Notes under the pieces: generated by a model
Database searches by the model: none
What the model was told of the DNA's origin: nothing
What the model saw: only the letters and a program-made list of their open reading frames with translations
Translations under genes and position numbers: made by a program
Assembly: GCA_029906195.1 (NCBI GenBank)
Contig: JARWSJ010000001.1
Span: 372,001 to 436,000, forward strand
Reading direction: 5' to 3'
Length of the DNA: 64,000 nucleotides
Source: Chitinophagaceae bacterium 26-R-25
GTDB taxonomy: Bacteria; Bacteroidota; Bacteroidia; Chitinophagales; Chitinophagaceae
In this document: positions 1 to 64,000 of the stretch, piece by piece
How the letters are laid out: each line of letters starts with the position of its first letter
Position numbering within the stretch: the stretch's first letter is position 1

Positions 1-275
1 ATCTGGCGGTACCCAAAATGTATAGTGGACACATTGCATTACTCGGTGATGCCGCTTTTGTTGTAAGACCACATACCGCCTCCGGAACTGCCAAAGCCTA
101 TCGCGATGCCATTGCACTTGCCAATTGCTTGTATTACCACAAAGACGATATTGACAAGGCACTGCCTCACTGGAATGATCTACGAATAAGAGAAGCATCT
201 CATCTCGTTCAGTACGGCAAACAACTGGCACTAAGGAGTGGACTTGGAATAGATATTAATAGGACCGGAGTTTAA
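1..275 (+). CDS. FAD-dependent monooxygenase, C-terminal fragment
   Basis: The gene begins before the window: the frame is open from base 3 upstream of the Met at 18, so that Met is internal. The visible 90 or so residues carry the GDAAF...P...G.A.A..DA signature that binds the FAD ribityl chain in PHBH-type aromatic-ring or hydroxylating flavin monooxygenases, followed by the usual C-terminal helix. The substrate cannot be told from this fragment. The next gene, an ABM-domain protein 60 nt downstream on the same strand, is also of monooxygenase type, so the two may be co-transcribed. The family assignment is solid from the GD motif, but nothing can be said about the N-terminal Rossmann part. 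Confidence 0.75.
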   Translation, partial: LAVPKMYSGHIALLGDAAFVVRPHTASGTAKAYRDAIALANCLYYHKDDIDKALPHWNDLRIREASHLVQYGKQLALRSGLGIDINRTGV

Positions 276-335
276 GTATTTGTAAATAAATTGTTTTAAA
301 TAAACAGGAGCGTATACATTTTTAATTTCAGTGTT

Positions 336-887
336 ATGGAAAAAGACGGAGCAACGGTAGTCATATCGCATCATATCATTGAAGGCAAACACCAGGAGTA
401 TGAAAACTGGCTGAATGAGATAGGACCAATCGGCAGAAATGCTGTGGGGCATGTTGACTGGCAAATCATTCGCCCGATTCCCGGCCTGACTTATCAGTAC
501 ACTGTCATTATCCGGTTTGACACAATAGATAACCTCAAGCTTTGGATGGAATCAAATGACAGAAAGCGATTAATCGAAAAAATCCGCCCATTATTGGAAA
601 AGGAGGATAACTACTATATAAAAACCGGTTTGGATTTTTTGTTTACACCTGGAAATGATAAAACCAAACAACCTACACGTTGGAAACAATTTCTTGTAAC
701 CTGGTCGGCCATTTATCCTTTATCCACCATTATTCCGTTGATTTTAATTCCGACGTTAAGAGCCCTGAAAGTTCCCTCCATGCGATTAATTGATTCGTTT
801 TTCGTATCGGGTGTTATTGTGCTGCTGATGGTTTACCTGGTCATGCCACACTATACCAAATGGATTAAAAAATGGTTGTATAAATAA
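336..887 (+). CDS. ABM-domain (antibiotic biosynthesis monooxygenase-like) protein with C-terminal membrane helices
   Basis: 183 residues. Residues 6-100 form a dimeric alpha/beta-barrel ABM domain (VVISHHIIEGKHQEYENWL start and a late W/F-rich strand), the fold of small cofactor-free monooxygenases and haem-degrading enzymes. A basic linker leads to two hydrophobic helices at about 119-141 and 153-171, ending in the basic tail KWIKKWLYK, so the catalytic domain is probably held at the cytoplasmic face of the inner membrane. This layout is known in proteins annotated as ABM-family membrane proteins. The substrate is unknown. It follows the FAD monooxygenase fragment and precedes a strong terminator, so it is the last gene of its transcript. 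Confidence 0.7.
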   Translation: MEKDGATVVISHHIIEGKHQEYENWLNEIGPIGRNAVGHVDWQIIRPIPGLTYQYTVIIRFDTIDNLKLWMESNDRKRLIEKIRPLLEKEDNYYIKTGLDFLFTPGNDKTKQPTRWKQFLVTWSAIYPLSTIIPLILIPTLRALKVPSMRLIDSFFVSGVIVLLMVYLVMPHYTKWIKKWLYK

Positions 888-963
888 CTTGAAGATGCCT
901 GCAGACACCGCTTCTGAATTGGCGATTTGGGAATGCATCAAAAATTCGAACTGATAGATATGC

Positions 964-1004
964 AAATAAGGAAAGAGATGATTGATCTCTTTCCTTATTT
1001 TTTT
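964..1004. terminator. Bidirectional intrinsic terminator
   Basis: A near-perfect hairpin (AAATAAGGAAAGAGAT / ATCTCTTTCCTTATTT with a 5-nt loop) has an A tract on the left and a T tract on the right. It lies between convergent genes ending at 887 (+) and 1021 (-) and can serve both. Confidence 0.85.
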
Positions 1005-1020
1005 AAAGCTTTGCCTGTGT

Positions 1021-2442
1021 TTAGTGCGTAATTACAAACTGATCTATCTCTTTTCCGTCTGACGTCAATTGACTCACAGTAAGTTTTTTACCATCAATAC
1101 ACGCCAATGTAAAGCTATGCATTTGTGATATTAGTTTATACGTAAACCCTTGCCAGGTGTCCTTTTCGTGCTGTTGCTTAGGGTCGTATAATTCCTGTCC
1201 GCCAGCGCCGGTTACAAGGTATATTACGCCGTTTGGTTTTGTGTTTGCTTTGCCATCGTAGGTTAGGTCATTTTTCCAAAAACCACTTACTAACTTTCCG
1301 CGCGGGCTTTTGTTATCTCGTCCGCCAAGCAATTGCACGCCTCGCCCCTGTGGTTGAAAAGTCAAAGGATAGGAGCGTTGATAATTGTGCACGTGTCCGG
1401 AAAATACCACGTCCACTTTTTCTTTTTCAAAAATAGGAGCCAGCAATCTTGTTTGCTGCTGCTCGTAATGTTCCACCGAAGAATTGAAGCCTGGATGATG
1501 ATACATTACAAATTTCCATTCGTAATTTTTTGCAGCTTCCAAATCTCTCGATATCCAATTGGTTAGAGCGGTGTCTGTTACATCAATGTAGTTATCCGCG
1601 TCTATAATCAACAAGTGAGCATTGCCATAGTTGTAGGAAAAATTGGTCATTGATGGATAAGCTTTTCCTGCTGCTTCTATAAAGGCGTTTCTGTTCGTGT
1701 CATTGGCTTTCAACAAAGGAACCAAACCGCTTCCTTCCTTGCATTCTGGCCCGTTTAGTGGTTGCTGCCAGTAATAGTAATAAGCCAATGCATCGGGAGA
1801 TTTGTCAAGATCCCTTGTATCTGCATCGTGATTACCAGTTGCTGCAACAAATAGGGATCTGCTCATGATTGGCATTCCTGATGAGTCGGGCCTGGCGGCG
1901 TTGTAAATTGGCCAAAAATGATCGGTGTACTCTCTTGCCAATCCGTCTTCGTACACTATGTCTCCCGGTATAAGAACTAGATCAGTGTTTGCTTTGTACA
2001 CAGCATCTGCAACGTTCTTCGCTTCCTTTGATCCTGCACCCACATCACCAAAAACAACAAAATTAAATGGTTGATTATAGGCTTTAGGTGCATGCGCACT
2101 GGTTGAAAAAACGACCTCTTTGTTTCTCAAAACTGTGTATTCAAATAGTGAACCTTCTTTCAGGCCATCAAGTAAAACTTCGTACAACCTGTGTGCCGGC
2201 ACATTTGCGACAGCAATTTTTTTGAAAGATATATTGTTTATCGTTTTTCCTTTCCCTGATGCCGGCATATATGTGATGCTCCAATCGGCGTTTTCATCGT
2301 TGCTTTGCCAAAGCAGTTGCAGGCTGTTGGCAGTTGGGTGATAGCCCGTTTGCAAATATGGATTTACCAAAAACGGATTTTTTATTTGAGCGGATGCGTT
2401 TAAACAAATGGAAATAAAAAGAGAAAATATCAGAACCCTCAT
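1021..2442 (-). CDS. Purple-acid-phosphatase-like metallophosphoesterase, secreted
   Basis: 473 residues with a Sec signal peptide (cut near ASA-Q, about residue 19), an N-terminal fibronectin/PAP-type beta domain (about 25-118) and a calcineurin-like catalytic domain. All metal-binding blocks are present: GD at 132-133, GDIVY 160-164, GNHD 203-206, HHP 315-317 and GHVHNY 349-354. It should hydrolyse phosphomonoesters (or some diesters) in the periplasm or outside the cell. It is the last gene of a run of phosphodiesterases on the same strand, so it plausibly releases phosphate from the monoesters made by its neighbours. The family is clear; the substrate is inferred. Confidence 0.88.
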   Translation of the reverse strand: MRVLIFSLFISICLNASAQIKNPFLVNPYLQTGYHPTANSLQLLWQSNDENADWSITYMPASGKGKTINNISFKKIAVANVPAHRLYEVLLDGLKEGSLFEYTVLRNKEVVFSTSAHAPKAYNQPFNFVVFGDVGAGSKEAKNVADAVYKANTDLVLIPGDIVYEDGLAREYTDHFWPIYNAARPDSSGMPIMSRSLFVAATGNHDADTRDLDKSPDALAYYYYWQQPLNGPECKEGSGLVPLLKANDTNRNAFIEAAGKAYPSMTNFSYNYGNAHLLIIDADNYIDVTDTALTNWISRDLEAAKNYEWKFVMYHHPGFNSSVEHYEQQQTRLLAPIFEKEKVDVVFSGHVHNYQRSYPLTFQPQGRGVQLLGGRDNKSPRGKLVSGFWKNDLTYDGKANTKPNGVIYLVTGAGGQELYDPKQQHEKDTWQGFTYKLISQMHSFTLACIDGKKLTVSQLTSDGKEIDQFVITH

Positions 2443-2482
2443 GATGTTTTGTTACAGCTATTGTTGTGAGAAATAAATGCCA

Positions 2483-3343
2483 TTAGTAATACCTTCCTGT
2501 TTTTATCAGGTAAGATTTCAGCAGCGCTGGTTGGTCGGTTTGAATCATATTGGCACCATACTTCAATACTTCTTCGTAAGCTGCGGGTCCTGTAGATTTT
2601 GCTTTTGCATCCACCTCGTCCAAAGAATTGATCCATATTCTCGCGTGATTAGCTTTTATGGTACTAACCACATGTTGATTATATTGGGATGGATCGATGT
2701 GTACGGCTTCCACCTTCATTTTCGGAAGGAGCGTATCCACCATCATTTCATTGTCTGTTCTCATGAGGCAACGGAATGAAGCATCTTTTGCTTTCAATGC
2801 CTTCACATATTTTTCTTCGTACAACAGAAAGAAGCAATTGTTTTCGGAGCTCGTACTTTTCACCGTAGCCATTATCTGGTCAAGTGCTTCATCTGTCTTT
2901 ATATCCAGGTCAACCAATATTTTTCCTTTTGCTACCATCAATGCTTCTTCGAGTGTTGGCACTTTTTCATCCGTCAATTGCTCGTTGAATTTTAATCGAA
3001 GGTTTCGTATCTCTTCAAATGTTAGGCTATCCACGCGGCCCGTTCCATTGGTAGTGCGGTTTACGGTTCTGTCGTGCATAATTACCAGCTTGCCATCTTT
3101 TGTTCTGCGCACATCCATTTCAAAAATGTCTATTCCCAGGTCAATGGCTTTTTTAAAAGCCGCCAAAGAGTTTTCCGGTGCTTCCAAATGTGCGCCCCTG
3201 TGTGCTGCTACCAGTACGACAGGGGAATTGGGGTTCATGAATGCGTTGTTTATTTTTTTAAGTCGTGCAGTTACGTCCTGTGCAAGTGACCCGGAACAGG
3301 AGAAAGCGCCGAGGATTAAAAATGATATGAATGATCTTTTCAT
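2483..3343 (-). CDS. Glycerophosphodiester phosphodiesterase family protein (copy 1)
   Basis: The start is set at the ATG at 3343 (MKRSFISFLILGAFSC), because the longer frame to 3400 would put a charged tail before the signal sequence. The result is 286 residues with a signal peptide or possible lipobox (GAFSC). The GDPD TIM barrel begins at residue 44 with all catalytic residues visible: H48/R49, the E75-x-D77 metal pair and H90-D91. It should split glycerophosphodiesters into an alcohol and glycerol-3-phosphate outside the cytoplasm. It lies 40 nt upstream of the acid phosphatase and downstream of a second GDPD-like gene. Unlike that copy, its active site looks fully canonical. Confidence 0.9.
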   Translation of the reverse strand: MKRSFISFLILGAFSCSGSLAQDVTARLKKINNAFMNPNSPVVLVAAHRGAHLEAPENSLAAFKKAIDLGIDIFEMDVRRTKDGKLVIMHDRTVNRTTNGTGRVDSLTFEEIRNLRLKFNEQLTDEKVPTLEEALMVAKGKILVDLDIKTDEALDQIMATVKSTSSENNCFFLLYEEKYVKALKAKDASFRCLMRTDNEMMVDTLLPKMKVEAVHIDPSQYNQHVVSTIKANHARIWINSLDEVDAKAKSTGPAAYEEVLKYGANMIQTDQPALLKSYLIKTGRYY

Positions 3344-3367
3344 AATTGCTTGGGGATTGATTTTTTT

Positions 3368-3445
3368 GTCTCCATGGAACGAAGGAACCGGGCTTTTCAC
3401 AACCTTTTGACAATGGTTACCCAGCCCCGCGTTCCCATGGAGACT
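3368..3445. repeat. Long inverted repeat between the two GDPD genes
   Basis: GTCTCCATGGAACG (3368-3381) is repeated in inverted form as CGTTCCCATGGAGAC (about 3430-3444) with one bulged base and about 48 nt between the arms. It fills most of the 143-nt gap between the two GDPD genes. No T tract follows on the minus strand, so it looks like an intercistronic RNA structure or repeat element and not a terminator. Confidence 0.55.
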
Positions 3446-3486
3446 GCTAATATTTTTGATTCTTAAAAATCTAACGAATAAGTATT

Positions 3487-4305
3487 TTAACGCAGGCCCT
3501 TTGATTCCAAATAGCGGATCAAGGCAAGAGGATGATCTGTTTGCAGGCCATTGAAACCTTTCAATACAGCCTTATCCCAGTCAGCAGCATTTTCGTTGCT
3601 GCTTTGAATGTCCGGCCACAATGTTAAATGAAGCGATTTCACCATCTGCACCATTTCCGGAGAATAGTCATCCCAACTGCCATCCAGTACATCAGGCTTG
3701 CTTTGTGTAACAAATTGTTTGAGGCCTTCCGGCGTCTTTATTTCATCCGGTACCCTGAGCATCAGTGGCATATCTCTGCAAACGGTTCTCCAATCTTTAA
3801 ACTGATCTTCTGCATTGATGTAAACAAGCACCTGGTGCTCCATGCCATATTTTTTCAGCAAAGAATAAGCGGCTGCTGCAGTAGCATCTTTGAAGTCGAT
3901 ATAAATGTAAATTTTGTCTTTGCAGAGTTGCAGGATCTGTTCAAATGTTGGTATGTGATAAGTTGTGGTATCACTACTTTGATTGCTTTTGATCTTCAAT
4001 GCTAGAACTTCGTTCAACGTCATCTCTTTGATAGCGCCTTTTGTTCCCGTCATGTGCTCTACGCTGGAATTGTGCAGGCTTATCATGTGCCCGTCTTTCG
4101 TTGTGCGCAAGTCAATTTCAACATAGTCTGCGCCATTCCTGATTGCCTCTGCATATGCAGCCAAAGTATTTTCAGGGTAAACAAGATGATCACCTCTGTG
4201 TGCGATCACTGTGAACTTGTGTCTGGCCTTAGGCAACTGTGCCGTTTGTGCCGTAGCAAGAAGAGAAATCGCCGCTATTGCCAGTGATGTTAAAATGGAT
4301 TTCAT
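3487..4305 (-). CDS. Glycerophosphodiester phosphodiesterase family protein (copy 2, variant active site)
   Basis: 272 residues from the ATG at 4305; a TTG two codons upstream is the only alternative. A Sec signal peptide (cut after ATA-Q, about residue 19) is followed by a GDPD barrel with H36/R37 and E63-x-D65. The block that is HD...RTT..G in copy 1 reads H78-N79...EHMTGTKG here: the general-acid His remains, but the following Asp is Asn and the Arg is lost. The chemistry or substrate may therefore differ from copy 1. It sits between copy 1 and the phosphodiesterase pair on the same strand, presumably in one operon. A carbohydrate- or phospholipid-derived diester is a fair guess for the substrate. 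Confidence 0.85.
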   Translation of the reverse strand: MKSILTSLAIAAISLLATAQTAQLPKARHKFTVIAHRGDHLVYPENTLAAYAEAIRNGADYVEIDLRTTKDGHMISLHNSSVEHMTGTKGAIKEMTLNEVLALKIKSNQSSDTTTYHIPTFEQILQLCKDKIYIYIDFKDATAAAAYSLLKKYGMEHQVLVYINAEDQFKDWRTVCRDMPLMLRVPDEIKTPEGLKQFVTQSKPDVLDGSWDDYSPEMVQMVKSLHLTLWPDIQSSNENAADWDKAVLKGFNGLQTDHPLALIRYLESKGLR

Positions 4306-4327
4306 AAACAAGATTTTACAGAGAGGT

Positions 4328-5416
4328 TTATTTTAAAACGCTGTCAATGGAAGGAAGTACTTTTTGTGGCGGTGCGTAGTGAACGCCAAGCAACGCTGCA
4401 ATGGTTGCAGCAATCTGTCCCTGGTAAATTTGTGATTGTGACGTTACTTCACCCAAAGGACTTGAATCCGGACCGATTACTGCCATCCATATATTACCTG
4501 AGTCTTCAATCTTCACACCGTGATCTGTCCATTGTTCTTTGATCTTGCCGCCGCGGCCATGGTCGCAGGTTACGATCAAAGTTGTTTTGTTTTTATACTG
4601 AGGCATAGATTGGATAAGTGACCAGAGATCAGCAATCATCGCGTCTTCAGCGTGTACTGCTCCTATGTACTGATCATACAAACCCTGATGTGCAAATGCA
4701 TCCGTTTCGCCCATTGGAACATATAGCACTCTGGGTTTGTGACTGATCAGATATTCTCTTGCTGCGAAATAGGTTAGCAGGTCAGGACGTTCACCGGTTG
4801 GTTTTGCAGCCAGCTGTTCCATTTTATTTAGCATTTGCATTTGAGGAGAGTCGAAAGCTAACGAATCTTTATCTGCGTTTACATACAAGCCGTTTCTCCA
4901 TTTATTTAGCACGTAAGGAAACAGAACAGAAGTAGCGAAAGTAGCAACCTTTCCATTGTACTCTTTCTGTTGATTGATCACTTCCAGTACGTTGATGTTT
5001 TTATTTTTTACAAGACCGTTTGAATTGACAGCTGAATCAGGATTACCCGTCACAGTTTCGCTAAAGCCAGGATAAGTGAATTTGTAAGGGTTGGCAACAT
5101 CTACATAATTGCCCAACGTGCGGTTGCCATAAAGCTGACCGTCTTTAGCAATGGTGTTCCAAAAGAAAGGCATCAGCTTTTTTCTTCTTTCTTCGGTAGA
5201 AGCCACCCAGAACGCTTTTTCCATGTCTCTGCGTTCTTTTGTAAATGTTTTGTCGTGCATAATGGAGGAGTCAACACCTCCAAAGATTTCCTGCCAGCGC
5301 ATGCCATCCATGGCTACCATAATAACATTTTCGGTTTTGTGACGTTGAGCGAACGTTTTGGACATAAAACTCCATGAGAACAGTGTCAGCACTGTTACTG
5401 TCAATTTATTGAACAT
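4328..5416 (-). CDS. Alkaline-phosphatase-superfamily phosphodiesterase/phosphatase (copy 1, Thr nucleophile)
   Basis: 362 residues, signal peptide cut near TFA-Q (residue 23). The alkaline phosphatase superfamily metal ligands can be read: D37 in MVAMDGMRW, D239 and H243 in ETDAFAHQG, D285-H286 in TCDHGRG and H299 in TDHG. The likely nucleophile is T114 in KFTYPGFSE, matching the TxP block of nucleotide pyrophosphatase/phosphodiesterase relatives. It should be a secreted zinc-dependent phosphoester hydrolase. It is 31 nt from a homologous gene, so this is a tandem duplication. Sulfatase activity is unlikely because no C/S-x-P-x-R formylglycine motif is present. Family certain, exact substrate unknown. 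Confidence 0.82.
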   Translation of the reverse strand: MFNKLTVTVLTLFSWSFMSKTFAQRHKTENVIMVAMDGMRWQEIFGGVDSSIMHDKTFTKERRDMEKAFWVASTEERRKKLMPFFWNTIAKDGQLYGNRTLGNYVDVANPYKFTYPGFSETVTGNPDSAVNSNGLVKNKNINVLEVINQQKEYNGKVATFATSVLFPYVLNKWRNGLYVNADKDSLAFDSPQMQMLNKMEQLAAKPTGERPDLLTYFAAREYLISHKPRVLYVPMGETDAFAHQGLYDQYIGAVHAEDAMIADLWSLIQSMPQYKNKTTLIVTCDHGRGGKIKEQWTDHGVKIEDSGNIWMAVIGPDSSPLGEVTSQSQIYQGQIAATIAALLGVHYAPPQKVLPSIDSVLK

Positions 5417-5447
5417 GATTGTTATGAATTTTTATCAGTAGATCTGA

Positions 5448-6548
5448 CTATTGAATGATTGTATTAATTGGTAATGAGGTCGGGTCCTTAGGTGTAAAAT
5501 GAACGCCAAGCAATTTTGCAATAGTAGGCGCAATTTGTTTTTGATAAAGTTGATTTTCTGCCTGCTCTTCTCCAAGCGCCGGAGAATCAGGCCCCAGCAC
5601 AGCGATCCAGGTGCCACCGGAATCTATCAGGCCTCCATGATGCGTCCATTGATCTTTTATCTTATCACCTCTGCCATGATCACAAGTAATGATCAGCGTG
5701 GTTTTGTTTTTATACTGCTGCATCGATTGAAGCGTGTTCCATAGATCAGCAATCATTGCATCTTCTGCATGGGCGCTTGTTATGTACAGATCGTACAGAC
5801 CATTGTGCGCCGCATAGTCTGTTTCCAGAAAAGAGATAAGCAATACATTAGGCTTCTTTTCTTTCAGATATTCTTTGGCATACAAATAAGTGACCAGATC
5901 TGGTCTGCATCCCAAAGGTCTTGGTGTAATATTGTTGAGCGTGTTATATAGTGCCGCATTAGAAGACTTCAATGAAAGCGTGTCGTCATCTGCGTTTACA
6001 TAAATGCCGCTTCGCTGCTCATTAAGTATATATGGAAACCTGTCCCATGTTGCAAACGCAGCCACTTTACCTGCGTATTTCTTTTGCTTATTAATATATT
6101 CAAGAACGGTAACATTGGGATTCGGCACTTTATCATTCTTGCTGATTGCCGAATCTACACTGCCGGTAAATATTTCATTGTAACCGGGGTAGGAAATTTT
6201 ATATGGATTGGCAACGTTTGCATTGTTGCTAATGTTCCGGTTTCCATACAGCTGTCCGTTTTGTTCGATCATGCCCCAGAAAAAAGGCATAAGCTTTTTT
6301 CTTTTTTCTGAAGCCAGGTCGCCTCCAAAATGTTCCTGCAAGTTGTCTTTATCCCTTGTGTATTTTGCGTTATTGAGTAACGCGGTGTCCGTGCCGCCAA
6401 ATATTTCCTGCCATCGCATGCCATCGAGGGTTACAATAATTACATTTTCCGTTTTATGTAATTGTGCGTTTGTCCGACTATTGGACATGACGATTACACT
6501 CGTCACCAAAAGCAGGCGTGACGCTTTCTTTATTAAAAACTGTTTCAA
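5448..6548 (-). CDS. Alkaline-phosphatase-superfamily phosphodiesterase/phosphatase (copy 2, Ser nucleophile)
   Basis: 366 residues, a paralogue of the next gene downstream. The only start that keeps the signal peptide (KKASRLLLVTSVIVMSN...) is a TTG at 6548; the first in-frame ATG (6488) would cut the signal in half. The metal block D42-GMRW and the late DHGRG and THHG blocks are kept. At the nucleophile block it reads KISYPGYNE, so the residue aligned to T114 of copy 1 is S119. A Thr/Ser swap at this position separates diesterases from monoesterases elsewhere in the superfamily, which hints at divided labour. It directly follows the SusD gene, with a hairpin in the gap. Confidence 0.82.
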   Translation of the reverse strand: MKQFLIKKASRLLLVTSVIVMSNSRTNAQLHKTENVIIVTLDGMRWQEIFGGTDTALLNNAKYTRDKDNLQEHFGGDLASEKRKKLMPFFWGMIEQNGQLYGNRNISNNANVANPYKISYPGYNEIFTGSVDSAISKNDKVPNPNVTVLEYINKQKKYAGKVAAFATWDRFPYILNEQRSGIYVNADDDTLSLKSSNAALYNTLNNITPRPLGCRPDLVTYLYAKEYLKEKKPNVLLISFLETDYAAHNGLYDLYITSAHAEDAMIADLWNTLQSMQQYKNKTTLIITCDHGRGDKIKDQWTHHGGLIDSGGTWIAVLGPDSPALGEEQAENQLYQKQIAPTIAKLLGVHFTPKDPTSLPINTIIQ

Positions 6549-6565
6549 CCGAATAAATTTTTGAA

Positions 6566-6595
6566 GTTAATGCGTGAACTGAGTCACGCATTAAC
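6566..6595 (-). repeat. Perfect 12-bp inverted repeat in the SusD-phosphodiesterase gap
   Basis: GTTAATGCGTGA-N6-TCACGCATTAAC lies 18 nt upstream of the TTG start of the phosphodiesterase. There is no T tract on the minus strand, so it may be an intercistronic stabiliser, an attenuator or an operator. Confidence 0.6.
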
Positions 6596-6623
6596 TGATC
6601 ATTGATTGGATGTCATAAGTTGG

Positions 6624-8108
6624 TTATGGCTGTAATATCCACATCACTCCGTTGATGTTATCACCTGAAGGATACTGACGTGAAATAGCACCGCTTAAAT
6701 TGCTGTTGTTTGTATTGATCTCTGATTGAGGATACATGAATCTCAACGGCAATTTCGCTCCATTCTGAACACCGCCGCCATCAAGTTTTACAGCAGGCAT
6801 ACCGGTACGACGGAGATTGTACCAGGCTTCGTACTGCGAGTTCATGTAGAAGCTGATATACTTTTGCATCATGATCTGTTGCAAACCGTTTGCGGCATTG
6901 TATTGAACTGCAGGCGTTGCGTAAGTTGTGGTAAAGTAATCGCTCGTTTTATAGTTGCCATATTTTGCATAAAAATCCATGGACGCCTGGATGCCATTTT
7001 TGTAATAGTTCTCCACTGTACCTGATGCCCATCCTCTGAAGATGCCTTCTGCAATATTGAATTGCAACTCTGCATAGCCAAATGCTACGTTTGGTTCGTT
7101 AATTGGATCAAAGAAATATCTTGAATTGATTGTTGACACGTTGCCCTGGCTCACCAATGGTCTTGCATCTGAGAAAGACAAACTTGCGTCAGCACCTGCG
7201 TAAGCTGTGAAGTCAGTGGTTGCTTTGTTTGCAGTCTTCGCGTTAGGGGTTACTTGTGCAAAACTGAACAAACGTGGGTCTTGTGCAGTCTTCAAAAAGT
7301 TAACCAGCTGCACGTCCATATAGGTTCTTTGATCTGCAGTCGACTGATACATCGGGTAACGGTTGTTTGCTAAGTTGTAATACGTTAGCTGAGCGTTGTC
7401 GTCGTTGCTTTGAAAGATCGGATAATTGTTAGGATCGCTGATGATTGCAGCAAAACGTTGTTTTACATTCAGGTCAACATCATTCGCTTTTAGAGACAGG
7501 TTAAGCAATACTCTTATTTCAAAAGAGTTGATCAGCTTGCGCCATTTCGTAACATTTCCACTATAAATAACATCTCCCAAAACAGGGTAGGTGTTTGCGT
7601 CTGCATATTTTTTCAGATCATTATTAGCAGCTTCAAGAGAATTCAGGATGTCCAAGAAAACGCTTTTCTGCAAATCATATTTTGGAGCATACACGCCCGT
7701 AGCAGCTTGCAAAGAAGTTGAATCCGGGATGTCTCCAAATGTCATCGTTAATTGGTACAAATAGAAACAACGGAAGAACTGGCTGATCGGCAGATATTGC
7801 GGCACCTTATGACTATTTGCTTCCTGCGTCATTTGACTGATCTTGAGCAAGGTGGCATACTGGCCATAGCTTCCTCTATCGAAAGTAAAGTATTGATAAT
7901 CCTTAGCACCATCTGTGTTTAACAACATGTGCGACATATAACCAGGGTTAGAGCCCGCAGCTGTAAATGCACTTGTTTCAATGTTTGTTAATAACAACGA
8001 AGGGCTTACAGTAACCGGCCTGTTAGGGTCCTTTGATAGTTCATCGAAATGGCTCTTTGAACACGCGACCATTGCAAGCGACGCGAATGCAACTATATAT
8101 TTTTTCAT
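6624..8108 (-). CDS. SusD-like outer-membrane nutrient-binding lipoprotein (SusD-like_2 type)
   Basis: 494 residues from the ATG at 8108 (MKKYIVAFASLAMVACS), which gives a textbook lipoprotein signal with the Cys at residue 16. The longer frame to 8186 adds a charged leader and is rejected. The body matches the SusD/RagB superfamily in its second-type branch (start ...FDELSKDPNRPVTVSPSLLLTN, TPR helices, late MQKYISFYMNSQYEAWYNLR). SusD proteins form the lid on the SusC barrel and bind substrate at the cell surface. Here the partner is the SusC gene just upstream, and all downstream genes are phosphoesterases, so the cargo is probably a phosphorylated molecule and not a plain glycan. Confidence 0.92.
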   Translation of the reverse strand: MKKYIVAFASLAMVACSKSHFDELSKDPNRPVTVSPSLLLTNIETSAFTAAGSNPGYMSHMLLNTDGAKDYQYFTFDRGSYGQYATLLKISQMTQEANSHKVPQYLPISQFFRCFYLYQLTMTFGDIPDSTSLQAATGVYAPKYDLQKSVFLDILNSLEAANNDLKKYADANTYPVLGDVIYSGNVTKWRKLINSFEIRVLLNLSLKANDVDLNVKQRFAAIISDPNNYPIFQSNDDNAQLTYYNLANNRYPMYQSTADQRTYMDVQLVNFLKTAQDPRLFSFAQVTPNAKTANKATTDFTAYAGADASLSFSDARPLVSQGNVSTINSRYFFDPINEPNVAFGYAELQFNIAEGIFRGWASGTVENYYKNGIQASMDFYAKYGNYKTSDYFTTTYATPAVQYNAANGLQQIMMQKYISFYMNSQYEAWYNLRRTGMPAVKLDGGGVQNGAKLPLRFMYPQSEINTNNSNLSGAISRQYPSGDNINGVMWILQP

Positions 8109-8200
8109 CTGTTTATTTTTTGTTCCGCTTACGCGGCTGATATTTTTGTCAGATGAAAATTGCCAAATGCTTTTGGCTCGTTTCATCTGACTATTATCTT

Positions 8201-11200
8201 TTAGAATTTAATATTTAGGTTGAAACCGATATTTCTTGGTGAAGGTGTTTGCAAATTGTCCACGCCTGCATCCGGGTCTGCATAGCTTTTCAATCCTGAT
8301 TTGGAAATGATGAACAGGTTTTTGCCGATCACAGAGAAAGAAGCATCGCTAAACAATGTTTTACCAAATGCTTTTTTAGGCAATTTGTAAGTCAAAGAGA
8401 TCTCCCTGATTTTTGCAAACGTTCCGCTGAACCAGTTGAACGAAGAACGGCTGCTTGAATAGTAACCATCGATGTAGTCGTAGTAAAGGATTTTCTTTGT
8501 GTTAGGAGAATAAACCTTTGTTGTAGCATCTTGCACAACACCCGGGATCACCATGCTCGCGATGCCCTGGTTGTTTTGGGTACGATTGTATTCATCATCA
8601 GTGAAAACATCCACACCCGCATCTACCATTTTCTCTTTCGTAGTAGAATAGATTGTGCTTCCTACACGACCATCGATATCAATTTTCAAAGACAGGTCTT
8701 TGTATTGCAAAGTGTTTGACACGCCATAGATATAATCCGGTGTTGAATATCCTTTAAACACAGGGTTAGGATCTTTTGTAGGTTTGCCATTTGTTCCGAT
8801 GATCATTTGTCCGTCTGGCGTATATGCCCAGCCTGAACCAAAGATCTTATCAGTTCTGTCACCCACTACAAGGTTGCCGAATTTTCCATTCAATTCAGGA
8901 GCAAGGCTCTTGATTGTCTGGCGATAAGTGCTCCAGTTAACTGAAGTTCTCCACTGGAAGTCTTTTGTTTTAACAGGCGTTGCAGTAAGCGCCAATTCAC
9001 CACCTTTACGCAGGTACTCGTTCGCATTAACCGTATGACTGCTATAACCACCCGCTTCTGAGTTTGGAAGAGAAACGATTTGATTCATATCCAATGTGTG
9101 GAAGTAAGCTCCGTCTAATTTAATTCTTCCACCAAGGAAATAGATCTCACCACCGTACTCTTGCGTTACACTTTTCGCAGGATCGATATTCGGATTGTTC
9201 AGCGTTGTGCTGGTTGTAACAGAAGGCGTACCATTCCAGATGGTGCCTGCGTTATAGTACTGATTTAATTGGTAAATGCCCAAATCATTTGAGACCTGCG
9301 CAACCGATGCTCTCACTTTTGCATAAGAGATATAGGAAGGCATTTTGATCAGATCCGACAATGAAACAGCCATGGCAGCTGAAGGGTAGAAGTAGCTGTT
9401 GTGTGCCGTAGACAAAGCAGATGATTGGTCCCTACGGCCCGTAATGCTTAGTGTGAATGCTTTGTAGAAGTTCAGGTCAGCAGAAGCGTACATACTGTTT
9501 ACCTGCTTTTTACGTGTATAGTTAGGAGAAGTGCCGGTATAGTTTACGTTATCCTGTGGTATGAAAACTGGGTTAGCCGCATTGGTAAAATTGTACACAC
9601 CAGGTACATTCAAACCGTCCGCTTTTACACCAAGCAAATAGTCCTGGAAGTAACGGATGTTTCCACCAGCAATGGCTTTGATGTTAAAGTTCTTGCTGAT
9701 TGTTTTGTTGTAAGTAGCCAATAAATCGGTGTTCAAATCAAAAGTGTTCTGATTCTCTGTCTGATAACCACCGTTCAAACCAAATGAGTAACCGTTGCCC
9801 TGGTATTCCATAAAGCTAAACGGAACGTTTAATGCGCCTGTTCTTGCAGATGAGTTTACACCAACTCTGCCCATGATGCTTAAGTCAGGTGTGATGTCGT
9901 AAGTCAAAGCATAACGGCCAGTGATAACTTGTTTGTCATGCTTGTGCAAAAACTCTTTTGCAACGAACCATGGATTGTTATACTCCGTATAGTTGTACCA
10001 TAGTTGTCTGTAACCTTCTTTACCCGGCTGCCAGTAGTTTTTGAAATCATCGATATCAGTGTCAACACCTTCCCAGATCAACACGTTGTAAATGGCGTTC
10101 TTTCTGCCATATCCAGCAAATGGATAGTTGTTGGTATACTGCTTATCGTAAGCCATGTAAGCATCCAAATGCAACTTCTGCGTAAAGTTTAAGTTGGAGG
10201 CAATAGAGAAACCTGTGATGTTTAGTGAACTGTTTGGAATTTGCCCTCTTTGGTACATGTGCGACAAAGAGAACCTTACACTTCCTTTATCAAAGTTTTT
10301 TGAAACACTGAAATTAGTGTTGGATACCAGGCCTGTCTGAACGAAATTTTTCAGGTTGTCTTTACCTCTTGAAACCCATGGTGTAGGTGTTCTTTTTCCT
10401 GTTGTAGGATCAATAGGGCTATCCCACTGAACAACATTCACGCCGGCGTCCAGCTTAGGTCCCCATGAACCTGCACCACCACCCGCGTCATCATTCGGGC
10501 TGTTCCAGTCTTCAGTGTACAGGTAAACGCCGTCAGAACCTGTGCCGTAATGCTTTTGCGTTTTAGGAAGGGTCAAAAAGCCGACCTGGAACATATTACT
10601 TGTATTGAATTCAACTTCAACCGGTTTTTTATTGCCGCTACCACGTTTGGTGATGATCATGATAGCGCCATCTTTACCACGTGAACCGTACAATGCAGAA
10701 GCTGTAGTTCCTTTTAATACAGTGATAGACTCGATATCATCTGGCTTAACATCATAAAAATCTGTTTCAACAGGAACTCCGTCCACTACTATTACAGGAG
10801 CTGCACCACGCAAGTTGAAAGTAGGAGCCTGCAACATTTCATTGCTGTTGTTTACAGACAGACCGGCGATCTTTCCCGTCAATGATGTCATGGGGTTAGG
10901 TTCAGGAGCTTTGGTCAACTCGTCAGCTTTAATGGACTGTTGAGCATATCCAAGTCTCTTCTGATCTTTTTTAATACCCAAAGCCGTTACCACAACATCG
11001 GTTAATTTGCTGTCAATGGGTTTTAGCGTTATTCTGATAGAAGAGGTTTTATCGTCTTTAACAACAATTTTCTTCAGTGTCTCTGTTTGAAATGAAGTGT
11101 AGCTAACGTTCAACGTATATACGCCGTCATTCACTGCAACAGAAAAAGAACCGTCGTTGCCGGATACAATTGTCTCGCCCGTTTCCACGATGGTGATCGT

Positions 11201-11716
11201 TGCATTTGGCAGAATCTCTCCGTTTTCGTTGTGTATAGTTCCGCTGATCTTTCCCTTTCCGCCCTTTACCGGAGCGGTTGTTTTACCCGCATTCATTTTC
11301 AGAACAATTCCTCCGGAAGTTTCCCCGTAGGTAATATTTGTGCCGGAAAGCAAAAAGTCTAACACTTCTTTAATATCGGCATCCTGGAAAGATCTGGATT
11401 TTACTCTTAGTTGATTCGCGCCTAATGCATTGGCATCAAAGGCGATAGAAACGTTGGCAGCACCGGACAATCTGATCAGTGCAGCGCTAAGGGTTTCATT
11501 TGAAAAGCTGATTTTAATGTGGGCTGGGTCCTGGGCTGCTAGCGCCGGCATATTCGGCAACGTCAGCGACAAAGAAACTGCAAAAAGTACCTTACAAATT
11601 CGCTTTAAAGTAATTTGTTTTGTCATAATTTTACTTTGTTCAATAAATAATTTTGAATACATAGAATTCCCCAATCCATAGTAACTGGCTGCGGGTTTTA
11701 AATTCTTGTCGGTCAT
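8201..11716 (-). CDS. SusC/RagA-family TonB-dependent outer-membrane transporter with STN domain (locus 1)
   Basis: 1171 residues if begun at the ATG at 11716. A second candidate is the ATG at 11626 (MTKQITLKRICKVLFAVSLS), which starts directly at the signal peptide; the extra 30 residues (YYGLGNSMY...) resemble leaders seen in other Bacteroidota SusC proteins. Domains: STN (about 68-135), CarboxypepD_reg-like (about 150-235), TonB plug with the SALYGSRGKDGAI block near 340, then the beta-barrel ending in FNLNIKF. The STN domain is the usual contact to a FecR anti-sigma factor, and a FecR/sigma pair lies immediately upstream, so the transporter probably signals substrate arrival. It imports ligand delivered by the adjacent SusD. 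Confidence 0.93.
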   Translation of the reverse strand: MTDKNLKPAASYYGLGNSMYSKLFIEQSKIMTKQITLKRICKVLFAVSLSLTLPNMPALAAQDPAHIKISFSNETLSAALIRLSGAANVSIAFDANALGANQLRVKSRSFQDADIKEVLDFLLSGTNITYGETSGGIVLKMNAGKTTAPVKGGKGKISGTIHNENGEILPNATITIVETGETIVSGNDGSFSVAVNDGVYTLNVSYTSFQTETLKKIVVKDDKTSSIRITLKPIDSKLTDVVVTALGIKKDQKRLGYAQQSIKADELTKAPEPNPMTSLTGKIAGLSVNNSNEMLQAPTFNLRGAAPVIVVDGVPVETDFYDVKPDDIESITVLKGTTASALYGSRGKDGAIMIITKRGSGNKKPVEVEFNTSNMFQVGFLTLPKTQKHYGTGSDGVYLYTEDWNSPNDDAGGGAGSWGPKLDAGVNVVQWDSPIDPTTGKRTPTPWVSRGKDNLKNFVQTGLVSNTNFSVSKNFDKGSVRFSLSHMYQRGQIPNSSLNITGFSIASNLNFTQKLHLDAYMAYDKQYTNNYPFAGYGRKNAIYNVLIWEGVDTDIDDFKNYWQPGKEGYRQLWYNYTEYNNPWFVAKEFLHKHDKQVITGRYALTYDITPDLSIMGRVGVNSSARTGALNVPFSFMEYQGNGYSFGLNGGYQTENQNTFDLNTDLLATYNKTISKNFNIKAIAGGNIRYFQDYLLGVKADGLNVPGVYNFTNAANPVFIPQDNVNYTGTSPNYTRKKQVNSMYASADLNFYKAFTLSITGRRDQSSALSTAHNSYFYPSAAMAVSLSDLIKMPSYISYAKVRASVAQVSNDLGIYQLNQYYNAGTIWNGTPSVTTSTTLNNPNIDPAKSVTQEYGGEIYFLGGRIKLDGAYFHTLDMNQIVSLPNSEAGGYSSHTVNANEYLRKGGELALTATPVKTKDFQWRTSVNWSTYRQTIKSLAPELNGKFGNLVVGDRTDKIFGSGWAYTPDGQMIIGTNGKPTKDPNPVFKGYSTPDYIYGVSNTLQYKDLSLKIDIDGRVGSTIYSTTKEKMVDAGVDVFTDDEYNRTQNNQGIASMVIPGVVQDATTKVYSPNTKKILYYDYIDGYYSSSRSSFNWFSGTFAKIREISLTYKLPKKAFGKTLFSDASFSVIGKNLFIISKSGLKSYADPDAGVDNLQTPSPRNIGFNLNIKF

Positions 11717-11758
11717 TCGTAGGTGAGATCACGGATGGCCTCTTTTTTTGTTTAGGGG

Positions 11759-12745
11759 CTAGTAAAGGGTTATTTCATTATTCAACCTCCTGTATTTGTT
11801 ATTGTGAATATTGCATATAAGCTCAATTGTTTTTGACAAAGAACTTCCTTCAATAATATTAATAGTATAATGAGCGTGAGCAACTTCTTCATTGTTTGAT
11901 ACGAGCTTAACTCCATATTGATTTTGGAAGAATAAATTCAATTCTGCAAAACTTACATCTTTCAAAAAATACTTTCCTTTGATCCAGCCGGCGATTTCAT
12001 CGGAACCTTTAAATACCATTGCAAATTCCCCCGAAGCTGTGTCTAGCGCTACTTCCTGATTCGCAGTAAGTAATACTTTGTTATTGATTGTGTTGTTGCT
12101 TACCTCCACTTTTCCGGTTTTAACATCCACTGACGCATACGCGAGATTTTTGTAAGATCTTACATTGAAAGATGTACCCAGCACGCGTGTTGAAATTTTC
12201 GCAGCGATAACAGTGAAAGGATGTTTCTCATCTTTTGCAACATCAAAAAAAGCTTCACCTTCGTCTAAATAAATATTTCGGTTATTAGTAAACGTTACTG
12301 AATCATATCTTACAACGCTGGATGAATTAATCCAAATGTGTGAATGATCGGGCAGTACTATTTGTTTCATTTCTGCTGCTTTTGTTCTTATCTCGCAGAA
12401 AGTTGCTGCAGTTGCAGTATTTTTTAAACGAGTATTATGAAATAAAAACAATGCAGCGCCCACCACAATTATCAACATGGCAGCCACTCTCATAAAGCGC
12501 ACGGTTATTACTCTTGCTCTTATTGCTTTTTCTTTCTGAATGTGAGATTCAATGCCTGCGCGAATGTTGTTCTTAATCGCTTCCGTCTTGCGTTCATCTG
12601 CCGTTGCCTCGTTGATCTTCTTGCTGTCGAAAGATTCATACCACAACTCCACTTCAACTGCTTCCAGTTCACTTGACTGATTATTGCGGTATCTTTTTAG
12701 TTTGTCTATAAATGCTTTGAATTCCACGATATCTTGTTTGTTCAC
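11759..12745 (-). CDS. FecR-family anti-sigma factor (locus 1)
   Basis: 328 residues; the start at 12745 is GTG (next in-frame option GTG at 12727). An acidic N-terminal cytoplasmic segment should hold the sigma factor, a single membrane helix lies at about 88-104 (AAMLIIVVGAALFLF), the periplasmic FecR domain follows (ILPDHSHIWINSSSVVRYD...EAFFDVA about 125-220), and a DUF4974 domain closes the protein (about 258-328). It should pass the signal from the STN domain of the SusC just downstream to the sigma factor just upstream. The gap to the sigma gene is unusually repetitive (see the AATAACTGA repeats). Confidence 0.9.
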   Translation of the reverse strand: MNKQDIVEFKAFIDKLKRYRNNQSSELEAVEVELWYESFDSKKINEATADERKTEAIKNNIRAGIESHIQKEKAIRARVITVRFMRVAAMLIIVVGAALFLFHNTRLKNTATAATFCEIRTKAAEMKQIVLPDHSHIWINSSSVVRYDSVTFTNNRNIYLDEGEAFFDVAKDEKHPFTVIAAKISTRVLGTSFNVRSYKNLAYASVDVKTGKVEVSNNTINNKVLLTANQEVALDTASGEFAMVFKGSDEIAGWIKGKYFLKDVSFAELNLFFQNQYGVKLVSNNEEVAHAHYTINIIEGSSLSKTIELICNIHNNKYRRLNNEITLY

Positions 12746-12803
12746 ATGTATTACAAGTGTGGAAGAGGATAGTACTTTGAAGTTGTATTACCATAATGTT
12801 AAG

Positions 12804-12978
12804 GAATAACTGAGTAACTGAATAACTGAATAACTGAATAGACTGAGTAACTGAATGAAACAGTATGACTGTATTTCCAGGATTGTTCTTACTAATTAAC
12901 CCAAACAATAGCGAACGTAGAAATTGTGATGAATGATCAAGATTAAAGATCAGTTACTCAGTTACTCTGTTATTCTGT
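12804..12978. repeat. AATAACTGA/AGTAACTGA short repeats with an inverted copy
   Basis: Between sigma factor and anti-sigma factor, 12805-12860 contains at least five near-tandem copies of the octamer (A/G)(A/G)TAACTGA, and 12949-12978 contains inverted copies (CAGTTACTCAGTTACTCTGTTATTCTG). The two blocks can pair into a long hairpin that reaches the last codons of the sigma gene. Confidence 0.7.
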
Positions 12979-13517
12979 CAATGCCTTTCAAATTGTTCCT
13001 GCACATCTTTTCGCAAAACCCTCAAGGCTTCGCTAATGTAGTTTTTAACAGTTTGCTCGGCGAGACCAAGTTCTTCTGCAATCTGTTTGATGGATTTGTT
13101 TTCTTCTCTTTTTTTGAAGACTTCTTTAAGATTGTCGGGCAATTTTTCTATGGCAACACTTAGAAGAAATTCTATATCGGCATATCTTTTATGATGAAAC
13201 TGGAGGTGTGATTTTGCTTCGGGAAGATTTTCAATATCAGTTAAACTAACAACATTGCTCTTTACAGCTACAAAATGATTGATGACACTATTTTTTACAG
13301 ATTTGAATAAATAGTTCTCGATTGTTTCGGCGTTAAATTGAAGTGTAGTGCGTTTGTCCCAGATCTTTATGAATAGATCCTGAACGATGTCCTGGGCTAT
13401 TTGTTCATCACCCAATCTGTTGAAAGCCGCCGTATACATTGGCTTCCAATAGATCTCAAATACTTTATTGAAAGATGCAACATCTCCTTTTTTCAATCCC
13501 TCAATTAGTTCCTGCAT
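12978..13517 (-). CDS. ECF RNA polymerase sigma factor (FecI/SusC-associated, locus 1)
   Basis: 179 residues from the ATG at 13517. A TTG at 13547 lies inside the -7 promoter element and is rejected. Region 2 is visible as EIYWKPMYTAAFNRLGDEQIAQDIVQDLFIKIWDKR-like sequence (about residues 18-53) and region 4 as the helix-turn-helix SIKQIAEELGLAEQTVKNYI (about 138-158). It should direct transcription of the SusC/SusD/phosphoesterase genes downstream when released by the FecR protein. Unlike the other two sigma factors in the window it lacks a hydrophobic C-terminal tail, ending instead in QEQFERH. Confidence 0.92.
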   Translation of the reverse strand: MQELIEGLKKGDVASFNKVFEIYWKPMYTAAFNRLGDEQIAQDIVQDLFIKIWDKRTTLQFNAETIENYLFKSVKNSVINHFVAVKSNVVSLTDIENLPEAKSHLQFHHKRYADIEFLLSVAIEKLPDNLKEVFKKREENKSIKQIAEELGLAEQTVKNYISEALRVLRKDVQEQFERH

Positions 13518-13544
13518 TTTCAATTTTGGTACCTTATTTCCGCG

Positions 13545-13552
13545 CAAAAGTA
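13545..13552 (-). promoter_or_regulatory. Bacteroidota-type -7 element for the locus 1 sigma gene
   Basis: TACTTTTG on the minus strand is an exact match to TAnnTTTG, the Bacteroides primary-sigma -7 element. It predicts a start of transcription near 13539 and a leader of about 22 nt to the ATG at 13517. Confidence 0.6.
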
Positions 13553-14486
13553 ACTTTCGTGAAATGGTTCGGAGTTTAACTTTGTGTTAACCCCGGTAGA
13601 AGTAGGCTTATTTACCAGGTTGTAGTAAAAATGTCGCGAGCTAAAATGCATTCTTATTATATATTTTGTGTTGGCTTAGAGTGCTGGTAGTTTTGATCGT
13701 AACGGTAAAAAGAGGGGTTAAGAGATAAAAGAAGTGGTGAGCGTGGATGTGGCAAAATAGTTGACTCAAATCAAGCGCTTGCACATCGCGAGGAGTCTCT
13801 AAATGGAGTTTTGGCAGATATTAAAACTCTTAGCACGTCTGACGTTATTTATGATGTCTATACTGAATTCTGGAAAAACTGCTGCTGGACAAGACGGGCG
13901 GCAGCCTAGTGGATATAACTGATGAAGTTTCAGCTAATAATCGTCAAAATGCCGTTGCCGCGTAAGCGTCCAACGAACTGCCTCTTGTTCCTGACAGTTT
14001 CTGCGGGTAGATTTGCTGTTCACGAAAATCTATTGTGTGGACCACCAAGTATAAAGATCAAGTAACTTTTCGGTTAAGATTTACTGCTGTTTGATTTCTT
14101 GTAATTTTAGATGGAAATATGATCACTTTGAACACGAGTAAATCGTAGAGTACCGGGCAATTGAATTGATAGAATATTGATCCAGACTGCATTTGAGGAG
14201 TTAGGTTACAATCCCACCCTCACTTTACATTCATTAATAAAACACTTCATAAGCTCGCAAAATTTTAAATTTTGCGGGCTTCTTAATTTCTGCCAAGCCT
14301 TGCAAATAGACAAATAATTTCAAAATAAAAAGCGGTAAATGGTTCAGCTTTGAAAACACAAAATGATAAAAATGGGTATCTGTTAATGATCCACGGAAGG
14401 GGTTCATAAATTGAACATCTTGTCTTCAAATAATTCCTTTCTCATATTTGCTCTCTGATCTTTTCATAAAGAGTAAAGCATATATT
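13553..14486. other. Gene-free stretch with decayed coding DNA
   Basis: There is no intact gene over about 930 bases. Around 13740-13965 the plus strand has short open stretches that look once-coding but are broken by stops and frame changes: for example VDSNQALAHREESLNG at about 13761, then LLLDKTGGSLVDITDEVS in another frame near 13880, ending at a TAA at 13963-13965. I cannot name the source. Near 14195-14225 there is a sequence resembling a tRNA T-arm and 3' end, followed by a hairpin (14251-14282). The rest is AT-rich and without visible features. Confidence 0.4.
14251..14282 (+). terminator. Hairpin resembling an intrinsic terminator
   Basis: AAGCTCGCAAAATT-TT-AAATTTTGCGGGCTT forms a stable stem with a minimal loop and is followed by CTTAATTTCT, a weak T tract. 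It follows the tRNA-3'-end-like sequence and could have been its terminator. Confidence 0.5.
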
Positions 14487-15041
14487 ATGGAAGTAGATTT
14501 GGTTACTAAAGGTGACCTGGAGAATTTTCGGTCCGTATTAATCAACGAGATAAAAGTGTTTTTAGAAAACAGTCAAGCATTCTCTCGAAAAGAGTGGATG
14601 AAAATTAGTGAGGTACGTAAATTACTAGGTGTTTCAAACGGTACAATTCAGAGCTTAAGAATAAAAGGAATTCTTCCATCTTTTAAAATTGGAGGAATAC
14701 ATTATTATCGGCAATCAGATATTGATAATCTGTTAAAAAGGGTCAGCGTTAAAACGGACGAAATAATGAGTCAAAAGGAAGAAAATATTCTTTATTGCCT
14801 CTTGCAAGATCAACGGATTGCGCCGACCCAAGTGACTTTGTTAGCAATTTATTTTCTTTATCAAGAAACCGGAACAATGAATAAAGTGTATATTTCAAGA
14901 AAGAGAGTAATGAACCTCGCCAAAATAAGATCAATTTATACATATCACAAAGGAATAGCCGTTCTTCAAGATTTGGGGTTTATCAAATACCGTCCTTCTT
15001 ATCATCCAAAATGTAAGACAGAAGTAGATATTTTAGTCTGA
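14487..15041 (+). CDS. Excisionase-type helix-turn-helix DNA-binding protein of a degraded mobile element
   Basis: 184 residues from the ATG at 14487; the longer frame would begin with TTG at 14448. Residues about 35-85 form a MerR-like HTH_17 domain (MKISEVRKLLGVSNGTIQSLRIKGILPSFKIGGIHYYRQSDIDNLLKR, abbreviated here by its pattern) typical of excisionases and element-borne regulators. The C-terminal 90 residues resemble a winged-helix unit (YISRKRVMNLAKIRSIYTYH...VLQDLGFIKY). Similar two-part proteins occur on Bacteroidota conjugative and integrative elements. A truncated integrase lies 620 nt downstream, so this is probably a surviving accessory gene. Its base composition is AT-richer than the flanking genes. 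Exact role unknown. Confidence 0.65.
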   Translation: MEVDLVTKGDLENFRSVLINEIKVFLENSQAFSRKEWMKISEVRKLLGVSNGTIQSLRIKGILPSFKIGGIHYYRQSDIDNLLKRVSVKTDEIMSQKEENILYCLLQDQRIAPTQVTLLAIYFLYQETGTMNKVYISRKRVMNLAKIRSIYTYHKGIAVLQDLGFIKYRPSYHPKCKTEVDILV

Positions 15042-15657
15042 GATACATACCGCTTGATCTTTGTCGTCCATTTTTATTCATGTGGTTTTTATGTTTAGCA
15101 ATTCATTCAAAAAACTATTCATACTTTGTAAGAATGTCGATTTTACTGGTACTTCAATCATAGGTAAAGTACCAACCAATAAGTTTGAGTCTTTAGGTGC
15201 CGTAAAATTGAATTTTCCTAATCGACTTAGTTGACGGCATCAATTCTAAAGTTTTAAGTAAGATTCGTTCAATAAATAAAGGATCTTCAGGCGACGACAA
15301 CAATAGATTTTTAATAGTATTTGATTAAGTAGCTACAAAGTGTTTTGGTTCATTTTACACCCATTCAGTCAAGTGGATCTAAAGGCCTATAAAATCTAAA
15401 GTTTTAAAGGCCCTTCCCTTCTTTTTATAACACATCATATCAAATTATTGCAAAACGTTCAGTGTGTAAAGCGGTGAGTTCAATTTCAAAATTATTTTTG
15501 ACTCACCAGAATGCATTTACCTTTTTGAGTTTGAAAGAATTAGGTCATTCCAACTGATCTGATTTGGTTGGATTCGAACTGGATGCCAACCGGATGCGAA
15601 CCTGCGGACTAGTGATAATGAAGAGAACGAAATCAATCTATTTCAAAACTTTTTAAA
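15042..15657. other. Gene-poor stretch with a small ORF and an 11-bp tandem repeat
   Basis: A 47-codon frame (15091-15234, MFSNSFKKLFILCKNVDF...) is open but unrecognised and may be noise or a relic. The only other structure is the three-unit 11-bp repeat at 15570-15602. No intact gene is seen. Confidence 0.35.
15570..15602. repeat. Three tandem 11-bp units next to the integrase relic
   Basis: GGATTCGAACT, GGATGCCAACC and GGATGCGAACC follow one another without gaps. An inverted copy (GGCATCCAACC) lies at 15659-15669 at the start of the integrase remnant. The arrangement resembles arm-type or iteron-like binding sites. Confidence 0.6.
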
Positions 15658-15834
15658 TGGCATCCAACCAAAACAACGCATTCATTAAGTATCGATTTCC
15701 TGGTTAGGAAATGCAAAAACGACATCAAGAACGGAATTGTTTACGCACGGATAACAGTAGACGAAGACCGGGCAGAAATTTCATTAAAAGAAAAAATTGA
15801 GCTCGTTAGTTTGAAATGCTTAGTTAGCAGTTAA
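15658..15834 (+). pseudogene. Tyrosine recombinase/integrase remnant (N-terminal arm-binding domain only)
   Basis: The frame reads ...TTHSLSIDFLVRKCKNDIKN then GIVYARITVDEDRAEISLKEKIE, a clear match in pattern to the arm-DNA-binding domain that opens Bacteroidota tyrosine recombinases (typically FLLRK.K...G...IY.RITV.G.R.EIS.K). There is no ATG in frame at the expected place (a TGG stands there), and the frame stops at 15832-15834 after about 58 codons. The core-binding and catalytic domains with R-H-R-Y are absent. It is therefore a dead relic of an integrative element whose right edge may be near here. Confidence 0.75.
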
Positions 15835-15898
15835 AGAGTTAGAACTGGACAAACTTTGCAAAACAGAAACGATAATTTGGCAGCGGCAACAAAGGGCT

Positions 15899-16483
15899 CT
15901 ATTTGTTCAGTATATGCTTGCGTATCCTGCTCAGGGTTTCGGGTGAAAGTCCTAAATAGGACGCAATCATGTTTTGCGGAAATCGCTGAATAAATTCGGG
16001 GTATGTTTTTGCTAGCTCCTCGTACCGTTCTTCAGCGGTCAAACTAATCGCGGCATGAATTCTCTTTTGTGCGGCGATGTTGGCCTGGTAATCCACGGCC
16101 GTAAACATCAGGTCAAAAGGCCGGCATTTATCTCTTAGCTCAAATGCTTCTGCCGTTGAAATAACCAGCAAATCTGCATTCTCCAGCAATTCAATATTGT
16201 AATGGGATGGCGTAAGCTGCCTGACGCTTTCCAGGTCGCCAAGCCACCAGGTTTCCAGTGCAAAACGAACAATATGCTCTATCCCCTTTTCATCTACGGA
16301 AAACATACGCGCAGCTCCCCGGACAACAAAAGCAACGTGTTTGCAAATATCTCCTTCCTGAAGAAAATACTGGCGTTTCCGGTAGCCCCTGAGTTTAAAT
16401 TTTGACTGTATTAACTCCCGCTCTTCATCCGTCAATGGCTGTTTCGATTTTGCCTCAATATATTGAAATAGTACTTCGTACAT
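15899..16483 (-). CDS. Crp/Fnr-family transcriptional regulator (paralogue A)
   Basis: 194 residues: a cupin-like cyclic-nucleotide-binding fold (about 22-115, YFLQEGDICKHVAFVVRGAARMF), a long dimer helix, and a short HTH ending QNMIASYLGLSPETLSRIRK. The recognition helix carries E-x-x-S-R, the FNR-type specificity code for TTGAT half-sites. There is no N-terminal cysteine cluster, so an oxygen-labile Fe-S centre as in FNR is not expected; one Cys in the barrel (ICKH) is shared with the other two paralogues. It is divergent from a YceI gene whose promoter has a matching palindrome at 16603, so that gene is the likely first target. The inducing ligand is unknown. Confidence 0.88.
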   Translation of the reverse strand: MYEVLFQYIEAKSKQPLTDEERELIQSKFKLRGYRKRQYFLQEGDICKHVAFVVRGAARMFSVDEKGIEHIVRFALETWWLGDLESVRQLTPSHYNIELLENADLLVISTAEAFELRDKCRPFDLMFTAVDYQANIAAQKRIHAAISLTAEERYEELAKTYPEFIQRFPQNMIASYLGLSPETLSRIRKHILNK

Positions 16484-16602
16484 GGATGGCTTAAAAATGA
16501 TTTTCTATTTAGAAACTTACCTACAAAATACGATTTGCCGGGCGATATTTTGCTATTTCTATGTTGCAATCTCTGTTTACCTTATTGCGGCTGTCTGTTG
16601 CG

Positions 16603-16670
16603 TTGACATTTGTCAACGGGTTTTTCTGCTTTTTATCATTGGTGCAGGTCTTTCGTTGACAGCAAATTTA
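16603..16670 (+). promoter_or_regulatory. FNR-type box and promoter of the YceI-amidohydrolase genes
   Basis: The palindrome TTGACATTTGTCAA (16603-16616) is followed after exactly 18 nt by ATCA (16635-16638). The degenerate -7-like CAAATTTA sits at 16663-16670, one base off the phase of the other five sites. The first gene starts at 16739. Confidence 0.7.
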
Positions 16671-16738
16671 CACTGCCGATCAGGACATGATTGGTGCCAT
16701 TAAAACCGGGCAATTAATAACAAATTAAAAACGCAATT

Positions 16739-17296
16739 ATGCAAACAGCAGCAATAACAACTAAAACAAATTGGGTTATTGATCCCATACACAGCCAGAT
16801 CGGCTTCAAAGTAAAACACCTGATGTTTACCAATGTAAGAGGCAGCTTCAAAAATTATACTGCCGCCATCTCTACAGTCGGAAATAATCTTGCAACCGCC
16901 GAAATCCATTTAATCATTGATGCGGCATCCATCAACACAAATGACGACCAACGCGATGGCCATTTGCGGAGCGCTGACTTCTTTGATGTCAGCAATTTCA
17001 AAGAAATAACTTTCAAAAGCATCGATTTAGAAAGGGAAGGTAATGTGGGCAATAATTATGTGTTGCGTGGCGACCTTACTATGAAGGGGGTAACAAGGCC
17101 CGTGAAAATGTATGTTGAGTTTGGAAATGTAATGAAGGATCCATGGGGAAACGAAAAGGCTCCGGTACATATTGAAGGAAAAATCAATCGCAAAGATTGG
17201 GGCCTCGCATGGAACGCTCCCCTTGAAGCTGGAGGCGTTCTAGTGGGAGAGGATGTTGCCATTGATATTGACATCCAATTGGGCAAGCAACAATAG
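16739..17296 (+). CDS. YceI-family lipocalin-like protein (copy 1)
   Basis: 185 residues, no signal peptide, so cytoplasmic, unlike E. coli YceI. The whole length is the YceI beta-barrel: WVIDPIHSQIGFKVKHLMFTNVRG start, the FFDVSNFKEITFKS block, and the RKDWGLAWN...EAGGVLVGEDV end. Members bind polyisoprenoid-like lipids or quinones, but the role of cytosolic Bacteroidota versions is not settled. It is divergent from Crp/Fnr paralogue A, under an FNR-type box, and 35 nt upstream of an amidohydrolase, probably in the same transcript. A second copy is encoded at 51698. The Crp-YceI pairing recurs in the window, which argues for a redox or envelope stress role. Confidence 0.9.
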   Translation: MQTAAITTKTNWVIDPIHSQIGFKVKHLMFTNVRGSFKNYTAAISTVGNNLATAEIHLIIDAASINTNDDQRDGHLRSADFFDVSNFKEITFKSIDLEREGNVGNNYVLRGDLTMKGVTRPVKMYVEFGNVMKDPWGNEKAPVHIEGKINRKDWGLAWNAPLEAGGVLVGEDVAIDIDIQLGKQQ

Positions 17297-17331
17297 TTCA
17301 ACATGTTTATCTCATCCATCAACAAAATATT

Positions 17332-19134
17332 ATGAAGAAAATAATCGGATTAATTATAACAACACTGTTTGCATTTGCGCTGAAAGCTCAGCCGGGCAAC
17401 CAGTTTGTTGGTGCCGACCTGATTGTCTATAATGCCAAGGTCACGACACAGATACAATCACAACCGCAAGCCTCAGCGCTCGCTGTAAAAAGAGGAAGAA
17501 TATATGCCGTGGGTACCGATGCCGAGATACTCAGCCTGAAAGATAACAACACCAAGATGATTGATGCAAACGGCAGGCGTTTGATCCCGGGATTAAATGA
17601 CGCACATACTCATATACTAAGCGAAAGAACTTTCAATTACAATGTAAGATGGGAAGGGGTGCCCACACTGCAGCGCGCATTGGAGATGCTGAGCGAGCAG
17701 GCAAAACGAACGCCGGAGGGCCAATGGGTAAAGGTAATTGGCGGATGGTCGCCCTATCAGTTTAAAGAAAACAGGTTCCCAACCATGGACGAACTCAAGA
17801 AGGCAGTACCTGACAGGCCGCTGATTGTGCAGTATGCCTACAACCAGGCATTTTTAAATGACTTAGCGATGAAAGCATTTGGTGTAGGAACCGACCAATT
17901 CCCCGCGATGCCCGGCACTGAATTTGAAAAAGATAAAGACGGACATTACACCGGCATCGTGCATAGTTACACGTTCACTTTTATCGCGCTGGAATTTATG
18001 GTGCCGCAGCCTTCCTTTGACGAACAGGTGAGTTCAATAACAAATGTTATTCACGAACTGAATCGTTTCGGCATTACTACCGCGCTTGACGCTGCGGCCG
18101 CCAGCGGATATGCACAGGGGCATGCGCCTATCAATTTTTTGGCAAAGGAAAACCAGTTGAACATACGGTTCCCTTTTATCGATATCCAGTTTGGCGACGT
18201 AACTGCTCCCACTATGGTGGATGCGGAGATAAACGCTATCACAAAAAGAGCGCCCATCAGCCCGAGAGAAAATATTGAATCAACCATGGCGCATGGCCAC
18301 GAGTATGAAGGAACCGGCGAAATGCTCAGGCTGGTACTGCACGATCACGAAAATTTCGATAAGCCTGCCGTTATTGTCAACAAAGATTCTATGCGACTTT
18401 ACATAGAGGAAGATGTTACCAAACTCGTGAAGAAAAGAATTCCTTTTCGCATGCATATTACTTACAACGAAAACATCACGCCTTTCCTGGATGCATTGGA
18501 AAACGTAAACCGGCAAACGCCTTTGGATGGTTTGCGTTGGAGCATAGAACACGCCGAAACAATAACGCCGGAAAATGTTGCGCGGGTAAAAAAACTTGGT
18601 GGGGGTATTGCACTGGATGGTAAGATGGCCCTGCATGGTGATGGTTTTATAAAGACATATAACCGGGAGAAAGCATTGCAAACACCGCGGCTGCGAATGC
18701 TGGTAGATAGTGGCATTCCGCTGGCAATGACAACAGACGCATTCAGGGCATCTTCCTTTAACCCGTGGACAACCATTAGTTGGATGGTTACCGGGAAGTC
18801 TGTATCAGGATCTGAAATACTCGCAAAAAATAACCGTTTGACCCGTGTAGAAGCGCTTAAATTATTCACTGCAGGCCCCGCATGGTTTGAGCAACAGGAA
18901 GACGAGAATGGCAGGATTGCGCCGGGTTACCTGGCAGATTTTGCTTTGCTTAACAAGGATTTGTTTTCCGTGTCAGATGATGAAATAAAATCTATTTCTT
19001 CCGTGTTAACAATACTTGATGGCAGGGTGGTTTATGGTGCGCAGGAGTACAGTACACTCGCACCGCAATTGCCTGAAACGATTCCTGCATGGTCACCCAT
19101 AAAATATTTTGGAGGTTATTACAACAGTAAATAA
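17332..19134 (+). CDS. Secreted amidohydrolase (YtcJ-like, amidohydrolase family 3)
   Basis: 600 residues with a Sec signal peptide (cut near LKA-Q, residue 19). The composite barrel of the metal-dependent amidohydrolase superfamily begins at 27, and the first metal motif GLNDAHTHIL is at 88-97. Later blocks include SIEHAETITPENVARVKKLGG, the TTDAFRASSFNPW block with the last-strand Asp, and a C-terminal PGYLADFALL strand, all typical of YtcJ-type proteins annotated as exo-enzymes or N-substituted formamide deformylases. The substrate is not predictable. It follows YceI by 35 nt and precedes a strong terminator, so the two form a bicistronic unit under the FNR-type promoter. Confidence 0.87.
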   Translation: MKKIIGLIITTLFAFALKAQPGNQFVGADLIVYNAKVTTQIQSQPQASALAVKRGRIYAVGTDAEILSLKDNNTKMIDANGRRLIPGLNDAHTHILSERTFNYNVRWEGVPTLQRALEMLSEQAKRTPEGQWVKVIGGWSPYQFKENRFPTMDELKKAVPDRPLIVQYAYNQAFLNDLAMKAFGVGTDQFPAMPGTEFEKDKDGHYTGIVHSYTFTFIALEFMVPQPSFDEQVSSITNVIHELNRFGITTALDAAAASGYAQGHAPINFLAKENQLNIRFPFIDIQFGDVTAPTMVDAEINAITKRAPISPRENIESTMAHGHEYEGTGEMLRLVLHDHENFDKPAVIVNKDSMRLYIEEDVTKLVKKRIPFRMHITYNENITPFLDALENVNRQTPLDGLRWSIEHAETITPENVARVKKLGGGIALDGKMALHGDGFIKTYNREKALQTPRLRMLVDSGIPLAMTTDAFRASSFNPWTTISWMVTGKSVSGSEILAKNNRLTRVEALKLFTAGPAWFEQQEDENGRIAPGYLADFALLNKDLFSVSDDEIKSISSVLTILDGRVVYGAQEYSTLAPQLPETIPAWSPIKYFGGYYNSK

Positions 19135-19186
19135 GATCCAGGAAAAATACTATGTCAATATGCCCAGATGATCTGATTGACGTAAG

Positions 19187-19220
19187 AAGAGGGAAGCGTT
19201 TGGCTTCCCTCTTCGTTTTT
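19187..19220 (+). terminator. Intrinsic terminator after the amidohydrolase
   Basis: The stem AAGAGGGAAGC/GCTTCCCTCTT with a 5-nt loop is followed by CGTTTTTG. Because the stem is symmetric, it may also act on the minus-strand gene ending at 19248. Confidence 0.85.
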
Positions 19221-19247
19221 GATTAAGTATGCGTTGAGCGGTTCCTC

Positions 19248-19694
19248 TCAACCGTCGAAGCGGGTTCCCTCCATAGCTTTCATAAAAGCTTGAGGGTTCC
19301 AGTATTCGCGATAGTTGATAATTAGTCCATTTCGAAAGGTTACGAAAGTAGCATATGTCATCTCATATGGATTTCCATTGGCAACTACTTTTCCAGTCAC
19401 ACTCCATTCGGCAATTGCCATATTTGGATCGTCTGTTGAATAGATTTTCAATGAAGGTATTTCGTGAACATCAATAAAGCTTGGATAGTTTCGCAAGTAC
19501 TCATACAATGCAGTGCGGCCCTCAATTCTCGCTGGCGAACCCTGGGGTGCAAACGGGAATTCCGCGACTACGTTTTCATCGCAAAGGTCCGTCCAGCCTT
19601 TCATGTCTTTAGCCAGAAAAAGGTCGAGGCTGTTGCGAAGTAGTTGACTTGCACTTAAGTTTTCGATTGCTGTTTTTGAAGTTGTCATATTCAT
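19248..19694 (-). CDS. SnoaL-like/NTF2-fold protein (ketosteroid-isomerase-like)
   Basis: 148 residues from the ATG at 19694 (a second ATG two codons on is equally possible); the longer frame to 19748 starts inside the upstream gene and is rejected. The NTF2-like cone is recognisable from LRNSLDLFLAKDMKGWTDLCDENVVAEFPFAPQG, with the Tyr/Trp-rich second half ending NYREYWNPQAFMKAM. Such proteins are isomerases, cyclases or ligand-binding partners of oxidoreductases. It sits 31 nt downstream of an SDR gene in the same direction and should share its FNR-type promoter. The SDR plus SnoaL combination recurs at 53337-54713. Exact reaction unknown. Confidence 0.82.
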   Translation of the reverse strand: MNMTTSKTAIENLSASQLLRNSLDLFLAKDMKGWTDLCDENVVAEFPFAPQGSPARIEGRTALYEYLRNYPSFIDVHEIPSLKIYSTDDPNMAIAEWSVTGKVVANGNPYEMTYATFVTFRNGLIINYREYWNPQAFMKAMEGTRFDG

Positions 19695-19725
19695 TTTATG
19701 ATGGTTTAAAAATTTCTGTTTGTTT

Positions 19726-20466
19726 TTATCCGACCCGGTACTGACCACCGTCTACTACAATTGCCTGCCCGGTGATAAAGGATGCATCATCGCTTGTTAA
19801 AAACAGCACGGTACCTGTGATGTCCTCCGGATCACCAAGCCGTTTGATTGCCTGTTGTTCCCACGTAGCACGCTTCTGCTCATCTGATTGAACGGCGGTT
19901 GCTAATGTGTTTGTGAGGCCGGGTAATATGGCATTTGCCGTAATTCCATCATTTGCCACATCGTTGGCTAACCCCCGCATAAATCCGATGATTCCCATTT
20001 TTGAAGCGATGTAGTGGCTCATCCCCGGTATTGAAAGTCCAACCATGTTTGACGATATGCCAATAAATCGTCCCCACTTTTTCTTTCGCATTGACGGAAG
20101 AAAATATTTCGCACTCAAAAAGTGCGCATCAAGATTCGTGGCCATGGTTCTTCTCCATGTTGGCAAATCCAGTTCGTCAATCGGGCGATTGGGAAAATAA
20201 CCTGCATTGTTCACTACGATGTCAACTTCCCCAACAGCTTTGCTTTGTCTCAACACAGCCTGCCAATTTTCTTCCTGTGTAACATCGAGTTCGAAGCCAA
20301 CAGCATTGCTGCCAATTTTTTCAATGGTCTCGTGAGGCATGTGCAAATCTGTTGCAATGACTGATGCGCCGCGTTGGGCCAGTGCCAGTGCGATTGCCTG
20401 GCCAATTCCCTGCGCAGCGCCTGTTACCAGCACAACTCTGCCTTCATGCGTTATAATATTTTTCAT
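19726..20466 (-). CDS. Short-chain dehydrogenase/reductase (classical SDR, copy 1)
   Basis: 246 residues with the complete classical SDR signature: TGAAQGIG cofactor loop at 15-22, D61-V, NNAG 86-89, S139, Y152-x-x-x-K156 and the C-terminal FITGQAIVVDGGQ. Asp40 at the end of beta-2 (VIATD) favours NAD(H) over NADP(H). It resembles FabG-like 3-oxoacyl or sugar-alcohol dehydrogenases, but the substrate is not defined. It is first in a transcript with the SnoaL-like gene and lies about 36 nt downstream of a perfect TAnnTTTG element within the FNR-type promoter. Regulation by one of the Crp/Fnr paralogues is likely. Confidence 0.92.
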   Translation of the reverse strand: MKNIITHEGRVVLVTGAAQGIGQAIALALAQRGASVIATDLHMPHETIEKIGSNAVGFELDVTQEENWQAVLRQSKAVGEVDIVVNNAGYFPNRPIDELDLPTWRRTMATNLDAHFLSAKYFLPSMRKKKWGRFIGISSNMVGLSIPGMSHYIASKMGIIGFMRGLANDVANDGITANAILPGLTNTLATAVQSDEQKRATWEQQAIKRLGDPEDITGTVLFLTSDDASFITGQAIVVDGGQYRVG

Positions 20467-20501
20467 AAAACATGTTTGTTGCCATTTTTAATAACAACAA
20501 A

Positions 20502-20568
20502 CAAAACTAGCATCACCATTAGCGCTTCGCATTGACATTCGGCAGAAAATCCGATTGACATTTGTCAA
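20502..20568 (-). promoter_or_regulatory. FNR-type box and promoter of the SDR-SnoaL genes
   Basis: Read on the minus strand: palindrome TTGACAAATGTCAA (20568-20555), GTCA at positions 33-36, and a perfect -7 element TAGTTTTG at positions 60-67 (20509-20502). The gene starts at 20466, giving a leader of about 30 nt. Confidence 0.8.
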
Positions 20569-20817
20569 CCGGATTTTCTATCATCAGTAGTGTGATATAA
20601 CCAGTTCCTTTGCTCGTTAATTGGATTGTACTTTGAAGCAGCTTCCATTGCTTTAGCAGCCACTTGACTTGTGAAGTATAAATAAGATGGGACGCTTCTT
20701 TTTCATCAAGAGGTTTTATATGGAAGCGTTCGCATAGATGAAGGCGGTGATGGGTGCACTGGACAGTTTCATAAAGGCAAGCCTGTTAGCAGTAATCATT
20801 GTTATCATTTTGTATTA
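20569..20817. other. Intergenic stretch, possible gene relic on the minus strand
   Basis: The gap between the SDR and NAD(P)-binding genes is about 350 bases, the first part of which is the FNR-type promoter. The rest holds a minus-strand open stretch without a start codon (from about 20785: ...YETVQCTHHRLHLCERFHIK...) that could be a relic, plus a 30-codon frame starting MITMITANRLAF in a second frame. Neither is recognised. Confidence 0.3.
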
Positions 20818-21465
20818 TTAATATGCAGCGGTAAATCGTTGTTTTTGATGCTTTGGCGCTTCAATTTCGTCTGCAATTACTACTGCCACATCTTCGCCTG
20901 ACAGAACGCTTCTTCCTTCTTCATTGAAAACCGGGTAGTCGGTTCCTAAACGATAGTTACCTGTTCTACCTGTTGTAATTCCTGGATGCGTTTCAAGAGC
21001 CGGACTAAAAACAGTCCAATCCAAGTTTTTTTCTTCTTTTATGATATTCAGATAGTCCCTGGCAGCAGTGGCTCCCGCCTTAATCTCGGCAGGAAAATCA
21101 GCGGTGTCTACTACCTGCATTCCTTCTGGCGTAAACAAGCTTCCTGCACCACCAATCACAATAAAGCGTTTCACACCTGCAAGCTTTATGGCTTTTTGAA
21201 TGGATTGAGCACCTTTAAGATAGTCATGATAAATATTCGGATTCGTCCATCCAGGATTATAGGCACTCACCACCACATCATAATCTTTTATGACATCGGC
21301 TAATTCATTTACATTAAAAACGTCACTCTGGGTAAAAGTCAGATTGTGCTTATCTGATACTTTTGAATCCCTGGAAATGCCCAAAACCTCATGGTTTCTA
21401 TTAATTAATTCATTCGTAATGTTGTTGCCTACAAAACCTGTGGCACCGATAACTGCAATTTTCAT
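20818..21465 (-). CDS. NAD(P)-binding atypical SDR (NmrA/YwnB-like)
   Basis: 215 residues. The N-terminal Rossmann motif GATGFVG at 7-13 follows MKIAVI, then NHEVLGISRDS for cofactor discrimination and VVSAYNPG and FIVIGGAGSL strands; there is no classical YxxxK pair. This is the pattern of small NAD(P)H-binding proteins such as YwnB/BVR-B-like quinone reductases or NmrA-type sensors. It is divergent from an HxlR regulator 122 nt away with a repeated GGTAACTA motif between them, a very common pairing in which the regulator controls the reductase in response to quinones, aldehydes or other electrophiles. The substrate is unknown. Confidence 0.88.
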   Translation of the reverse strand: MKIAVIGATGFVGNNITNELINRNHEVLGISRDSKVSDKHNLTFTQSDVFNVNELADVIKDYDVVVSAYNPGWTNPNIYHDYLKGAQSIQKAIKLAGVKRFIVIGGAGSLFTPEGMQVVDTADFPAEIKAGATAARDYLNIIKEEKNLDWTVFSPALETHPGITTGRTGNYRLGTDYPVFNEEGRSVLSGEDVAVVIADEIEAPKHQKQRFTAAY

Positions 21466-21530
21466 TTCTCTATTTTTTTGATTGATAAATAATAAGCAAA
21501 GTAAAAAAATGGCAGTTACAAATTGTTATC

Positions 21531-21573
21531 TATTACCTTCTGGTAACTAATTACTAAATGGTAACTATCTTTG
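21531..21573 (+). promoter_or_regulatory. HxlR operator repeats and -7 element
   Basis: GGTAACTA occurs at 21542-21549 and 21560-21567 (18 bp apart), with an inverted TATTACC at 21531-21537. An exact TAnnTTTG element (TATCTTTG, 21566-21573) overlaps the second repeat, so bound regulator would block hxlR transcription, and probably the divergent reductase too. Confidence 0.6.
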
Positions 21574-21587
21574 TAAAAAGGGAAGGA

Positions 21588-21944
21588 ATGACAAAGAAAA
21601 AAAGTCTATTAACAGAGGGTTGTTTGCAATATATTGTTGGTGTCAAAGACGTGCAGGATGTTATGAGTGGGAAATGGAAATATCGAATAGTGGCCGCTTT
21701 ATACTATACTGAAAAGATGCGATTTATGGAACTGAAAAATCATATTAGTGGCATCGCTCCCAAGGTATTGTCCAGTGAATTAAAGGACCTTGAAATGAAT
21801 CATCTTGTAAAACGCACCGTATGTGATACCAAGCCTATAACGGTCGAGTATGAGCTTACTGAATTAGGCAAGAGCCTTAACGGCATCATTGAAGCCATGG
21901 GAGTGTGGGGCATCAAGTATAGAAAATCAGTTTTGAAAAAATAG
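21588..21944 (+). CDS. HxlR-family winged-helix transcriptional regulator
   Basis: 118 residues from the ATG at 21588, which has a GGAAGG just upstream; the ATG at 21558 lies upstream of the -7 element and cannot be in the message. The HxlR pattern is clear: C14 near the N terminus (LLTEGCLQYIVGV), GKWKYRIVAAL, RFMELKNHISGIAPKVLSSELKDLE recognition region, wing ITVEYELTELGKSL, and the end MGVWGIKY. The N-terminal Cys matches the redox-sensing cysteine of HypR/QorR/YodB-type members, so a thiol-based sensor of quinones or aldehydes is plausible. The partner is the divergent NAD(P)-binding gene. Confidence 0.9.
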   Translation: MTKKKSLLTEGCLQYIVGVKDVQDVMSGKWKYRIVAALYYTEKMRFMELKNHISGIAPKVLSSELKDLEMNHLVKRTVCDTKPITVEYELTELGKSLNGIIEAMGVWGIKYRKSVLKK

Positions 21945-22230
21945 TTGTTGTCTGTAGAAGAAGTGTGGTGCCTAATAGTTGTTGATAAAACTAACGGCTA
22001 ATGTATAGTTGCGATATGATTGTTCGTCTCACATATTGAATGTAGTTGGACCATAGTTGGTAAAGAACTTTTGTGTTAGCTTCAACAAATGCTGCAGCAT
22101 CTCTGAAAACGTCCGAGTGAAAAAAAGGGAAATAATCACAACATATCGGGTGATCTGCTAAACAATCCAGGCACGTTTCTGTTTCATCTTTGTCTTGTCA
22201 AATCAATACAAACAAATTAAAATCAAAGAA

Positions 22231-22944
22231 ATGGAAACTCAAACAAAATCACAGACAGTAAAAAATATCGTTTTAGTTCATGGCGCTTTTGCTGATGGCT
22301 CCGGCTACAGAGGAGTTTATGAAGCTTTAACCAAACAGGGGTATCGCGTAACGGTTGTACAAAATCCGTTGACTTCTCTTGCAGATGATGCGAAAGCAAC
22401 AAAAGTTGCCCTGGACGCGGTAGATGGCCCGGCTATTCTTGCCGGTCACTCCTGGGGTGGAGCTGTTATTACCCAGGCAGGCAACCATCCAAATGTTGCG
22501 GGACTGGTGTATATCGCTGCCTTTCAGCCAGACAATGGCGAATCAGCTCTAACATGGTTCCAGAGTGCGCCACCTGCTGCAGAAAACGGTGTACTACCTC
22601 CCGATGAAAAAGGCATTGTTTACTATGATGAAGCAAAATACCACGCAGGTTTCTGTGGAGACCTAACCAAAGAAGACGCTGCATTTATGTATGCATCGCA
22701 AGGAGCTTTCTATGGTGAATGTTTTGTAACACCCATCACCGACGCCGCATGGAGAAATAAACCTACGTACGGTATAATAGCTACAGAAGACAAAAGCATC
22801 AATCCAGATATCCAGCGTAACATGTACAAACGTTCAGATACAAAAACTACTGAAATCAATGGCAGCCACGCTGTTTATGTTTCACAACCCGAAAAAGTAG
22901 CAGCGTTTATCGCTGATGTTGCTAAAGAACTTTCTGCAGAATAA
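22231..22944 (+). CDS. Alpha/beta hydrolase (plant-esterase/salicylate-esterase-like)
   Basis: 237 residues from the ATG at 22231; the longer frame begins with TTG at 22195. The fold starts at VKNIVLVHGAFADGSG (oxyanion HG), the nucleophile elbow is GHSWGG with S74, and the other triad members are probably D187 (IIATEDKSI) and H213 (INGSHAVYVSQP). The family pattern VHGAFADGS...V..PLTSLADD is that of hydrolases near methyl-salicylate and hydroxynitrile-type esterases. No signal peptide. It is monocistronic, with a terminator following and a -7-like CATCTTTG at 22185-22192, but without the FNR-type box of its neighbours. Confidence 0.9.
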   Translation: METQTKSQTVKNIVLVHGAFADGSGYRGVYEALTKQGYRVTVVQNPLTSLADDAKATKVALDAVDGPAILAGHSWGGAVITQAGNHPNVAGLVYIAAFQPDNGESALTWFQSAPPAAENGVLPPDEKGIVYYDEAKYHAGFCGDLTKEDAAFMYASQGAFYGECFVTPITDAAWRNKPTYGIIATEDKSINPDIQRNMYKRSDTKTTEINGSHAVYVSQPEKVAAFIADVAKELSAE

Positions 22945-22966
22945 TTATAGATTCTATCGATCATAG

Positions 22967-23007
22967 GCCTCGCTTACTCTAACAAGAGTAAACGGGGCAT
23001 TCTTTTT
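22967..23007 (+). terminator. Intrinsic terminator after the alpha/beta hydrolase
   Basis: GCCTCGCTTACTCT / AGAGTAAACGGGGC form a stem with small mismatches, followed by ATTCTTTTT. Confidence 0.8.
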
Positions 23008-23096
23008 AGGTGGCAGGAAAGAGCTAGCTATCTCTATCTTAACAATGAGTATTTATTCCTGTTTTTGTATTTTTAAAAAATAGAACTGCATCTACA

Positions 23097-23951
23097 ATGA
23101 AACTTAAAATAGCGGACGAAAAAACAGGAGGGGAGTTGTTGCTTTTTAGAGACGAGCCCGGCTTTGACCGGATGTTTTTTACCAGGGACAAATTCAACAA
23201 ATATTTTACCATTGCCTGGAACCCGGGAGAGAGTCAAACAGTTACCATTGACGGCACCGAATATGAATTTCCTTCCAATTCCTTGCTCACCCTTCTGTTT
23301 AACCAGACCTTCAGCTTCGAAGATTCTTCAAATATCACTGCTTGGCAATTTAATCGTGAGTTCTATTGCATTATTGATCACGACAGCGAGGTGAGCTGTG
23401 TTGGATTTTTATTCAGCAGTACTGATCATATGTTTGTTACACTCAGTGAACCTGCTCAGAAGAAATTACAGTTGTTGTCTGATGTTTTTATTGAAGAATT
23501 CACTACCTCTGATCACATTCAGAATGAAATGCTGTTGGTATTATTAAAGCGACTTATTATTTATGTGACCGGACTGGCAAAATCAGCGTACGTGCCTACT
23601 GTTAAAGGTCAGGAAGAAAGGTTTCATATTGTAAGGAAATTTAACCTGCTGGTTGAGGCTAATTTTAAAGTTGAGCATTCAGTAAGTTTTTATGCAGATC
23701 AACTTTGCAAATCACCTAAAACCTTGTCCAACGTCTTTGCGATCTACAACCAGAAAACGCCTTCGCAGATCATCCAGGAAAGAATCATACTCGAAGCAAA
23801 ACGGCTTTTACTTTACACTGACCGATCTGTAAAACATATTACGTTTGAACTTGGATTTGAAGACGTACCTTACTTTTCTAATTTCTTCAAGAAGAATGCG
23901 GGTGTATCTCCCTCTGATTTCAGAAATACTTTGGAAGTATCCAAAAAGTGA
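23097..23951 (+). CDS. AraC-family transcriptional regulator
   Basis: 284 residues. The N-terminal 170 residues form a cupin-like sensor typical of Bacteroidota AraC proteins (FFTRDKFNKYFTIAWNPGE start). The C-terminal HTH pair is at about 185-280: VSFYADQLCKSPKTLSNVF for the first helix-turn-helix and ITFELGFEDVPYFSNFFKKNAGVSPSDFR for the second, the classical AraC signature. It stands alone between a terminator and the end of the second Sus locus, so no target can be named; the divergent or upstream hydrolase gene is one candidate. Confidence 0.9.
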   Translation: MKLKIADEKTGGELLLFRDEPGFDRMFFTRDKFNKYFTIAWNPGESQTVTIDGTEYEFPSNSLLTLLFNQTFSFEDSSNITAWQFNREFYCIIDHDSEVSCVGFLFSSTDHMFVTLSEPAQKKLQLLSDVFIEEFTTSDHIQNEMLLVLLKRLIIYVTGLAKSAYVPTVKGQEERFHIVRKFNLLVEANFKVEHSVSFYADQLCKSPKTLSNVFAIYNQKTPSQIIQERIILEAKRLLLYTDRSVKHITFELGFEDVPYFSNFFKKNAGVSPSDFRNTLEVSKK

Positions 23952-24098
23952 AATAATCACAATAACAATTCCGGGATTTTTATTTCCACGATTGGGTTGG
24001 CTTCTTCGTTTTCATTGTCATAAGTAAATAGCAGTCTTTTCTCGACGGAGTAGTTTAGTCCTGCAAATTCAATTGCTTCCTTACTGCAAAAGTAATAA

Positions 24099-24127
24099 AA
24101 CAGGGAAGACAATATTCTCCCCTGTTG
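24099..24127 (-). terminator. Terminator of the second Sus locus
   Basis: On the minus strand the stem AACAGGGGAGA/TCTTCCCTGTT is followed by TTATTACTTTT. It lies 28 nt beyond the TlpA-like stop codon at 24155. Confidence 0.7.
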
Positions 24128-24154
24128 ATTTCAAAATAGGGCGGTTTCCCATAG

Positions 24155-25282
24155 TTAATGAAATATCTCTGCCAGTTTTTGTTGTAATGCTTCGCCTCGC
24201 AGATCCCTGGCAATGACTCGTCCATCAGGACCGAGCAGCAAGTTCGTGGGCACCATGGAAACGCCGAGCTCAATGGCTACGGCATTTTTCCATCCCATCA
24301 AATCGGATACATGTTGCCATGTTAGGTTATCTTTTTTTATGGCATTGAGCCAATCCGTTTTTTTACTATCAAGTGAGACGGCTAGAATGTCGAACCCTTT
24401 TTCATGAAAATTGTTGTATGCAGAGACAACGTTAGGATTTTCTCTGCGACATGGGCCGCACCAGCTTGCCCAAAAATCAATCAACAGATATTTGCCCCGA
24501 TAATCAGAAACGTTGATTGTTTTTCCGGAGGTATCAGGTTGTGAAAATGATACCAATGCCCCTATTGCTGTTTTGTCGCGTATCTCAAGGAAGCTGCGAA
24601 TTTGTTTTCCGTAAAAACTTTTACGTGCTTGTTCACCCAAACATCCCCAGAAATGTCGTAGCAACTCTTCTTCTGAGGGGTATTCGATATAACGTAAATG
24701 CACCACATACGCGCTCGCTGATGACTGAGGATATTTACTGAGAAAAGTGGTCATCGCTGAATCCCTCAATGGTCCCAAAAGCAAATGCTGTTTGTCCATT
24801 TCTTTTAGAAGACTGTCCGGAACAATACCGTTATTCAGCTTCGCAGCCTCGCGACCTTTTTTAAAGGCAGCGCTAGTGGGAGCAGTTATCCTGGCCCATT
24901 CAGACTCCCATTCCCGCAAGATGGTTGTTTGAGCACTCCCTTTTACCACAGCAGTGTTCCAGTCATCACCTGAAGTGGTAATGGTTATGTGCCCCTTCTC
25001 GAGAAAGAATGCCAGGCCCTGGTTCTCTGTGTTGTTCAATCGCAATATGCAAAACTCTGGCTCCATGAGCGTTCCGGAAAAAGAAGCCTGCCCATGTCTG
25101 ATCACTGCCGAATCATTGATCTTACCAGTATGATCTGAATAAGAGGACAGATATAATTTTCCCCCAGAAAGTCCTTTTATCTTTATTACAACATCATATT
25201 TTCCTGAACCGCCAGAGGCATTCCCAACCTTAACAACAAATAATATAATGAGCGTAAACAACGCCAAACGTAGTAACTGCAT
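24155..25282 (-). CDS. TlpA-like thiol:disulfide oxidoreductase with DUF4369 domain
   Basis: 375 residues: signal peptide (cut near residue 22), DUF4369-like beta domain (about 29-125), helical linker and a C-terminal thioredoxin-fold AhpC/TSA-Redoxin domain (about 240-375). The redox motif is intact as WCGPC with C275 and C278, and the cis-Pro loop reads VSMVPTNLL. It should reduce disulfides in the periplasm, like TlpA/ResA proteins. It is the last gene of the SusC/SusD/DUF4843/PKD-like operon, a pairing common in Bacteroidota and thought to handle peptides or proteins; the cargo is not known. Confidence 0.9.
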   Translation of the reverse strand: MQLLRLALFTLIILFVVKVGNASGGSGKYDVVIKIKGLSGGKLYLSSYSDHTGKINDSAVIRHGQASFSGTLMEPEFCILRLNNTENQGLAFFLEKGHITITTSGDDWNTAVVKGSAQTTILREWESEWARITAPTSAAFKKGREAAKLNNGIVPDSLLKEMDKQHLLLGPLRDSAMTTFLSKYPQSSASAYVVHLRYIEYPSEEELLRHFWGCLGEQARKSFYGKQIRSFLEIRDKTAIGALVSFSQPDTSGKTINVSDYRGKYLLIDFWASWCGPCRRENPNVVSAYNNFHEKGFDILAVSLDSKKTDWLNAIKKDNLTWQHVSDLMGWKNAVAIELGVSMVPTNLLLGPDGRVIARDLRGEALQQKLAEIFH

Positions 25283-25326
25283 GTCAATTCTAATTTAGAT
25301 TTTATACCTGTTTATCGATTTATTAC

Positions 25327-26805
25327 CTAGGTTCTCATTCCGAAATCCACCACCTTTCCAAATCCGCCGAAAGTATTGACCAGCACCAGATCGCCAGTTG
25401 ACGACATCTGAAAAAAGTAGGCTTTGCTTTCCGTGCCGTTCCAGGTGATCACCACCAGTTGTGGGGCGCCGAGCATTGGAACGGGGCACTTCATAACAGT
25501 GATATTTTCCTGTGCCGGAAATGTATATTGTGGCAAGACGGTATTGGAAGTTGTTTCGTACCTGTAAAGCTTATTGGCCGCTCCATAGTAGAGATGCGGT
25601 GAAATTATCGAAGAAGCCGCTGCGCTCATTTGCGCAATGTCAGGCGCCGCAGCGAGACTTACCTTCTTAAGCGTAGCTACCGGTGAAGCCACGGTGGTAT
25701 TGGTTTTGACGCGCATGTAATAGACCGTATTGCTTGCGTCTTTCAACAACGCATCGCTTTCACTGGGAATCGAAGACTCAGACATGTACAACATGTCCAT
25801 TTCCACGTTATTCATATCAAACAATGTACTGGCTTGTGCAGAAAAGCGGGTCATACCGGTTCCGGTTGACGGGACAAATAAGAAGCGTTTTCCCTGGTTA
25901 TCATACACGGTATTGCCACCTACAGAAAACGGTGCCAGGTTGTAATTCAGATCTCCATCAGGGGTAAGCAATGTTTCTCCGAATTTTTTCGCACCAGGAA
26001 AACCTCCAACAATATCAACGTTCAACTTCCCATTGTTTACCAACATACTGATAGTGCCGGCAAACCATTTCATATGGGATACATTCAAAGTTGTGGGTGG
26101 TTTGTAAAAGAGTGCAGGCAATGCGAATTTTCTGCTCATTTTTATATAATCCAGCTCGGCACCATCTGACTCTGAGAACAGGTACATTTTCCTGGAAGGA
26201 ACTGATATGTCATCTGTAACCGGGAAAGTGGAAATGTACATGCCCTTTGGTTTCCCGGCCATTGGCGCGCCATTTAATCCGGCATACAAGTTGTGCACCA
26301 CGGTGTTGTCAAGCAGGATCATGGAATAGTCGGTGTTTCCGCCTACATCTTCCAGTAGCACCCATCCTTGAGAAAATCGATTGGTCACAGTTACTATGTA
26401 TTTCAAATAGGTACTTACCCCGGTTTCCTTTACCGTCACTTTGTACACCAATGTATACTGACTTCCGATTGCAAAAGGATAAACTACTTTCAACGCAAGG
26501 TTGCGATCGTTGGACAAAACTGTAACGGCAGCGTTCGGCGCTTGTCCCTGTGAACTGTTCCATACCGACCATTCGAAAGAAAGGCCGGATTCATCTTTGC
26601 CAAGTGACTGAACAATTGCTGGCTGCACCTTGAGCGTATCCTCATAATTCACTTGTAATGCCTGGCTCGTACCCTGTGCATAGGAAATGGTGAGATCATT
26701 TATTGCTTTGTAATCATAGTTTCCATTATCCTTATAACAACCTCCCATACCCGCCATCGCTAACAGGAGTGTTGCATGAAATATCCGTAAAAAATTTATT
26801 CTCAT
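25327..26805 (-). CDS. PKD-like family surface lipoprotein
   Basis: 492 residues with a lipoprotein signal (MAGMGGC, Cys at 23). The mature start YKDNGNYDYKAINDLTI is the hallmark of the Bacteroidota PKD-like family lipoproteins found behind SusD genes. The N-terminal part is Ig/PKD-like (about 35-150, ending KYIVTVTNRFSQGWVLLED); the rest is beta-rich, possibly propeller-like, with repeated YYMR, LYYG and LYRYE strands. It is probably exported to the outer surface as an accessory binding subunit of the SusC/SusD complex. No catalytic motif was seen. Confidence 0.83.
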   Translation of the reverse strand: MRINFLRIFHATLLLAMAGMGGCYKDNGNYDYKAINDLTISYAQGTSQALQVNYEDTLKVQPAIVQSLGKDESGLSFEWSVWNSSQGQAPNAAVTVLSNDRNLALKVVYPFAIGSQYTLVYKVTVKETGVSTYLKYIVTVTNRFSQGWVLLEDVGGNTDYSMILLDNTVVHNLYAGLNGAPMAGKPKGMYISTFPVTDDISVPSRKMYLFSESDGAELDYIKMSRKFALPALFYKPPTTLNVSHMKWFAGTISMLVNNGKLNVDIVGGFPGAKKFGETLLTPDGDLNYNLAPFSVGGNTVYDNQGKRFLFVPSTGTGMTRFSAQASTLFDMNNVEMDMLYMSESSIPSESDALLKDASNTVYYMRVKTNTTVASPVATLKKVSLAAAPDIAQMSAAASSIISPHLYYGAANKLYRYETTSNTVLPQYTFPAQENITVMKCPVPMLGAPQLVVITWNGTESKAYFFQMSSTGDLVLVNTFGGFGKVVDFGMRT

Positions 26806-26865
26806 TTGCTGATTATTATTGCCTGGTGCAACAGGCAGATTAACATTTAGATACTTAGCATACCA

Positions 26866-27591
26866 TTAAGGCAGCACCACCCTGTTTTTATTTTCATCGT
26901 ACAGCGGCCCGTTCTGTTGCTCATATTCATACAATGCGAGGTGTACCTGCTGTACAAGGAAACTCATTTCCCCGGGATAGATCGGTCCGTTCCAGTTTAT
27001 TTTACCCGTTGCCTTGATCATGAATTTGAATTTTACAACGGAAAAATCGCCAAACTTGGGTTGCAGCGTTGAGGCCCAGTTGGCTGGCTTCAACACCTGA
27101 TCGTCGATGGCAATTTTGAATTGTACACGAGTGCGGTTCCCGGTGAGGCGAAGCTTGTCATCATAACCAGGTTTGAAATCCTTTGATTCGGCTACGTTAA
27201 AGTCAGCAGTAATGATGGTGTCCTTCATGCCCGGTTGTTTGTATAAATACACGGGTATCCTTGCCTGATATGCTCCCGCAGGCACAATCAATGGTCCGGT
27301 TGAAAAATGATAGCCCCATTTTGCCGTAGAAGTATCAGCGAGGACGAGCTTGAATTCCCTGTCTCGCTGCTCGGCATTTCCCATAATACGCATAATCATA
27401 TAAACAGTATCCGTTGTCACAGTGAGCGGTTGTATGCCAAAAGAATAATTGATACTATCTGAAATATTAGCATAGGAATCAAAATAAATGCGTGGGTCCT
27501 GTTCGTACATCAGGCGATCATCTTTGCTGCAGCTGCCTGCCAGTATTCCGGCGGCAAACAAGAGAAATAGTATGTTTAGTTTTGATTGCAT
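26866..27591 (-). CDS. DUF4843-type surface lipoprotein
   Basis: 241 residues from the ATG at 27591, with a lipobox LAGSC (Cys at 21); the frame to 27612 would need a TTG. The pattern DRLMYEQDPRIYFDSYANISDSINYSFG...V.I.G....RDREFKLVL is that of DUF4843, an Ig-like lipoprotein family found between SusD and PKD-like genes. Late residues PKFGDFSVVKFKFMI complete it. It is likely a structural or substrate-binding accessory on the cell surface. It follows SusD closely (17 nt), so co-expression is near certain. Molecular role unknown. Confidence 0.83.
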   Translation of the reverse strand: MQSKLNILFLLFAAGILAGSCSKDDRLMYEQDPRIYFDSYANISDSINYSFGIQPLTVTTDTVYMIMRIMGNAEQRDREFKLVLADTSTAKWGYHFSTGPLIVPAGAYQARIPVYLYKQPGMKDTIITADFNVAESKDFKPGYDDKLRLTGNRTRVQFKIAIDDQVLKPANWASTLQPKFGDFSVVKFKFMIKATGKINWNGPIYPGEMSFLVQQVHLALYEYEQQNGPLYDENKNRVVLP

Positions 27592-27608
27592 GGTAGTAGT
27601 TTTATTTT

Positions 27609-29069
27609 TCAATAACTCAATTCAACAGCCGGATAAGGGAACACATAAGTGGAAGGCAACATGACTACGCCCGTTCCGTCAGGGATCACCTGTTTATTGG
27701 TTCGCTTGTAGTAGAACCATAACTGACCTTCTGCGTAAAACTCTTTTCTGTGTTCCTTTTCTATCTCCACCTGTAGTGCTGCGCTGGTCGATGGGTCTGG
27801 CAGAACAGGAATCTGCCGCGCTTTTCGAACGACATTGAGCCACGTAATGCCATCGTGCAGCGTTTCACTTGCTTCAGCTGCTATGTAATACATTTCCGAT
27901 AAACGAATCACAGGCACTACGGAAGCGTTTGTATTCGTAGCATTATCGAAAGATAATTTCCGGGTATAGACCACCGCAGGAAAGAGTTGGTACCAGAGAG
28001 GCTTTACTGATGACGGGCTTCTGATATCCGTTCCATAACCGGCCTGTGTTGTTTCATACATCGCGTTCAGTTTAGGAAGAGTGGAGAACAGGTCGTAAGC
28101 ATCCGGCGCATTAGGTGTGGATGCAACAAACACATCATCTGTTCTTTTTTTAAGCCCGGAGGTATAGATGGAAAAAATATGCTCTGATGCGAAATTCATA
28201 TCAGCAAGAGAGCTGGAAGGATCTACCACTAACGATGCGGGATTGACAAAACCAAACTTGCCTGCATTTATTACGTCTTTTGCATAGCTCAATGCCTCTG
28301 CCTTCATTCCCTTGTATAGGTAGAGCCTCGCCAGTGCAGCTTTTACTGCCCAATAGTTGAGATGATTTTGACGGAACTGCAGATCGGGGTTATCAATTTT
28401 TGGGTTTAATGCACCTGGATTATTATCCATGCTACCTGCCAATAATGTTTCAGCTGCTTTCAGGTCTTCTTCGCATTTTTTTAGTACCGCATCCACAGTC
28501 AATTGATCCTGTCTTGTTACCGTGAATTTATCCATATAGGGAATGCCAGGCTGGGCTGCATTTGCTCCATCCAGGTATGCCAGCGCAAAGCAGCGCAGCA
28601 GATCGAAATGCATGAAGGCACGCATTCCCAGGGCCTCGCCTTTTACAATTCGATAGTCGGCATCTTTCAGCACACCGTTATCGGCATTCTTCAAAATGAA
28701 ATTACACTGGGCGATAGTGGCATACATAGAGATCCATATATTGGTGATTTTGACACGGGAGATATCGTCTCCTGCGTAATCATAACGGGTGATGCGTCCA
28801 AAAGAGGTGTTTGTGCTGGACTTACTTTCATACCGTTGCGCCAAAATATCAAGCAGGTCGTAGCTCAGCACAGCCCCATACAAGTTTGGATCTGCAGCTT
28901 TCTGATACATACCGAAGAGTGCATCGTAGAAGCCTTGCGTAGAGGAGAACTGTTCTTCTTCCTTCACCTGTGTTTGCGGTGACACGTCCAGCCATTTTTT
29001 ACAGGAGCTTAGTCCTGTCATCATTACGATGAAGATGAAAAGTGTGCGGAATTTATTTATATGCTTCAT
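27609..29069 (-). CDS. RagB/SusD-family outer-membrane lipoprotein (locus 2)
   Basis: 486 residues from the ATG at 29069 (MKHINKFRTLFIFIVMMTG); the frame to 29129 runs into the SusC gene and is rejected. Lipobox LSSC, then KKWLDVSPQTQVKEEEQFSS, the usual RagB/SusD opening. Helical TPR-like repeats follow, with GEALGMRAFMHFDLLRCFA and the C-terminal RKEFYAEGQLWFYYKR block that all SusD proteins share. It caps the SusC barrel just upstream (8 nt gap) and binds the ligand. With DUF4843, PKD-like and TlpA partners the ligand is more likely a peptide or protein than a glycan, but this is inference from context. Confidence 0.93.
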   Translation of the reverse strand: MKHINKFRTLFIFIVMMTGLSSCKKWLDVSPQTQVKEEEQFSSTQGFYDALFGMYQKAADPNLYGAVLSYDLLDILAQRYESKSSTNTSFGRITRYDYAGDDISRVKITNIWISMYATIAQCNFILKNADNGVLKDADYRIVKGEALGMRAFMHFDLLRCFALAYLDGANAAQPGIPYMDKFTVTRQDQLTVDAVLKKCEEDLKAAETLLAGSMDNNPGALNPKIDNPDLQFRQNHLNYWAVKAALARLYLYKGMKAEALSYAKDVINAGKFGFVNPASLVVDPSSSLADMNFASEHIFSIYTSGLKKRTDDVFVASTPNAPDAYDLFSTLPKLNAMYETTQAGYGTDIRSPSSVKPLWYQLFPAVVYTRKLSFDNATNTNASVVPVIRLSEMYYIAAEASETLHDGITWLNVVRKARQIPVLPDPSTSAALQVEIEKEHRKEFYAEGQLWFYYKRTNKQVIPDGTGVVMLPSTYVFPYPAVELSY

Positions 29070-29076
29070 GATGAAT

Positions 29077-32000
29077 TTATAAAGAGGTTTGAAATTGAAG
29101 AGTATAACTTCTGCTGAAAGGATACTCAAGACCGCGTTCTCTTTTGATGGACGAAACGTTGAAGAGGTCGCCAGTGTAAAGCGATATCCTTGTATTGCTT
29201 AGCCGCATTTTTTTGTTCCAGGAATCTGAGAAGCGGTAGTAGACAGACACACTCTGCGCATGAAGCACATTGTTATCCTGCACAAAGCGCGAAGTGGCAT
29301 AAGTGGTGGTAGTAGAAACTCCGCTAAGGTTTCTTGCGCCCTTGAAAAAGACCTGGTCACCCGGTTTCATCCAGCGTTGTTCTGCCACCCTGCGGTCCAC
29401 ATTGTTATTCGGAATGTTTACATTCTCTACCCTGTCAACAAGCGTTTGGTTATAAGCCTGGCCGCCTACTCTGAATTGCAGGAATATATTAAAGCCTATT
29501 CCATTTATTTCAAGGTTGGTGCCGAATGAGCCCTCTACATCTGCACGCGAATCGCCTACGATTACCTGGTCCTGCGGGTTGTAAATATTGGTTAGTTTTC
29601 CGTCCCTTGTTTTATATATTTCCAGTCCATTGGAAGGGTCGATTCCCATAGATGGTACGGCCCATATAGCAGTGGTTGATTGCCCTTCTGCATATTGTGC
29701 ACGAGGCTTTGAAGAAGATGATGTTGCATTGGCCCTATTGATTGCCTTGATGGTGTTAGACACCTTTTCTATTTTGCTTTCTGCAGAGAAGAAGTTGGCA
29801 AAAACTGACCAGTTATTGCGGCTTTTCCTGTTGGCAATAATGTTAAAGCGGGTATTGAGTTCCCATCCCTTGCCGATCAGATCTCCCAGGTTTTCGGAAT
29901 AGGATGTAAATCCAAGAGAGGGCGGTATGGAGATAGATGCGATGCTGCCCTTGGTCTTTTCGATGAAATAGTTTGCTGTTATGTCGAGCCTGTTGAACAA
30001 TGTAAGGTCCACACCCAAATTATTTTTATAAGTGGTTTGCCATTGCAGGTTCGGGTTACCGTAAGCCATCAAATAGGTGCCAATGATACCTCTGTATTCC
30101 CTGTCATTATAGTAGTTGCTGGTATTAAGGCCCAAAAAGCTGTTGAAGTTCTGGGATCCTGTAACGCCATACGAATAACGGATCTTGAAGCGATTCAGCC
30201 AGGAGATATTAGATAAGAGCTTTTCGCGGTGTAGGTTCCAGCCGGCACCGACAGACCAGAAGGGTGCTGTACGTCGATTGGAGCCGAACTGCGAAGAACC
30301 ATCGAGCCTGTAAGAAAGATCCAATAAATATTTGGAATCATAAGCGTAACTCACACTGGAAAGAAGACCTACTAACCTTGAAATATTTTCTGTTCCAAAA
30401 GGCTTGCTATCGGTCGGGTAATGATAGCCCGCCGTGAACTGATCCAGCGTAGGATTCGGAAAGCCTACAACTGTAACGGTTTGTGTAGAAAATGAACGTT
30501 CCGTAATGTTGGCGTTCACTGTCGCAAACAGTTGATGCTTTTGTATCCGGTAGTTGAAATCGGCAATGAAATTTGCATCCAGTCCTGTACTTTTTCCCCA
30601 CGACTTCGTATAACTGCCTTTGTCAAAAGTGGCTGCACCTGCGAACGACGTGTGCTGCGCCGGTAAAAACTTATCGCCTTCATTGCTCTGCTTTGTGGCA
30701 GATGCCCTTGCTGTTAATCGCAACCATTTTGCAGCCTGCCACAGCACAGAAAAGTTGTTCGCAATGGTTGTATAGTTGGTCTTGTTGATGACATTTAAAG
30801 TTGCGTTGTACATGGGATTTAACTGCCGGATAAATACGCTGGAACCGGTAAGATCTTCCAGGTAGAATTTCATCTGACCTGTAGAATCATACGGCGTTAG
30901 GTAAGGATTCAACCTTGTATAGTCACCGAAACTGCCATAAGGAGATTCATCGGCGCGATTGAAATTCAGGCTGAGCTCATTGCGGATCTGAATATTCTTT
31001 GCGCGGTAAGAGAGAAAAGAAGTGGCTCCCGAATTCTTTCTGCCGGAGCCTTTCATCACCCCTGTAGCAACATTATAGAATCCCGACATGCCATACAGCA
31101 CGTCGCCTGCACCACCTTCTACGTATAGGTTATGACGTTGGCTCACTGCCGTCCTTAATGGTTGGGCCATCCAATCTGTATTTACTCCACGGTTGATCTC
31201 GGCCAGTCTCGTATTGTAGTAACCTTGCAGCACGAGATTGTTGTTATTATCCATTGTATCCGTGTACAATCCCAACTTGTTCTCCAGGTCCAGCTTCTCG
31301 CGGGCGTTCAGCAGATCGTAACTGGTAAGGTCGGGCGTTTCTGTACTTAAACTCAGGTTATAAGACAACTGCATTTTACCAGCTTTGGGGCGAACCGTTT
31401 CAACCACGATCACACCGTTTGCGGCACGTGAACCATAGATCGCCGTTGCCGCCGCATCTTTGAGAATGTCGATCTTTGCGACCCTGTTCATGTCGAGATC
31501 GTTAATGCGTTGCAGATTTACTTCAAAGCCGTCTAAAATAAACAGCGGCACATTGGGTGAATTGGCATAGCCAAAAAGATTATTGCGCGGTGTATCGCTT
31601 ATGTCCGGCATACTGTTGCCAGCTCGCAGCACAATATCCGGCAGCTTATTAGGATTGGAACCCGTATTGATATTTTCAACAATGTGCAAAGAAGGATCCA
31701 GTACCGTGAGTGCTGCCAGTATGTTTATACTGTTTACCTTTTTCAGATCCTCTGCTGCAAAGCTGGAAGCCGCACCGGTAAAGGTTTCCTTTGGTCGGGA
31801 CAATAATCCGGTAACCACCATATCCTTCATGGATTCCGTGGTCACTTTCATTCTTATCCTCATCTCAGACGCACTGGTAACTGTGGCTGACATAGTCTCA
31901 TATCCGATGGAAGAAATGACCAGGATATTTCCCGGCTCCGCGTCAAGCGAAAATTTTCCTGTTGCATCAGTGACCGTTCCTGTCTTTGATCCCTTGATCA

Positions 32001-32526
32001 ATACGGACGCGCCCACGATGGGTTCATCGGATTCATTGCGCACAACACCTTTGGCCTGAAAAACGGGAACCAGAACCACTTGCTTTTCTTCGGACGGCAC
32101 AACCACCGGTGGTGCCGTTGGCCTGGGCGAAATCAGGACAGTGTTTTTATCAATGACGAATCGAAACGGCTGGTCCTTTGAGACAAGCGAGAGAAATTCT
32201 TCCAGTGAAATATCCCTGGCCGAAACTGTGATTGGTTTTGCCGTTTTGATCAGGCTCTTCGAGTAAACGACCACATAGCCTGTTTGATGCTCAATAACCT
32301 CGAAAATCTTCTTAAGGTGAACATCTCTTCCTGTAAACGTTACTCTTTGCGACACACCTTTTGCGCTCGCAGAGAGTAAGCCGATGAGAAGAAAAAATGA
32401 AGTCAGCTTCATAATTCGCAGTGTTTTGGTTGTTGGCGAAAGCCATCGTAACACCGTCTTTGCCACTAACGGAACAGGTGGCACGCGAAGGCGGTTACGC
32501 CGGCAACAATGAGCTTTTTTTTGCAT
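29077..32526 (-). CDS. SusC/RagA-family TonB-dependent transporter with STN domain (locus 2)
   Basis: 1149 residues if begun at 32526. The ATG at 32412 (MKLTSFFLLIGLLSASAKG) starts directly at the signal peptide; the 38-residue leader before it is basic and resembles leaders of other Chitinophagaceae SusC proteins. Domains: STN (about 62-112), CarboxypepD_reg-like (about 160-235), plug with ATAIYGSRAANGVIVV near 365, then the barrel ending YTLQFQTSL. The STN domain implies signalling to the FecR gene immediately upstream. The linker after STN is Pro-rich (PRPTAPPVVVPSEE). It works with the adjacent SusD. Confidence 0.92.
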   Translation of the reverse strand: MQKKAHCCRRNRLRVPPVPLVAKTVLRWLSPTTKTLRIMKLTSFFLLIGLLSASAKGVSQRVTFTGRDVHLKKIFEVIEHQTGYVVVYSKSLIKTAKPITVSARDISLEEFLSLVSKDQPFRFVIDKNTVLISPRPTAPPVVVPSEEKQVVLVPVFQAKGVVRNESDEPIVGASVLIKGSKTGTVTDATGKFSLDAEPGNILVISSIGYETMSATVTSASEMRIRMKVTTESMKDMVVTGLLSRPKETFTGAASSFAAEDLKKVNSINILAALTVLDPSLHIVENINTGSNPNKLPDIVLRAGNSMPDISDTPRNNLFGYANSPNVPLFILDGFEVNLQRINDLDMNRVAKIDILKDAAATAIYGSRAANGVIVVETVRPKAGKMQLSYNLSLSTETPDLTSYDLLNAREKLDLENKLGLYTDTMDNNNNLVLQGYYNTRLAEINRGVNTDWMAQPLRTAVSQRHNLYVEGGAGDVLYGMSGFYNVATGVMKGSGRKNSGATSFLSYRAKNIQIRNELSLNFNRADESPYGSFGDYTRLNPYLTPYDSTGQMKFYLEDLTGSSVFIRQLNPMYNATLNVINKTNYTTIANNFSVLWQAAKWLRLTARASATKQSNEGDKFLPAQHTSFAGAATFDKGSYTKSWGKSTGLDANFIADFNYRIQKHQLFATVNANITERSFSTQTVTVVGFPNPTLDQFTAGYHYPTDSKPFGTENISRLVGLLSSVSYAYDSKYLLDLSYRLDGSSQFGSNRRTAPFWSVGAGWNLHREKLLSNISWLNRFKIRYSYGVTGSQNFNSFLGLNTSNYYNDREYRGIIGTYLMAYGNPNLQWQTTYKNNLGVDLTLFNRLDITANYFIEKTKGSIASISIPPSLGFTSYSENLGDLIGKGWELNTRFNIIANRKSRNNWSVFANFFSAESKIEKVSNTIKAINRANATSSSSKPRAQYAEGQSTTAIWAVPSMGIDPSNGLEIYKTRDGKLTNIYNPQDQVIVGDSRADVEGSFGTNLEINGIGFNIFLQFRVGGQAYNQTLVDRVENVNIPNNNVDRRVAEQRWMKPGDQVFFKGARNLSGVSTTTTYATSRFVQDNNVLHAQSVSVYYRFSDSWNKKMRLSNTRISLYTGDLFNVSSIKRERGLEYPFSRSYTLQFQTSL

Positions 32527-32605
32527 AGCTTTGTGCAGTTTGGTTGAATGAATAAATAAGCAGTTGACGCGAAAATTGACTGTGTTCGAACAACCATATC
32601 ATTCG

Positions 32606-32636
32606 CCGGAGATGCTCCAACATCTCCGGTTTTTTT
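32606..32636 (+). repeat. Hairpin between FecR and SusC genes of locus 2
   Basis: CCGGAGATG-CTCCAA-CATCTCCGG is followed by seven T on the plus strand. The genes around it are on the minus strand, where the T tract reads as A before the hairpin. It could be a leader structure for susC, or a terminator against antisense transcription. Confidence 0.65.
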
Positions 32637-32684
32637 ATGATCATTCAGATTTCGAGGAAAGGTTTACTTGTGTTGAATTTTATT

Positions 32685-33902
32685 TCACTGGATAAATAGC
32701 TTCTTCTGGTCAGCATCGAGCCGGCATTTCAGGCCCGAATCTTTGAGAAAGGTGAGTACTACCGATAGACTTACATCCCTGCTCATCTTGCCTCCAATGT
32801 CGATATTCGGAACGCCGTTTTCGTACACTACGTCTATATCGTACCATCGTGAAAGTTCCCGGAATATGTCAGCGGAGGATTTATTTTCGAATGAAAAAAT
32901 TCCATTTTTCCACGAGAGCACTTCCTGCAGGTCAGGATTGGCTGCCAGTTGTGCGTTGCCGTTATGATCAAAGGTTGATTGCTGCCCTGGCTTCAATACG
33001 AGCTGACTGTTTCCCGCAATAATCCTGACAGCACCATCCAATAGCGTAGTGCTGTTGTGGCTGTCGCCAGCATAAGCATTGATGTTGAAAGTTGTTCCCA
33101 ACACTTCGACCGATGCCGGAGACTTTCCGGATGCATTTATAATTTGAACGATGAAAGGACTGTTCTGATTATGTGCCACATCAAAATAGGCTTCACCCGA
33201 TACTTCCACCACACGGCGACTGCCAGCGAACCTCGTCGGATATCTAAGTGAACTGGCCGCATTTAACCACACGCGGGTACCGTCAGACAACACAACGTTG
33301 AAGATTCTGCCCCGCGGCGTTGTTAGCGTATTAAATACATTATCGTCTTGGAGTTTTCCTTTTTCATACTTTAACTGTCCGTTGTGCATAATCGCCTGCG
33401 AACCTCCCTGGGCGGCCACCACACCATTGGCCGCCAGATCGAGCGAAACCTTCGACCCGTCTGCAAGTTGCAATACCGCTCCATTTTTCCCGGGTGCTAT
33501 ATCATTTGATTCAGATGGCTTAACAGCCACAGATGGCCGCTTATCCCTGTTCACATTTATCCAAAAGAAAGTACCCAAAGCCACCAACACGATAGCCGCT
33601 GCCGCTGTCATCCAGCGGAGTTTACGAACCTTTGATTTTGGAATCACAGTTTCTGCAACCATTGGCTTATCAGCAGCCAGCACCTGCTGCAGGATGAGTT
33701 GCCAACTCGTTTCGGCGGGGTCTGCAGAAGGAACAACGGGACAATATTCATCGAAATATTCGCGAATATCAGCTTGTATTTCTTCCTGGTCACTTTCTGC
33801 ATTCAACACGCCCAGTAACTCTTTGTATTCAGCCTGAGTTGCTGCCTCACTGCGCACCTGTGTCAAAAGATAATTCAATCGTTCCTTCTGTAAACTATTC
33901 AT
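32685..33902 (-). CDS. FecR-family anti-sigma factor (locus 2)
   Basis: 405 residues: cytoplasmic sigma-binding segment (1-94), one membrane helix (about 97-115, WMTAAAAIVLVALGTFFWI), a linker, the FecR domain (about 195-300; VVLSDGTRVWLNAASSLRYP and EVSGEAYFDVAHN), and DUF4974 (about 335-405; IDIGGKMSRDVSLSVVLTFL). Function as for other Sus-type anti-sigma factors: it holds the sigma factor encoded just upstream until the STN domain of its SusC signals ligand. The close sequence pattern to the FecR at 35601 suggests that the two head-to-head loci have a common origin. Confidence 0.92.
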   Translation of the reverse strand: MNSLQKERLNYLLTQVRSEAATQAEYKELLGVLNAESDQEEIQADIREYFDEYCPVVPSADPAETSWQLILQQVLAADKPMVAETVIPKSKVRKLRWMTAAAAIVLVALGTFFWINVNRDKRPSVAVKPSESNDIAPGKNGAVLQLADGSKVSLDLAANGVVAAQGGSQAIMHNGQLKYEKGKLQDDNVFNTLTTPRGRIFNVVLSDGTRVWLNAASSLRYPTRFAGSRRVVEVSGEAYFDVAHNQNSPFIVQIINASGKSPASVEVLGTTFNINAYAGDSHNSTTLLDGAVRIIAGNSQLVLKPGQQSTFDHNGNAQLAANPDLQEVLSWKNGIFSFENKSSADIFRELSRWYDIDVVYENGVPNIDIGGKMSRDVSLSVVLTFLKDSGLKCRLDADQKKLFIQ

Positions 33903-34008
33903 CGGCCAGATTTAAAAATTGAGAAGTCAGTACAGAACCAAATTATAATGGTCCCTACTATACTGTTCCCAAAAAATGAAAAATATACACACGCGGGAAA
34001 TAATTTTT

Positions 34009-34596
34009 TTATTTGAAAAAAAGCAGGAGGATAAGGGGAATTTTAATACCATGCTCCGAAAGGTAGTCACGGACTGATTTAGCGGAACGGGTCAATGAAT
34101 TGCGGACGCCCTGGATGGAAATTTGTAATTCCCCGGCAATGTCAGCGGGCTTCATACCGGAAAGACGGTTCATTTCAAAAATTTTACGTCCCTGTTCCGG
34201 CAACTGGCTGATCGCCTCCCGGATCAGTCGGTTAACTTCAGCGCCATTCACTGCATCTTCAGTTTCTGTCGAGATGAGATCCGCATCGTCAAGGTTCCAG
34301 TCAACAACATGGGGAAGCTTGTGGCGCCTGAGGTAACGAAATGAATGGTTATACGCAATCCGGAAGATCCATAGCTGAGGCACCTCCACCGCTGGTAAGC
34401 GGTCGCGGCCGAGCCAAAGATTAAGAAAAACCTCTTGAGCTATATCTTGTACTGCAGTGTCAGATCGCACGATGGGATATATTACCTGTTGGAGTTGCGG
34501 AACGTACAGATTGAACAGCTCCTCAAAAGCCGCTTCATCGCCGATGGCAATTAGATTGAACAGTTTTTTTTCTCTCAGTGTGTTGGTTGTGCTCAA
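34009..34596 (-). CDS. ECF sigma factor with hydrophobic C-terminal tail (locus 2)
   Basis: 195 residues. The only plausible start is TTG at 34596, because no in-frame ATG occurs until residue 139 and none is available upstream. Region 2: LFNLYVPQLQQVIYPIVRSDTAVQDIAQEVFLNLWLGRDRLP; region 4: MKPADIAGELQISIQGVRNSLTRSAKSVRDYL (described by pattern). The protein ends in IKIPLILLLFFK, a hydrophobic tail found on many Sus-linked sigma factors whose purpose is unsettled. It should drive the FecR-SusC-SusD-DUF4843-PKD-TlpA genes. It is divergent from another ECF gene, with 274 nt between their starts. Confidence 0.9.
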   Translation of the reverse strand: MSTTNTLREKKLFNLIAIGDEAAFEELFNLYVPQLQQVIYPIVRSDTAVQDIAQEVFLNLWLGRDRLPAVEVPQLWIFRIAYNHSFRYLRRHKLPHVVDWNLDDADLISTETEDAVNGAEVNRLIREAISQLPEQGRKIFEMNRLSGMKPADIAGELQISIQGVRNSLTRSAKSVRDYLSEHGIKIPLILLLFFK

Positions 34597-34870
34597 AATG
34601 GTTACGCTAAAAAATAGGTTGTAAACATAATTAAATTTAAGCTACGCGAAGCAACAAATACAAAGGTTATGGAACTATACGCTGGTCAAAATGAGTAGCG
34701 TTCTTTACCTTGCTTTATTGGGGCAAGAGAGAATAATCACAAATAATAATTAATATTGAGGAGTCGTTTTGTGACTTCATGTGTGTATTCCTTTTTTAAC
34801 TGAAGAGAAGAACAAGATGATATTCTTCTATGCAATTTTTAACTAAATCTAAGACAAGGATAACCTGGAT

Positions 34871-35464
34871 ATGGCAGTAGTAGTCCCTCTTTTTAATGAA
34901 CATGAACTGCTTAGAAAAATAGCAGAGGGAGACCAGCGTGCGTTTGGCGTGCTGTTTGAACAGCGCCAGCAAGTAATTTTTAATATCGCCTACAAACTTA
35001 CAAAGTCAAGGAGCACCGCCAAAGAGATCGTTCAGGATGTATTTCTTAAATTATGGAACAAGCGGGAAGAACTGCATGCGCTTGATAATTTCAGTGCTTA
35101 TATTAACAGGATGGCCCGCAACCAAAGCATTGACGTTCTTCGTTTGCAGGCAAGGGAAGCGCTCCGCACTATTCAGTTGCAGGAAGGACACCTTGAAAAT
35201 GGTGATTTTCAAACTGAGGAAACCCTGCAATTCCGGGAAACCGGCAAGGTATTGCAAATGGCACTGGAATCATTGTCACCCCAGCAGCGCAAGGTGTACG
35301 ACCTTTGCCATGAACAAGGGATGAAATATGAAGAAGCCGCGCGTGAACTGGGCCTCAGCCGCGGCACTGTACATTCACATATGAAGCAGGCGTTGAAGAA
35401 CATCCGGACCTACGTAAAACAGCTGGATGCCATGTTACTTCTTTTGGTCCTTTTGGATAAATAA
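34871..35464 (+). CDS. ECF sigma factor with hydrophobic C-terminal tail (locus 3)
   Basis: 197 residues from the ATG at 34871. Region 2 is LFEQRQQVIFNIAYKLTKSRSTAKEIVQDVFLKLWNKREEL and region 4 is MKYEEAARELGLSRGTVHSHMKQALKNIRTYV (pattern only). The tail LDAMLLLLVLLDK is strongly hydrophobic, as in the divergent sigma factor of locus 2. It heads a plus-strand locus running to 46659 and should transcribe it after release from the FecR protein encoded next. The common spacer with the opposite sigma gene makes cross-regulation possible. Confidence 0.92.
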   Translation: MAVVVPLFNEHELLRKIAEGDQRAFGVLFEQRQQVIFNIAYKLTKSRSTAKEIVQDVFLKLWNKREELHALDNFSAYINRMARNQSIDVLRLQAREALRTIQLQEGHLENGDFQTEETLQFRETGKVLQMALESLSPQQRKVYDLCHEQGMKYEEAARELGLSRGTVHSHMKQALKNIRTYVKQLDAMLLLLVLLDK

Positions 35465-35600
35465 TGTCGTTGTTATAGCTGTCAACCTACACTGCAAAAA
35501 AAATACAATCAAGTCAGAAAAAAAATATTGAACCAGACTACCCCTGGGTATTCCTTTCCATCGTCAACCTTATAAGACGTCGATATCACGTTTTAAAGCA

Positions 35601-36803
35601 ATGACACAACAATCAGCATTTTCCAGGCTATTCAGAAAATATATAGACGGAACCGCGAGCGCCGACGAAACGGAATTATTTCTTGAAATGGTGGCGAAGG
35701 ATGAGTCGCAGGAAGAACTGGCAACGTTGGTGGACATGGAAATGCTTTCCCCTGACCAGCCGTACAGCCTTGATCAGAAGGAAAAGCAAACAATACTCGA
35801 AAATATTTATTCATCCGGAAGGATTCAACGCAATGCAACAGGCAAAAAGCGAGGCATGTGGCCACGCATCGCGGTTGCGGCATCGATCATATTTTGTGTC
35901 TCTGTTGGTGGATACTTTATTTTTCATAATGCAGGTTCATCTGTCAACAATGGAAATGTGAAAGCGGACATCGAGCACGGTAGTAATGGCGCTACACTAA
36001 TATTGGCCGATGGAAGGAAAGTTGTACTGGATGATTCCAAAATAGGAGAGATCGGCCCCCAGAATGGAACCAATCTGCATAAAGCGGGTGACAGTCTGTT
36101 GGTTTACCAAAACGGTGAAGGAGCAGCAAGTGCAACTGTGTACTATAATACGCTTGAAACATCCCCCGGTAAACAGTATTCAGTGGTGTTGCCAGATGGA
36201 AGCAAAGTATGGTTAAATGCGGCTTCGTCCCTTAAATACCCTACTTCTTTCACAGGGACGGAAAGAAGGGTAGAACTTACTGGTGAGGCTTACTTTGAAG
36301 TGGCACACAATACAGCTAAACCATTCAGAGTGCAGACCGATGACCAGGTGGTCGAGGTGCTGGGGACACATTTCGATATAAAGGCTTATCGCGATGAAAC
36401 CGCCACGTGGACAACACTTTTACAGGGCGCAGTCAAAGTGGAAAATAGCCGGCATCAATCTGCGGTGTTAGTACCGGGACAGCAGGCGGTCAACGGAAAT
36501 GCCGCGGCATTGCAGATAGTTAGCAAGATTGATGAAAGCGCGGTTTTAGATTGGAAGAACGGAGAGTTTGTCTTTACCGGACAATCACTGGAAAGTATTT
36601 TGCGCGAAGTCTCAAGATGGTATAACGTTGAAGTAGAATACAAGGACGAATCGCTGAGAAGAGAGCATTTCGTAGGATCAGTATCAAAATGGTCCAATGC
36701 TTCCGATGTGCTGGATGCGCTCGCACTAACCGGAACTGTAAAATTTACTATAAAGCAGGACGATGTGCATAAAAATGGAAAGAAAATCATCGTCATGAAA
36801 TAA
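35601..36803 (+). CDS. FecR-family anti-sigma factor (locus 3)
   Basis: 400 residues. The N-terminal sigma-binding segment contains FRKYIDGTASADETELFLEM; the membrane helix is at about 86-107 (IAVAASIIFCVSVGGYFIF); the FecR domain at about 190-290 (VVLPDGSKVWLNAASSLKYP, ELTGEAYFEVAHN); and DUF4974 follows at about 325-400. It is the partner of the sigma factor upstream and of the STN domain of the SusC downstream. The 136-nt gap before it and the 130-nt gap after it are both typical of these modules. Confidence 0.92.
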   Translation: MTQQSAFSRLFRKYIDGTASADETELFLEMVAKDESQEELATLVDMEMLSPDQPYSLDQKEKQTILENIYSSGRIQRNATGKKRGMWPRIAVAASIIFCVSVGGYFIFHNAGSSVNNGNVKADIEHGSNGATLILADGRKVVLDDSKIGEIGPQNGTNLHKAGDSLLVYQNGEGAASATVYYNTLETSPGKQYSVVLPDGSKVWLNAASSLKYPTSFTGTERRVELTGEAYFEVAHNTAKPFRVQTDDQVVEVLGTHFDIKAYRDETATWTTLLQGAVKVENSRHQSAVLVPGQQAVNGNAAALQIVSKIDESAVLDWKNGEFVFTGQSLESILREVSRWYNVEVEYKDESLRREHFVGSVSKWSNASDVLDALALTGTVKFTIKQDDVHKNGKKIIVMK

Positions 36804-36932
36804 GTATTATCTCTATCATTATAGGTTGCACAAAAAATCCGGAAGCCAACTGACATTGGGATCCGGACATGCTGTAGAGTGTAATAAAAAAAGGATGCGA
36901 TCCAATCTTTAAACCAAACTCTAACTTTTCAA

Positions 36933-39900
36933 ATGTACAAAACTTACTCGCACTATGCAGAGCGGGCATGCCCATTTCTGTTAAAAAGGATTCCGTTACA
37001 TGTGAATAGCGGATCATTAAAAGATGCTTCTCCGGCCGAACACCGCGCCTGGCAATGGGTTCGGGAAATAAAAGTCCTTCTTTTGGTCTTTTTATTATTT
37101 GCTTCAGCCTCTGCTTTTTCACAAAATAGTATAACCATGTCCGTTAAAAATGCGGCAATGGTAGATGTGTTGCAACAGGTGAAGGAAAAATCCGGCTACC
37201 GGGTATTGTATAACGAGAAAACCCTGGAAGGCAGTAAGCCTGTAACCGTTAATCTTAAAGCTGTGACCCTACAGTTTGCACTCGCTGAAATTTTCAAAGG
37301 ACAGCCAATCACATACACTATTAACAAAAATGTGATTGTCATCCGGCGAAACACAGAAGTTGTTCCCGCAGCGGAAGGTCCCAAGAAAGCTTTCGAGGTT
37401 ATTCCGGTCACTGGTTTAGTAGTCGGTGAAAAAGGCGAGGCATTACCGGCAGCCACTATCACCATTGATAATACAGCCATTCGTTTTACAACAGACAGCC
37501 GGGGCAGCTTTAATATGACGGTGCCGGAGGATGGGACGATGATCATCTCGTATATAGGCTATGAAACGGACACTGTCGCCATCATGGGACAGCATAATTT
37601 TCAAATTAAGCTCAAACTATCAGGAAACAAACTTAATGAAGTAATGGTGTCCACAGGCTACCAGAAATTAAACAAAGAACGTACAACCGGTTCTTTCGGG
37701 AAGCCAGATATGGAAGTTTTCGAGGCGCGAACGGGGACAATGGATGTTGTTTCCCGGCTTGAAGGCCTTGTAGCCGGTTTAACGGTAATCCCCGGTCCCA
37801 ATGGGATCGTGAATAACAACAACAGGCTTGGCAATGGAAACACCACGCAGAAAAGTATTATCAGGGGACCAAGCAGTGTTCAGCTTTCCTCAGATCCGTT
37901 GTATGTGGTGAATGGATTGCCGGTTGCTGATTTCAGTACGATTAACCCAAATGATATTGCTGATATCACCGTATTGAAAGATGCGGCAGCGACGGCCATT
38001 TGGGGAGCCAGAGCGGCAAATGGCGTTATTGTAGTGACCACAAAAAGCGGGAGCAGGAACAACAAAATGAAGATTGGCTATAGCGGCTTTGTCAACTTTA
38101 TGGGGAAGCCTGATTTTGATTACGGTAAAATGCTCTCCAGCCAACAATACATACAGGTTGCAAAGGAAACATTCAACCCCACTCAATTCCCCTATTTTAC
38201 GCTGGGTACGGCTTACGTAACTCCCCATGAGCAAATTCTGTACAATCAATATGCTTCCAAAATAACCGAAGCCGAGGCCAATAAAAGCCTGGACAGTCTG
38301 TCTGCCATTAACAATGCGGCCCAGATTAAAGATTTGCTTTACCGGAACGCGATTACAACGAGTCATACGTTGTCCCTGTCCGGTGGTACGCAGCACTACA
38401 CTTACTATACTGCCATTTCAAACACGGATATAATTGGTAACCGGCCCGGCCAAAATGAAAATGCATTCCGGGTTAATTTGAACCAGGAATTAAACATCAA
38501 CAAAGCGCTAAGCATTTCGCTGTATACGAACTTAAATAATACGCTGAGAAGTTCGACGAGGCAACCTGACGTAAGCAACTTGTTTGTTCCTTACCAGCTA
38601 TTCCGTGACAACCAGGGAAACAATTTGAATATGAACTGGGCGCAGGGATTGTCCCCCGAAACAAGAGCGGATTACCAGGCAAGAAGCCGGATCAACCTGG
38701 ACTATAATCCCATGAATGAAATAAATTACGGTTTCACAAAAACAAATAACCTGGCCATCAATGTGACAGGAGGAATTACCCTTAAACTTTTTAAAGGGTT
38801 GAGCTTCCAGGGCACTTATGGCTATCAGAAAGCACCCGGCCAAACGAAGAGCTATGATGATAGCAAAGAATATCTCGTCAGGAAAGATTTGTTGAATTTT
38901 ACGGTGGCTCCATCAACCACAACCGCCCCCATTTACTATTTGCCAACCACAGGCGGTACTTACCAGGTAACCAACAATGATCAACGCGGCTGGACACTAC
39001 GGAATCAATTAGTTTATAACACATTTATCAGAAAGGGAAAGGATCGTCTTAACGTCCAGTTTGGCCAGGAAGCCCGTGAACTGGTAAATTCCGGCAGTAT
39101 GACCAGGCTGAGAGGGTATGATCTCGATCTACTGACTTATCCCCCGCTTGATTATAAAACTTTAAACAATGGGATATTTGGTACAGTCACTTCATTCAGA
39201 AGTGCACTGCAGGAGCTTCCTTCTATGTCAGTAGAAGAAACTTCGCGATTTAGCTCCTATTTCTCGCTGGCCAGCTACACATTCAACGACAAATACAGTG
39301 TCGACGCGAGTTGGAGAGTGGATCACAGCAACCTGATCGGATCTGATGTTTCTGCCCAGAATAAGCCAGTCTATAGCGTGGGTGCCAAATGGAACATTCA
39401 AAAAGAGCGCTTCTTAAGTTCGAATCAATGGATTGACAACCTGGCCCTGAGAGCCACCTACGGGGTTACCGGCAATTCACCATATGTTGGAGCTGCCGCG
39501 CTGAATGATGTGTTGGTCGTTGAGAACAATTTCATGACGACACCTGTGGCAGGGACAGGAGTTATTATAAACAGTCCCGCGAATACCAAACTTGCATGGG
39601 AAACGACCAAAACCATTAACATTGGGCTTGATTTTGCGGTGCTGAAATCAAGGCTAAGCGGCAGTATAGAGTTCTATAATAAGAATACCACGAACCTTTT
39701 GGGAAATATTTCGCCGAACCCATTAAACGGCTTCCAATCGGCAAAAGGGAATCTCGGAGAACTGAGCAATAAGGGCATTGAAATGGCGCTCAGGTCTGTC
39801 AACATCCAGGGCAAGGATTTTGCCTGGACCAGTTCGCTGACATTCAGTTATAATAAAAGCAAACTACTATCATATCAAAATGTTCCCAGTTTTCTGAACA

Positions 39901-40616
39901 CCGCCCTTGGTAAAGTAGGCTCTGAATACATGGTTGGGTATAGCATGGCTTCTTTATTTGCTTACAACTATGCGGGGCTGGATAATAAAGGGAATCCGCA
40001 AATCAGGTTGGCCAAAGGCACTGTAACCGCCGATCCTTCCATTGCCATGCCGGAGGACGTGATTTACAAGGGGACTGTGATCCCTGTCTACAACGGCGGT
40101 TTTACAAATGTCTTTAGGTACAAAGCCTTTTCATTAACCGCCAATATGATTTATAGCCTGGGTAACGTAATGCGTAAAGACATTAATACCGTGTTTTCAG
40201 GCAGGATCACCGGCGGCAGCACCGGCATATTTTCAGGCAATTTGAATTCCTATTTCCTGGACCGCTGGCAGAAACCGGGTGAAGAAGCATATACCGATAT
40301 CCCTGCTTACATTCCCGATGAAAATCCTTTTACCTCCACCCGGAACCTGGATTACTACCGCTTCGCCAGCACCAACATTGTTAGCGCCTCCTATATCAAA
40401 TTGCGGGATATTACCTTATCCTACCAGCTACCGGAATCCCTGCTCAATAAGGCTAAAATATCTTCTGTAAACTTTTATGTGCAGGCTTCGAATTTCATGG
40501 TGTGGAAGGCAAATAAAGCTGACATAGATCCGGAATACCAAAACTTCACTTCAGGATACAGAAGTATTCCTCCCTATAAACATGCCTTTAGCTTCGGCAC
40601 CAATATCAACTTTTAA
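36933..40616 (+). CDS. SusC/RagA-family TonB-dependent transporter with STN domain (locus 3)
   Basis: 1227 residues from the ATG at 36933. An unusually long N-terminal leader (about 45 residues, with AERACPFLLKRIPLH) precedes the hydrophobic signal at about 50-65 (VLLLVFLLFASASAFS). Then come STN (about 70-122), CarboxypepD_reg-like (about 145-225; GEKGEALPAATITIDN, SYIGYETD), plug with ATAIWGARAANGVIVVTTKSG near 352-370, and the barrel, ending with HAFSFGTNINF. It pairs with the SusD 22 nt downstream. Downstream thioredoxin-fold proteins and a protease suggest a proteinaceous cargo (inference). Confidence 0.92.
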   Translation: MYKTYSHYAERACPFLLKRIPLHVNSGSLKDASPAEHRAWQWVREIKVLLLVFLLFASASAFSQNSITMSVKNAAMVDVLQQVKEKSGYRVLYNEKTLEGSKPVTVNLKAVTLQFALAEIFKGQPITYTINKNVIVIRRNTEVVPAAEGPKKAFEVIPVTGLVVGEKGEALPAATITIDNTAIRFTTDSRGSFNMTVPEDGTMIISYIGYETDTVAIMGQHNFQIKLKLSGNKLNEVMVSTGYQKLNKERTTGSFGKPDMEVFEARTGTMDVVSRLEGLVAGLTVIPGPNGIVNNNNRLGNGNTTQKSIIRGPSSVQLSSDPLYVVNGLPVADFSTINPNDIADITVLKDAAATAIWGARAANGVIVVTTKSGSRNNKMKIGYSGFVNFMGKPDFDYGKMLSSQQYIQVAKETFNPTQFPYFTLGTAYVTPHEQILYNQYASKITEAEANKSLDSLSAINNAAQIKDLLYRNAITTSHTLSLSGGTQHYTYYTAISNTDIIGNRPGQNENAFRVNLNQELNINKALSISLYTNLNNTLRSSTRQPDVSNLFVPYQLFRDNQGNNLNMNWAQGLSPETRADYQARSRINLDYNPMNEINYGFTKTNNLAINVTGGITLKLFKGLSFQGTYGYQKAPGQTKSYDDSKEYLVRKDLLNFTVAPSTTTAPIYYLPTTGGTYQVTNNDQRGWTLRNQLVYNTFIRKGKDRLNVQFGQEARELVNSGSMTRLRGYDLDLLTYPPLDYKTLNNGIFGTVTSFRSALQELPSMSVEETSRFSSYFSLASYTFNDKYSVDASWRVDHSNLIGSDVSAQNKPVYSVGAKWNIQKERFLSSNQWIDNLALRATYGVTGNSPYVGAAALNDVLVVENNFMTTPVAGTGVIINSPANTKLAWETTKTINIGLDFAVLKSRLSGSIEFYNKNTTNLLGNISPNPLNGFQSAKGNLGELSNKGIEMALRSVNIQGKDFAWTSSLTFSYNKSKLLSYQNVPSFLNTALGKVGSEYMVGYSMASLFAYNYAGLDNKGNPQIRLAKGTVTADPSIAMPEDVIYKGTVIPVYNGGFTNVFRYKAFSLTANMIYSLGNVMRKDINTVFSGRITGGSTGIFSGNLNSYFLDRWQKPGEEAYTDIPAYIPDENPFTSTRNLDYYRFASTNIVSASYIKLRDITLSYQLPESLLNKAKISSVNFYVQASNFMVWKANKADIDPEYQNFTSGYRSIPPYKHAFSFGTNINF

Positions 40617-40638
40617 TTCCTGAAAAAACTAAAGAAGA

Positions 40639-42090
40639 ATGAACAAGAAAATATATAAAATCACCTCGCTGTTGCTGTTGGTTTCCATCTGCTCATGCAA
40701 AAAGGATTTTTTGAACGTTGTGCCCAAAGGAAGCCTGATTGCTACTACTACCGCCGACTACAATTTGTTGATGAATAGCATATCCTTTTATCAATATAAC
40801 AACGGGTTGCCGACCCTTTTACTGGGTGACGACGTAGTAGCTGAGGAGAGCGTATTTCAATATCAAAGTGCAAGCTCCAAACAGCTATTTCAATACCAGG
40901 GCATTATTTATAAAATTGATGATACTCCCTGGGAAATACAGAACTATATGGGCAATATCTACGCCTGTAACAAGATTATCAATGAAGTGATGACCTCCAC
41001 TGAAGGCTCGGACACGCAAAAAAAGAGTTTATTGGCTGAAGCCAGAGCCACAAGGGCATGGATAAACTTTCAACTGATCAATTTTTATGGCAAACCGTAT
41101 GTTGCTTCCACCGCCAATACCGATCAGGGTTTTCCGATCATAACGACTGCGGATGTGTCCCAAAAAACATTTAGCCGCGGTACGGTGCAGGAGATGTACG
41201 ACTTCATCATGAAGGACCTTACTGCCGCTATACCCGACCTTCTTTCAGAAAGCTCCATTCAAACAAGGCTGTCCAGAACAGCAGCTGAGGGAATTTTGGG
41301 TAAGGTGTACCTTTTTATGGGCAAAAACAATGAGGCATTGACCCAATTCAATGCTGCTTTTGCCGGCATTGCGGCCTCTGCAAAACCAGCTGTATTATAC
41401 GATTATAATGTAACCCTGGCACCAGGTGGCTCTTTTTTGCCTATCGGTTTTTTTGGCCCCCACTATCCGGGAAATGACCTGACTGATATGACCGAATCTA
41501 TACTTGCCAAGAGCTCCGTTTCAGGTATTAGTAGTTACAACGGGTACAGTACCAGGGGACTTGAACTGGCTCCGCCAACACAAGCATTATTCGGGTCATC
41601 GGATTTAAGGCTTCAATTATATGCCAATCATTTTGATGATGGTAGTCCTGTTCCTGCCGGCCGTATCCGTAAGTATGCATTTCAATATGCCTGGGTAGGG
41701 CTACAACTTTCAGACTTATACCTGCTGCGTGCAGAAACCCGTGCGCGACTCAATGATCTCCCGGGCGCAACGGCAGATGTGGAGTACCTGAGAAAACACA
41801 GGATGCCACAACCGGATGCTGTTGTACCTGCAGCTACGGCAGTAGATCAAACGGCACTGATCAAATTTATCATTGAAGAACGCCAGCGTGAATTTGCCCA
41901 GGAAGGTTATCGTTGGTTCGATATGAGAAGGCTATCCGTTGACCCTATATTTTCGGGTGCAGCTTATGCCCATACACTGTATACGATCAACGGGGGAACC
42001 CAAACTTACCCGATGCCAGCAATAAGACTGGTCATGCAATTGCCGCCCAGTATCATGGCAGCCAATCCCAACTTTACTAACAATCAATAA
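40639..42090 (+). CDS. RagB/SusD-family outer-membrane lipoprotein (locus 3)
   Basis: 483 residues with a lipoprotein signal (LLLVSICSCKKDFLNVVPKGS, Cys at 20). SusD pattern: helices around LLAEARATRAWINFQLINFYGKPY, AAEGILGKVYLFMGKNNEAL, QLSDLYLLRAETRARL, and the C-terminal EERQREFAQEGYRWFDMRRL block. It binds ligand above the SusC pore encoded just upstream. The operon continues without a promoter-sized gap into a thioredoxin-fold protein (13 nt). Confidence 0.93.
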   Translation: MNKKIYKITSLLLLVSICSCKKDFLNVVPKGSLIATTTADYNLLMNSISFYQYNNGLPTLLLGDDVVAEESVFQYQSASSKQLFQYQGIIYKIDDTPWEIQNYMGNIYACNKIINEVMTSTEGSDTQKKSLLAEARATRAWINFQLINFYGKPYVASTANTDQGFPIITTADVSQKTFSRGTVQEMYDFIMKDLTAAIPDLLSESSIQTRLSRTAAEGILGKVYLFMGKNNEALTQFNAAFAGIAASAKPAVLYDYNVTLAPGGSFLPIGFFGPHYPGNDLTDMTESILAKSSVSGISSYNGYSTRGLELAPPTQALFGSSDLRLQLYANHFDDGSPVPAGRIRKYAFQYAWVGLQLSDLYLLRAETRARLNDLPGATADVEYLRKHRMPQPDAVVPAATAVDQTALIKFIIEERQREFAQEGYRWFDMRRLSVDPIFSGAAYAHTLYTINGGTQTYPMPAIRLVMQLPPSIMAANPNFTNNQ

Positions 42091-42103
42091 ATTTTTGACA
42101 AAC

Positions 42104-43264
42104 ATGAATTTTAAAGCAAATCAATTCAGAACATTCACACTTGCTACTATGCTCATTGTAGCCGCTCAGCTAAGTGCCCAGCAGCGATACACCATACAAG
42201 GAAACCTGGGTAAGGATAAACAGGGGAAAGTACTGCTGGTCTATAACGATGCAAATGACAAGCCCATCAAGGATTCTGCGGAAGTTAAGAATGGTGTCTT
42301 CCAATTGAGTGGCACTATTGCAGAACCAGCTCATGCAACACTGGAGCTTAACCCAACTGGCCTTGGCCTGGGGCCGGACAGTGATATCCAGGATTTTTTT
42401 CTCGACCCGGGCAAAACCACGGTGATCAGTACCGCGGGGATGATTAACGCAACCATTACCGGCGGCGCTTCACAGGTCGATTTCACCATGATCATGAAAG
42501 AATATAAAGTGCTTGCCGACAAGGGTAAAAGACTCGACACTTTATACCAGAAATACAGCGCCGACGGCAATGATGACGGACTAAAATCCATACGCACAGA
42601 GGGTCAACAGTTAAAAGCTAAAAGAGTGGAGATCCAAAATGCTTTTGTGAAAGAGCATCCGGAAAGCTTTGTGGCCTTTAGCCTGTGGTTAAGAAGGGCT
42701 AACAGTGGCGTAATCGACGTTCCTGTCGTAGAACCCGGATTTAACGCCTTTGGCGAAAAGATCAGGAATTCCCCGACCGGAAAGAAGGTAGCCAAACGAA
42801 TTGCCATTGCAAAGTCCCTGGAACCGGGAAACCCAGCCATCGATTTCACCCTCCCGGATACTTCAGGGAAAATGGTTTCCCTGTCCTCTTTCAAAGGCAA
42901 AAACGTGCTGCTGTGTTTTTGGTTCCGGAATTTTGTGCCCTTTGAAACGTTCAGTTTCGTGATGACCAAAATGAACAAGCAGGCTAAAGCGAATAATCTG
43001 GCTATTGTATCAGTTTATTATAACATCGACAACACGGATTGGCAAACAATACTTCATGAGAACGGAATGACCTGGACTAACCTGATCGATAGGGACGGAA
43101 TCGTGGGGAATTTGCCGGTAAGCCAGGTGGCGAAGGCCTATGATCTTAATATTTCCGGCATACCGCAGTGGATACTCATCGGACCTGACGGGAAGGTTGT
43201 AGCTCGCAATATCAACCTTGCAGGAGATCCGGTGGCAGACGTCAATAAATTGTTGGGGAGGTAG
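42104..43264 (+). CDS. TlpA-like thioredoxin-fold protein lacking both redox cysteines
   Basis: 386 residues from the ATG at 42104; the frame to 42095 would use TTG. Signal peptide (cut near LSA-Q, residue 25), DUF4369-like domain (about 28-122), helical linker, AhpC/TSA-like domain (about 243-386). Where active family members read FW-A-S-W-C-G-P-C, this protein has F272-W-F-R-N-F277-V-P-F280, so both catalytic cysteines are Phe while the flanking fold residues (FW, VP, the later ISGIPQWILIGPDGKVVARN) are kept. It cannot act as a disulfide reductase and may bind substrate or partner proteins. It is followed by two family members that keep C-x-x-C. Confidence 0.88.
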   Translation: MNFKANQFRTFTLATMLIVAAQLSAQQRYTIQGNLGKDKQGKVLLVYNDANDKPIKDSAEVKNGVFQLSGTIAEPAHATLELNPTGLGLGPDSDIQDFFLDPGKTTVISTAGMINATITGGASQVDFTMIMKEYKVLADKGKRLDTLYQKYSADGNDDGLKSIRTEGQQLKAKRVEIQNAFVKEHPESFVAFSLWLRRANSGVIDVPVVEPGFNAFGEKIRNSPTGKKVAKRIAIAKSLEPGNPAIDFTLPDTSGKMVSLSSFKGKNVLLCFWFRNFVPFETFSFVMTKMNKQAKANNLAIVSVYYNIDNTDWQTILHENGMTWTNLIDRDGIVGNLPVSQVAKAYDLNISGIPQWILIGPDGKVVARNINLAGDPVADVNKLLGR

Positions 43265-43266
43265 AC

Positions 43267-44466
43267 ATGAGAACTACAGTTAACACCGTCCTTAAAATTA
43301 CGCGGCTTGGCGCCCTCGCGCTGGCCATCCCGATGGCATCCCTCGCCCAGGTGCCTGCCGCTGCAGGCACTGCCCCGGATGATGCAAAAATAAAATCCGA
43401 CCATCAGCAGCAAACTGCCGCTGACTTTAATAGGGCACTTTTTGACCACGATCTGCGGGCTGTGGATTCCATTCTCGGAGGTAAGCCGGATAAATCCAGG
43501 ACCGGTATGTACCGGAGAGCAGCAGCGTTTTTACTGGAAAACGATGTAGATATGCAACGGGCGGAAAAGTATGCCGCAATTGCCTACGAATTGTCCAGGG
43601 AAACCTACGCGCACCCGGCGGATGAGTATGACCGGCAAATAGCCCCTCCGAATGTAAGCAAAGCCTCGGAGCTTATGGGCAGCATTGCCGCGAGCAAAGG
43701 TGACTTTGCCACTGCCATGCGGTATTATACCGAAAAACCCGATACTCCCAGGTCCGGCTCTGCTAAAATGGAGGCATTGTACCTGTTGACCGTGGCTCAC
43801 TCGGATAAATACGCAACAGTTAAACAAAAACTAGCGTCCAAAGTATCCTCCGGGGACTTTAGCCCGGAAATAAAAGCCGCCGTTCAGCTGGTTTACAATA
43901 AGGAAAACCGAGGAAAAGCGGAAGGTTTTGAAACATACTACGATTCGCTAAAAGCCATGTATAAACCCGAAAATGATCAGGCCAGAAACGAGGAGTTGTC
44001 AAGGCTAAAGAAGCAGATGACAGGCAGGCAGGCCGATGATTTTTCCCTGTTCGATACCGAGGGTAAGCGGGTTATCCTGAGTTCGCTGAAAGGCAAGGTA
44101 GTCGTACTGGATTTTTGGGCAACCTGGTGCGTGCCCTGCCTGGCCTCTTTTCCCGCCATGCGGCGCGTAATGGACAAATATGAGACTGAGCAGGATGTGG
44201 TTTTCCTTTTTGTCAATACAATGGAAAAAGACAAGGATATCAAATCATGGATTGCAAAGTTCAAAGCAGAACATAACTATACTTTCCCGATACTGCTGGA
44301 CACTGACAACAAAGTCATGTCTTCCTTTCACAGCATGGGATTACCTACAAAAGCGATCATCGACAGGGAGGGGATAATCCGGTTTACAACAGTGGGCTTC
44401 TCAGGGGATGCTGAGTTGGTCAGCGAATTGACAGATATGATCGAGTTGACAAAAAGCGCTAAATAA
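43267..44466 (+). CDS. TlpA-like thiol:disulfide oxidoreductase with long N-terminal helical domain
   Basis: 399 residues, starting 3 nt after the previous stop. A signal peptide (cut near SLA-Q, residue 28) is followed by a long alpha-helical region (about 45-245) with TPR-like character (RGT..RRAAAFLLENDVDMQRAEKYA and SELMGSIAASKGDFATAMRYY). The thioredoxin fold spans about 255-399 with an intact W287-C288-V-P-C291 and cis-Pro MGLPTKAII. It should act as a periplasmic disulfide reductase or isomerase. The TPR-like part could dock onto a partner protein. It is in one operon with two sister genes. Confidence 0.88.
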   Translation: MRTTVNTVLKITRLGALALAIPMASLAQVPAAAGTAPDDAKIKSDHQQQTAADFNRALFDHDLRAVDSILGGKPDKSRTGMYRRAAAFLLENDVDMQRAEKYAAIAYELSRETYAHPADEYDRQIAPPNVSKASELMGSIAASKGDFATAMRYYTEKPDTPRSGSAKMEALYLLTVAHSDKYATVKQKLASKVSSGDFSPEIKAAVQLVYNKENRGKAEGFETYYDSLKAMYKPENDQARNEELSRLKKQMTGRQADDFSLFDTEGKRVILSSLKGKVVVLDFWATWCVPCLASFPAMRRVMDKYETEQDVVFLFVNTMEKDKDIKSWIAKFKAEHNYTFPILLDTDNKVMSSFHSMGLPTKAIIDREGIIRFTTVGFSGDAELVSELTDMIELTKSAK

Positions 44467-44545
44467 CGAGGAGTCGAAGAGCCGGGAGGGGAATTTTCCG
44501 CCCGGCCCGGTCTCCTCTCTGACACGCAACAAAAAAATAAACAAA

Positions 44546-45103
44546 ATGAGAAACAAACATTTAATAATCCTTCTGGCGGTACTGTTTATTGCAGGCAAGA
44601 GTAAAGCGCAAATGGCTTTTCTCGACACTGCCGAAAAAGTAAATACCTATCCGAAAGTAGAATGGATCAAAGGAGAGCCTTTTAGTGCATTCGATTCTTC
44701 TAAAATATATGTTATTGATCTGTGGGCAACCTGGTGCAAGCCATGTCTCGCATCGATGCCACACTTAAACGAAATGAGTAAAAAATTCAAGGGTCAGATC
44801 GTTTTTTTAGCCCAGAATGTAATGGAAGATGACCAGGTAAAAGTAACCGAATTTGTTGCCCGACAAGGAGATAATATGGACATGAAGGTTGCATTTGGCG
44901 GGCCAAGGGGCGGTGACTTTGATAAAAAATGGATCCAGGCTTCAGGAACACAAAGTATCCCAAGAACTTTTGTAATTCAAAATAACACACTTGTTTGGAT
45001 AACAACTCCTGACAATTTAAACGAAGCGGTATTGCAATTATTAATCAATAAAAAGTTCAGCATAGCTGCGGCTGAAAAAATAAATCAACATATTCTGCCA
45101 TGA
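44546..45103 (+). CDS. Small TlpA-like thioredoxin-fold protein
   Basis: 185 residues: signal peptide (cut near SKA-Q, residue 21), then a single thioredoxin domain with WATWCKPC (C64, C67) and a conserved SIPRTFVI cis-Pro loop. It lacks the DUF4369 domain of its neighbours and has a short C-terminal extension (FSIAAAEKINQHILP). Likely a periplasmic thiol:disulfide reductase. Its stop codon overlaps the ATG of the protease (ATGA at 45100-45103), so translation of the two is coupled, which supports a joint role such as opening disulfides before or during proteolysis. Confidence 0.9.
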   Translation: MRNKHLIILLAVLFIAGKSKAQMAFLDTAEKVNTYPKVEWIKGEPFSAFDSSKIYVIDLWATWCKPCLASMPHLNEMSKKFKGQIVFLAQNVMEDDQVKVTEFVARQGDNMDMKVAFGGPRGGDFDKKWIQASGTQSIPRTFVIQNNTLVWITTPDNLNEAVLQLLINKKFSIAAAEKINQHILP

Positions 45104-46659
45104 AAAAATTAATATTTGGATTGCTATCCAACATCTGTTGTACGTTGCTTTTTGCACAGCAACCTGGATGGCTGCACAAGGACCTGATGCAGGACACGGT
45201 ATTTGGCATTAGTACAGGTAAAGCCTACGAATTTCTGAAAGGCAAAAAAAATTCCCCTGTTGTTGTGGCAGTGATAGACGCAGGTATTGATACAGCGCAT
45301 GAGGACCTGAAGTCAGTCCTTTGGGTGAATAAAAAAGAACGGAAAGGAAACAAGAAGGATGATGATCGTAATCATTATGTTGACGATGTCAATGGGTGGA
45401 GTTTTTTAGGTTCTTCAAAGGGAAATGTACAGTACGACAATCTTGAATTGACAAGACAGGTCAGGCTCGGGAAGAAGCGATTTGGGGACCTGAGCAGCCT
45501 TCCATCTGACACCAACGGTCTGGCGCAATACAAAAGCCTGCTGACTAAATACAACGTTCAGCTAAATAATGCGCAGCGTACTCTTCAGAATCTTAATACT
45601 TTTAAAAGTGTCGTTGACACAATTTTACTACGTATCGGAAAAAAAGAACCTGAACTCGCAGATGTCGCCGCTTATGAGCCCCAAACCTTGCAGGAAACAC
45701 AGATTAAGGCTACAATGCTGAAGTCTTTGAAAACTGTGAACAATTTTGAAGATTTCAGAAAGGATATGATCGATAATCAATATGACCATGTGGCCCAACA
45801 GGTAAATTATGGACTTAACCTGTTATTCGACCCGCGTGAATTAGTGGGGGACAGCAATGACAATGTGAACGAAAGGTATTATGGCACCGATGATGTAACT
45901 GGTCCGGACGCCACACACGGTACGCATGTAGCGGGGATCATCGGAGCGGTAAGAGGGAATGGTATTGGTGTTGACGGTGTCGCGGATAACGTAAGGCTGA
46001 TGGTTGTAAGAGCTGTTCCGACAGGAGATGAAAGGGACAAAGATGTAGCCAACGCTATCCGTTATGCTGTGGATAATGGCGCCAGGGTGATTAATATGAG
46101 TTTTGGTAAACCCCTTTCACCAGACAAGTCAGTGGTGGATGATGCCGTAAGGTATGCGATGAGTAAAGATGTGTTGTTGGTACATGCTTCAGGTAATGAC
46201 GCGCTGGACCTTGATGTGAAAAATAATTTCCCAAACAGAAGATATGCCGATGGTAGTGGATCTGCCGATGCATGGATAGAAGTGGGAGCTTCTGGGCCAA
46301 AGGATAACCTGAACCTGCCGGCATTTTTTTCAAATTTTGGACAAACAACCGTCGACGTATTTGCTCCTGGTGTTGGGATTTATTCGGCTATCCCCGGATC
46401 AAAATATCAGTACCTCGACGGCACCAGCATGGCAGCTCCTGTAGTTGCGGGAATTGCTGCCCTGATCCGCGAGTATTATCCAAAATTAACTGCTGTTCAG
46501 GTAAAAGATATTATCATGAGATCGGTTGTCAAAGTGAATCACAAGGTCCTGGTTCAGGGCAACAAGACAGTCGATTTCTCTTCCATTTGTATTAGTGGTG
46601 GGGTGGTAAACGCATATGAAGCTGTTAAGCTGGCGCAGCAAATTTCGGATCAACAATAG
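45100..46659 (+). CDS. Subtilisin-like (S8) serine protease with large insertion
   Basis: 519 residues, signal peptide to about residue 19. The catalytic triad is complete: D60 in VVVAVIDAGID, H273 in THGTHVAGIIG, and S443 in GTSMAAPVVAG, with oxyanion N366 in HASGND. Between Asp and His lies about 210 residues where bacterial subtilisins have about 35; the insert (roughly 110-260) is charged and helix-rich (KSLLTKYNVQLNNAQRTLQN). This layout occurs in other Bacteroidota S8 proteases. There is no clear propeptide and no type IX C-terminal domain, so it is probably periplasmic. It is the last gene of the locus 3 operon and likely trims imported peptides. Confidence 0.92.
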   Translation: MKKLIFGLLSNICCTLLFAQQPGWLHKDLMQDTVFGISTGKAYEFLKGKKNSPVVVAVIDAGIDTAHEDLKSVLWVNKKERKGNKKDDDRNHYVDDVNGWSFLGSSKGNVQYDNLELTRQVRLGKKRFGDLSSLPSDTNGLAQYKSLLTKYNVQLNNAQRTLQNLNTFKSVVDTILLRIGKKEPELADVAAYEPQTLQETQIKATMLKSLKTVNNFEDFRKDMIDNQYDHVAQQVNYGLNLLFDPRELVGDSNDNVNERYYGTDDVTGPDATHGTHVAGIIGAVRGNGIGVDGVADNVRLMVVRAVPTGDERDKDVANAIRYAVDNGARVINMSFGKPLSPDKSVVDDAVRYAMSKDVLLVHASGNDALDLDVKNNFPNRRYADGSGSADAWIEVGASGPKDNLNLPAFFSNFGQTTVDVFAPGVGIYSAIPGSKYQYLDGTSMAAPVVAGIAALIREYYPKLTAVQVKDIIMRSVVKVNHKVLVQGNKTVDFSSICISGGVVNAYEAVKLAQQISDQQ

Positions 46660-46782
46660 GCTTTGTCAGGATGCGTTGAGGGAGAAAATATATTTCGTGG
46701 AAAAATTGGTTCGAAGACCTGCTATCGGGAAAAATATAGCTGTTGACCAAATTAACGAGTAGCACAAAACCAAAGAAATCCC

Positions 46783-47379
46783 ATGCATGACGTTTTGAGG
46801 AAATTTATTAATGAGATTACTACCGGTATTATTGCAGATGATGAGTTCGTGCATATTGAAAAGGGTTTTTTCCCAAAATTGATGAAAAGAAGACAATTTC
46901 TTTTGCACGAAGGTGCTGTCTGTAAATACATGGCTTTTGTGGTAAAAGGCGCCTTACGTCAATATTCAATTGATGAAAGAGGGAATGAACATATTGTTCA
47001 TTTTGGCATAGAAGGTTGTTGGATAACCGACAGGGAAAGCCTGCTGATGCTCAGGCCCTCCAAATACAATATTGATGCGTTGGAGGACTGTGAGTTGCTG
47101 CTAACAACAAAAGAACAATTAAGCCTGATAACAGATCTATCGCTACAGTTCCTGAAAATGTCACATATTTTGGATTCCCAACATTCTATTTCTTTCCAAA
47201 ACAGGATACAGGCGTCCTTAAGCTATACTGCAGAAGAAAAGGTAATGGATTTGATGATCCGCTATCCTTCTTTCTTTAACAGGTTTCCCCAAAGTATGCT
47301 GGCCTCTTATCTTGGTTTGAGCCCGGAAACGTTTAGCAGGATCCGTAAGAAATTACTTACCAAACAATATGCGTTCTGA
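46783..47379 (+). CDS. Crp/Fnr-family transcriptional regulator (paralogue B)
   Basis: 198 residues. The ligand-binding barrel is at about 28-118 (FLLHEGAVCKYMAFVVKGALRQYSIDERG); the C-terminal HTH ends QSMLASYLGLSPETFSRIRKK. The E-x-x-S-R recognition helix matches that of FNR. There are only scattered cysteines (VCKY, GCW, EDCE), not the spaced cluster that holds 4Fe-4S in FNR. It is very close to paralogue C at 52614. The next gene (47509) has a matching FNR-type palindrome, as do three further promoters downstream. The effector is unknown; these short Bacteroidota members often lack the cAMP-binding Arg. Confidence 0.9.
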   Translation: MHDVLRKFINEITTGIIADDEFVHIEKGFFPKLMKRRQFLLHEGAVCKYMAFVVKGALRQYSIDERGNEHIVHFGIEGCWITDRESLLMLRPSKYNIDALEDCELLLTTKEQLSLITDLSLQFLKMSHILDSQHSISFQNRIQASLSYTAEEKVMDLMIRYPSFFNRFPQSMLASYLGLSPETFSRIRKKLLTKQYAF

Positions 47380-47401
47380 ACACTGTCGATTCCTGAGTCA
47401 A

Positions 47402-47468
47402 TTGATCTATGTCAAGCAAATTTCTAGGTCTACATCATTTTTGTGCGCTGCTTGTTTTTTCATCTTTA
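47402..47468 (+). promoter_or_regulatory. FNR-type box and promoter of the isochorismatase-like gene
   Basis: TTGATCTATGTCAA (47402-47415), ATCATTTTTG from position 33 (47434), and -7-like CATCTTTA at positions 60-67 (47461-47468). The start codon at 47509 gives a leader of about 35 nt. Confidence 0.75.
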
Positions 47469-47508
47469 GCACCTCAAATTATTTTTTCATTTTCTAAAAA
47501 ACTCAGGT

Positions 47509-48183
47509 ATGTCTACTACTCTAAAAAATTCAAAAGCGGGCCTCGAGGCCTTGCTAACGCCCGACAACTGTGCACTGATACTCATTGATCACCAACCTTT
47601 CCAATTTGCAGGCCTCAGGAGTCATGACACGCAAACCATTATCAATAATGTAGTGGGGCTAACAAAGGCGGCAAAGATTTTTAATGTGCCTACTCTCTTT
47701 ACTACTGTTGTTGAGCGACAAGGCGGCCACCTGATAAAACAATTGCAAGAAATATTTCCACACCAAAAACCCATCGACAGGACTTTCATTAATACCTGGG
47801 AAGATGAGCGAGTGGTTGACTGGGTTAAGAAGACAGGAAGAAAAAAAATTGTTATTGCAGCATTGTGGACCGAGATCTGTCTTGCAATGCCAGCCATTCA
47901 GGCTGCCGGTGAAGGTTATGAAGTGTATATCGTAACAGATGCTTCGGGTGGAGTGAGCCTTGAAGCTCACGAAATGGCCATTCAACGTATGATCCAGGCA
48001 GGATGTATGCCCATTACGTGGGCTGTATTTGGTTCAGAACTGCAACGTGACTGGGCCCGCACGGCAACGGTTCCTGAACTTGCACAGGCCCTCATTGACC
48101 ATTGTGGTAATGTAGGTACCAGCCTTCAATGGGAGTGGCAGTTACTCGCAACACCGGTTCCCGCTGAAACCACCGGAGTGTAA
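47509..48183 (+). CDS. Isochorismatase-like cysteine hydrolase (YcaC-type)
   Basis: 224 residues. The cysteine hydrolase fold is plain: catalytic Asp D27 in LILIDHQ and nucleophile C124 in AALWTEICLAMPAI, the block that in YcaC reads VVTEVC. The cis-peptide region and late ASGGVSLEAHEMAIQRMIQAG match the YcaC subgroup, whose natural substrate is unknown (amide or N-carbamoyl type hydrolysis is usual in the superfamily). No signal peptide. It is controlled by its own FNR-type promoter and followed by a wobble-paired hairpin at 48227-48310, so it is probably monocistronic. Confidence 0.88.
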   Translation: MSTTLKNSKAGLEALLTPDNCALILIDHQPFQFAGLRSHDTQTIINNVVGLTKAAKIFNVPTLFTTVVERQGGHLIKQLQEIFPHQKPIDRTFINTWEDERVVDWVKKTGRKKIVIAALWTEICLAMPAIQAAGEGYEVYIVTDASGGVSLEAHEMAIQRMIQAGCMPITWAVFGSELQRDWARTATVPELAQALIDHCGNVGTSLQWEWQLLATPVPAETTGV

Positions 48184-48226
48184 TAAAATACCGTTATTTA
48201 CCCAAGCCAGTTTATAACAGTTATGT

Positions 48227-48310
48227 GTAAGCGCTATGCGTCTGTTTCTTGCAAAAACTTAAGCGATGTTACAAGTAATGCATGAACTAAACGTATGGCG
48301 CTTACTTTTT
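48227..48310 (+). terminator. Long-loop hairpin with T tract (terminator or RNA element)
   Basis: GTAAGCGCTATGCGT (48227-48241) pairs with ACGTATGGCGCTTAC (48291-48305) over 15 positions, two of them only as G-U pairs in RNA, and is followed by five T. The loop is about 49 nt, unusually large for a plain terminator. Confidence 0.55.
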
Positions 48311-48345
48311 AATGATGAGTAACAAAAGAAAGGTGTATTAATATA

Positions 48346-49764
48346 ATGGCAAAGCATACTGTCCCAGGAAAATTTTTCTTTTGCGTTGTAACTTGTTTAT
48401 CAGCGGTTGTTTCCACATACGGCCAATTTTCAGATAAGGCGAAAACAGGGTACCTGCCAGATGCAGCTGAAGAGCATTGGCTTGTAATAAATGATTCTGT
48501 AAAAGTTACGAGGTTCATCGACCGCATAAAACACCTACCCATCAATCATAAAAAAGGATTTATTGGTGTAGGTATTAATATTCGTGAAGGGTATGAGCTA
48601 TTTGGGAATTATTTATGGGGTATGGGGCCCCAGGACAACAATGGATACTTTCTTCACCGCCTTTTATTACACAGTCATTTCAGTTGGAACGAGCATGTCA
48701 GACTTTTCGCGGAACTGGAAAGCAGTGCCATTAGTGGTAGAAATGGCGGGCCAAGACCCATTCAGGATCTTAACAAGATGGCGATGAACCAGTTTTTTGG
48801 AGAGATCAACTTTTCTGTGAGTAAAGACAAGCGGACTATGTTTCATTTTCGATTCGGCAAGCAGTCATTGAATTATGGAATAGGCACTTTACTGGACATT
48901 CGTGATGCCAACGTACGAAGATCTTTTGCGGGGGGTAAGTTGATACTTGAAAAACAATCTCTCAAACTAGACGGATTTTTTATGTTACCTGTGACAGTGA
49001 GGGAAGGTGCCTTTGATGACAAGATCGATCACTCACAGAAAGTAGCAGGTGTTTGGGGAACAAAAACATTTTACAAGAAAACCTTAAACAGGCTGGATCT
49101 TTATTACATCTATATAAACCGCGACAAAACCAGGTTTGGCCAGGAAACCGGCAGGGAAACCAGGAACACAATTGGTGTAGCTACTTCACTAAGAAAACAC
49201 AATTGGTTCAGTTACTGTGAAGCGGACCTGCAATTTGGAAAATTTAATGGCGGAAATATCCGGGCATGGAAAATAGCACCTTCAGTAGGATACCAGGCCA
49301 AATCGCTTAAACTGCAACCGGTCTTTACTGTGCAGGGAGCCATTTCAAGCGGCGATAAAGATTCATCTGACAATGGCCTCCAAACATTTAATCCATTATT
49401 TCCAAAGGCAATCTATTACGGATATATAGACAATGCAGGTTCTGCCAATCTTATTGTTGTCCATCCCAAAATTGAATTGCTATTTTTTAAACGACTTTTA
49501 GTGACTGCCGGATATTATCGATTTTGGAGACAACAATCCAGTGACGGACTTTATGCCATTAATGGATCTAATTTATTGCCTGCGTCAAATGAAAAAAAAT
49601 CGGTTGGCAGAATGTGGGATGTTTTGCTTACTTATCCTGTAAAGAATCATGTAGTTCTCCAACTAATGGGAAGCTACTACAAACAGGGTGAATTCCTAAA
49701 AGAACAACCACAACTTAAAGGCGACATCCGTTATGCAGGGATAAAATTAACTGTCCGAATTTAA
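48346..49764 (+). CDS. Alginate-export-family outer-membrane beta-barrel protein
   Basis: 472 residues with a signal peptide (cut near TYG-Q, residue 26). The pattern EHWLVINDSVKVTRFIDRIKHLPI and LHRLLLHSHFSWNEHVRLFAELESS, followed by many alternating amphipathic strands (GKQSLNYGIGTLLDIRDANVRRSF, LNRLDLYYIYINRDKTRFG) and the final strand IRYAGIKLTVRI, fits the AlgE/alginate-export porin family. Bacteroidota members are probably general porins for small or anionic solutes; no alginate genes occur here. It sits between two FNR-type regulated genes but no box was found in front of it. Confidence 0.82.
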   Translation: MAKHTVPGKFFFCVVTCLSAVVSTYGQFSDKAKTGYLPDAAEEHWLVINDSVKVTRFIDRIKHLPINHKKGFIGVGINIREGYELFGNYLWGMGPQDNNGYFLHRLLLHSHFSWNEHVRLFAELESSAISGRNGGPRPIQDLNKMAMNQFFGEINFSVSKDKRTMFHFRFGKQSLNYGIGTLLDIRDANVRRSFAGGKLILEKQSLKLDGFFMLPVTVREGAFDDKIDHSQKVAGVWGTKTFYKKTLNRLDLYYIYINRDKTRFGQETGRETRNTIGVATSLRKHNWFSYCEADLQFGKFNGGNIRAWKIAPSVGYQAKSLKLQPVFTVQGAISSGDKDSSDNGLQTFNPLFPKAIYYGYIDNAGSANLIVVHPKIELLFFKRLLVTAGYYRFWRQQSSDGLYAINGSNLLPASNEKKSVGRMWDVLLTYPVKNHVVLQLMGSYYKQGEFLKEQPQLKGDIRYAGIKLTVRI

Positions 49765-49786
49765 TGCTGGTATGGGTATCCAACAA

Positions 49787-49853
49787 TTGATATACATCAA
49801 TCGTTTTTCTTGTTATGTATCATTTTTTGCGGATACACGACGATCTATTTTCA
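49787..49853 (+). promoter_or_regulatory. FNR-type box and promoter of the NAD(P)-dependent reductase gene
   Basis: TTGATATACATCAA (49787-49800), ATCATTTTTTG from position 33 (49819), and -7-like TATTTTCA at positions 60-67 (49846-49853). This places the transcript start near 49859, so translation must begin at 49869 and not at the ATG at 49815. Confidence 0.75.
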
Positions 49854-49868
49854 TTAAAACAAAAAAGT

Positions 49869-50471
49869 ATGAAAGAAACATTTGGTATTATTGGCGCGGG
49901 AAACATCGGGCAAACAGTGGCTCGTCATTTAGTTAAAGCCGGGCATCCGGTTATCCTTGCTAACCGCAGTGGAGGCGATTCTTTGAAAGAGATTGTGCAC
50001 TCATTAGGTGCTGGGGCAACTGCAGGTACCATCAGCCAGGCAGCGGGGGCGGAGATCGTTTTGCTTTCGCTTCCCTGGTCAGAAGTTTCTTCGCTTACTG
50101 ATGTTGCAGACTGGAAAGGCAGGGTGGTTATAGATGCTACCAACCACTTTATTACTTATGCTCCGGAGTTTAAAGTGCAGGACCTGGGTGGTAAAGCGTC
50201 CAGTGAGGTGGTGGCTTCGTTGCTGCCAGGTGCCAGGATTGTAAAAGCGTTTAATACCATTTTTTATAGAATCTTAGCCGAAGATCCGATGGTTGCTGGT
50301 GGCAACCGGGTGTTGTTTGTGTCGGGGGATGACATGCCTGCAAAAAAAGAGGTAATGAGTATAATCGCCTCTTTGGGTTTTGCACCGATAGACCTGGGCA
50401 ACCTGAGCGAGGGAAGCAAGTTGCAACAAGCAAAGGGTGCGCTTGCCACATTAAACCTGGTCAAATTTTAA
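49869..50471 (+). CDS. NAD(P)-binding reductase (F420-dependent NADP reductase-like, COG2085 type)
   Basis: 200 residues from the ATG at 49869; the longer frame starts inside the promoter. Rossmann motif GIIGAGNIGQTVARHLVKAGH (first 20 or so residues), then ILANRSGG for NADP phosphate binding, VLLSLPWSEV, VVIDATN, and the typical IVKAFNTI block with the late FVSGDD and FAPIDLGNL strands. These are the hallmarks of the NADPH-dependent F420 reductase-like group, which in organisms without F420 reduces unknown substrates such as metals or quinones. It has an FNR-type promoter and is followed in the same direction by an LLM oxidoreductase. Confidence 0.88.
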   Translation: MKETFGIIGAGNIGQTVARHLVKAGHPVILANRSGGDSLKEIVHSLGAGATAGTISQAAGAEIVLLSLPWSEVSSLTDVADWKGRVVIDATNHFITYAPEFKVQDLGGKASSEVVASLLPGARIVKAFNTIFYRILAEDPMVAGGNRVLFVSGDDMPAKKEVMSIIASLGFAPIDLGNLSEGSKLQQAKGALATLNLVKF

Positions 50472-50611
50472 AGATTAAAAGTGACGGGCTACCTCATTTC
50501 TTGTGCAGGGATACCAATCATTTTTTCTGTTGAATGATTAGAACTTTCAGCAAGAATTGAATAGATTGTCTTCGACAATTCCGGGAGACATTTTAATCAG
50601 AAAATTTTATT

Positions 50612-51649
50612 ATGGAAATAGGTGTAGATAGTTTTGCAGCCATGTTTAGTGGCGACAGTAGCAAAGTAATAGATGATGCCACTGCAATGGCCCAGTTGCT
50701 TGAAAGAATAGTGCATGCCGACCAAAATGGGCTTGATGTGTTCGGCATTGGAGAGCACCATCGCAAAGGCTTCCTTGACTCTGCTCCGGCGCTCATACTC
50801 GCCGCTGCTGCGGCCAGTACAAAACAAATACGTCTTACCAGCGCCGTTACCGTGCTAAGTGCAGCGGACCCTGTCAGGGTGTTTCAAAGTTATTCAACAT
50901 TGGACCTTATTTCCAATGGACGAGCTGAAATGGTGGTTGGCCGTGGCTCATTCATAGATGCGTTCCCGCTGTTTGGTTATGATCTTAACGATTACGATGA
51001 ACTGTTTACTGAAAAACTGGACCTGTTGCTTAAAATTCGTGCAAACGAATTTGTTACATGGTCCGGCAAATTCCGGCCGGCAATTAAGAACCAGCCCGTG
51101 TATCCGCGGCCTGTTCAGCATTCAATACCCATCTGGATTGGCGTGGGAGGCACACCGCAATCATTTGTCCGCGCCGGTGCACTTGGATTGCCATTGATGG
51201 TTGCCATCATTGGTGGACAAACACATCACTTTCGTCCGTTGGTAGATCTTTACCGCCAGGCTGCAGAAAAAGCGGGGCATGCACCAGAAAAATTACAAGT
51301 CGGGATGCACTCTATAGGGTATGTAGCGGAGACGACACAGCAGGCAATAGATGATTTTTATCCCGGTTACGCAGCATCAATGACAAAAATTGGCAAAGAA
51401 CGCGGATGGCCGCCTATGACCAGAAGAAGTTTCGAAGATCAAATGGGTCCTGAGGGCGCTTTACTTGTTGGTAACCCTGAGGATGTTGCCGCAAAAATTC
51501 TTCGTCATTCGCAATCGCTCGGAGGTATTTCAAGGCTCACTTTTCAATTGGATAGTGCCGAATTGCCACATGAAAAGCTAATGCAGTGCATTGAATTAAT
51601 TGGGACACGTTTAAAACCCATCATCACTCAACCAGTAGGTGATAAATAA
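50612..51649 (+). CDS. LLM-class (luciferase-like) flavin-dependent oxidoreductase
   Basis: 345 residues, no signal peptide. Bacterial luciferase-like TIM barrel: MEIGVDSFAA start, HADQNGLDVFGIGEHHRKGF (the EHH block), LTSAVTVLSAADPVRVFQSYSTLDLISNGRAEMVVGRG (by pattern) and PIWIGVGGTPQSFVRAG. This subgroup uses FMNH2 or F420H2; the specific reaction is unknown. It lies 140 nt behind the NAD(P) reductase, which could supply reduced flavin, and 48 nt ahead of the YceI copy 2 gene. No FNR-type box was seen in front of it, so it may be transcribed from the upstream box. Confidence 0.9.
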   Translation: MEIGVDSFAAMFSGDSSKVIDDATAMAQLLERIVHADQNGLDVFGIGEHHRKGFLDSAPALILAAAAASTKQIRLTSAVTVLSAADPVRVFQSYSTLDLISNGRAEMVVGRGSFIDAFPLFGYDLNDYDELFTEKLDLLLKIRANEFVTWSGKFRPAIKNQPVYPRPVQHSIPIWIGVGGTPQSFVRAGALGLPLMVAIIGGQTHHFRPLVDLYRQAAEKAGHAPEKLQVGMHSIGYVAETTQQAIDDFYPGYAASMTKIGKERGWPPMTRRSFEDQMGPEGALLVGNPEDVAAKILRHSQSLGGISRLTFQLDSAELPHEKLMQCIELIGTRLKPIITQPVGDK

Positions 51650-51697
51650 GCAACACTGAATATCGTCTACGCTTCAATGTTAATAAAACTTATAAAA

Positions 51698-52252
51698 ATG
51701 GAAGTTTCTGAAAATCTTACTAAAACAAAATGGGGCATTGATCCGTCACACAGCGAGATCGCCTTCAAAGTAAAGCACCTGATGATTACAAATGTAAAAG
51801 GTGTCTTCAAGGGATATGAGGCAAGCATTTATACAACAGGAGAGGATTTCATGACAGCTGAAATCGACGTTTCGCTGAATCCTGCATCGGTGGATACACA
51901 TGATGCCAAAAGAGATGAACATTTGAAGAGTGCTGATTTTTTTGATGTAGAAAATTTCAAACAAATCACTTTTACAGCCAACACTTACGAAAATGTTGAT
52001 GGGGACGGCAGTTATGAACTGTACGGAGACCTTACTGTAAAGGGTATTACAAAACGTATTAAGCTTGATGTAGAATTTGGCGGAGTGGTAAAAGATCCCT
52101 GGGGAGGAGAAAGAGCTGCCTTTATGTTAAATGGAAAAATAAATCGAAAGGATTGGGGACTAAATTGGAATACAGCACTGGAGGCCGGCGGGGTATTGGT
52201 GAGCGACGAGGTACGTATTAGTTGTGAAATACAGCTGGTGAAACAAGCATAA
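51698..52252 (+). CDS. YceI-family lipocalin-like protein (copy 2)
   Basis: 184 residues from the ATG at 51698; an in-frame ATG at 51677 is also possible. It is the same cytosolic type as copy 1: WGIDPSHSEIAFKVKHLMITNVKG, FFDVENFKQITFTA, and RKDWGLNWNTALEAGGVLVSDEV. It probably binds an isoprenoid or other lipid. Together with copy 1 it shows that the Crp/YceI/SDR/SnoaL set is present twice in the window. It is followed by a strong terminator, so it closes the reductase-LLM-YceI transcript. Confidence 0.9.
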   Translation: MEVSENLTKTKWGIDPSHSEIAFKVKHLMITNVKGVFKGYEASIYTTGEDFMTAEIDVSLNPASVDTHDAKRDEHLKSADFFDVENFKQITFTANTYENVDGDGSYELYGDLTVKGITKRIKLDVEFGGVVKDPWGGERAAFMLNGKINRKDWGLNWNTALEAGGVLVSDEVRISCEIQLVKQA

Positions 52253-52343
52253 TTATTCTATCCAAACGGCCAACGGGGATATTACAAGGGTGTTTGGGTT
52301 GTAGATCCTGGTCCGATAATTTTCAACATGGCGGGTATGCTGT

Positions 52344-52387
52344 AATAAGGCATAGATTCTTTCACAGAATTTATGCCTTATTTTTTT
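52344..52387 (+). terminator. Intrinsic terminator after YceI copy 2
   Basis: AATAAGGCATA-ATTCT / AGAAT-TATGCCTTATT stem with TTCAC loop, followed by seven T. The remaining bases up to 52613 hold no other recognisable feature. Confidence 0.85.
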
Positions 52388-52613
52388 GCAGTTAACTGAA
52401 ATGAATCTCGTCTCAATCCGGCGCTTTCATTCGAAATGTTCAAAATGTAGTATCTTTTGGTGTAAATAAGCTCGCCATTACATAGAATTCACGATTGCTA
52501 ATTTTGAATAAAGTGATGGAGGAGTCCCTGGGTAGCCGTTAGTTCAACTTGCAGGCAGGTTGTAAATGACAAATAATCCGGGCCTTATAAAGTAAACTAA
52601 ACAGGATTTTGAG

Positions 52614-53198
52614 ATGTATGAATTCTTCAGACAATACCTTAATGAAATTACATCGAGCATCATTTCCGATGCAGAGTTTCAGCATATCGAAGAGGCATTT
52701 GCTATAAAATCAATGAAAAAAAGGCAATTTCTTTTGCATGAAGGAAGCGTTTGCAAATACATGGCTTTTATTGTCAAAGGAGCGATGAGACATTACTCCA
52801 TTGACGAAAAAGGAAATGAACATATTGTCCGTTTCGGTGTCGAAGGATGGTGGATGAGTGACCGCGAAAGTCTCCGGATGCAAACGCCTTCTAAATACAA
52901 CATCGACGCGCTGGAGGATTGTGATCTACTGGTGGCTACCAACGAACAATTAAACCGGGTAAAAGAATTATCGCCACTATTTTTTAGAATGGCCCACCTT
53001 TTAGATGAGCGTCACTCTATCGCCAATCAAAACAGAGTGCACGCTTCCATTTGCTATTCATCTGACGAGAAGCTACTTGACCTGATGAAAAACTATCCTG
53101 ATTTTCTTCAAAGATTTCCTCAAAATATGCTTGCATCTTATCTCGGAATCAGTCCTGAAACCTTCAGCAGGGTTCGCAAGCAAATAAATGCTAAATAG
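52614..53198 (+). CDS. Crp/Fnr-family transcriptional regulator (paralogue C)
   Basis: 194 residues, the closest relative of paralogue B (FLLHEGSVCKYMAFIVKGAMRHYSIDEKGNEHIVRFGVEGWW region; described by pattern). The HTH ends QNMLASYLGISPETFSRVRKQ, again with E-x-x-S-R. No FNR-type Fe-S cysteine arrangement. It is followed by a SnoaL-like gene whose promoter has a TTGAT-N4-ATCAA palindrome, and a divergent SDR further on has one too. No palindrome lies in front of this gene, so autoregulation through that motif is not evident. Confidence 0.9.
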   Translation: MYEFFRQYLNEITSSIISDAEFQHIEEAFAIKSMKKRQFLLHEGSVCKYMAFIVKGAMRHYSIDEKGNEHIVRFGVEGWWMSDRESLRMQTPSKYNIDALEDCDLLVATNEQLNRVKELSPLFFRMAHLLDERHSIANQNRVHASICYSSDEKLLDLMKNYPDFLQRFPQNMLASYLGISPETFSRVRKQINAK

Positions 53199-53225
53199 TG
53201 TTTCCCGATTTCATCTTTGTGCTGC

Positions 53226-53292
53226 TTGATGTAAATCAAGTAAATTTCTTGGTCTATATCATTTTTATCCTTCTGTTGTCAACGCAGTTTTG
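53226..53292 (+). promoter_or_regulatory. FNR-type box and promoter of the secreted SnoaL-like gene
   Basis: TTGATGTAAATCAA (53226-53239), ATCATTTTT from position 33 (53258), and -7-like CAGTTTTG at positions 60-67 (53285-53292). It closely resembles the promoter at 47402 also between these motifs (AAATTTCT-GGTCTA). Confidence 0.75.
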
Positions 53293-53336
53293 AATAGATA
53301 AAATGAAGTCTTCAATTTTGAAAAAGGCAGAACCAG

Positions 53337-53801
53337 ATGAAAGAAATATTAGTCATTTTAATAACAACACTTATGATAAATAATCCCCAGCCGGTAATGG
53401 CACAACAGGCAAGAGATTTCACAAAAGAAGAAGAGAACAAAAAAATAGCCATCACATTTTTTTATACTTTCTACAACGACAAGGATCTTGAAAAGGCACG
53501 AGCGATGATGCACCCGGAATTCATTAACCATCATCCTTATTCGGGAAAGGGCATCGAGGAAACAATAACGGCTGTAAATAAACATCTCTTTGGTAAGTAT
53601 CCTAAGTTTAAAGTTACTGTAAAACGCGTAGCAGCCGAAGGAGACCTGGTTTGGATGCAGAGTTACACCCAAAATGATCCCGGGGACCATGGAAAGATGT
53701 CAATGGACATATGGCGTATTAAAGATGGAAAAATTGCAGAGCACTGGGATATCATACAAGATATTCCTAAAGATGTCGAGCCATCTTCCATGTACAATTG
53801 A
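53337..53801 (+). CDS. Secreted SnoaL-like/NTF2-fold polyketide-cyclase-like protein
   Basis: 154 residues with a signal peptide (cut near VMA-Q, about residue 22). The SnoaL-like cone is recognisable: KKIAITFFYTFYNDKDLEKARAMMHPEFINHHPYSGKG (by pattern), then VKRVAAEGDLVWMQSYTQN and MDIWRIKDGKIAEHWDIIQDIP, with the paired His/Asp typical of this group. Unlike the copy at 19248 it is exported. Function within the family ranges from cyclases to ligand carriers. It has its own FNR-type promoter, convergent with the SDR at 53922. Confidence 0.85.
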   Translation: MKEILVILITTLMINNPQPVMAQQARDFTKEEENKKIAITFFYTFYNDKDLEKARAMMHPEFINHHPYSGKGIEETITAVNKHLFGKYPKFKVTVKRVAAEGDLVWMQSYTQNDPGDHGKMSMDIWRIKDGKIAEHWDIIQDIPKDVEPSSMYN

Positions 53802-53921
53802 TCGTTAACCTATAGAAGTGGACAATTCCTTTATGGGCAGACTGGCTGCCTGTGTTGCGAACTGCTGCAACGTATCCGAAAAGCTGTTAGCCGTTCTCAA
53901 ACATCCAGCGGAGCATAGTTT

Positions 53922-54713
53922 TTAAAAGGCAGTGAAACCGCCATCAACCACCAGTTCAGCGCCGGTCATAAAGGAAGACTCCTTGCTCGCAAGGAATAGT
54001 ATGCCGTTTGCGATTTCTTCCGGGCCGGCGCCACGCCCCAAAGGCGTACTGCCCACGGCCATATTTTTGAAGGCGACAGCCCCTTCCATATTTTGCACCA
54101 TCGGCGTTTCAACATAACCCGGGTGAATTGAATTGACACGAATACCCAGCTTCGCAAAATCAATGGCTGCCCCCTTGGAAAGCATTCGAGATCCTCCTTT
54201 TGATGCCGTATATGCATTGCCACCTGCGTTGCCCGTAATACCTGCAATAGAAGAAACATTGACAATTGCCGCTCCACTTTTCATGTAAGGTGCTACCGTC
54301 TTGATTCCTAAAAATGGGCCAAGGAGGTTGGTCGATAATACCTGCATGAATTCTGTTGCACTCCTGTCTTGTAAGGGAGCAAGCAAATTGCCTGTTATAC
54401 CTGCATTGTTCACCAGAATATCGATTTTTCCAAACTGCCCGATGACAATAGCAATAACTCTCTTCCAGTCTTCCTCTATTGACACATCCTGCACTGCATA
54501 GATGGCAATACCCCCTTTGTTTTGAATGTTCTGTACAACCTTTTCTAACGCCGTTTCTTTTGTTCCGGTAATTACTATCGATGCGCCTTCTTGTGCAAAA
54601 AGCGTCGCAATAGCTGCGCCAATGCCAGAGCCGCCGCCTGTGATCAGTGCTACCATTCCTTCCAGCCTGCGGCCTGCAGGTTGTTGAAACGTATTATCAG
54701 TATCGTTTTCCAT
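53922..54713 (-). CDS. Short-chain dehydrogenase/reductase (classical SDR, copy 2)
   Basis: 263 residues from the ATG at 54713; the ATG at 54740 lies upstream of the predicted transcript start. Complete SDR signature: TGGGSGIG (residues 25-32 region), NNAG, the catalytic Ser in VSSIAGITG, Y-TASK, and the C-terminal FMTGAELVVDGGF. It resembles glucose/cyclopentanol-type dehydrogenases of broad specificity. Its promoter is of the same FNR type as that of the other SDR in the window. Cofactor preference is not certain because the beta-2 end reads IVITGTKE, lacking Asp. Confidence 0.92.
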   Translation of the reverse strand: MENDTDNTFQQPAGRRLEGMVALITGGGSGIGAAIATLFAQEGASIVITGTKETALEKVVQNIQNKGGIAIYAVQDVSIEEDWKRVIAIVIGQFGKIDILVNNAGITGNLLAPLQDRSATEFMQVLSTNLLGPFLGIKTVAPYMKSGAAIVNVSSIAGITGNAGGNAYTASKGGSRMLSKGAAIDFAKLGIRVNSIHPGYVETPMVQNMEGAVAFKNMAVGSTPLGRGAGPEEIANGILFLASKESSFMTGAELVVDGGFTAF

Positions 54714-54741
54714 TGTCAGGTTTTTATTAAAGACTATCATT

Positions 54742-54808
54742 CAAAGTAACTGCGTGGGTTGCACAAGTATCTTGATATGCGTTAATAAAAAAGCTTGATC
54801 CATATCAA
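54742..54808 (-). promoter_or_regulatory. FNR-type box and promoter of SDR copy 2
   Basis: On the minus strand: TTGATATGGATCAA (54808-54795), ATCA at positions 33-36 (54776-54773), and -7-like TTACTTTG at positions 60-67 (54749-54742). The leader to the ATG at 54713 is about 23 nt. Confidence 0.75.
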
Positions 54809-55125
54809 TTATGTCTTTTGATTTCCCTCCGTTCGGGGTACAAGGAAATACGATGCAAAATGTAACAGCTGACTTCTCATGAAAAATAACTTCAGACAGA
54901 GGGGTTGATACCAGCCATTTTCATACATTTTACCAGCATGGGTTCAAACAAAAACTTCTACAACAATATGGATGAAAAGGCCAACTTTTATCAGTCCTGT
55001 GGAATAAAAGTTAAGACGCTCACACAAAATCTCCAAAAATTCTCCAGTATTTGAACCGATTTTTGAATTCTGAATAAAATCAAAGCCAGTAAAGCAACAG
55101 TATAAGAATTACTAAAAGAAATGGT
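54809..55125. other. Intergenic stretch
   Basis: About 320 bases between the SDR promoter and the unknown gene at 55126. A 38-codon frame (54938-55054, MGSNKNFYNNMDEK...) is open but unrecognised and without a clear promoter. Nothing else is seen. Confidence 0.3.
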
Positions 55126-55617
55126 ATGGAGAAAAATGAAGAAAAAATGCTCCATTTGATAGAAAATAAGGCGAGTGAATTAAATGTCGATGCCCGGTTG
55201 TTGCTAACTTCTGTCAAAGAAGTGGTGAATTGGAAAATGGGAAATGTAAATAAGGAGGCTGTTGATGGAGAAGTAAAGAAAGATTTTTTTTTGTGGCTCA
55301 CCAATGAGATCAAAGGCGCATTCTCCGGTTATCAGGGTAAGTCAGGCAGTACTTTTGCAAAGAAAGTGGTAAAGGATTTTGAAGTCGGCGAAATAGAACT
55401 ATTTCATGCGGATTTGATTGATTTGTTAGCAATGTCAGGAAAAGAAAATGATGTTAAACACTACGATATTTTAAGTGCGATGTATGTTTTAAAACAGTTC
55501 CGTTTTTTTAAGGCCAAATGTGGTGAGGGAACAATAATCGACATTGTTTTTGAATTTTGCCAAAGGGAACTGAGAGCGTATGAGATTGTTATGGATATAA
55601 ACAGGCCATGGATGTAA
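55126..55617 (+). CDS. Hypothetical cytoplasmic protein upstream of a two-component system
   Basis: 163 residues, no signal peptide or membrane helix. I do not recognise a family. The N-terminal half is helical and charged (MEKNEEKMLHLIENKASELNVDARLL, by pattern), and the C-terminal half has hydrophobic helices around LIDLLAMSGKEND and ILSAMYVLKQFRFFKAKCGEG, with a final Cys pair region (KAKC, EFCQRE). It ends 124 nt before the response regulator gene in the same direction, so a shared transcript is possible, but a promoter could also fit in the gap. Its codon use looks normal for the window, which supports it being real. Confidence 0.65.
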   Translation: MEKNEEKMLHLIENKASELNVDARLLLTSVKEVVNWKMGNVNKEAVDGEVKKDFFLWLTNEIKGAFSGYQGKSGSTFAKKVVKDFEVGEIELFHADLIDLLAMSGKENDVKHYDILSAMYVLKQFRFFKAKCGEGTIIDIVFEFCQRELRAYEIVMDINRPWM

Positions 55618-55740
55618 GCAGGGAATAAATTGCCAAATAAATCTCAACTTTGCCTTATCAGTTATTTAACCACAGCATAAGGCCAGAGAGATATCCTTAC
55701 TCGTTGAAAGTATCTTTTGAAGTTGTTACTTACAGCAATC

Positions 55741-56421
55741 ATGAAAATACTAATCATAGAAGATGAAAAAAAACTCTCAGATAATATATGTTCTTACCTG
55801 AGTAACGAACAGTATACCTGTGAAGTTGCGTATGATTTTGATGAAGCCATAGAAAAGCTGCACATCTATGAATATGCCTGTGTTGTCCTCGATATTTCAC
55901 TTCCTCATGGTAGTGGGCTGGATATCTTAACGAAGCTAAAGCTGGATCGAAAAATGGAGGGCGTTTTAATCATCAGCGCAAAAGACTCTATCGACGACAA
56001 AGTGCTGGGGCTTAAGTTTGGCGCAGATGATTACCTGGCTAAGCCATTTCATTTATCAGAACTGACTGCACGTATTGCGGCCATTATCAGGCGCAAGACT
56101 TTTGGTGGCAATAACCTTCTAGACCTGGATGGCGTTACAGTAGATCTTTCAGACAGAACGCTGAGGGCTGGCGATGAAGTGATTCCTCTTACGCGCAAAG
56201 AATATGATTTGCTGGTTTATTTTTTAGGAAACAAAAACCGCGTAGTAACCAAAGAAGCAATTGTAGAGCATCTTTGGGGTGATGACATCGACACTGCGGA
56301 TAGCTATGATTTTATTTACTCCCATATCAAAAATCTTCGCAAAAAACTTTTAAACGCAGGAACCCCTGACTATATACAGGCAGTGTATGGCATGGGGTAC
56401 CGATTTAATTTTAAAGGGTAG
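55741..56421 (+). CDS. OmpR-family response regulator
   Basis: 226 residues from the ATG at 55741. The receiver domain has acidic E7/D8, phospho-acceptor D51 (VVLDISLPHGSG), SAKDS with the Thr/Ser switch, and the Lys in YLAKPF. The winged helix (about 128-226) shows RAGDEVIPLTRKEYDLLVYFLGN and the recognition helix of SYDFIYSHIKNLRKKL, ending VYGMGYRFNF. It partners with the histidine kinase 12 nt downstream. Targets are not evident; the RND pump 3 kb further on is one candidate. Confidence 0.94.
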   Translation: MKILIIEDEKKLSDNICSYLSNEQYTCEVAYDFDEAIEKLHIYEYACVVLDISLPHGSGLDILTKLKLDRKMEGVLIISAKDSIDDKVLGLKFGADDYLAKPFHLSELTARIAAIIRRKTFGGNNLLDLDGVTVDLSDRTLRAGDEVIPLTRKEYDLLVYFLGNKNRVVTKEAIVEHLWGDDIDTADSYDFIYSHIKNLRKKLLNAGTPDYIQAVYGMGYRFNFKG

Positions 56422-56433
56422 GAGTAACAGATT

Positions 56434-57690
56434 ATGAAGCTCTTTACGCGATATAACAGGATCGTTCTTGGTGCAACGCTGGGTTTGTTTTTACTCAGTA
56501 GTATCTTTTATTATTATTTGCTGAATTACATATTGCTTAGTAAAGTTGATGATGTGCTTAATCATAAAATCGTCAGGATGCAGCGGTATGTGCAGCAAAC
56601 AGGTGCGTTGCCCGAGTTGGATGACATGGGAGAAGTTAAGGTGAAATTCCTGCCAGTACGAGAGCCTTTGCCAGAGGTAGAAAAATCCTTTGTTGAGTTA
56701 TTTGACAGTGCAGAAATGAAGATGTCTCCTTTTCGCAAGTATGTCTTTACGCTGCCAACCCGTGGACAAGTTTACCAGGTCACAATGGTAAGGCCCATGG
56801 CCGGCACCCGCAATTTATTTGTCACGATCATCCTGGCGACGATGTCCTTGGGATTTGTTGTCTTATTGATATCCTTTTGGATCAATCGTACCTTTCTGCA
56901 ACGGCTCTGGCAGCCATTTTATTCCACCATTGCAGCTATGCGCAGTTTTCAGTTGGGCAAAGTGAAGGAAGTAAAACTAGCCAAAACTGATATCGATGAA
57001 TTTGCGTTTTTAAATGACAATCTCACCGAGACAATGGAAAAGGCAGAAGAAGATTACCGCATGCTCAAACAGTTTACTGAAAATGCATCTCATGAACTGC
57101 AGACTCCCCTGGCTGTGATTCGCTCGAAACTCGACATGTTGATTCAGCAGGAAGATATGTCACAGCGCAGGAGTGAGGAAATCAGGGAGATTTATGCTGA
57201 AGTTAAAAAACTGTCACGGTTGAATCGTTCTTTGCTTTTACTGACCAAGATTGAAAATCATCAATTCGAAGAAGCTGGCGAGATCGATTTAAAAGAAAAG
57301 ATCGGGACGAAAGTAGAGCAAATGAAAGAAGTATGGAAAGATCATGATATCCGATTCCAGTGCCAGCTGCAGGAAGCATCCATTTGGATGAACGCTGATC
57401 TTGCGGACATCCTGTTGAATAATCTATTGAGTAATGCCAACCGTCACAACAGGGAAGGAGGTGTCGTTCAAATTGAATTGACCAGTCATCAGCTTTCTAT
57501 TTGCAATACAGGTGAAAGAAAACCTCTCAATCAAAAAAAGATATTCCAACGTTTTTATAAAGAACAGGTCCATAGCGATCACCATGGATTGGGCCTCTCT
57601 ATCATCAAACAGGTATGCGAACAATGGAACATTAAAATTACCTATAACTACAAAAATGACCTGCATTCGTTTCATTTAAACTGGACATAA
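56434..57690 (+). CDS. Membrane sensor histidine kinase
   Basis: 418 residues, start ATG at 56434 preceded by GGAG. Two membrane helices (about 11-33 and 129-150) flank a periplasmic sensor of about 95 residues. The H box is QFTENASHELQTPLAVIRSKL, the N box NNLLSNANRHN, and the G2 box HGLGLSIIKQV. The G1 motif, normally DxGxG, is NTGE here (LSICNTGER), a visible deviation; this shorter HATPase_c with a poor G1 box is known in Bacteroidota kinases of this subtype. It should phosphorylate the OmpR-like regulator just upstream. The signal is unknown. Confidence 0.93.
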   Translation: MKLFTRYNRIVLGATLGLFLLSSIFYYYLLNYILLSKVDDVLNHKIVRMQRYVQQTGALPELDDMGEVKVKFLPVREPLPEVEKSFVELFDSAEMKMSPFRKYVFTLPTRGQVYQVTMVRPMAGTRNLFVTIILATMSLGFVVLLISFWINRTFLQRLWQPFYSTIAAMRSFQLGKVKEVKLAKTDIDEFAFLNDNLTETMEKAEEDYRMLKQFTENASHELQTPLAVIRSKLDMLIQQEDMSQRRSEEIREIYAEVKKLSRLNRSLLLLTKIENHQFEEAGEIDLKEKIGTKVEQMKEVWKDHDIRFQCQLQEASIWMNADLADILLNNLLSNANRHNREGGVVQIELTSHQLSICNTGERKPLNQKKIFQRFYKEQVHSDHHGLGLSIIKQVCEQWNIKITYNYKNDLHSFHLNWT

Positions 57691-57891
57691 TTGAGTTGAA
57701 AGGCAAGTTCCGTTATTTGTATGAAGCAACGGCCAGTGCACCTTATAACATGAGATATGGCTTATTAAAATAAATTGCAAATTTTCGATAAAACAGATGA
57801 AACGGTACACATCTCCAAAGATTATACAGTTTTTGATTCTTACTTGCATGTAAATAAGCATAGTTCTCATATATGCAGGTAGTTTTGGTTC

Positions 57892-57920
57892 AACCCCTGT
57901 TTCAACAGGGGTTATTTTTT
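57892..57920 (+). terminator. Intrinsic terminator after the histidine kinase
   Basis: AACCCCTG-TTTCA-ACAGGGGTT-ATTTTTT. It lies between convergent genes (57690 + and 57950 -). Confidence 0.88.
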
Positions 57921-57949
57921 ACCTATAGATTTTTAATCTGCCAAATACC

Positions 57950-58588
57950 TTATCGATAATTATTGTTCATGAAATCACTCAAGGCTGCGGAATTAGGAAG
58001 GTTTAATTTTTTTAGAATGTTATACCTGTGTACTTCCACTGTTTTTATGGCAATGTCAAGGGCAACTGCCATTTCTTTAGAAGAACATCCTTTTTTGATC
58101 AGTTCAATAATTTCGATTTCTCTCCGGGACAAACTATTTATTTTAATTTCTTCCGGGCGGGCACCGTCGATAAATTTTTGGGTAATGATTTCATTGATTT
58201 GATTGCAAATGTATTTTCGTCCCGCACAAATCTCTTTCAATGCATGAAACATTTCCTCTGGTTCGGAGTTTTTGGTGAGATAACCCATTGCTCCGTTTTT
58301 CATCATTTTGCGGGCGTAAACAGGTTGTGTGTGCATGGAAATGCCGAGTATTTTTGAATGGGGTGAGTACCTGAGAATTTGGGTGACGGCTTCCATTCCA
58401 TTCATGCCCGGCAGATTAATATCCTGGATCACGATCTCCGGAAAAAGTGTTTGGACCATGCTAAGAGCTTCTTCCACGGTGCCGCACGCACCGACAACGT
58501 TAAAGGATGCCGTCTGATTTAAAATAACGGCCCATGTTTCTCTGACCAATTTGTGATCATCTACAATGAGGATCGTCGTTCTTTTCAT
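57950..58588 (-). CDS. NarL/FixJ-type response regulator (orphan)
   Basis: 212 residues from the ATG at 58588; the frame to 58690 adds a non-homologous leader. Receiver: D10-D11, phospho-acceptor D56 (IVIQDINLPGMNG), and Lys in GYLTKNSEP. The LuxR-type HTH at about 147-205 shows LSRREIEIIELIKKGCSSKEMAVALDIAIKTVEVHRYNIL by pattern. No cognate kinase is adjacent: the gene is convergent with the OmpR/kinase pair and divergent from ApaG after a 475-nt gap. Its kinase is probably encoded elsewhere. Confidence 0.93.
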   Translation of the reverse strand: MKRTTILIVDDHKLVRETWAVILNQTASFNVVGACGTVEEALSMVQTLFPEIVIQDINLPGMNGMEAVTQILRYSPHSKILGISMHTQPVYARKMMKNGAMGYLTKNSEPEEMFHALKEICAGRKYICNQINEIITQKFIDGARPEEIKINSLSRREIEIIELIKKGCSSKEMAVALDIAIKTVEVHRYNILKKLNLPNSAALSDFMNNNYR

Positions 58589-59062
58589 GGTTTCCAGGAT
58601 TTTTGCTACACAACTTCTTTTATAGAGGATCGTAAAAAAAATATGTAGATGTTGGATATAGTTTTTTGTGTTGTTGGTATGCCATTGCAAGTTCTGTTTG
58701 AATTCTGGAAAATTTTTGGATAGTCGTCATAGAGACGGTTTAAATTTTTTAACAATCCTAAACAAAGCAAATATTCATTCAGCAATAGATTTTTCTGTTT
58801 TCTCCAAAATCTCGCCAGTTTTAGGTTGTTACTTAGTACTTCGAAAGTTATTTGAGATGAGTTTTAAAATCTGTTACACTTAACAGCATTATACTGAAAC
58901 CAAAAAATACGGGCGGCACCAACAGGAAGGAACAGTAGTAGAAAGGAGCCACAAAGAAAATTGCCGCCCTTTTCATTCATCTTTATTTTATCATTCTTGC
59001 CTTGCTGCAGCTGAGGATGTACTTGTATTAAACAGACAGCAGGGCAGTCAAAAAAGTTGGTT
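58589..59062. other. Intergenic stretch with a small inverted repeat
   Basis: About 475 bases without a recognisable gene. The only structure noted is GGGCGGCA (58911-58918) with TGCCGCCC (58962-58969) followed by four T, a possible terminator or part of a small RNA. Confidence 0.35.
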
Positions 59063-59449
59063 ATGGCACAAATGATTTCTGACGGTATCAAAGTTTCTTC
59101 ATCTATTTTTTATCAAGAGCAAAATTCAAATCCTGTAAAAGAACAATATGCTTTTGGTTATCGCATCTTCATTGAAAATTTATCTTCTTACCCCATACGA
59201 TGGCTGCAGCAACGGTTCTGCATTTTTGATAGTCTTGATCATTACAAAGAAGCGGAAAGCAGCGATGTCGCCGACTTAAAACCCCTGATCGGGCCTGGTG
59301 AGAGGGTGCACTATGAATCACAATTTACCCTCATCTCCGATATGGGTAGCTTGTCTGTGGAATACCTGTTTGAAAAAACAAATTTTGGATCGCTGCAAGT
59401 AGTATGTGTTCCTGAAATGCCGTTGGCGCCTCCGTTTAAAAATAATTAG
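59063..59449 (+). CDS. apaG: ApaG-domain protein
   Basis: 128 residues from the ATG at 59063 (the frame to 59057 uses TTG). The whole chain is an ApaG/DUF525 beta sandwich: GIKVSSSIFYQEQNSNPVKEQYAFGYRIFIEN start, SSYPIRWLQQRFCIFDSLD, GPGERVHYESQFTLISDMGSLSVEY (patterns) and a final PEMPLAPPFKN. ApaG domains bind pyrophosphate or nucleotides; in gamma-proteobacteria the gene affects Co2+/Mg2+ efflux, and its biochemical role in Bacteroidota is not defined. The next genes form an RND pump. Confidence 0.92.
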   Translation: MAQMISDGIKVSSSIFYQEQNSNPVKEQYAFGYRIFIENLSSYPIRWLQQRFCIFDSLDHYKEAESSDVADLKPLIGPGERVHYESQFTLISDMGSLSVEYLFEKTNFGSLQVVCVPEMPLAPPFKNN

Positions 59450-59604
59450 CCATCACTATCGCCAAAGCCGGTAGTTGCACAAATCGTTGCCTGAATTGAA
59501 ATGTATCAACAGGCTCATTTTGTTCATCAATGAAAAACCAAAAATCCGGCACCTTATGAAAATAATTTTTAGAAGTTCTCATTGAGCAGTAAAAAATCAT
59601 TCGT

Positions 59605-60765
59605 ATGATACAACAGTGTTCAAAAATTGCGATTATTTGTTTTGCAATTTTTTTAACGGCATGTAATTCAAAAAAGCAACCAACGAATACTAGTAATGCT
59701 GTCAAGACTTTGCCGGTAACTGTTTTGACCGAGCAGCCGGCAACCATTGCAACAGATTATCCCGCGAACATACAGGGTGTTCAAAACATAGAGATAAGAC
59801 CGAAGATTGATGGGTATGTTGAGTCAATTGCTGTTGATGAAGGATCAAGCGTAAAAAAAAGACAGCTTCTTTTTCAAATCATGGCCCCTCAATATGAACA
59901 AAATGTTCGCACCGCAGAAGCAAATATAAAAATCGCAACTGCGGAAGTTCAGTCGGCACAAATGCAAGTGAACAAAGTAAGGCCCCTTGTTGACAAAGAC
60001 ATTGTCAGTGGGTATGAATTAGAGTCGGCAAAATATTTGCTGGAGTCTAAACTCGCCGCCCTTGCCCAGGCAGAGGCCGCACTCAATAATGCCAAAACCA
60101 ATTTAAGCTATACTAAGATTTATAGCCCTGCAGATGGTGTGATTGGTTTGTTGCCTTATAAAATAGGTAGCCTCGTGAGCAGTACAACACCTCCGCTTAC
60201 AACGGTGTCCGATATCAGAAAAGTGTATGCTTATTTTTCATTTGATGAGAAGCATGGCTTAGATTTTTTTCAGGCTGTTCGTGGTGGAACCATGCAGGAG
60301 AAATTGGCAACCCTTCCGCCGGTAACATTGGTATTGGCAAATGGTTATGTCATGCCCGAAAAAGGGAGAGTAGAAACTGCCAGTGGCATCATCAACACAC
60401 AAACCGGTTCTGTAAATATGCGCGCTACTTTTGATAACCCTCAACTGCTGATAAGAAGCGGGAGCAGTGCCATTGTCCGAATTCCACAATCGATCCCTAA
60501 TGCCATCATGGTTCCACAGAAAGCAACCTATCAAATACAGGGAAAATTATTTGTGTATGTAGTCGGAAGCAATGAAACAGTAAGCTCTTCGGAGATAACT
60601 ATTGCAGGCCAGACCAGGGATGCTTATATCGTAAAAAGCGGTGTAAAAAAAGGCGATATGATAGTAGCCGACGGTATCAATAGTTTGCGGGAAGGGTTAG
60701 AGATTAAACCCCTTGTAGTTGCCTCCGAAAGTCTCTACCCCAAAGACTCGCTACAAAATTTTTAA
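59605..60765 (+). CDS. RND efflux periplasmic adaptor (membrane fusion protein)
   Basis: 386 residues with a lipobox (FLTACNS, Cys at 18), so it is anchored to the inner membrane. MFP domains: barrel-sandwich lipoyl halves (PANIQGVQNIEIRPKIDGYVESI and KIYSPADGVIGLLPYKIGSLV), a helical hairpin between them (EANIKIATAEVQSAQ...ALAQAEAALNNAKTNL) and the beta-barrel with the membrane-proximal end (KATYQIQGKLFVYVVGS, VKSGVKKGDMIVADGINSLREG). It links the RND pump encoded next to an outer-membrane channel. Family certain; exported compounds unknown. Confidence 0.95.
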   Translation: MIQQCSKIAIICFAIFLTACNSKKQPTNTSNAVKTLPVTVLTEQPATIATDYPANIQGVQNIEIRPKIDGYVESIAVDEGSSVKKRQLLFQIMAPQYEQNVRTAEANIKIATAEVQSAQMQVNKVRPLVDKDIVSGYELESAKYLLESKLAALAQAEAALNNAKTNLSYTKIYSPADGVIGLLPYKIGSLVSSTTPPLTTVSDIRKVYAYFSFDEKHGLDFFQAVRGGTMQEKLATLPPVTLVLANGYVMPEKGRVETASGIINTQTGSVNMRATFDNPQLLIRSGSSAIVRIPQSIPNAIMVPQKATYQIQGKLFVYVVGSNETVSSSEITIAGQTRDAYIVKSGVKKGDMIVADGINSLREGLEIKPLVVASESLYPKDSLQNF

Positions 60766-60837
60766 ACAATAACGCTTCCATTTTTGATTTGGTAAAATGT
60801 CGGCTCGGATCTTATTTATTTAAACGAATCGTTTAAC

Positions 60838-63800
60838 ATGCTGAAGCAATTTATAGAAAGACCGGTGCTCTCCACGGTGGTATCAATAATCATTGTAACG
60901 CTGGGCATTTTGGGCATGAGGGCCTTGCCGGTTTCGCAATATCCCGATATAGCGCCGCCAACTGTACAGGTGCAGGCATCCTATACCGGTGCAAATGCCG
61001 ATGTTGTACTTAGCAATGTTATTGTGCCTTTGGAACAGCAGATTAATGGTGTGGAGAACATGGACTATATTACTTCCACCGCTTCGAACGACGGGTCTGC
61101 GAATATTACTGTAAGTTTTAAAATAGGCAGCGATCCTAACATGGCTGCGGTTAACGTACAAAATGCCGTAGCACGTGCTACACCGTTGTTGCCACAAGAA
61201 GTCGTTAAAGCTGGAGTTACTGTACAGAAAAAACAAACAAGCAATGTGCTTATTTTTTCGGTATACAGTGATAACAAGACATATGACCAAACCTTTTTAC
61301 AAAGCTATAGCGAGATAAATATCTTGCCGGAGATCAAACGTATCCAGGGTGTTGGTGATGCATCTTCACCGAGCCAGATGTCTTACGCAATGCGCATTTG
61401 GCTGAATACCGAGGCAATGGCAGCGTATGGCCTGGTGCCAGCAGATATCAGCACCGCACTTTCAGAACAAAATATACAAGCTGCACCAGGACAATTTGGC
61501 GAACAAGGAGGCACAGCATTTCAGTATATTATTAAATATCCCGGCACACTGGTAAATCCGAATCAGTTTGGAGATATTGTTGTGCGCTCATTGGATAGAG
61601 GAAGAATCTTACGATTGAAAGATGTTGCGAGAGTCGAATTGGGTGCTCTGAGTTATTTCAATAGTACACGCACCAATGGCCTTGCTTCCGTATCCGTCGA
61701 TGTAGCACAGGTCGCAGGCTCCAATGCGAGGGATGTAATCCGGCAAACTTTGGCAGTAATGGATAAGGCTTCGAAGAGTTTTCCCAAAGGCATACACTAT
61801 GTTGTGTTGCAAAATGCGGATGATTTTTTAACGGCGTCCATCAGCAAAGTATTGCATACTTTATTTGAAGCTTTTGTCCTGGTATTTGTAGTGGTCTTCA
61901 TTTTCCTGCAGGATTTACGTTCTACCATTATTCCGGCTATCTCTGTACCGGTTGCTATTGTAGGTACTTTTTTCTTCCTAAATCTTTTTGGTTTTACCAT
62001 CAACCTGTTGACGTTGTTTGCGCTGGTACTCGCTATCGGTATTGTTGTGGACGATGCGATAGTAGTGGTAGAGGCGGTCCACGCTAAATTGGATGAGGGT
62101 TATACCTCTGCAGTGAAAGCAAGTACGGATGCTTTGCACGAAATTTCGGGAGCAATTATTTCCATTACGTTGGTGATGTCTGCTGTATTTGTTCCGGTGA
62201 GTTTTATCGGGGGCTCAACAGGTATTTTTTATAAGCAGTTCGGCTTGACTTTGGCCATTGCCATTGCATTGTCCGCCATCAACGCGCTAACACTCAGCCC
62301 CGCTTTGTGTGCGCTCTTTCTTAAGCCACACGAGGATAGAAAAGAGCATAAGAGTTTTATCAAACGATTCTATGCAGCCTTCAATGCTTCGTTTGATAGT
62401 ATGAGCAACAAATATGCGAAGGTTGTAGCATTTTTTAGTAAACGTAAATGGATACCCGCAGTTATATTGTCTGGCTTTATTTGTTTATTGGTTTACCTGG
62501 CGTCGACCACTTCCACAGGATTTGTGCCGGAAGAAGATCTGGGAGCCATTAATTGTAATATCAGTTTACCGCCCGGATCTTCCCTGCAACGCACCGATGC
62601 GGTGGCACGTAAAGTAGAAGCGATCGCAAAGACAATTCCTGAAATTAACAACGTGCTGGCCGTTACGGGCCGGTCGCAATTGTCCGGCATCGGCAACAAT
62701 TATGCTATGGTTGTTATGCGGTTAATACCATGGGACCGCCGTACACGCACCGCTCAGAAAATCATCCAGGAGCTTTTTAAAAAATCTGCAGAAATAACTG
62801 AAGCGGAGGTGAAATTCTTTACTCCGCCGACCATTCAGGGTTTTGGTGTAAGCAATGGTTTCTCTTTTCAATTACAGGACAGAACAGGAGGAGACATTGC
62901 GAAGTTCTATAAGATTAGTAAAGACTTTCTCGTTGCACTTAATCAGCGGCCCGAGATACAATTCGCAACAACATCTTTCAATCCAAATTTTCCTCAGTAC
63001 CTGATGAATGTGAATGTGCCGAAAATCAAAGAATCCGGATTGAAAGTCACCGACATCACCGGCGCTATGCAAGGATATTTCGGCGGCATTTATGCTTCTA
63101 CTTTCAATGAGTTCGGCCAGCAATATAGAGTAATGGTGCAAGCCTCTCCCGAATTTCGTATGACACCTGAAAGTATGAACGCTGTGTTTGTCAAAACGCC
63201 TGACGGGCTAATGGTGCCGATTACCGAGTTTGTTACTCTTGCGCCGACTTACGGACCACAGAGTATAACCAGGTTTAATCTGTTTACTTCCATCAGTGTA
63301 AATGGTACACCCAATCCGGGCTATAGTTCCGGGCAAGCTATACAGAGTATTCAGGAGGTTGCGTCTCAAACGCTTCCGGCGGGCTACAGCTATGAATACT
63401 CCGGACTTGTAAGAGAGGAGTTATCAGGCAAAAGCCAGTCGACCTTTATCTTCCTGCTATGTCTCATTTTCGTGTATCTGTTGCTGAGCGCTCAATACGA
63501 AAGTTATGTTCTGCCATTCGCCATATTGCTGACCGTCCCTATCGGGCTTTCCGGTGCATTTCTTTTTGCGAACATAATGGGAGTAAGTAACAACATCTAT
63601 CTCCAGATTACATTGATCATGCTGATTGGGTTATTGGCAAAGAATGCGATACTGATCGTTGAATATGCATTGGAGCGTAGAAGAACAGGCATGTCGATTG
63701 CCGAGGCTGCCATCAAAGGTGCACAGGCGAGACTACGACCTATCCTAATGACCTCATTTGCATTTATCCTGGGGTTGTTGCCGCTGATAATTGAGGGCGG

Positions 63801-63981
63801 GGTGGGGGCTAACGGAAATCATTCCATCGCGAGTGGCGCCATAGGAGGCATGCTCATAGGAACCGTAGTAGGATTATTCATTACGCCAACCTTGTTTATC
63901 GTCTTGCAAAACTTACAGGAAAAAATGAAAGGCGCTCAAATGAAATCGCGCATTGGTAAAATAAAAGAAGGCTTTGTATGA
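60838..63981 (+). CDS. RND-family (HAE1 type) inner-membrane efflux transporter
   Basis: 1047 residues, complete in the window. Typical AcrB-like layout: FIERPVLSTVVSIIIV at the start with TM1, periplasmic porter domains (about 40-335 and 565-865), and 12 membrane helices. The proton-relay acidic pair is visible in TM4 (GIVVDDAIVVVEAV) and the Lys in TM10 (LIGLLAKNAILIVEYA). Probably an antiporter for hydrophobic drugs, solvents or bile-salt-like compounds. It follows the adaptor by 72 nt, and its stop overlaps the ATG of a third gene (ATGA), so the outer-membrane component is probably co-translated. Confidence 0.95.
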   Translation: MLKQFIERPVLSTVVSIIIVTLGILGMRALPVSQYPDIAPPTVQVQASYTGANADVVLSNVIVPLEQQINGVENMDYITSTASNDGSANITVSFKIGSDPNMAAVNVQNAVARATPLLPQEVVKAGVTVQKKQTSNVLIFSVYSDNKTYDQTFLQSYSEINILPEIKRIQGVGDASSPSQMSYAMRIWLNTEAMAAYGLVPADISTALSEQNIQAAPGQFGEQGGTAFQYIIKYPGTLVNPNQFGDIVVRSLDRGRILRLKDVARVELGALSYFNSTRTNGLASVSVDVAQVAGSNARDVIRQTLAVMDKASKSFPKGIHYVVLQNADDFLTASISKVLHTLFEAFVLVFVVVFIFLQDLRSTIIPAISVPVAIVGTFFFLNLFGFTINLLTLFALVLAIGIVVDDAIVVVEAVHAKLDEGYTSAVKASTDALHEISGAIISITLVMSAVFVPVSFIGGSTGIFYKQFGLTLAIAIALSAINALTLSPALCALFLKPHEDRKEHKSFIKRFYAAFNASFDSMSNKYAKVVAFFSKRKWIPAVILSGFICLLVYLASTTSTGFVPEEDLGAINCNISLPPGSSLQRTDAVARKVEAIAKTIPEINNVLAVTGRSQLSGIGNNYAMVVMRLIPWDRRTRTAQKIIQELFKKSAEITEAEVKFFTPPTIQGFGVSNGFSFQLQDRTGGDIAKFYKISKDFLVALNQRPEIQFATTSFNPNFPQYLMNVNVPKIKESGLKVTDITGAMQGYFGGIYASTFNEFGQQYRVMVQASPEFRMTPESMNAVFVKTPDGLMVPITEFVTLAPTYGPQSITRFNLFTSISVNGTPNPGYSSGQAIQSIQEVASQTLPAGYSYEYSGLVREELSGKSQSTFIFLLCLIFVYLLLSAQYESYVLPFAILLTVPIGLSGAFLFANIMGVSNNIYLQITLIMLIGLLAKNAILIVEYALERRRTGMSIAEAAIKGAQARLRPILMTSFAFILGLLPLIIEGGVGANGNHSIASGAIGGMLIGTVVGLFITPTLFIVLQNLQEKMKGAQMKSRIGKIKEGFV

Positions 63982-64000
63982 TATCTATAAAGAAAATAAT
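63978..64000 (+). CDS. Start of the next gene, cut by the window end
   Basis: The ATG at 63978 overlaps the RND stop codon (ATGA) and reads MISIKKI in frame to the window edge. By position it is likely the outer-membrane efflux channel (TolC/OprM type) of the RND operon. Only seven codons are visible, so the product is inference from context. Confidence 0.5.

Follow-up and report, generated by a model that had tools for sequence, protein, structure and literature searches.

The best-studied SusCD systems take up glycans. In Chitinophagaceae bacterium 26-R-25, the genes of such an importer stand ahead of genes for three thioredoxin-fold proteins and a subtilase, which raises the question of what this SusCD pair would carry into the periplasm and what would happen to it there. 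Protein import through a TonB-dependent channel, with a protease waiting behind it, is already known from Proteobacteria, where the transporters are of the FusA type. If a SusCD counterpart with a disulfide-breaking step of its own exists, it would show how cross-linked proteins become food for these bacteria, and the conserved cysteine-free thioredoxin-fold protein of the operon would represent a novel type of carrier in the periplasm. An earlier note on this DNA had suggested that a disulfide-rich polypeptide is captured, reduced and cleaved. Here we describe the operon, compare it with related loci in other genomes and weigh this reading against its alternatives.

The operon lies on the + strand of the window, the whole stretch of 64,000 nucleotides that was analysed (positions 372,001 to 436,000 of contig JARWSJ010000001.1). 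The six-gene order SusC-SusD-T1-T2-T3-S8 is as the earlier note had given it, each gene lies where it had been placed, and Pfam and NCBIfam names agree. The 4-nt ATGA overlap of T3 and S8 is also as described. The intergenic gaps from SusC to S8 are 22, 13, 2, 79 and -4 nt, so that the range of 3-80 nt given before holds for all except the T1-T2 gap of 2 nt. T1 is taken to start at an ATG at 42104; with an alternative TTG start in the ORF list at 42095, the SusD-T1 gap would be 4 nt. Directly upstream of SusC are genes for a FecI-type ECF sigma factor (34871-35464, +; PF04542/PF08281), the probable first gene and regulator, and a FecR anti-sigma factor (35601-36803, +; PF04773, PF16344). Because of this position, and because SusC has an STN domain, which in transporters goes with FecR signalling, both are probably part of the same operon, giving eight genes. 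An alignment of the stretch before SusC in the window and in two related loci (L155 and L156, below) matched little beyond the FecR ends. No terminator-like site was found by a terminator scan on the + strand between the operon genes. Between T2 and T3 there is a GC-rich hairpin without a U-run (44468-44517, +), and the fold of 44455-44550 has an energy of -30.7 kcal/mol (z -3.1 against shuffles); it is a possible processing or attenuation site.

SusC (36933-40616, +; TIGR04056, STN PF07660, plug PF07715) belongs to the SusC family of TonB-dependent transporters, with 550 bits to TIGR04056 against a cut-off of 368, and the adjoining lipoprotein lid SusD (40639-42090, +; PF14322, PF07980) scores 87 bits to PF14322 against a cut-off of 27, which makes the pair a predicted SusCD (RagAB-like) importer. 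T2 (43267-44466, +; PF00578) has a helical N-terminal half and a ResA/TlpA-like domain with the motif WCVPC, in which C288, P290 and C291, together with P360, are invariant in 13/13 sequences. T3 (44546-45103, +; PF08534/PF00085) is a small TlpA-like protein with the motif WCKPC, and its CxPC and P139 are invariant in 9/9; we take P360 and P139 to be the active-site prolines. The earlier description of T2 as a TPR protein found no Pfam match in the first 234 residues (E<=1), but 'TPR-like' is fair because the modelled structure has consecutive helices over residues 63-250. Residues 250-399 of T2 superimpose on ResA (2h1b) with Z 20.4 and rmsd 1.9 over 137 aligned residues, and this predicted ResA-like fold fits a reductase. 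The subtilase (45100-46659, +) matches PF00082 over residues 54-479 of 519, and D60, H273 and S443, which from their motifs we take to be the S8 catalytic triad, are invariant in 9/9. Its chain stops about 40 residues beyond the catalytic domain, too short a tail to hold a type IX sorting domain, and the enzyme is therefore probably periplasmic.

T1 (42104-43264, +; PF14289 (DUF4369), PF00578 (AhpC-TSA)) has a signal peptide-like start followed by DUF4369, helices and a thioredoxin-fold domain; its predicted structure has a pLDDT of 87, with 4grf as the best fold match. The earlier note had called this protein redox-dead, and 13 of 13 orthologues indeed have no cysteine pair at the place of the TlpA/ResA CxxC. 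A tree that also includes 50 full-length CxxC relatives groups the 13 redox-dead proteins in a single clade (support 100/100), which spans Chitinophagaceae, Sphingobacteriaceae and Flavobacteriaceae. Under midpoint rooting this clade is nested among CxxC proteins, so a single loss of the cysteines, maintained since in all three families, is probable, which favours a function of T1 without redox chemistry. T1-like pieces of less than 330 aa (in loci L231 and L237, and one in a neighbouring operon of L252) were excluded from the redox-dead count. No close T1 relatives were found in 395 genomes of the class (identity at most 33%), and among the matches listed from 394 family genomes only two exceeded 40% identity, both in operons of this kind.

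A TlpA gene beside SusD is by itself no surprise, as the earlier note had recognised. The genome has 81 SusD matches, 48 AhpC-TSA matches, six S8 genes and four M16_C stretches, and 10/81 SusD matches are followed on their own strand, at a distance of up to 8 kb, by a PF00578 gene, 1/81 (this operon) by an S8 gene and none by an M16 gene. TlpA next to SusD is thus common and S8 there is not; a lone S8-SusD pair would be weak, but the pairing is more than chance because the gene order recurs in other genomes.

Related loci were collected with SusD, the best probe, which matched 39/394 family genomes at 1e-30, with relatives of up to 59% identity. The best 40 SusD matches outside the own genome and the best 80 of 315 relatives from named genomes gave 120 loci, which were annotated by phmmer with proteins of the window and its relatives (open reading frames by script, greedy overlap removal, approximate starts); 14 SusD duplicates were dropped, leaving 106 loci with distinct SusD. 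FecI-like genes are present in 98/106 and FecR-like genes in 102/106. A redox-dead T1 occurs in 12 loci, each of which also has a CxxC TlpA gene within the run. In one of these 12 and in 9 of the other 94 the run extends to the edge of the locus, so that later genes may be missed there.

The earlier note would have been refuted by a gene order not conserved beyond SusC/SusD, but the order is conserved in Filimonas zeae and two Flavobacterium. In F. zeae (L155, which shares its SusD with the named locus L195) it is FecR-SusC-SusD-T1-T2-T3-M16-S8 with gaps of at most 21 nt after SusD, and in Flavobacterium sp. ENC and sp. MC2016-06 (L201 and L208) it is FecI-FecR-SusC-SusD-T1-T3-S8-M16-DsbD. Elsewhere the parts are joined. 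In Chitinophaga sp. CF418 (L156/L262), T1 is followed by one protein of 699 aa in which S8 and TlpA are fused, and in a second F. zeae locus (L159/L213) by one of 1377 aa in which TlpA and M16 are fused, both parts being over the Pfam cut-offs in each case; a second TlpA-M16 protein of 1377 aa, in C. ginsengisegetis (L200), was recognised by phmmer only. In Desertivirga arenae (L206), TlpA and M16 are encoded by separate genes. M16 is thus present in L155, L159, L200, L201, L206 and L208, and no M16 of the FusC/PqqL type, or of any other, is found in the window operon.

S8 occurs in 4/12 T1-dead loci (L155, L156, L201, L208) versus 0/94 others (Fisher p 1e-4), and S8 or M16 in 7/12 versus 16/94 (p 0.004), neither test being corrected for kinship; the peptidase of these 16 is always M16, and the loci with S8 represent roughly two lineages. 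The T1-dead runs of Pedobacter and Mucilaginibacter (L209, L222, L229, L234, L254) have T1 and T3, with no peptidase recognised. A single clade (96/88), spanning two families, unites the operon S8 of the window with those of L155, L156, L201 and L208, and the idea that S8 beside SusCD is a one-off was rejected on this ground. The sister of this clade consists of free-standing copies from three genomes, a sixth SusCD-linked S8 (L112) stands apart, and in five family genomes S8 relatives of 55-63% identity lie outside any SusCD run. The Flavobacterium loci are placed differently in the SusD and T1 trees than in the S8 tree, from which it appears that operon parts may have moved apart.

Periplasmic thioredoxin-fold proteins are usually fed by the membrane electron carrier DsbD, and in L201 and L208 the DsbD gene follows M16. 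A search of three Flavobacterium genomes (E 1e-20) found eight DsbD places, of which three (L296, L297, L298) are in a shared neighbourhood without SusCD, and all five extra copies are in SusC-SusD-TlpA operons (L201, L208, L226, L294, L295). These five operons contain FecR with FecI adjoining, and four of them a full M16 gene, with the start of an M16 at the locus edge in L295. That the operon DsbD is a mere housekeeping gene was considered and rejected, each genome having a separate copy. Outside Flavobacterium, none of 12 DsbD places in seven genomes (that of the window plus six in which T1-dead loci occur) is in a SusCD operon; three further genomes have one DsbD place each. A dedicated feed is thus seen for Flavobacterium only, and the window system, with no DsbD in its operon, would need its one general DsbD.

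Taken with the gene order and the two kinds of fusion, the Flavobacterium DsbD copies support the coupling of redox proteins and protease to SusCD that the earlier note had read from the window; its disulfide-rich cargo goes beyond them, and we can only suppose a disulfide-bonded polypeptide. We lean, if slightly, towards a protease-coupled, reductive import system built on SusCD, in which the operon probably imports a protein fragment, breaks its disulfides and then cleaves it. For the transport, the location of the proteins, the role of T1 and the direction of electron flow we infer the following scheme. SusD and SusC would bind the polypeptide at the cell surface and, powered by TonB, move it across the outer membrane, and ligand binding would signal via the STN domain of SusC to FecR and FecI, switching the operon on. 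In the periplasm T1 may hold or present the cargo, T2 and T3, fed by DsbD, would break its disulfides, and S8 (in relatives M16, alone or additionally) would cut the opened chain. Several observations count against the import reading: the window has neither M16 nor DsbD in its operon, five T1-dead loci have no peptidase, the trees conflict, S8 relatives of the window stand outside SusCD, SusD is only distantly related to RagB, which binds peptides, and the T2-T3 hairpin could split the transcript.

A wider form of the import reading is put forward as tentative. Several Bacteroidota families may share a class of reductive importers for folded, disulfide-bonded cargo, in which a cysteine-less T1 is the carrier, DsbD and TlpA open the cargo, S8 or M16 finish it, and cysteine or sulfur is the prize, the same SusCD lineage swapping in an ABC/MutS-like/M16 module.

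A system for metal release, or one for defence against peptides, would need parts much like these. Metal piracy of the Fus kind is an unlikely alternative; here the thioredoxin-fold proteins would reduce an imported metalloprotein to free its iron, copper or heme, and the apoprotein would be destroyed by S8 or M16. It would suit control by FecI and FecR, and the M16 relatives resemble PqqL: the F. zeae M16 has its best PDB match in 9ldy, an M16 family peptidase (446 bits), followed by E. coli PqqL (225 bits), and it scores 136-138 bits to 6b03, 6b05 and 6brs, entries named 'putative zinc protease' that we provisionally take to be FusC. In addition, PMC6793856 suggests that where a Fus cluster has no FusC, its peroxidases reduce the imported protein so that its iron cofactor is given up. 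Against metal piracy, no metal-handling gene was recognised in the 12 T1-dead runs, and two Flavobacterium operons (L226, L294) have a cysteine-desulfurase-like gene, below family cut-offs, beside DsbD. DsbD and ResA-type proteins are, moreover, thiol enzymes.

It is improbable that the operon serves defence or immunity through uptake and destruction of a disulfide- or thioether-bonded antimicrobial peptide. The parts would suit destroying peptides, and 32 sister loci in this SusCD clade have an ABC-2 type transporter module where the redox-dead T1 would stand, but import of a toxin would be an odd first step, and the T1-dead runs contain no recognised immunity or toxin gene. All 13 T1-dead loci and the 32 ABC-module loci, with no others, make up a 45-member clade of the SusD tree (quick method; support 100), and the T1-dead label requires at least 3 changes; from this mixture, one SusCD lineage seems to exchange two processing modules.

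An equally low probability is given to the view that cargo is not the target of the TlpA proteins and S8, and that they serve the maturation or quality control of the SusCD complex or of the envelope. A CxxC TlpA very often follows SusD, being present with neither a redox-dead T1 nor an ABC module in 61/106 loci (57 of these without S8 or M16), and TlpA/ResA proteins often serve protein maturation; against this, fusions to TlpA occur for S8 as well as for M16, and the peptidases vary while SusCD is constant. Although glycans are the usual SusCD substrate, it is very improbable that this is a standard glycan system behind which genes without any relation to it have become trapped, since the carbohydrate-active enzymes of a polysaccharide utilisation locus were recognised neither among the Pfam-scanned window genes nor in the 12 T1-dead runs, and the order is kept across three families.

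The nearest functional parallel to the import reading is the Fus and YddB-PqqL systems (PMC6793856, PMC6071955), which have in common with it a TonB-dependent transporter and a periplasmic protease. Their transporters FusA and YddB are far from SusC, whereas the window transporter is SusC-type by family cut-off, and their protease is an M16 in place of the S8 of the window operon, the likeness to PqqL lying in the M16 of the nearest relative, F. zeae. With its SusC-type transporter and no M16, the window operon is not a Fus member, but it works like a Fus system if the import reading holds. Protease-associated import gene clusters are treated in PMC6793856 for Proteobacteria; its main text has none of the terms thioredoxin, disulfide, SusD and Bacteroidetes, and 'SusC' is present once, in a supplement legend.

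RagAB of Porphyromonas gingivalis, a SusCD-type transporter for oligopeptides (PMC11817032), is alike in using a SusCD-type importer for peptides. RagB is distant from the window SusD (28 bits). We know of no coupled periplasmic reductases or protease in the RagAB operon. SusCD loci with a downstream CxxC TlpA, common in these families, have the same FecI-FecR-SusC-SusD-TlpA layout, but unlike in the window the full-length DUF4369 proteins of the other 94 loci all have CxxC (50/50), and S8 is absent. The DsbD-TlpA/CcmG reductive pathway likewise joins DsbD to periplasmic thioredoxin-fold proteins; in window-type loci its genes share an operon with those for an outer-membrane importer and proteases, with DsbD among them in Flavobacterium only. 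A described system of SusD, TlpA and a protease was not found in the open-licence literature, where tables of iron-regulated genes in PMC10434189 name a TlpA gene and SusD genes, and PMC6994199 has keratin as its subject.

Two of the S8 relatives of 55-63% identity that lie outside any SusCD run have SusC-like sequence in the vicinity. In one (L101), a SusC-like piece lies about 3.5 kb from S8, past an opposite-strand gene, and in the other (L098) a SusC-like gene lies 9 kb from S8 on the opposite strand.

Subtilases related to the S8 protease of the operon are widespread as free-standing genes in the family: among the 147 genomes searched, 116 hold a match at 1e-20, the full-length matches are mostly 41-51% identical to the S8 of the window, and a free-standing copy such as that at G000:C2:1329408-1330943 is found in most family genomes. 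A distant SusCD locus in genome G065 (L112:631-8971), the SusD of which is 25% identical, encodes a DUF4369/TlpA protein that lacks the CxxC, together with an S8 protease and a DUF4397-like protein. It represents another lineage with a similar association, although one that has no CxxC TlpA.

The only long gap of the studied operon, between T2 and T3, holds a strong hairpin (44468-44517); the corresponding genes of Filimonas zeae are 3 nt apart. Divergent from this operon, and head to head with it, lies a second FecI-FecR-SusC-SusD operon (24155-34596, minus strand). Two further genes in it are lipoprotein-like, and another is of the TlpA type with a CxxC.

Of the 106 loci with distinct SusD, 32 are sister loci from the same SusCD clade (among them L157, L161-L163 and L203-L204) in which an ABC ATPase is encoded along with a membrane protein of the ABC-2/GldG-like type. 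MutS-like ATPases, which here adjoin outer-membrane importer genes, are present in 24 of these 32 loci and an M16 protease in 11. In SusCD loci L170 and L174 a second thioredoxin-type protein is fused to the T3-like TlpA, giving proteins of 809 and 859 aa, and in Chitinophaga sp. CF418 the genes that come after the S8::TlpA operon encode two histidine kinases and a response regulator of the sigma-54 activator type (L156:1216-7149).

Two Flavobacterium SusCD operons encode a cysteine-desulfurase-like PLP enzyme beside DsbD (L226:19196-20716 and L294:287-1786), a placement which hints at cysteine use.
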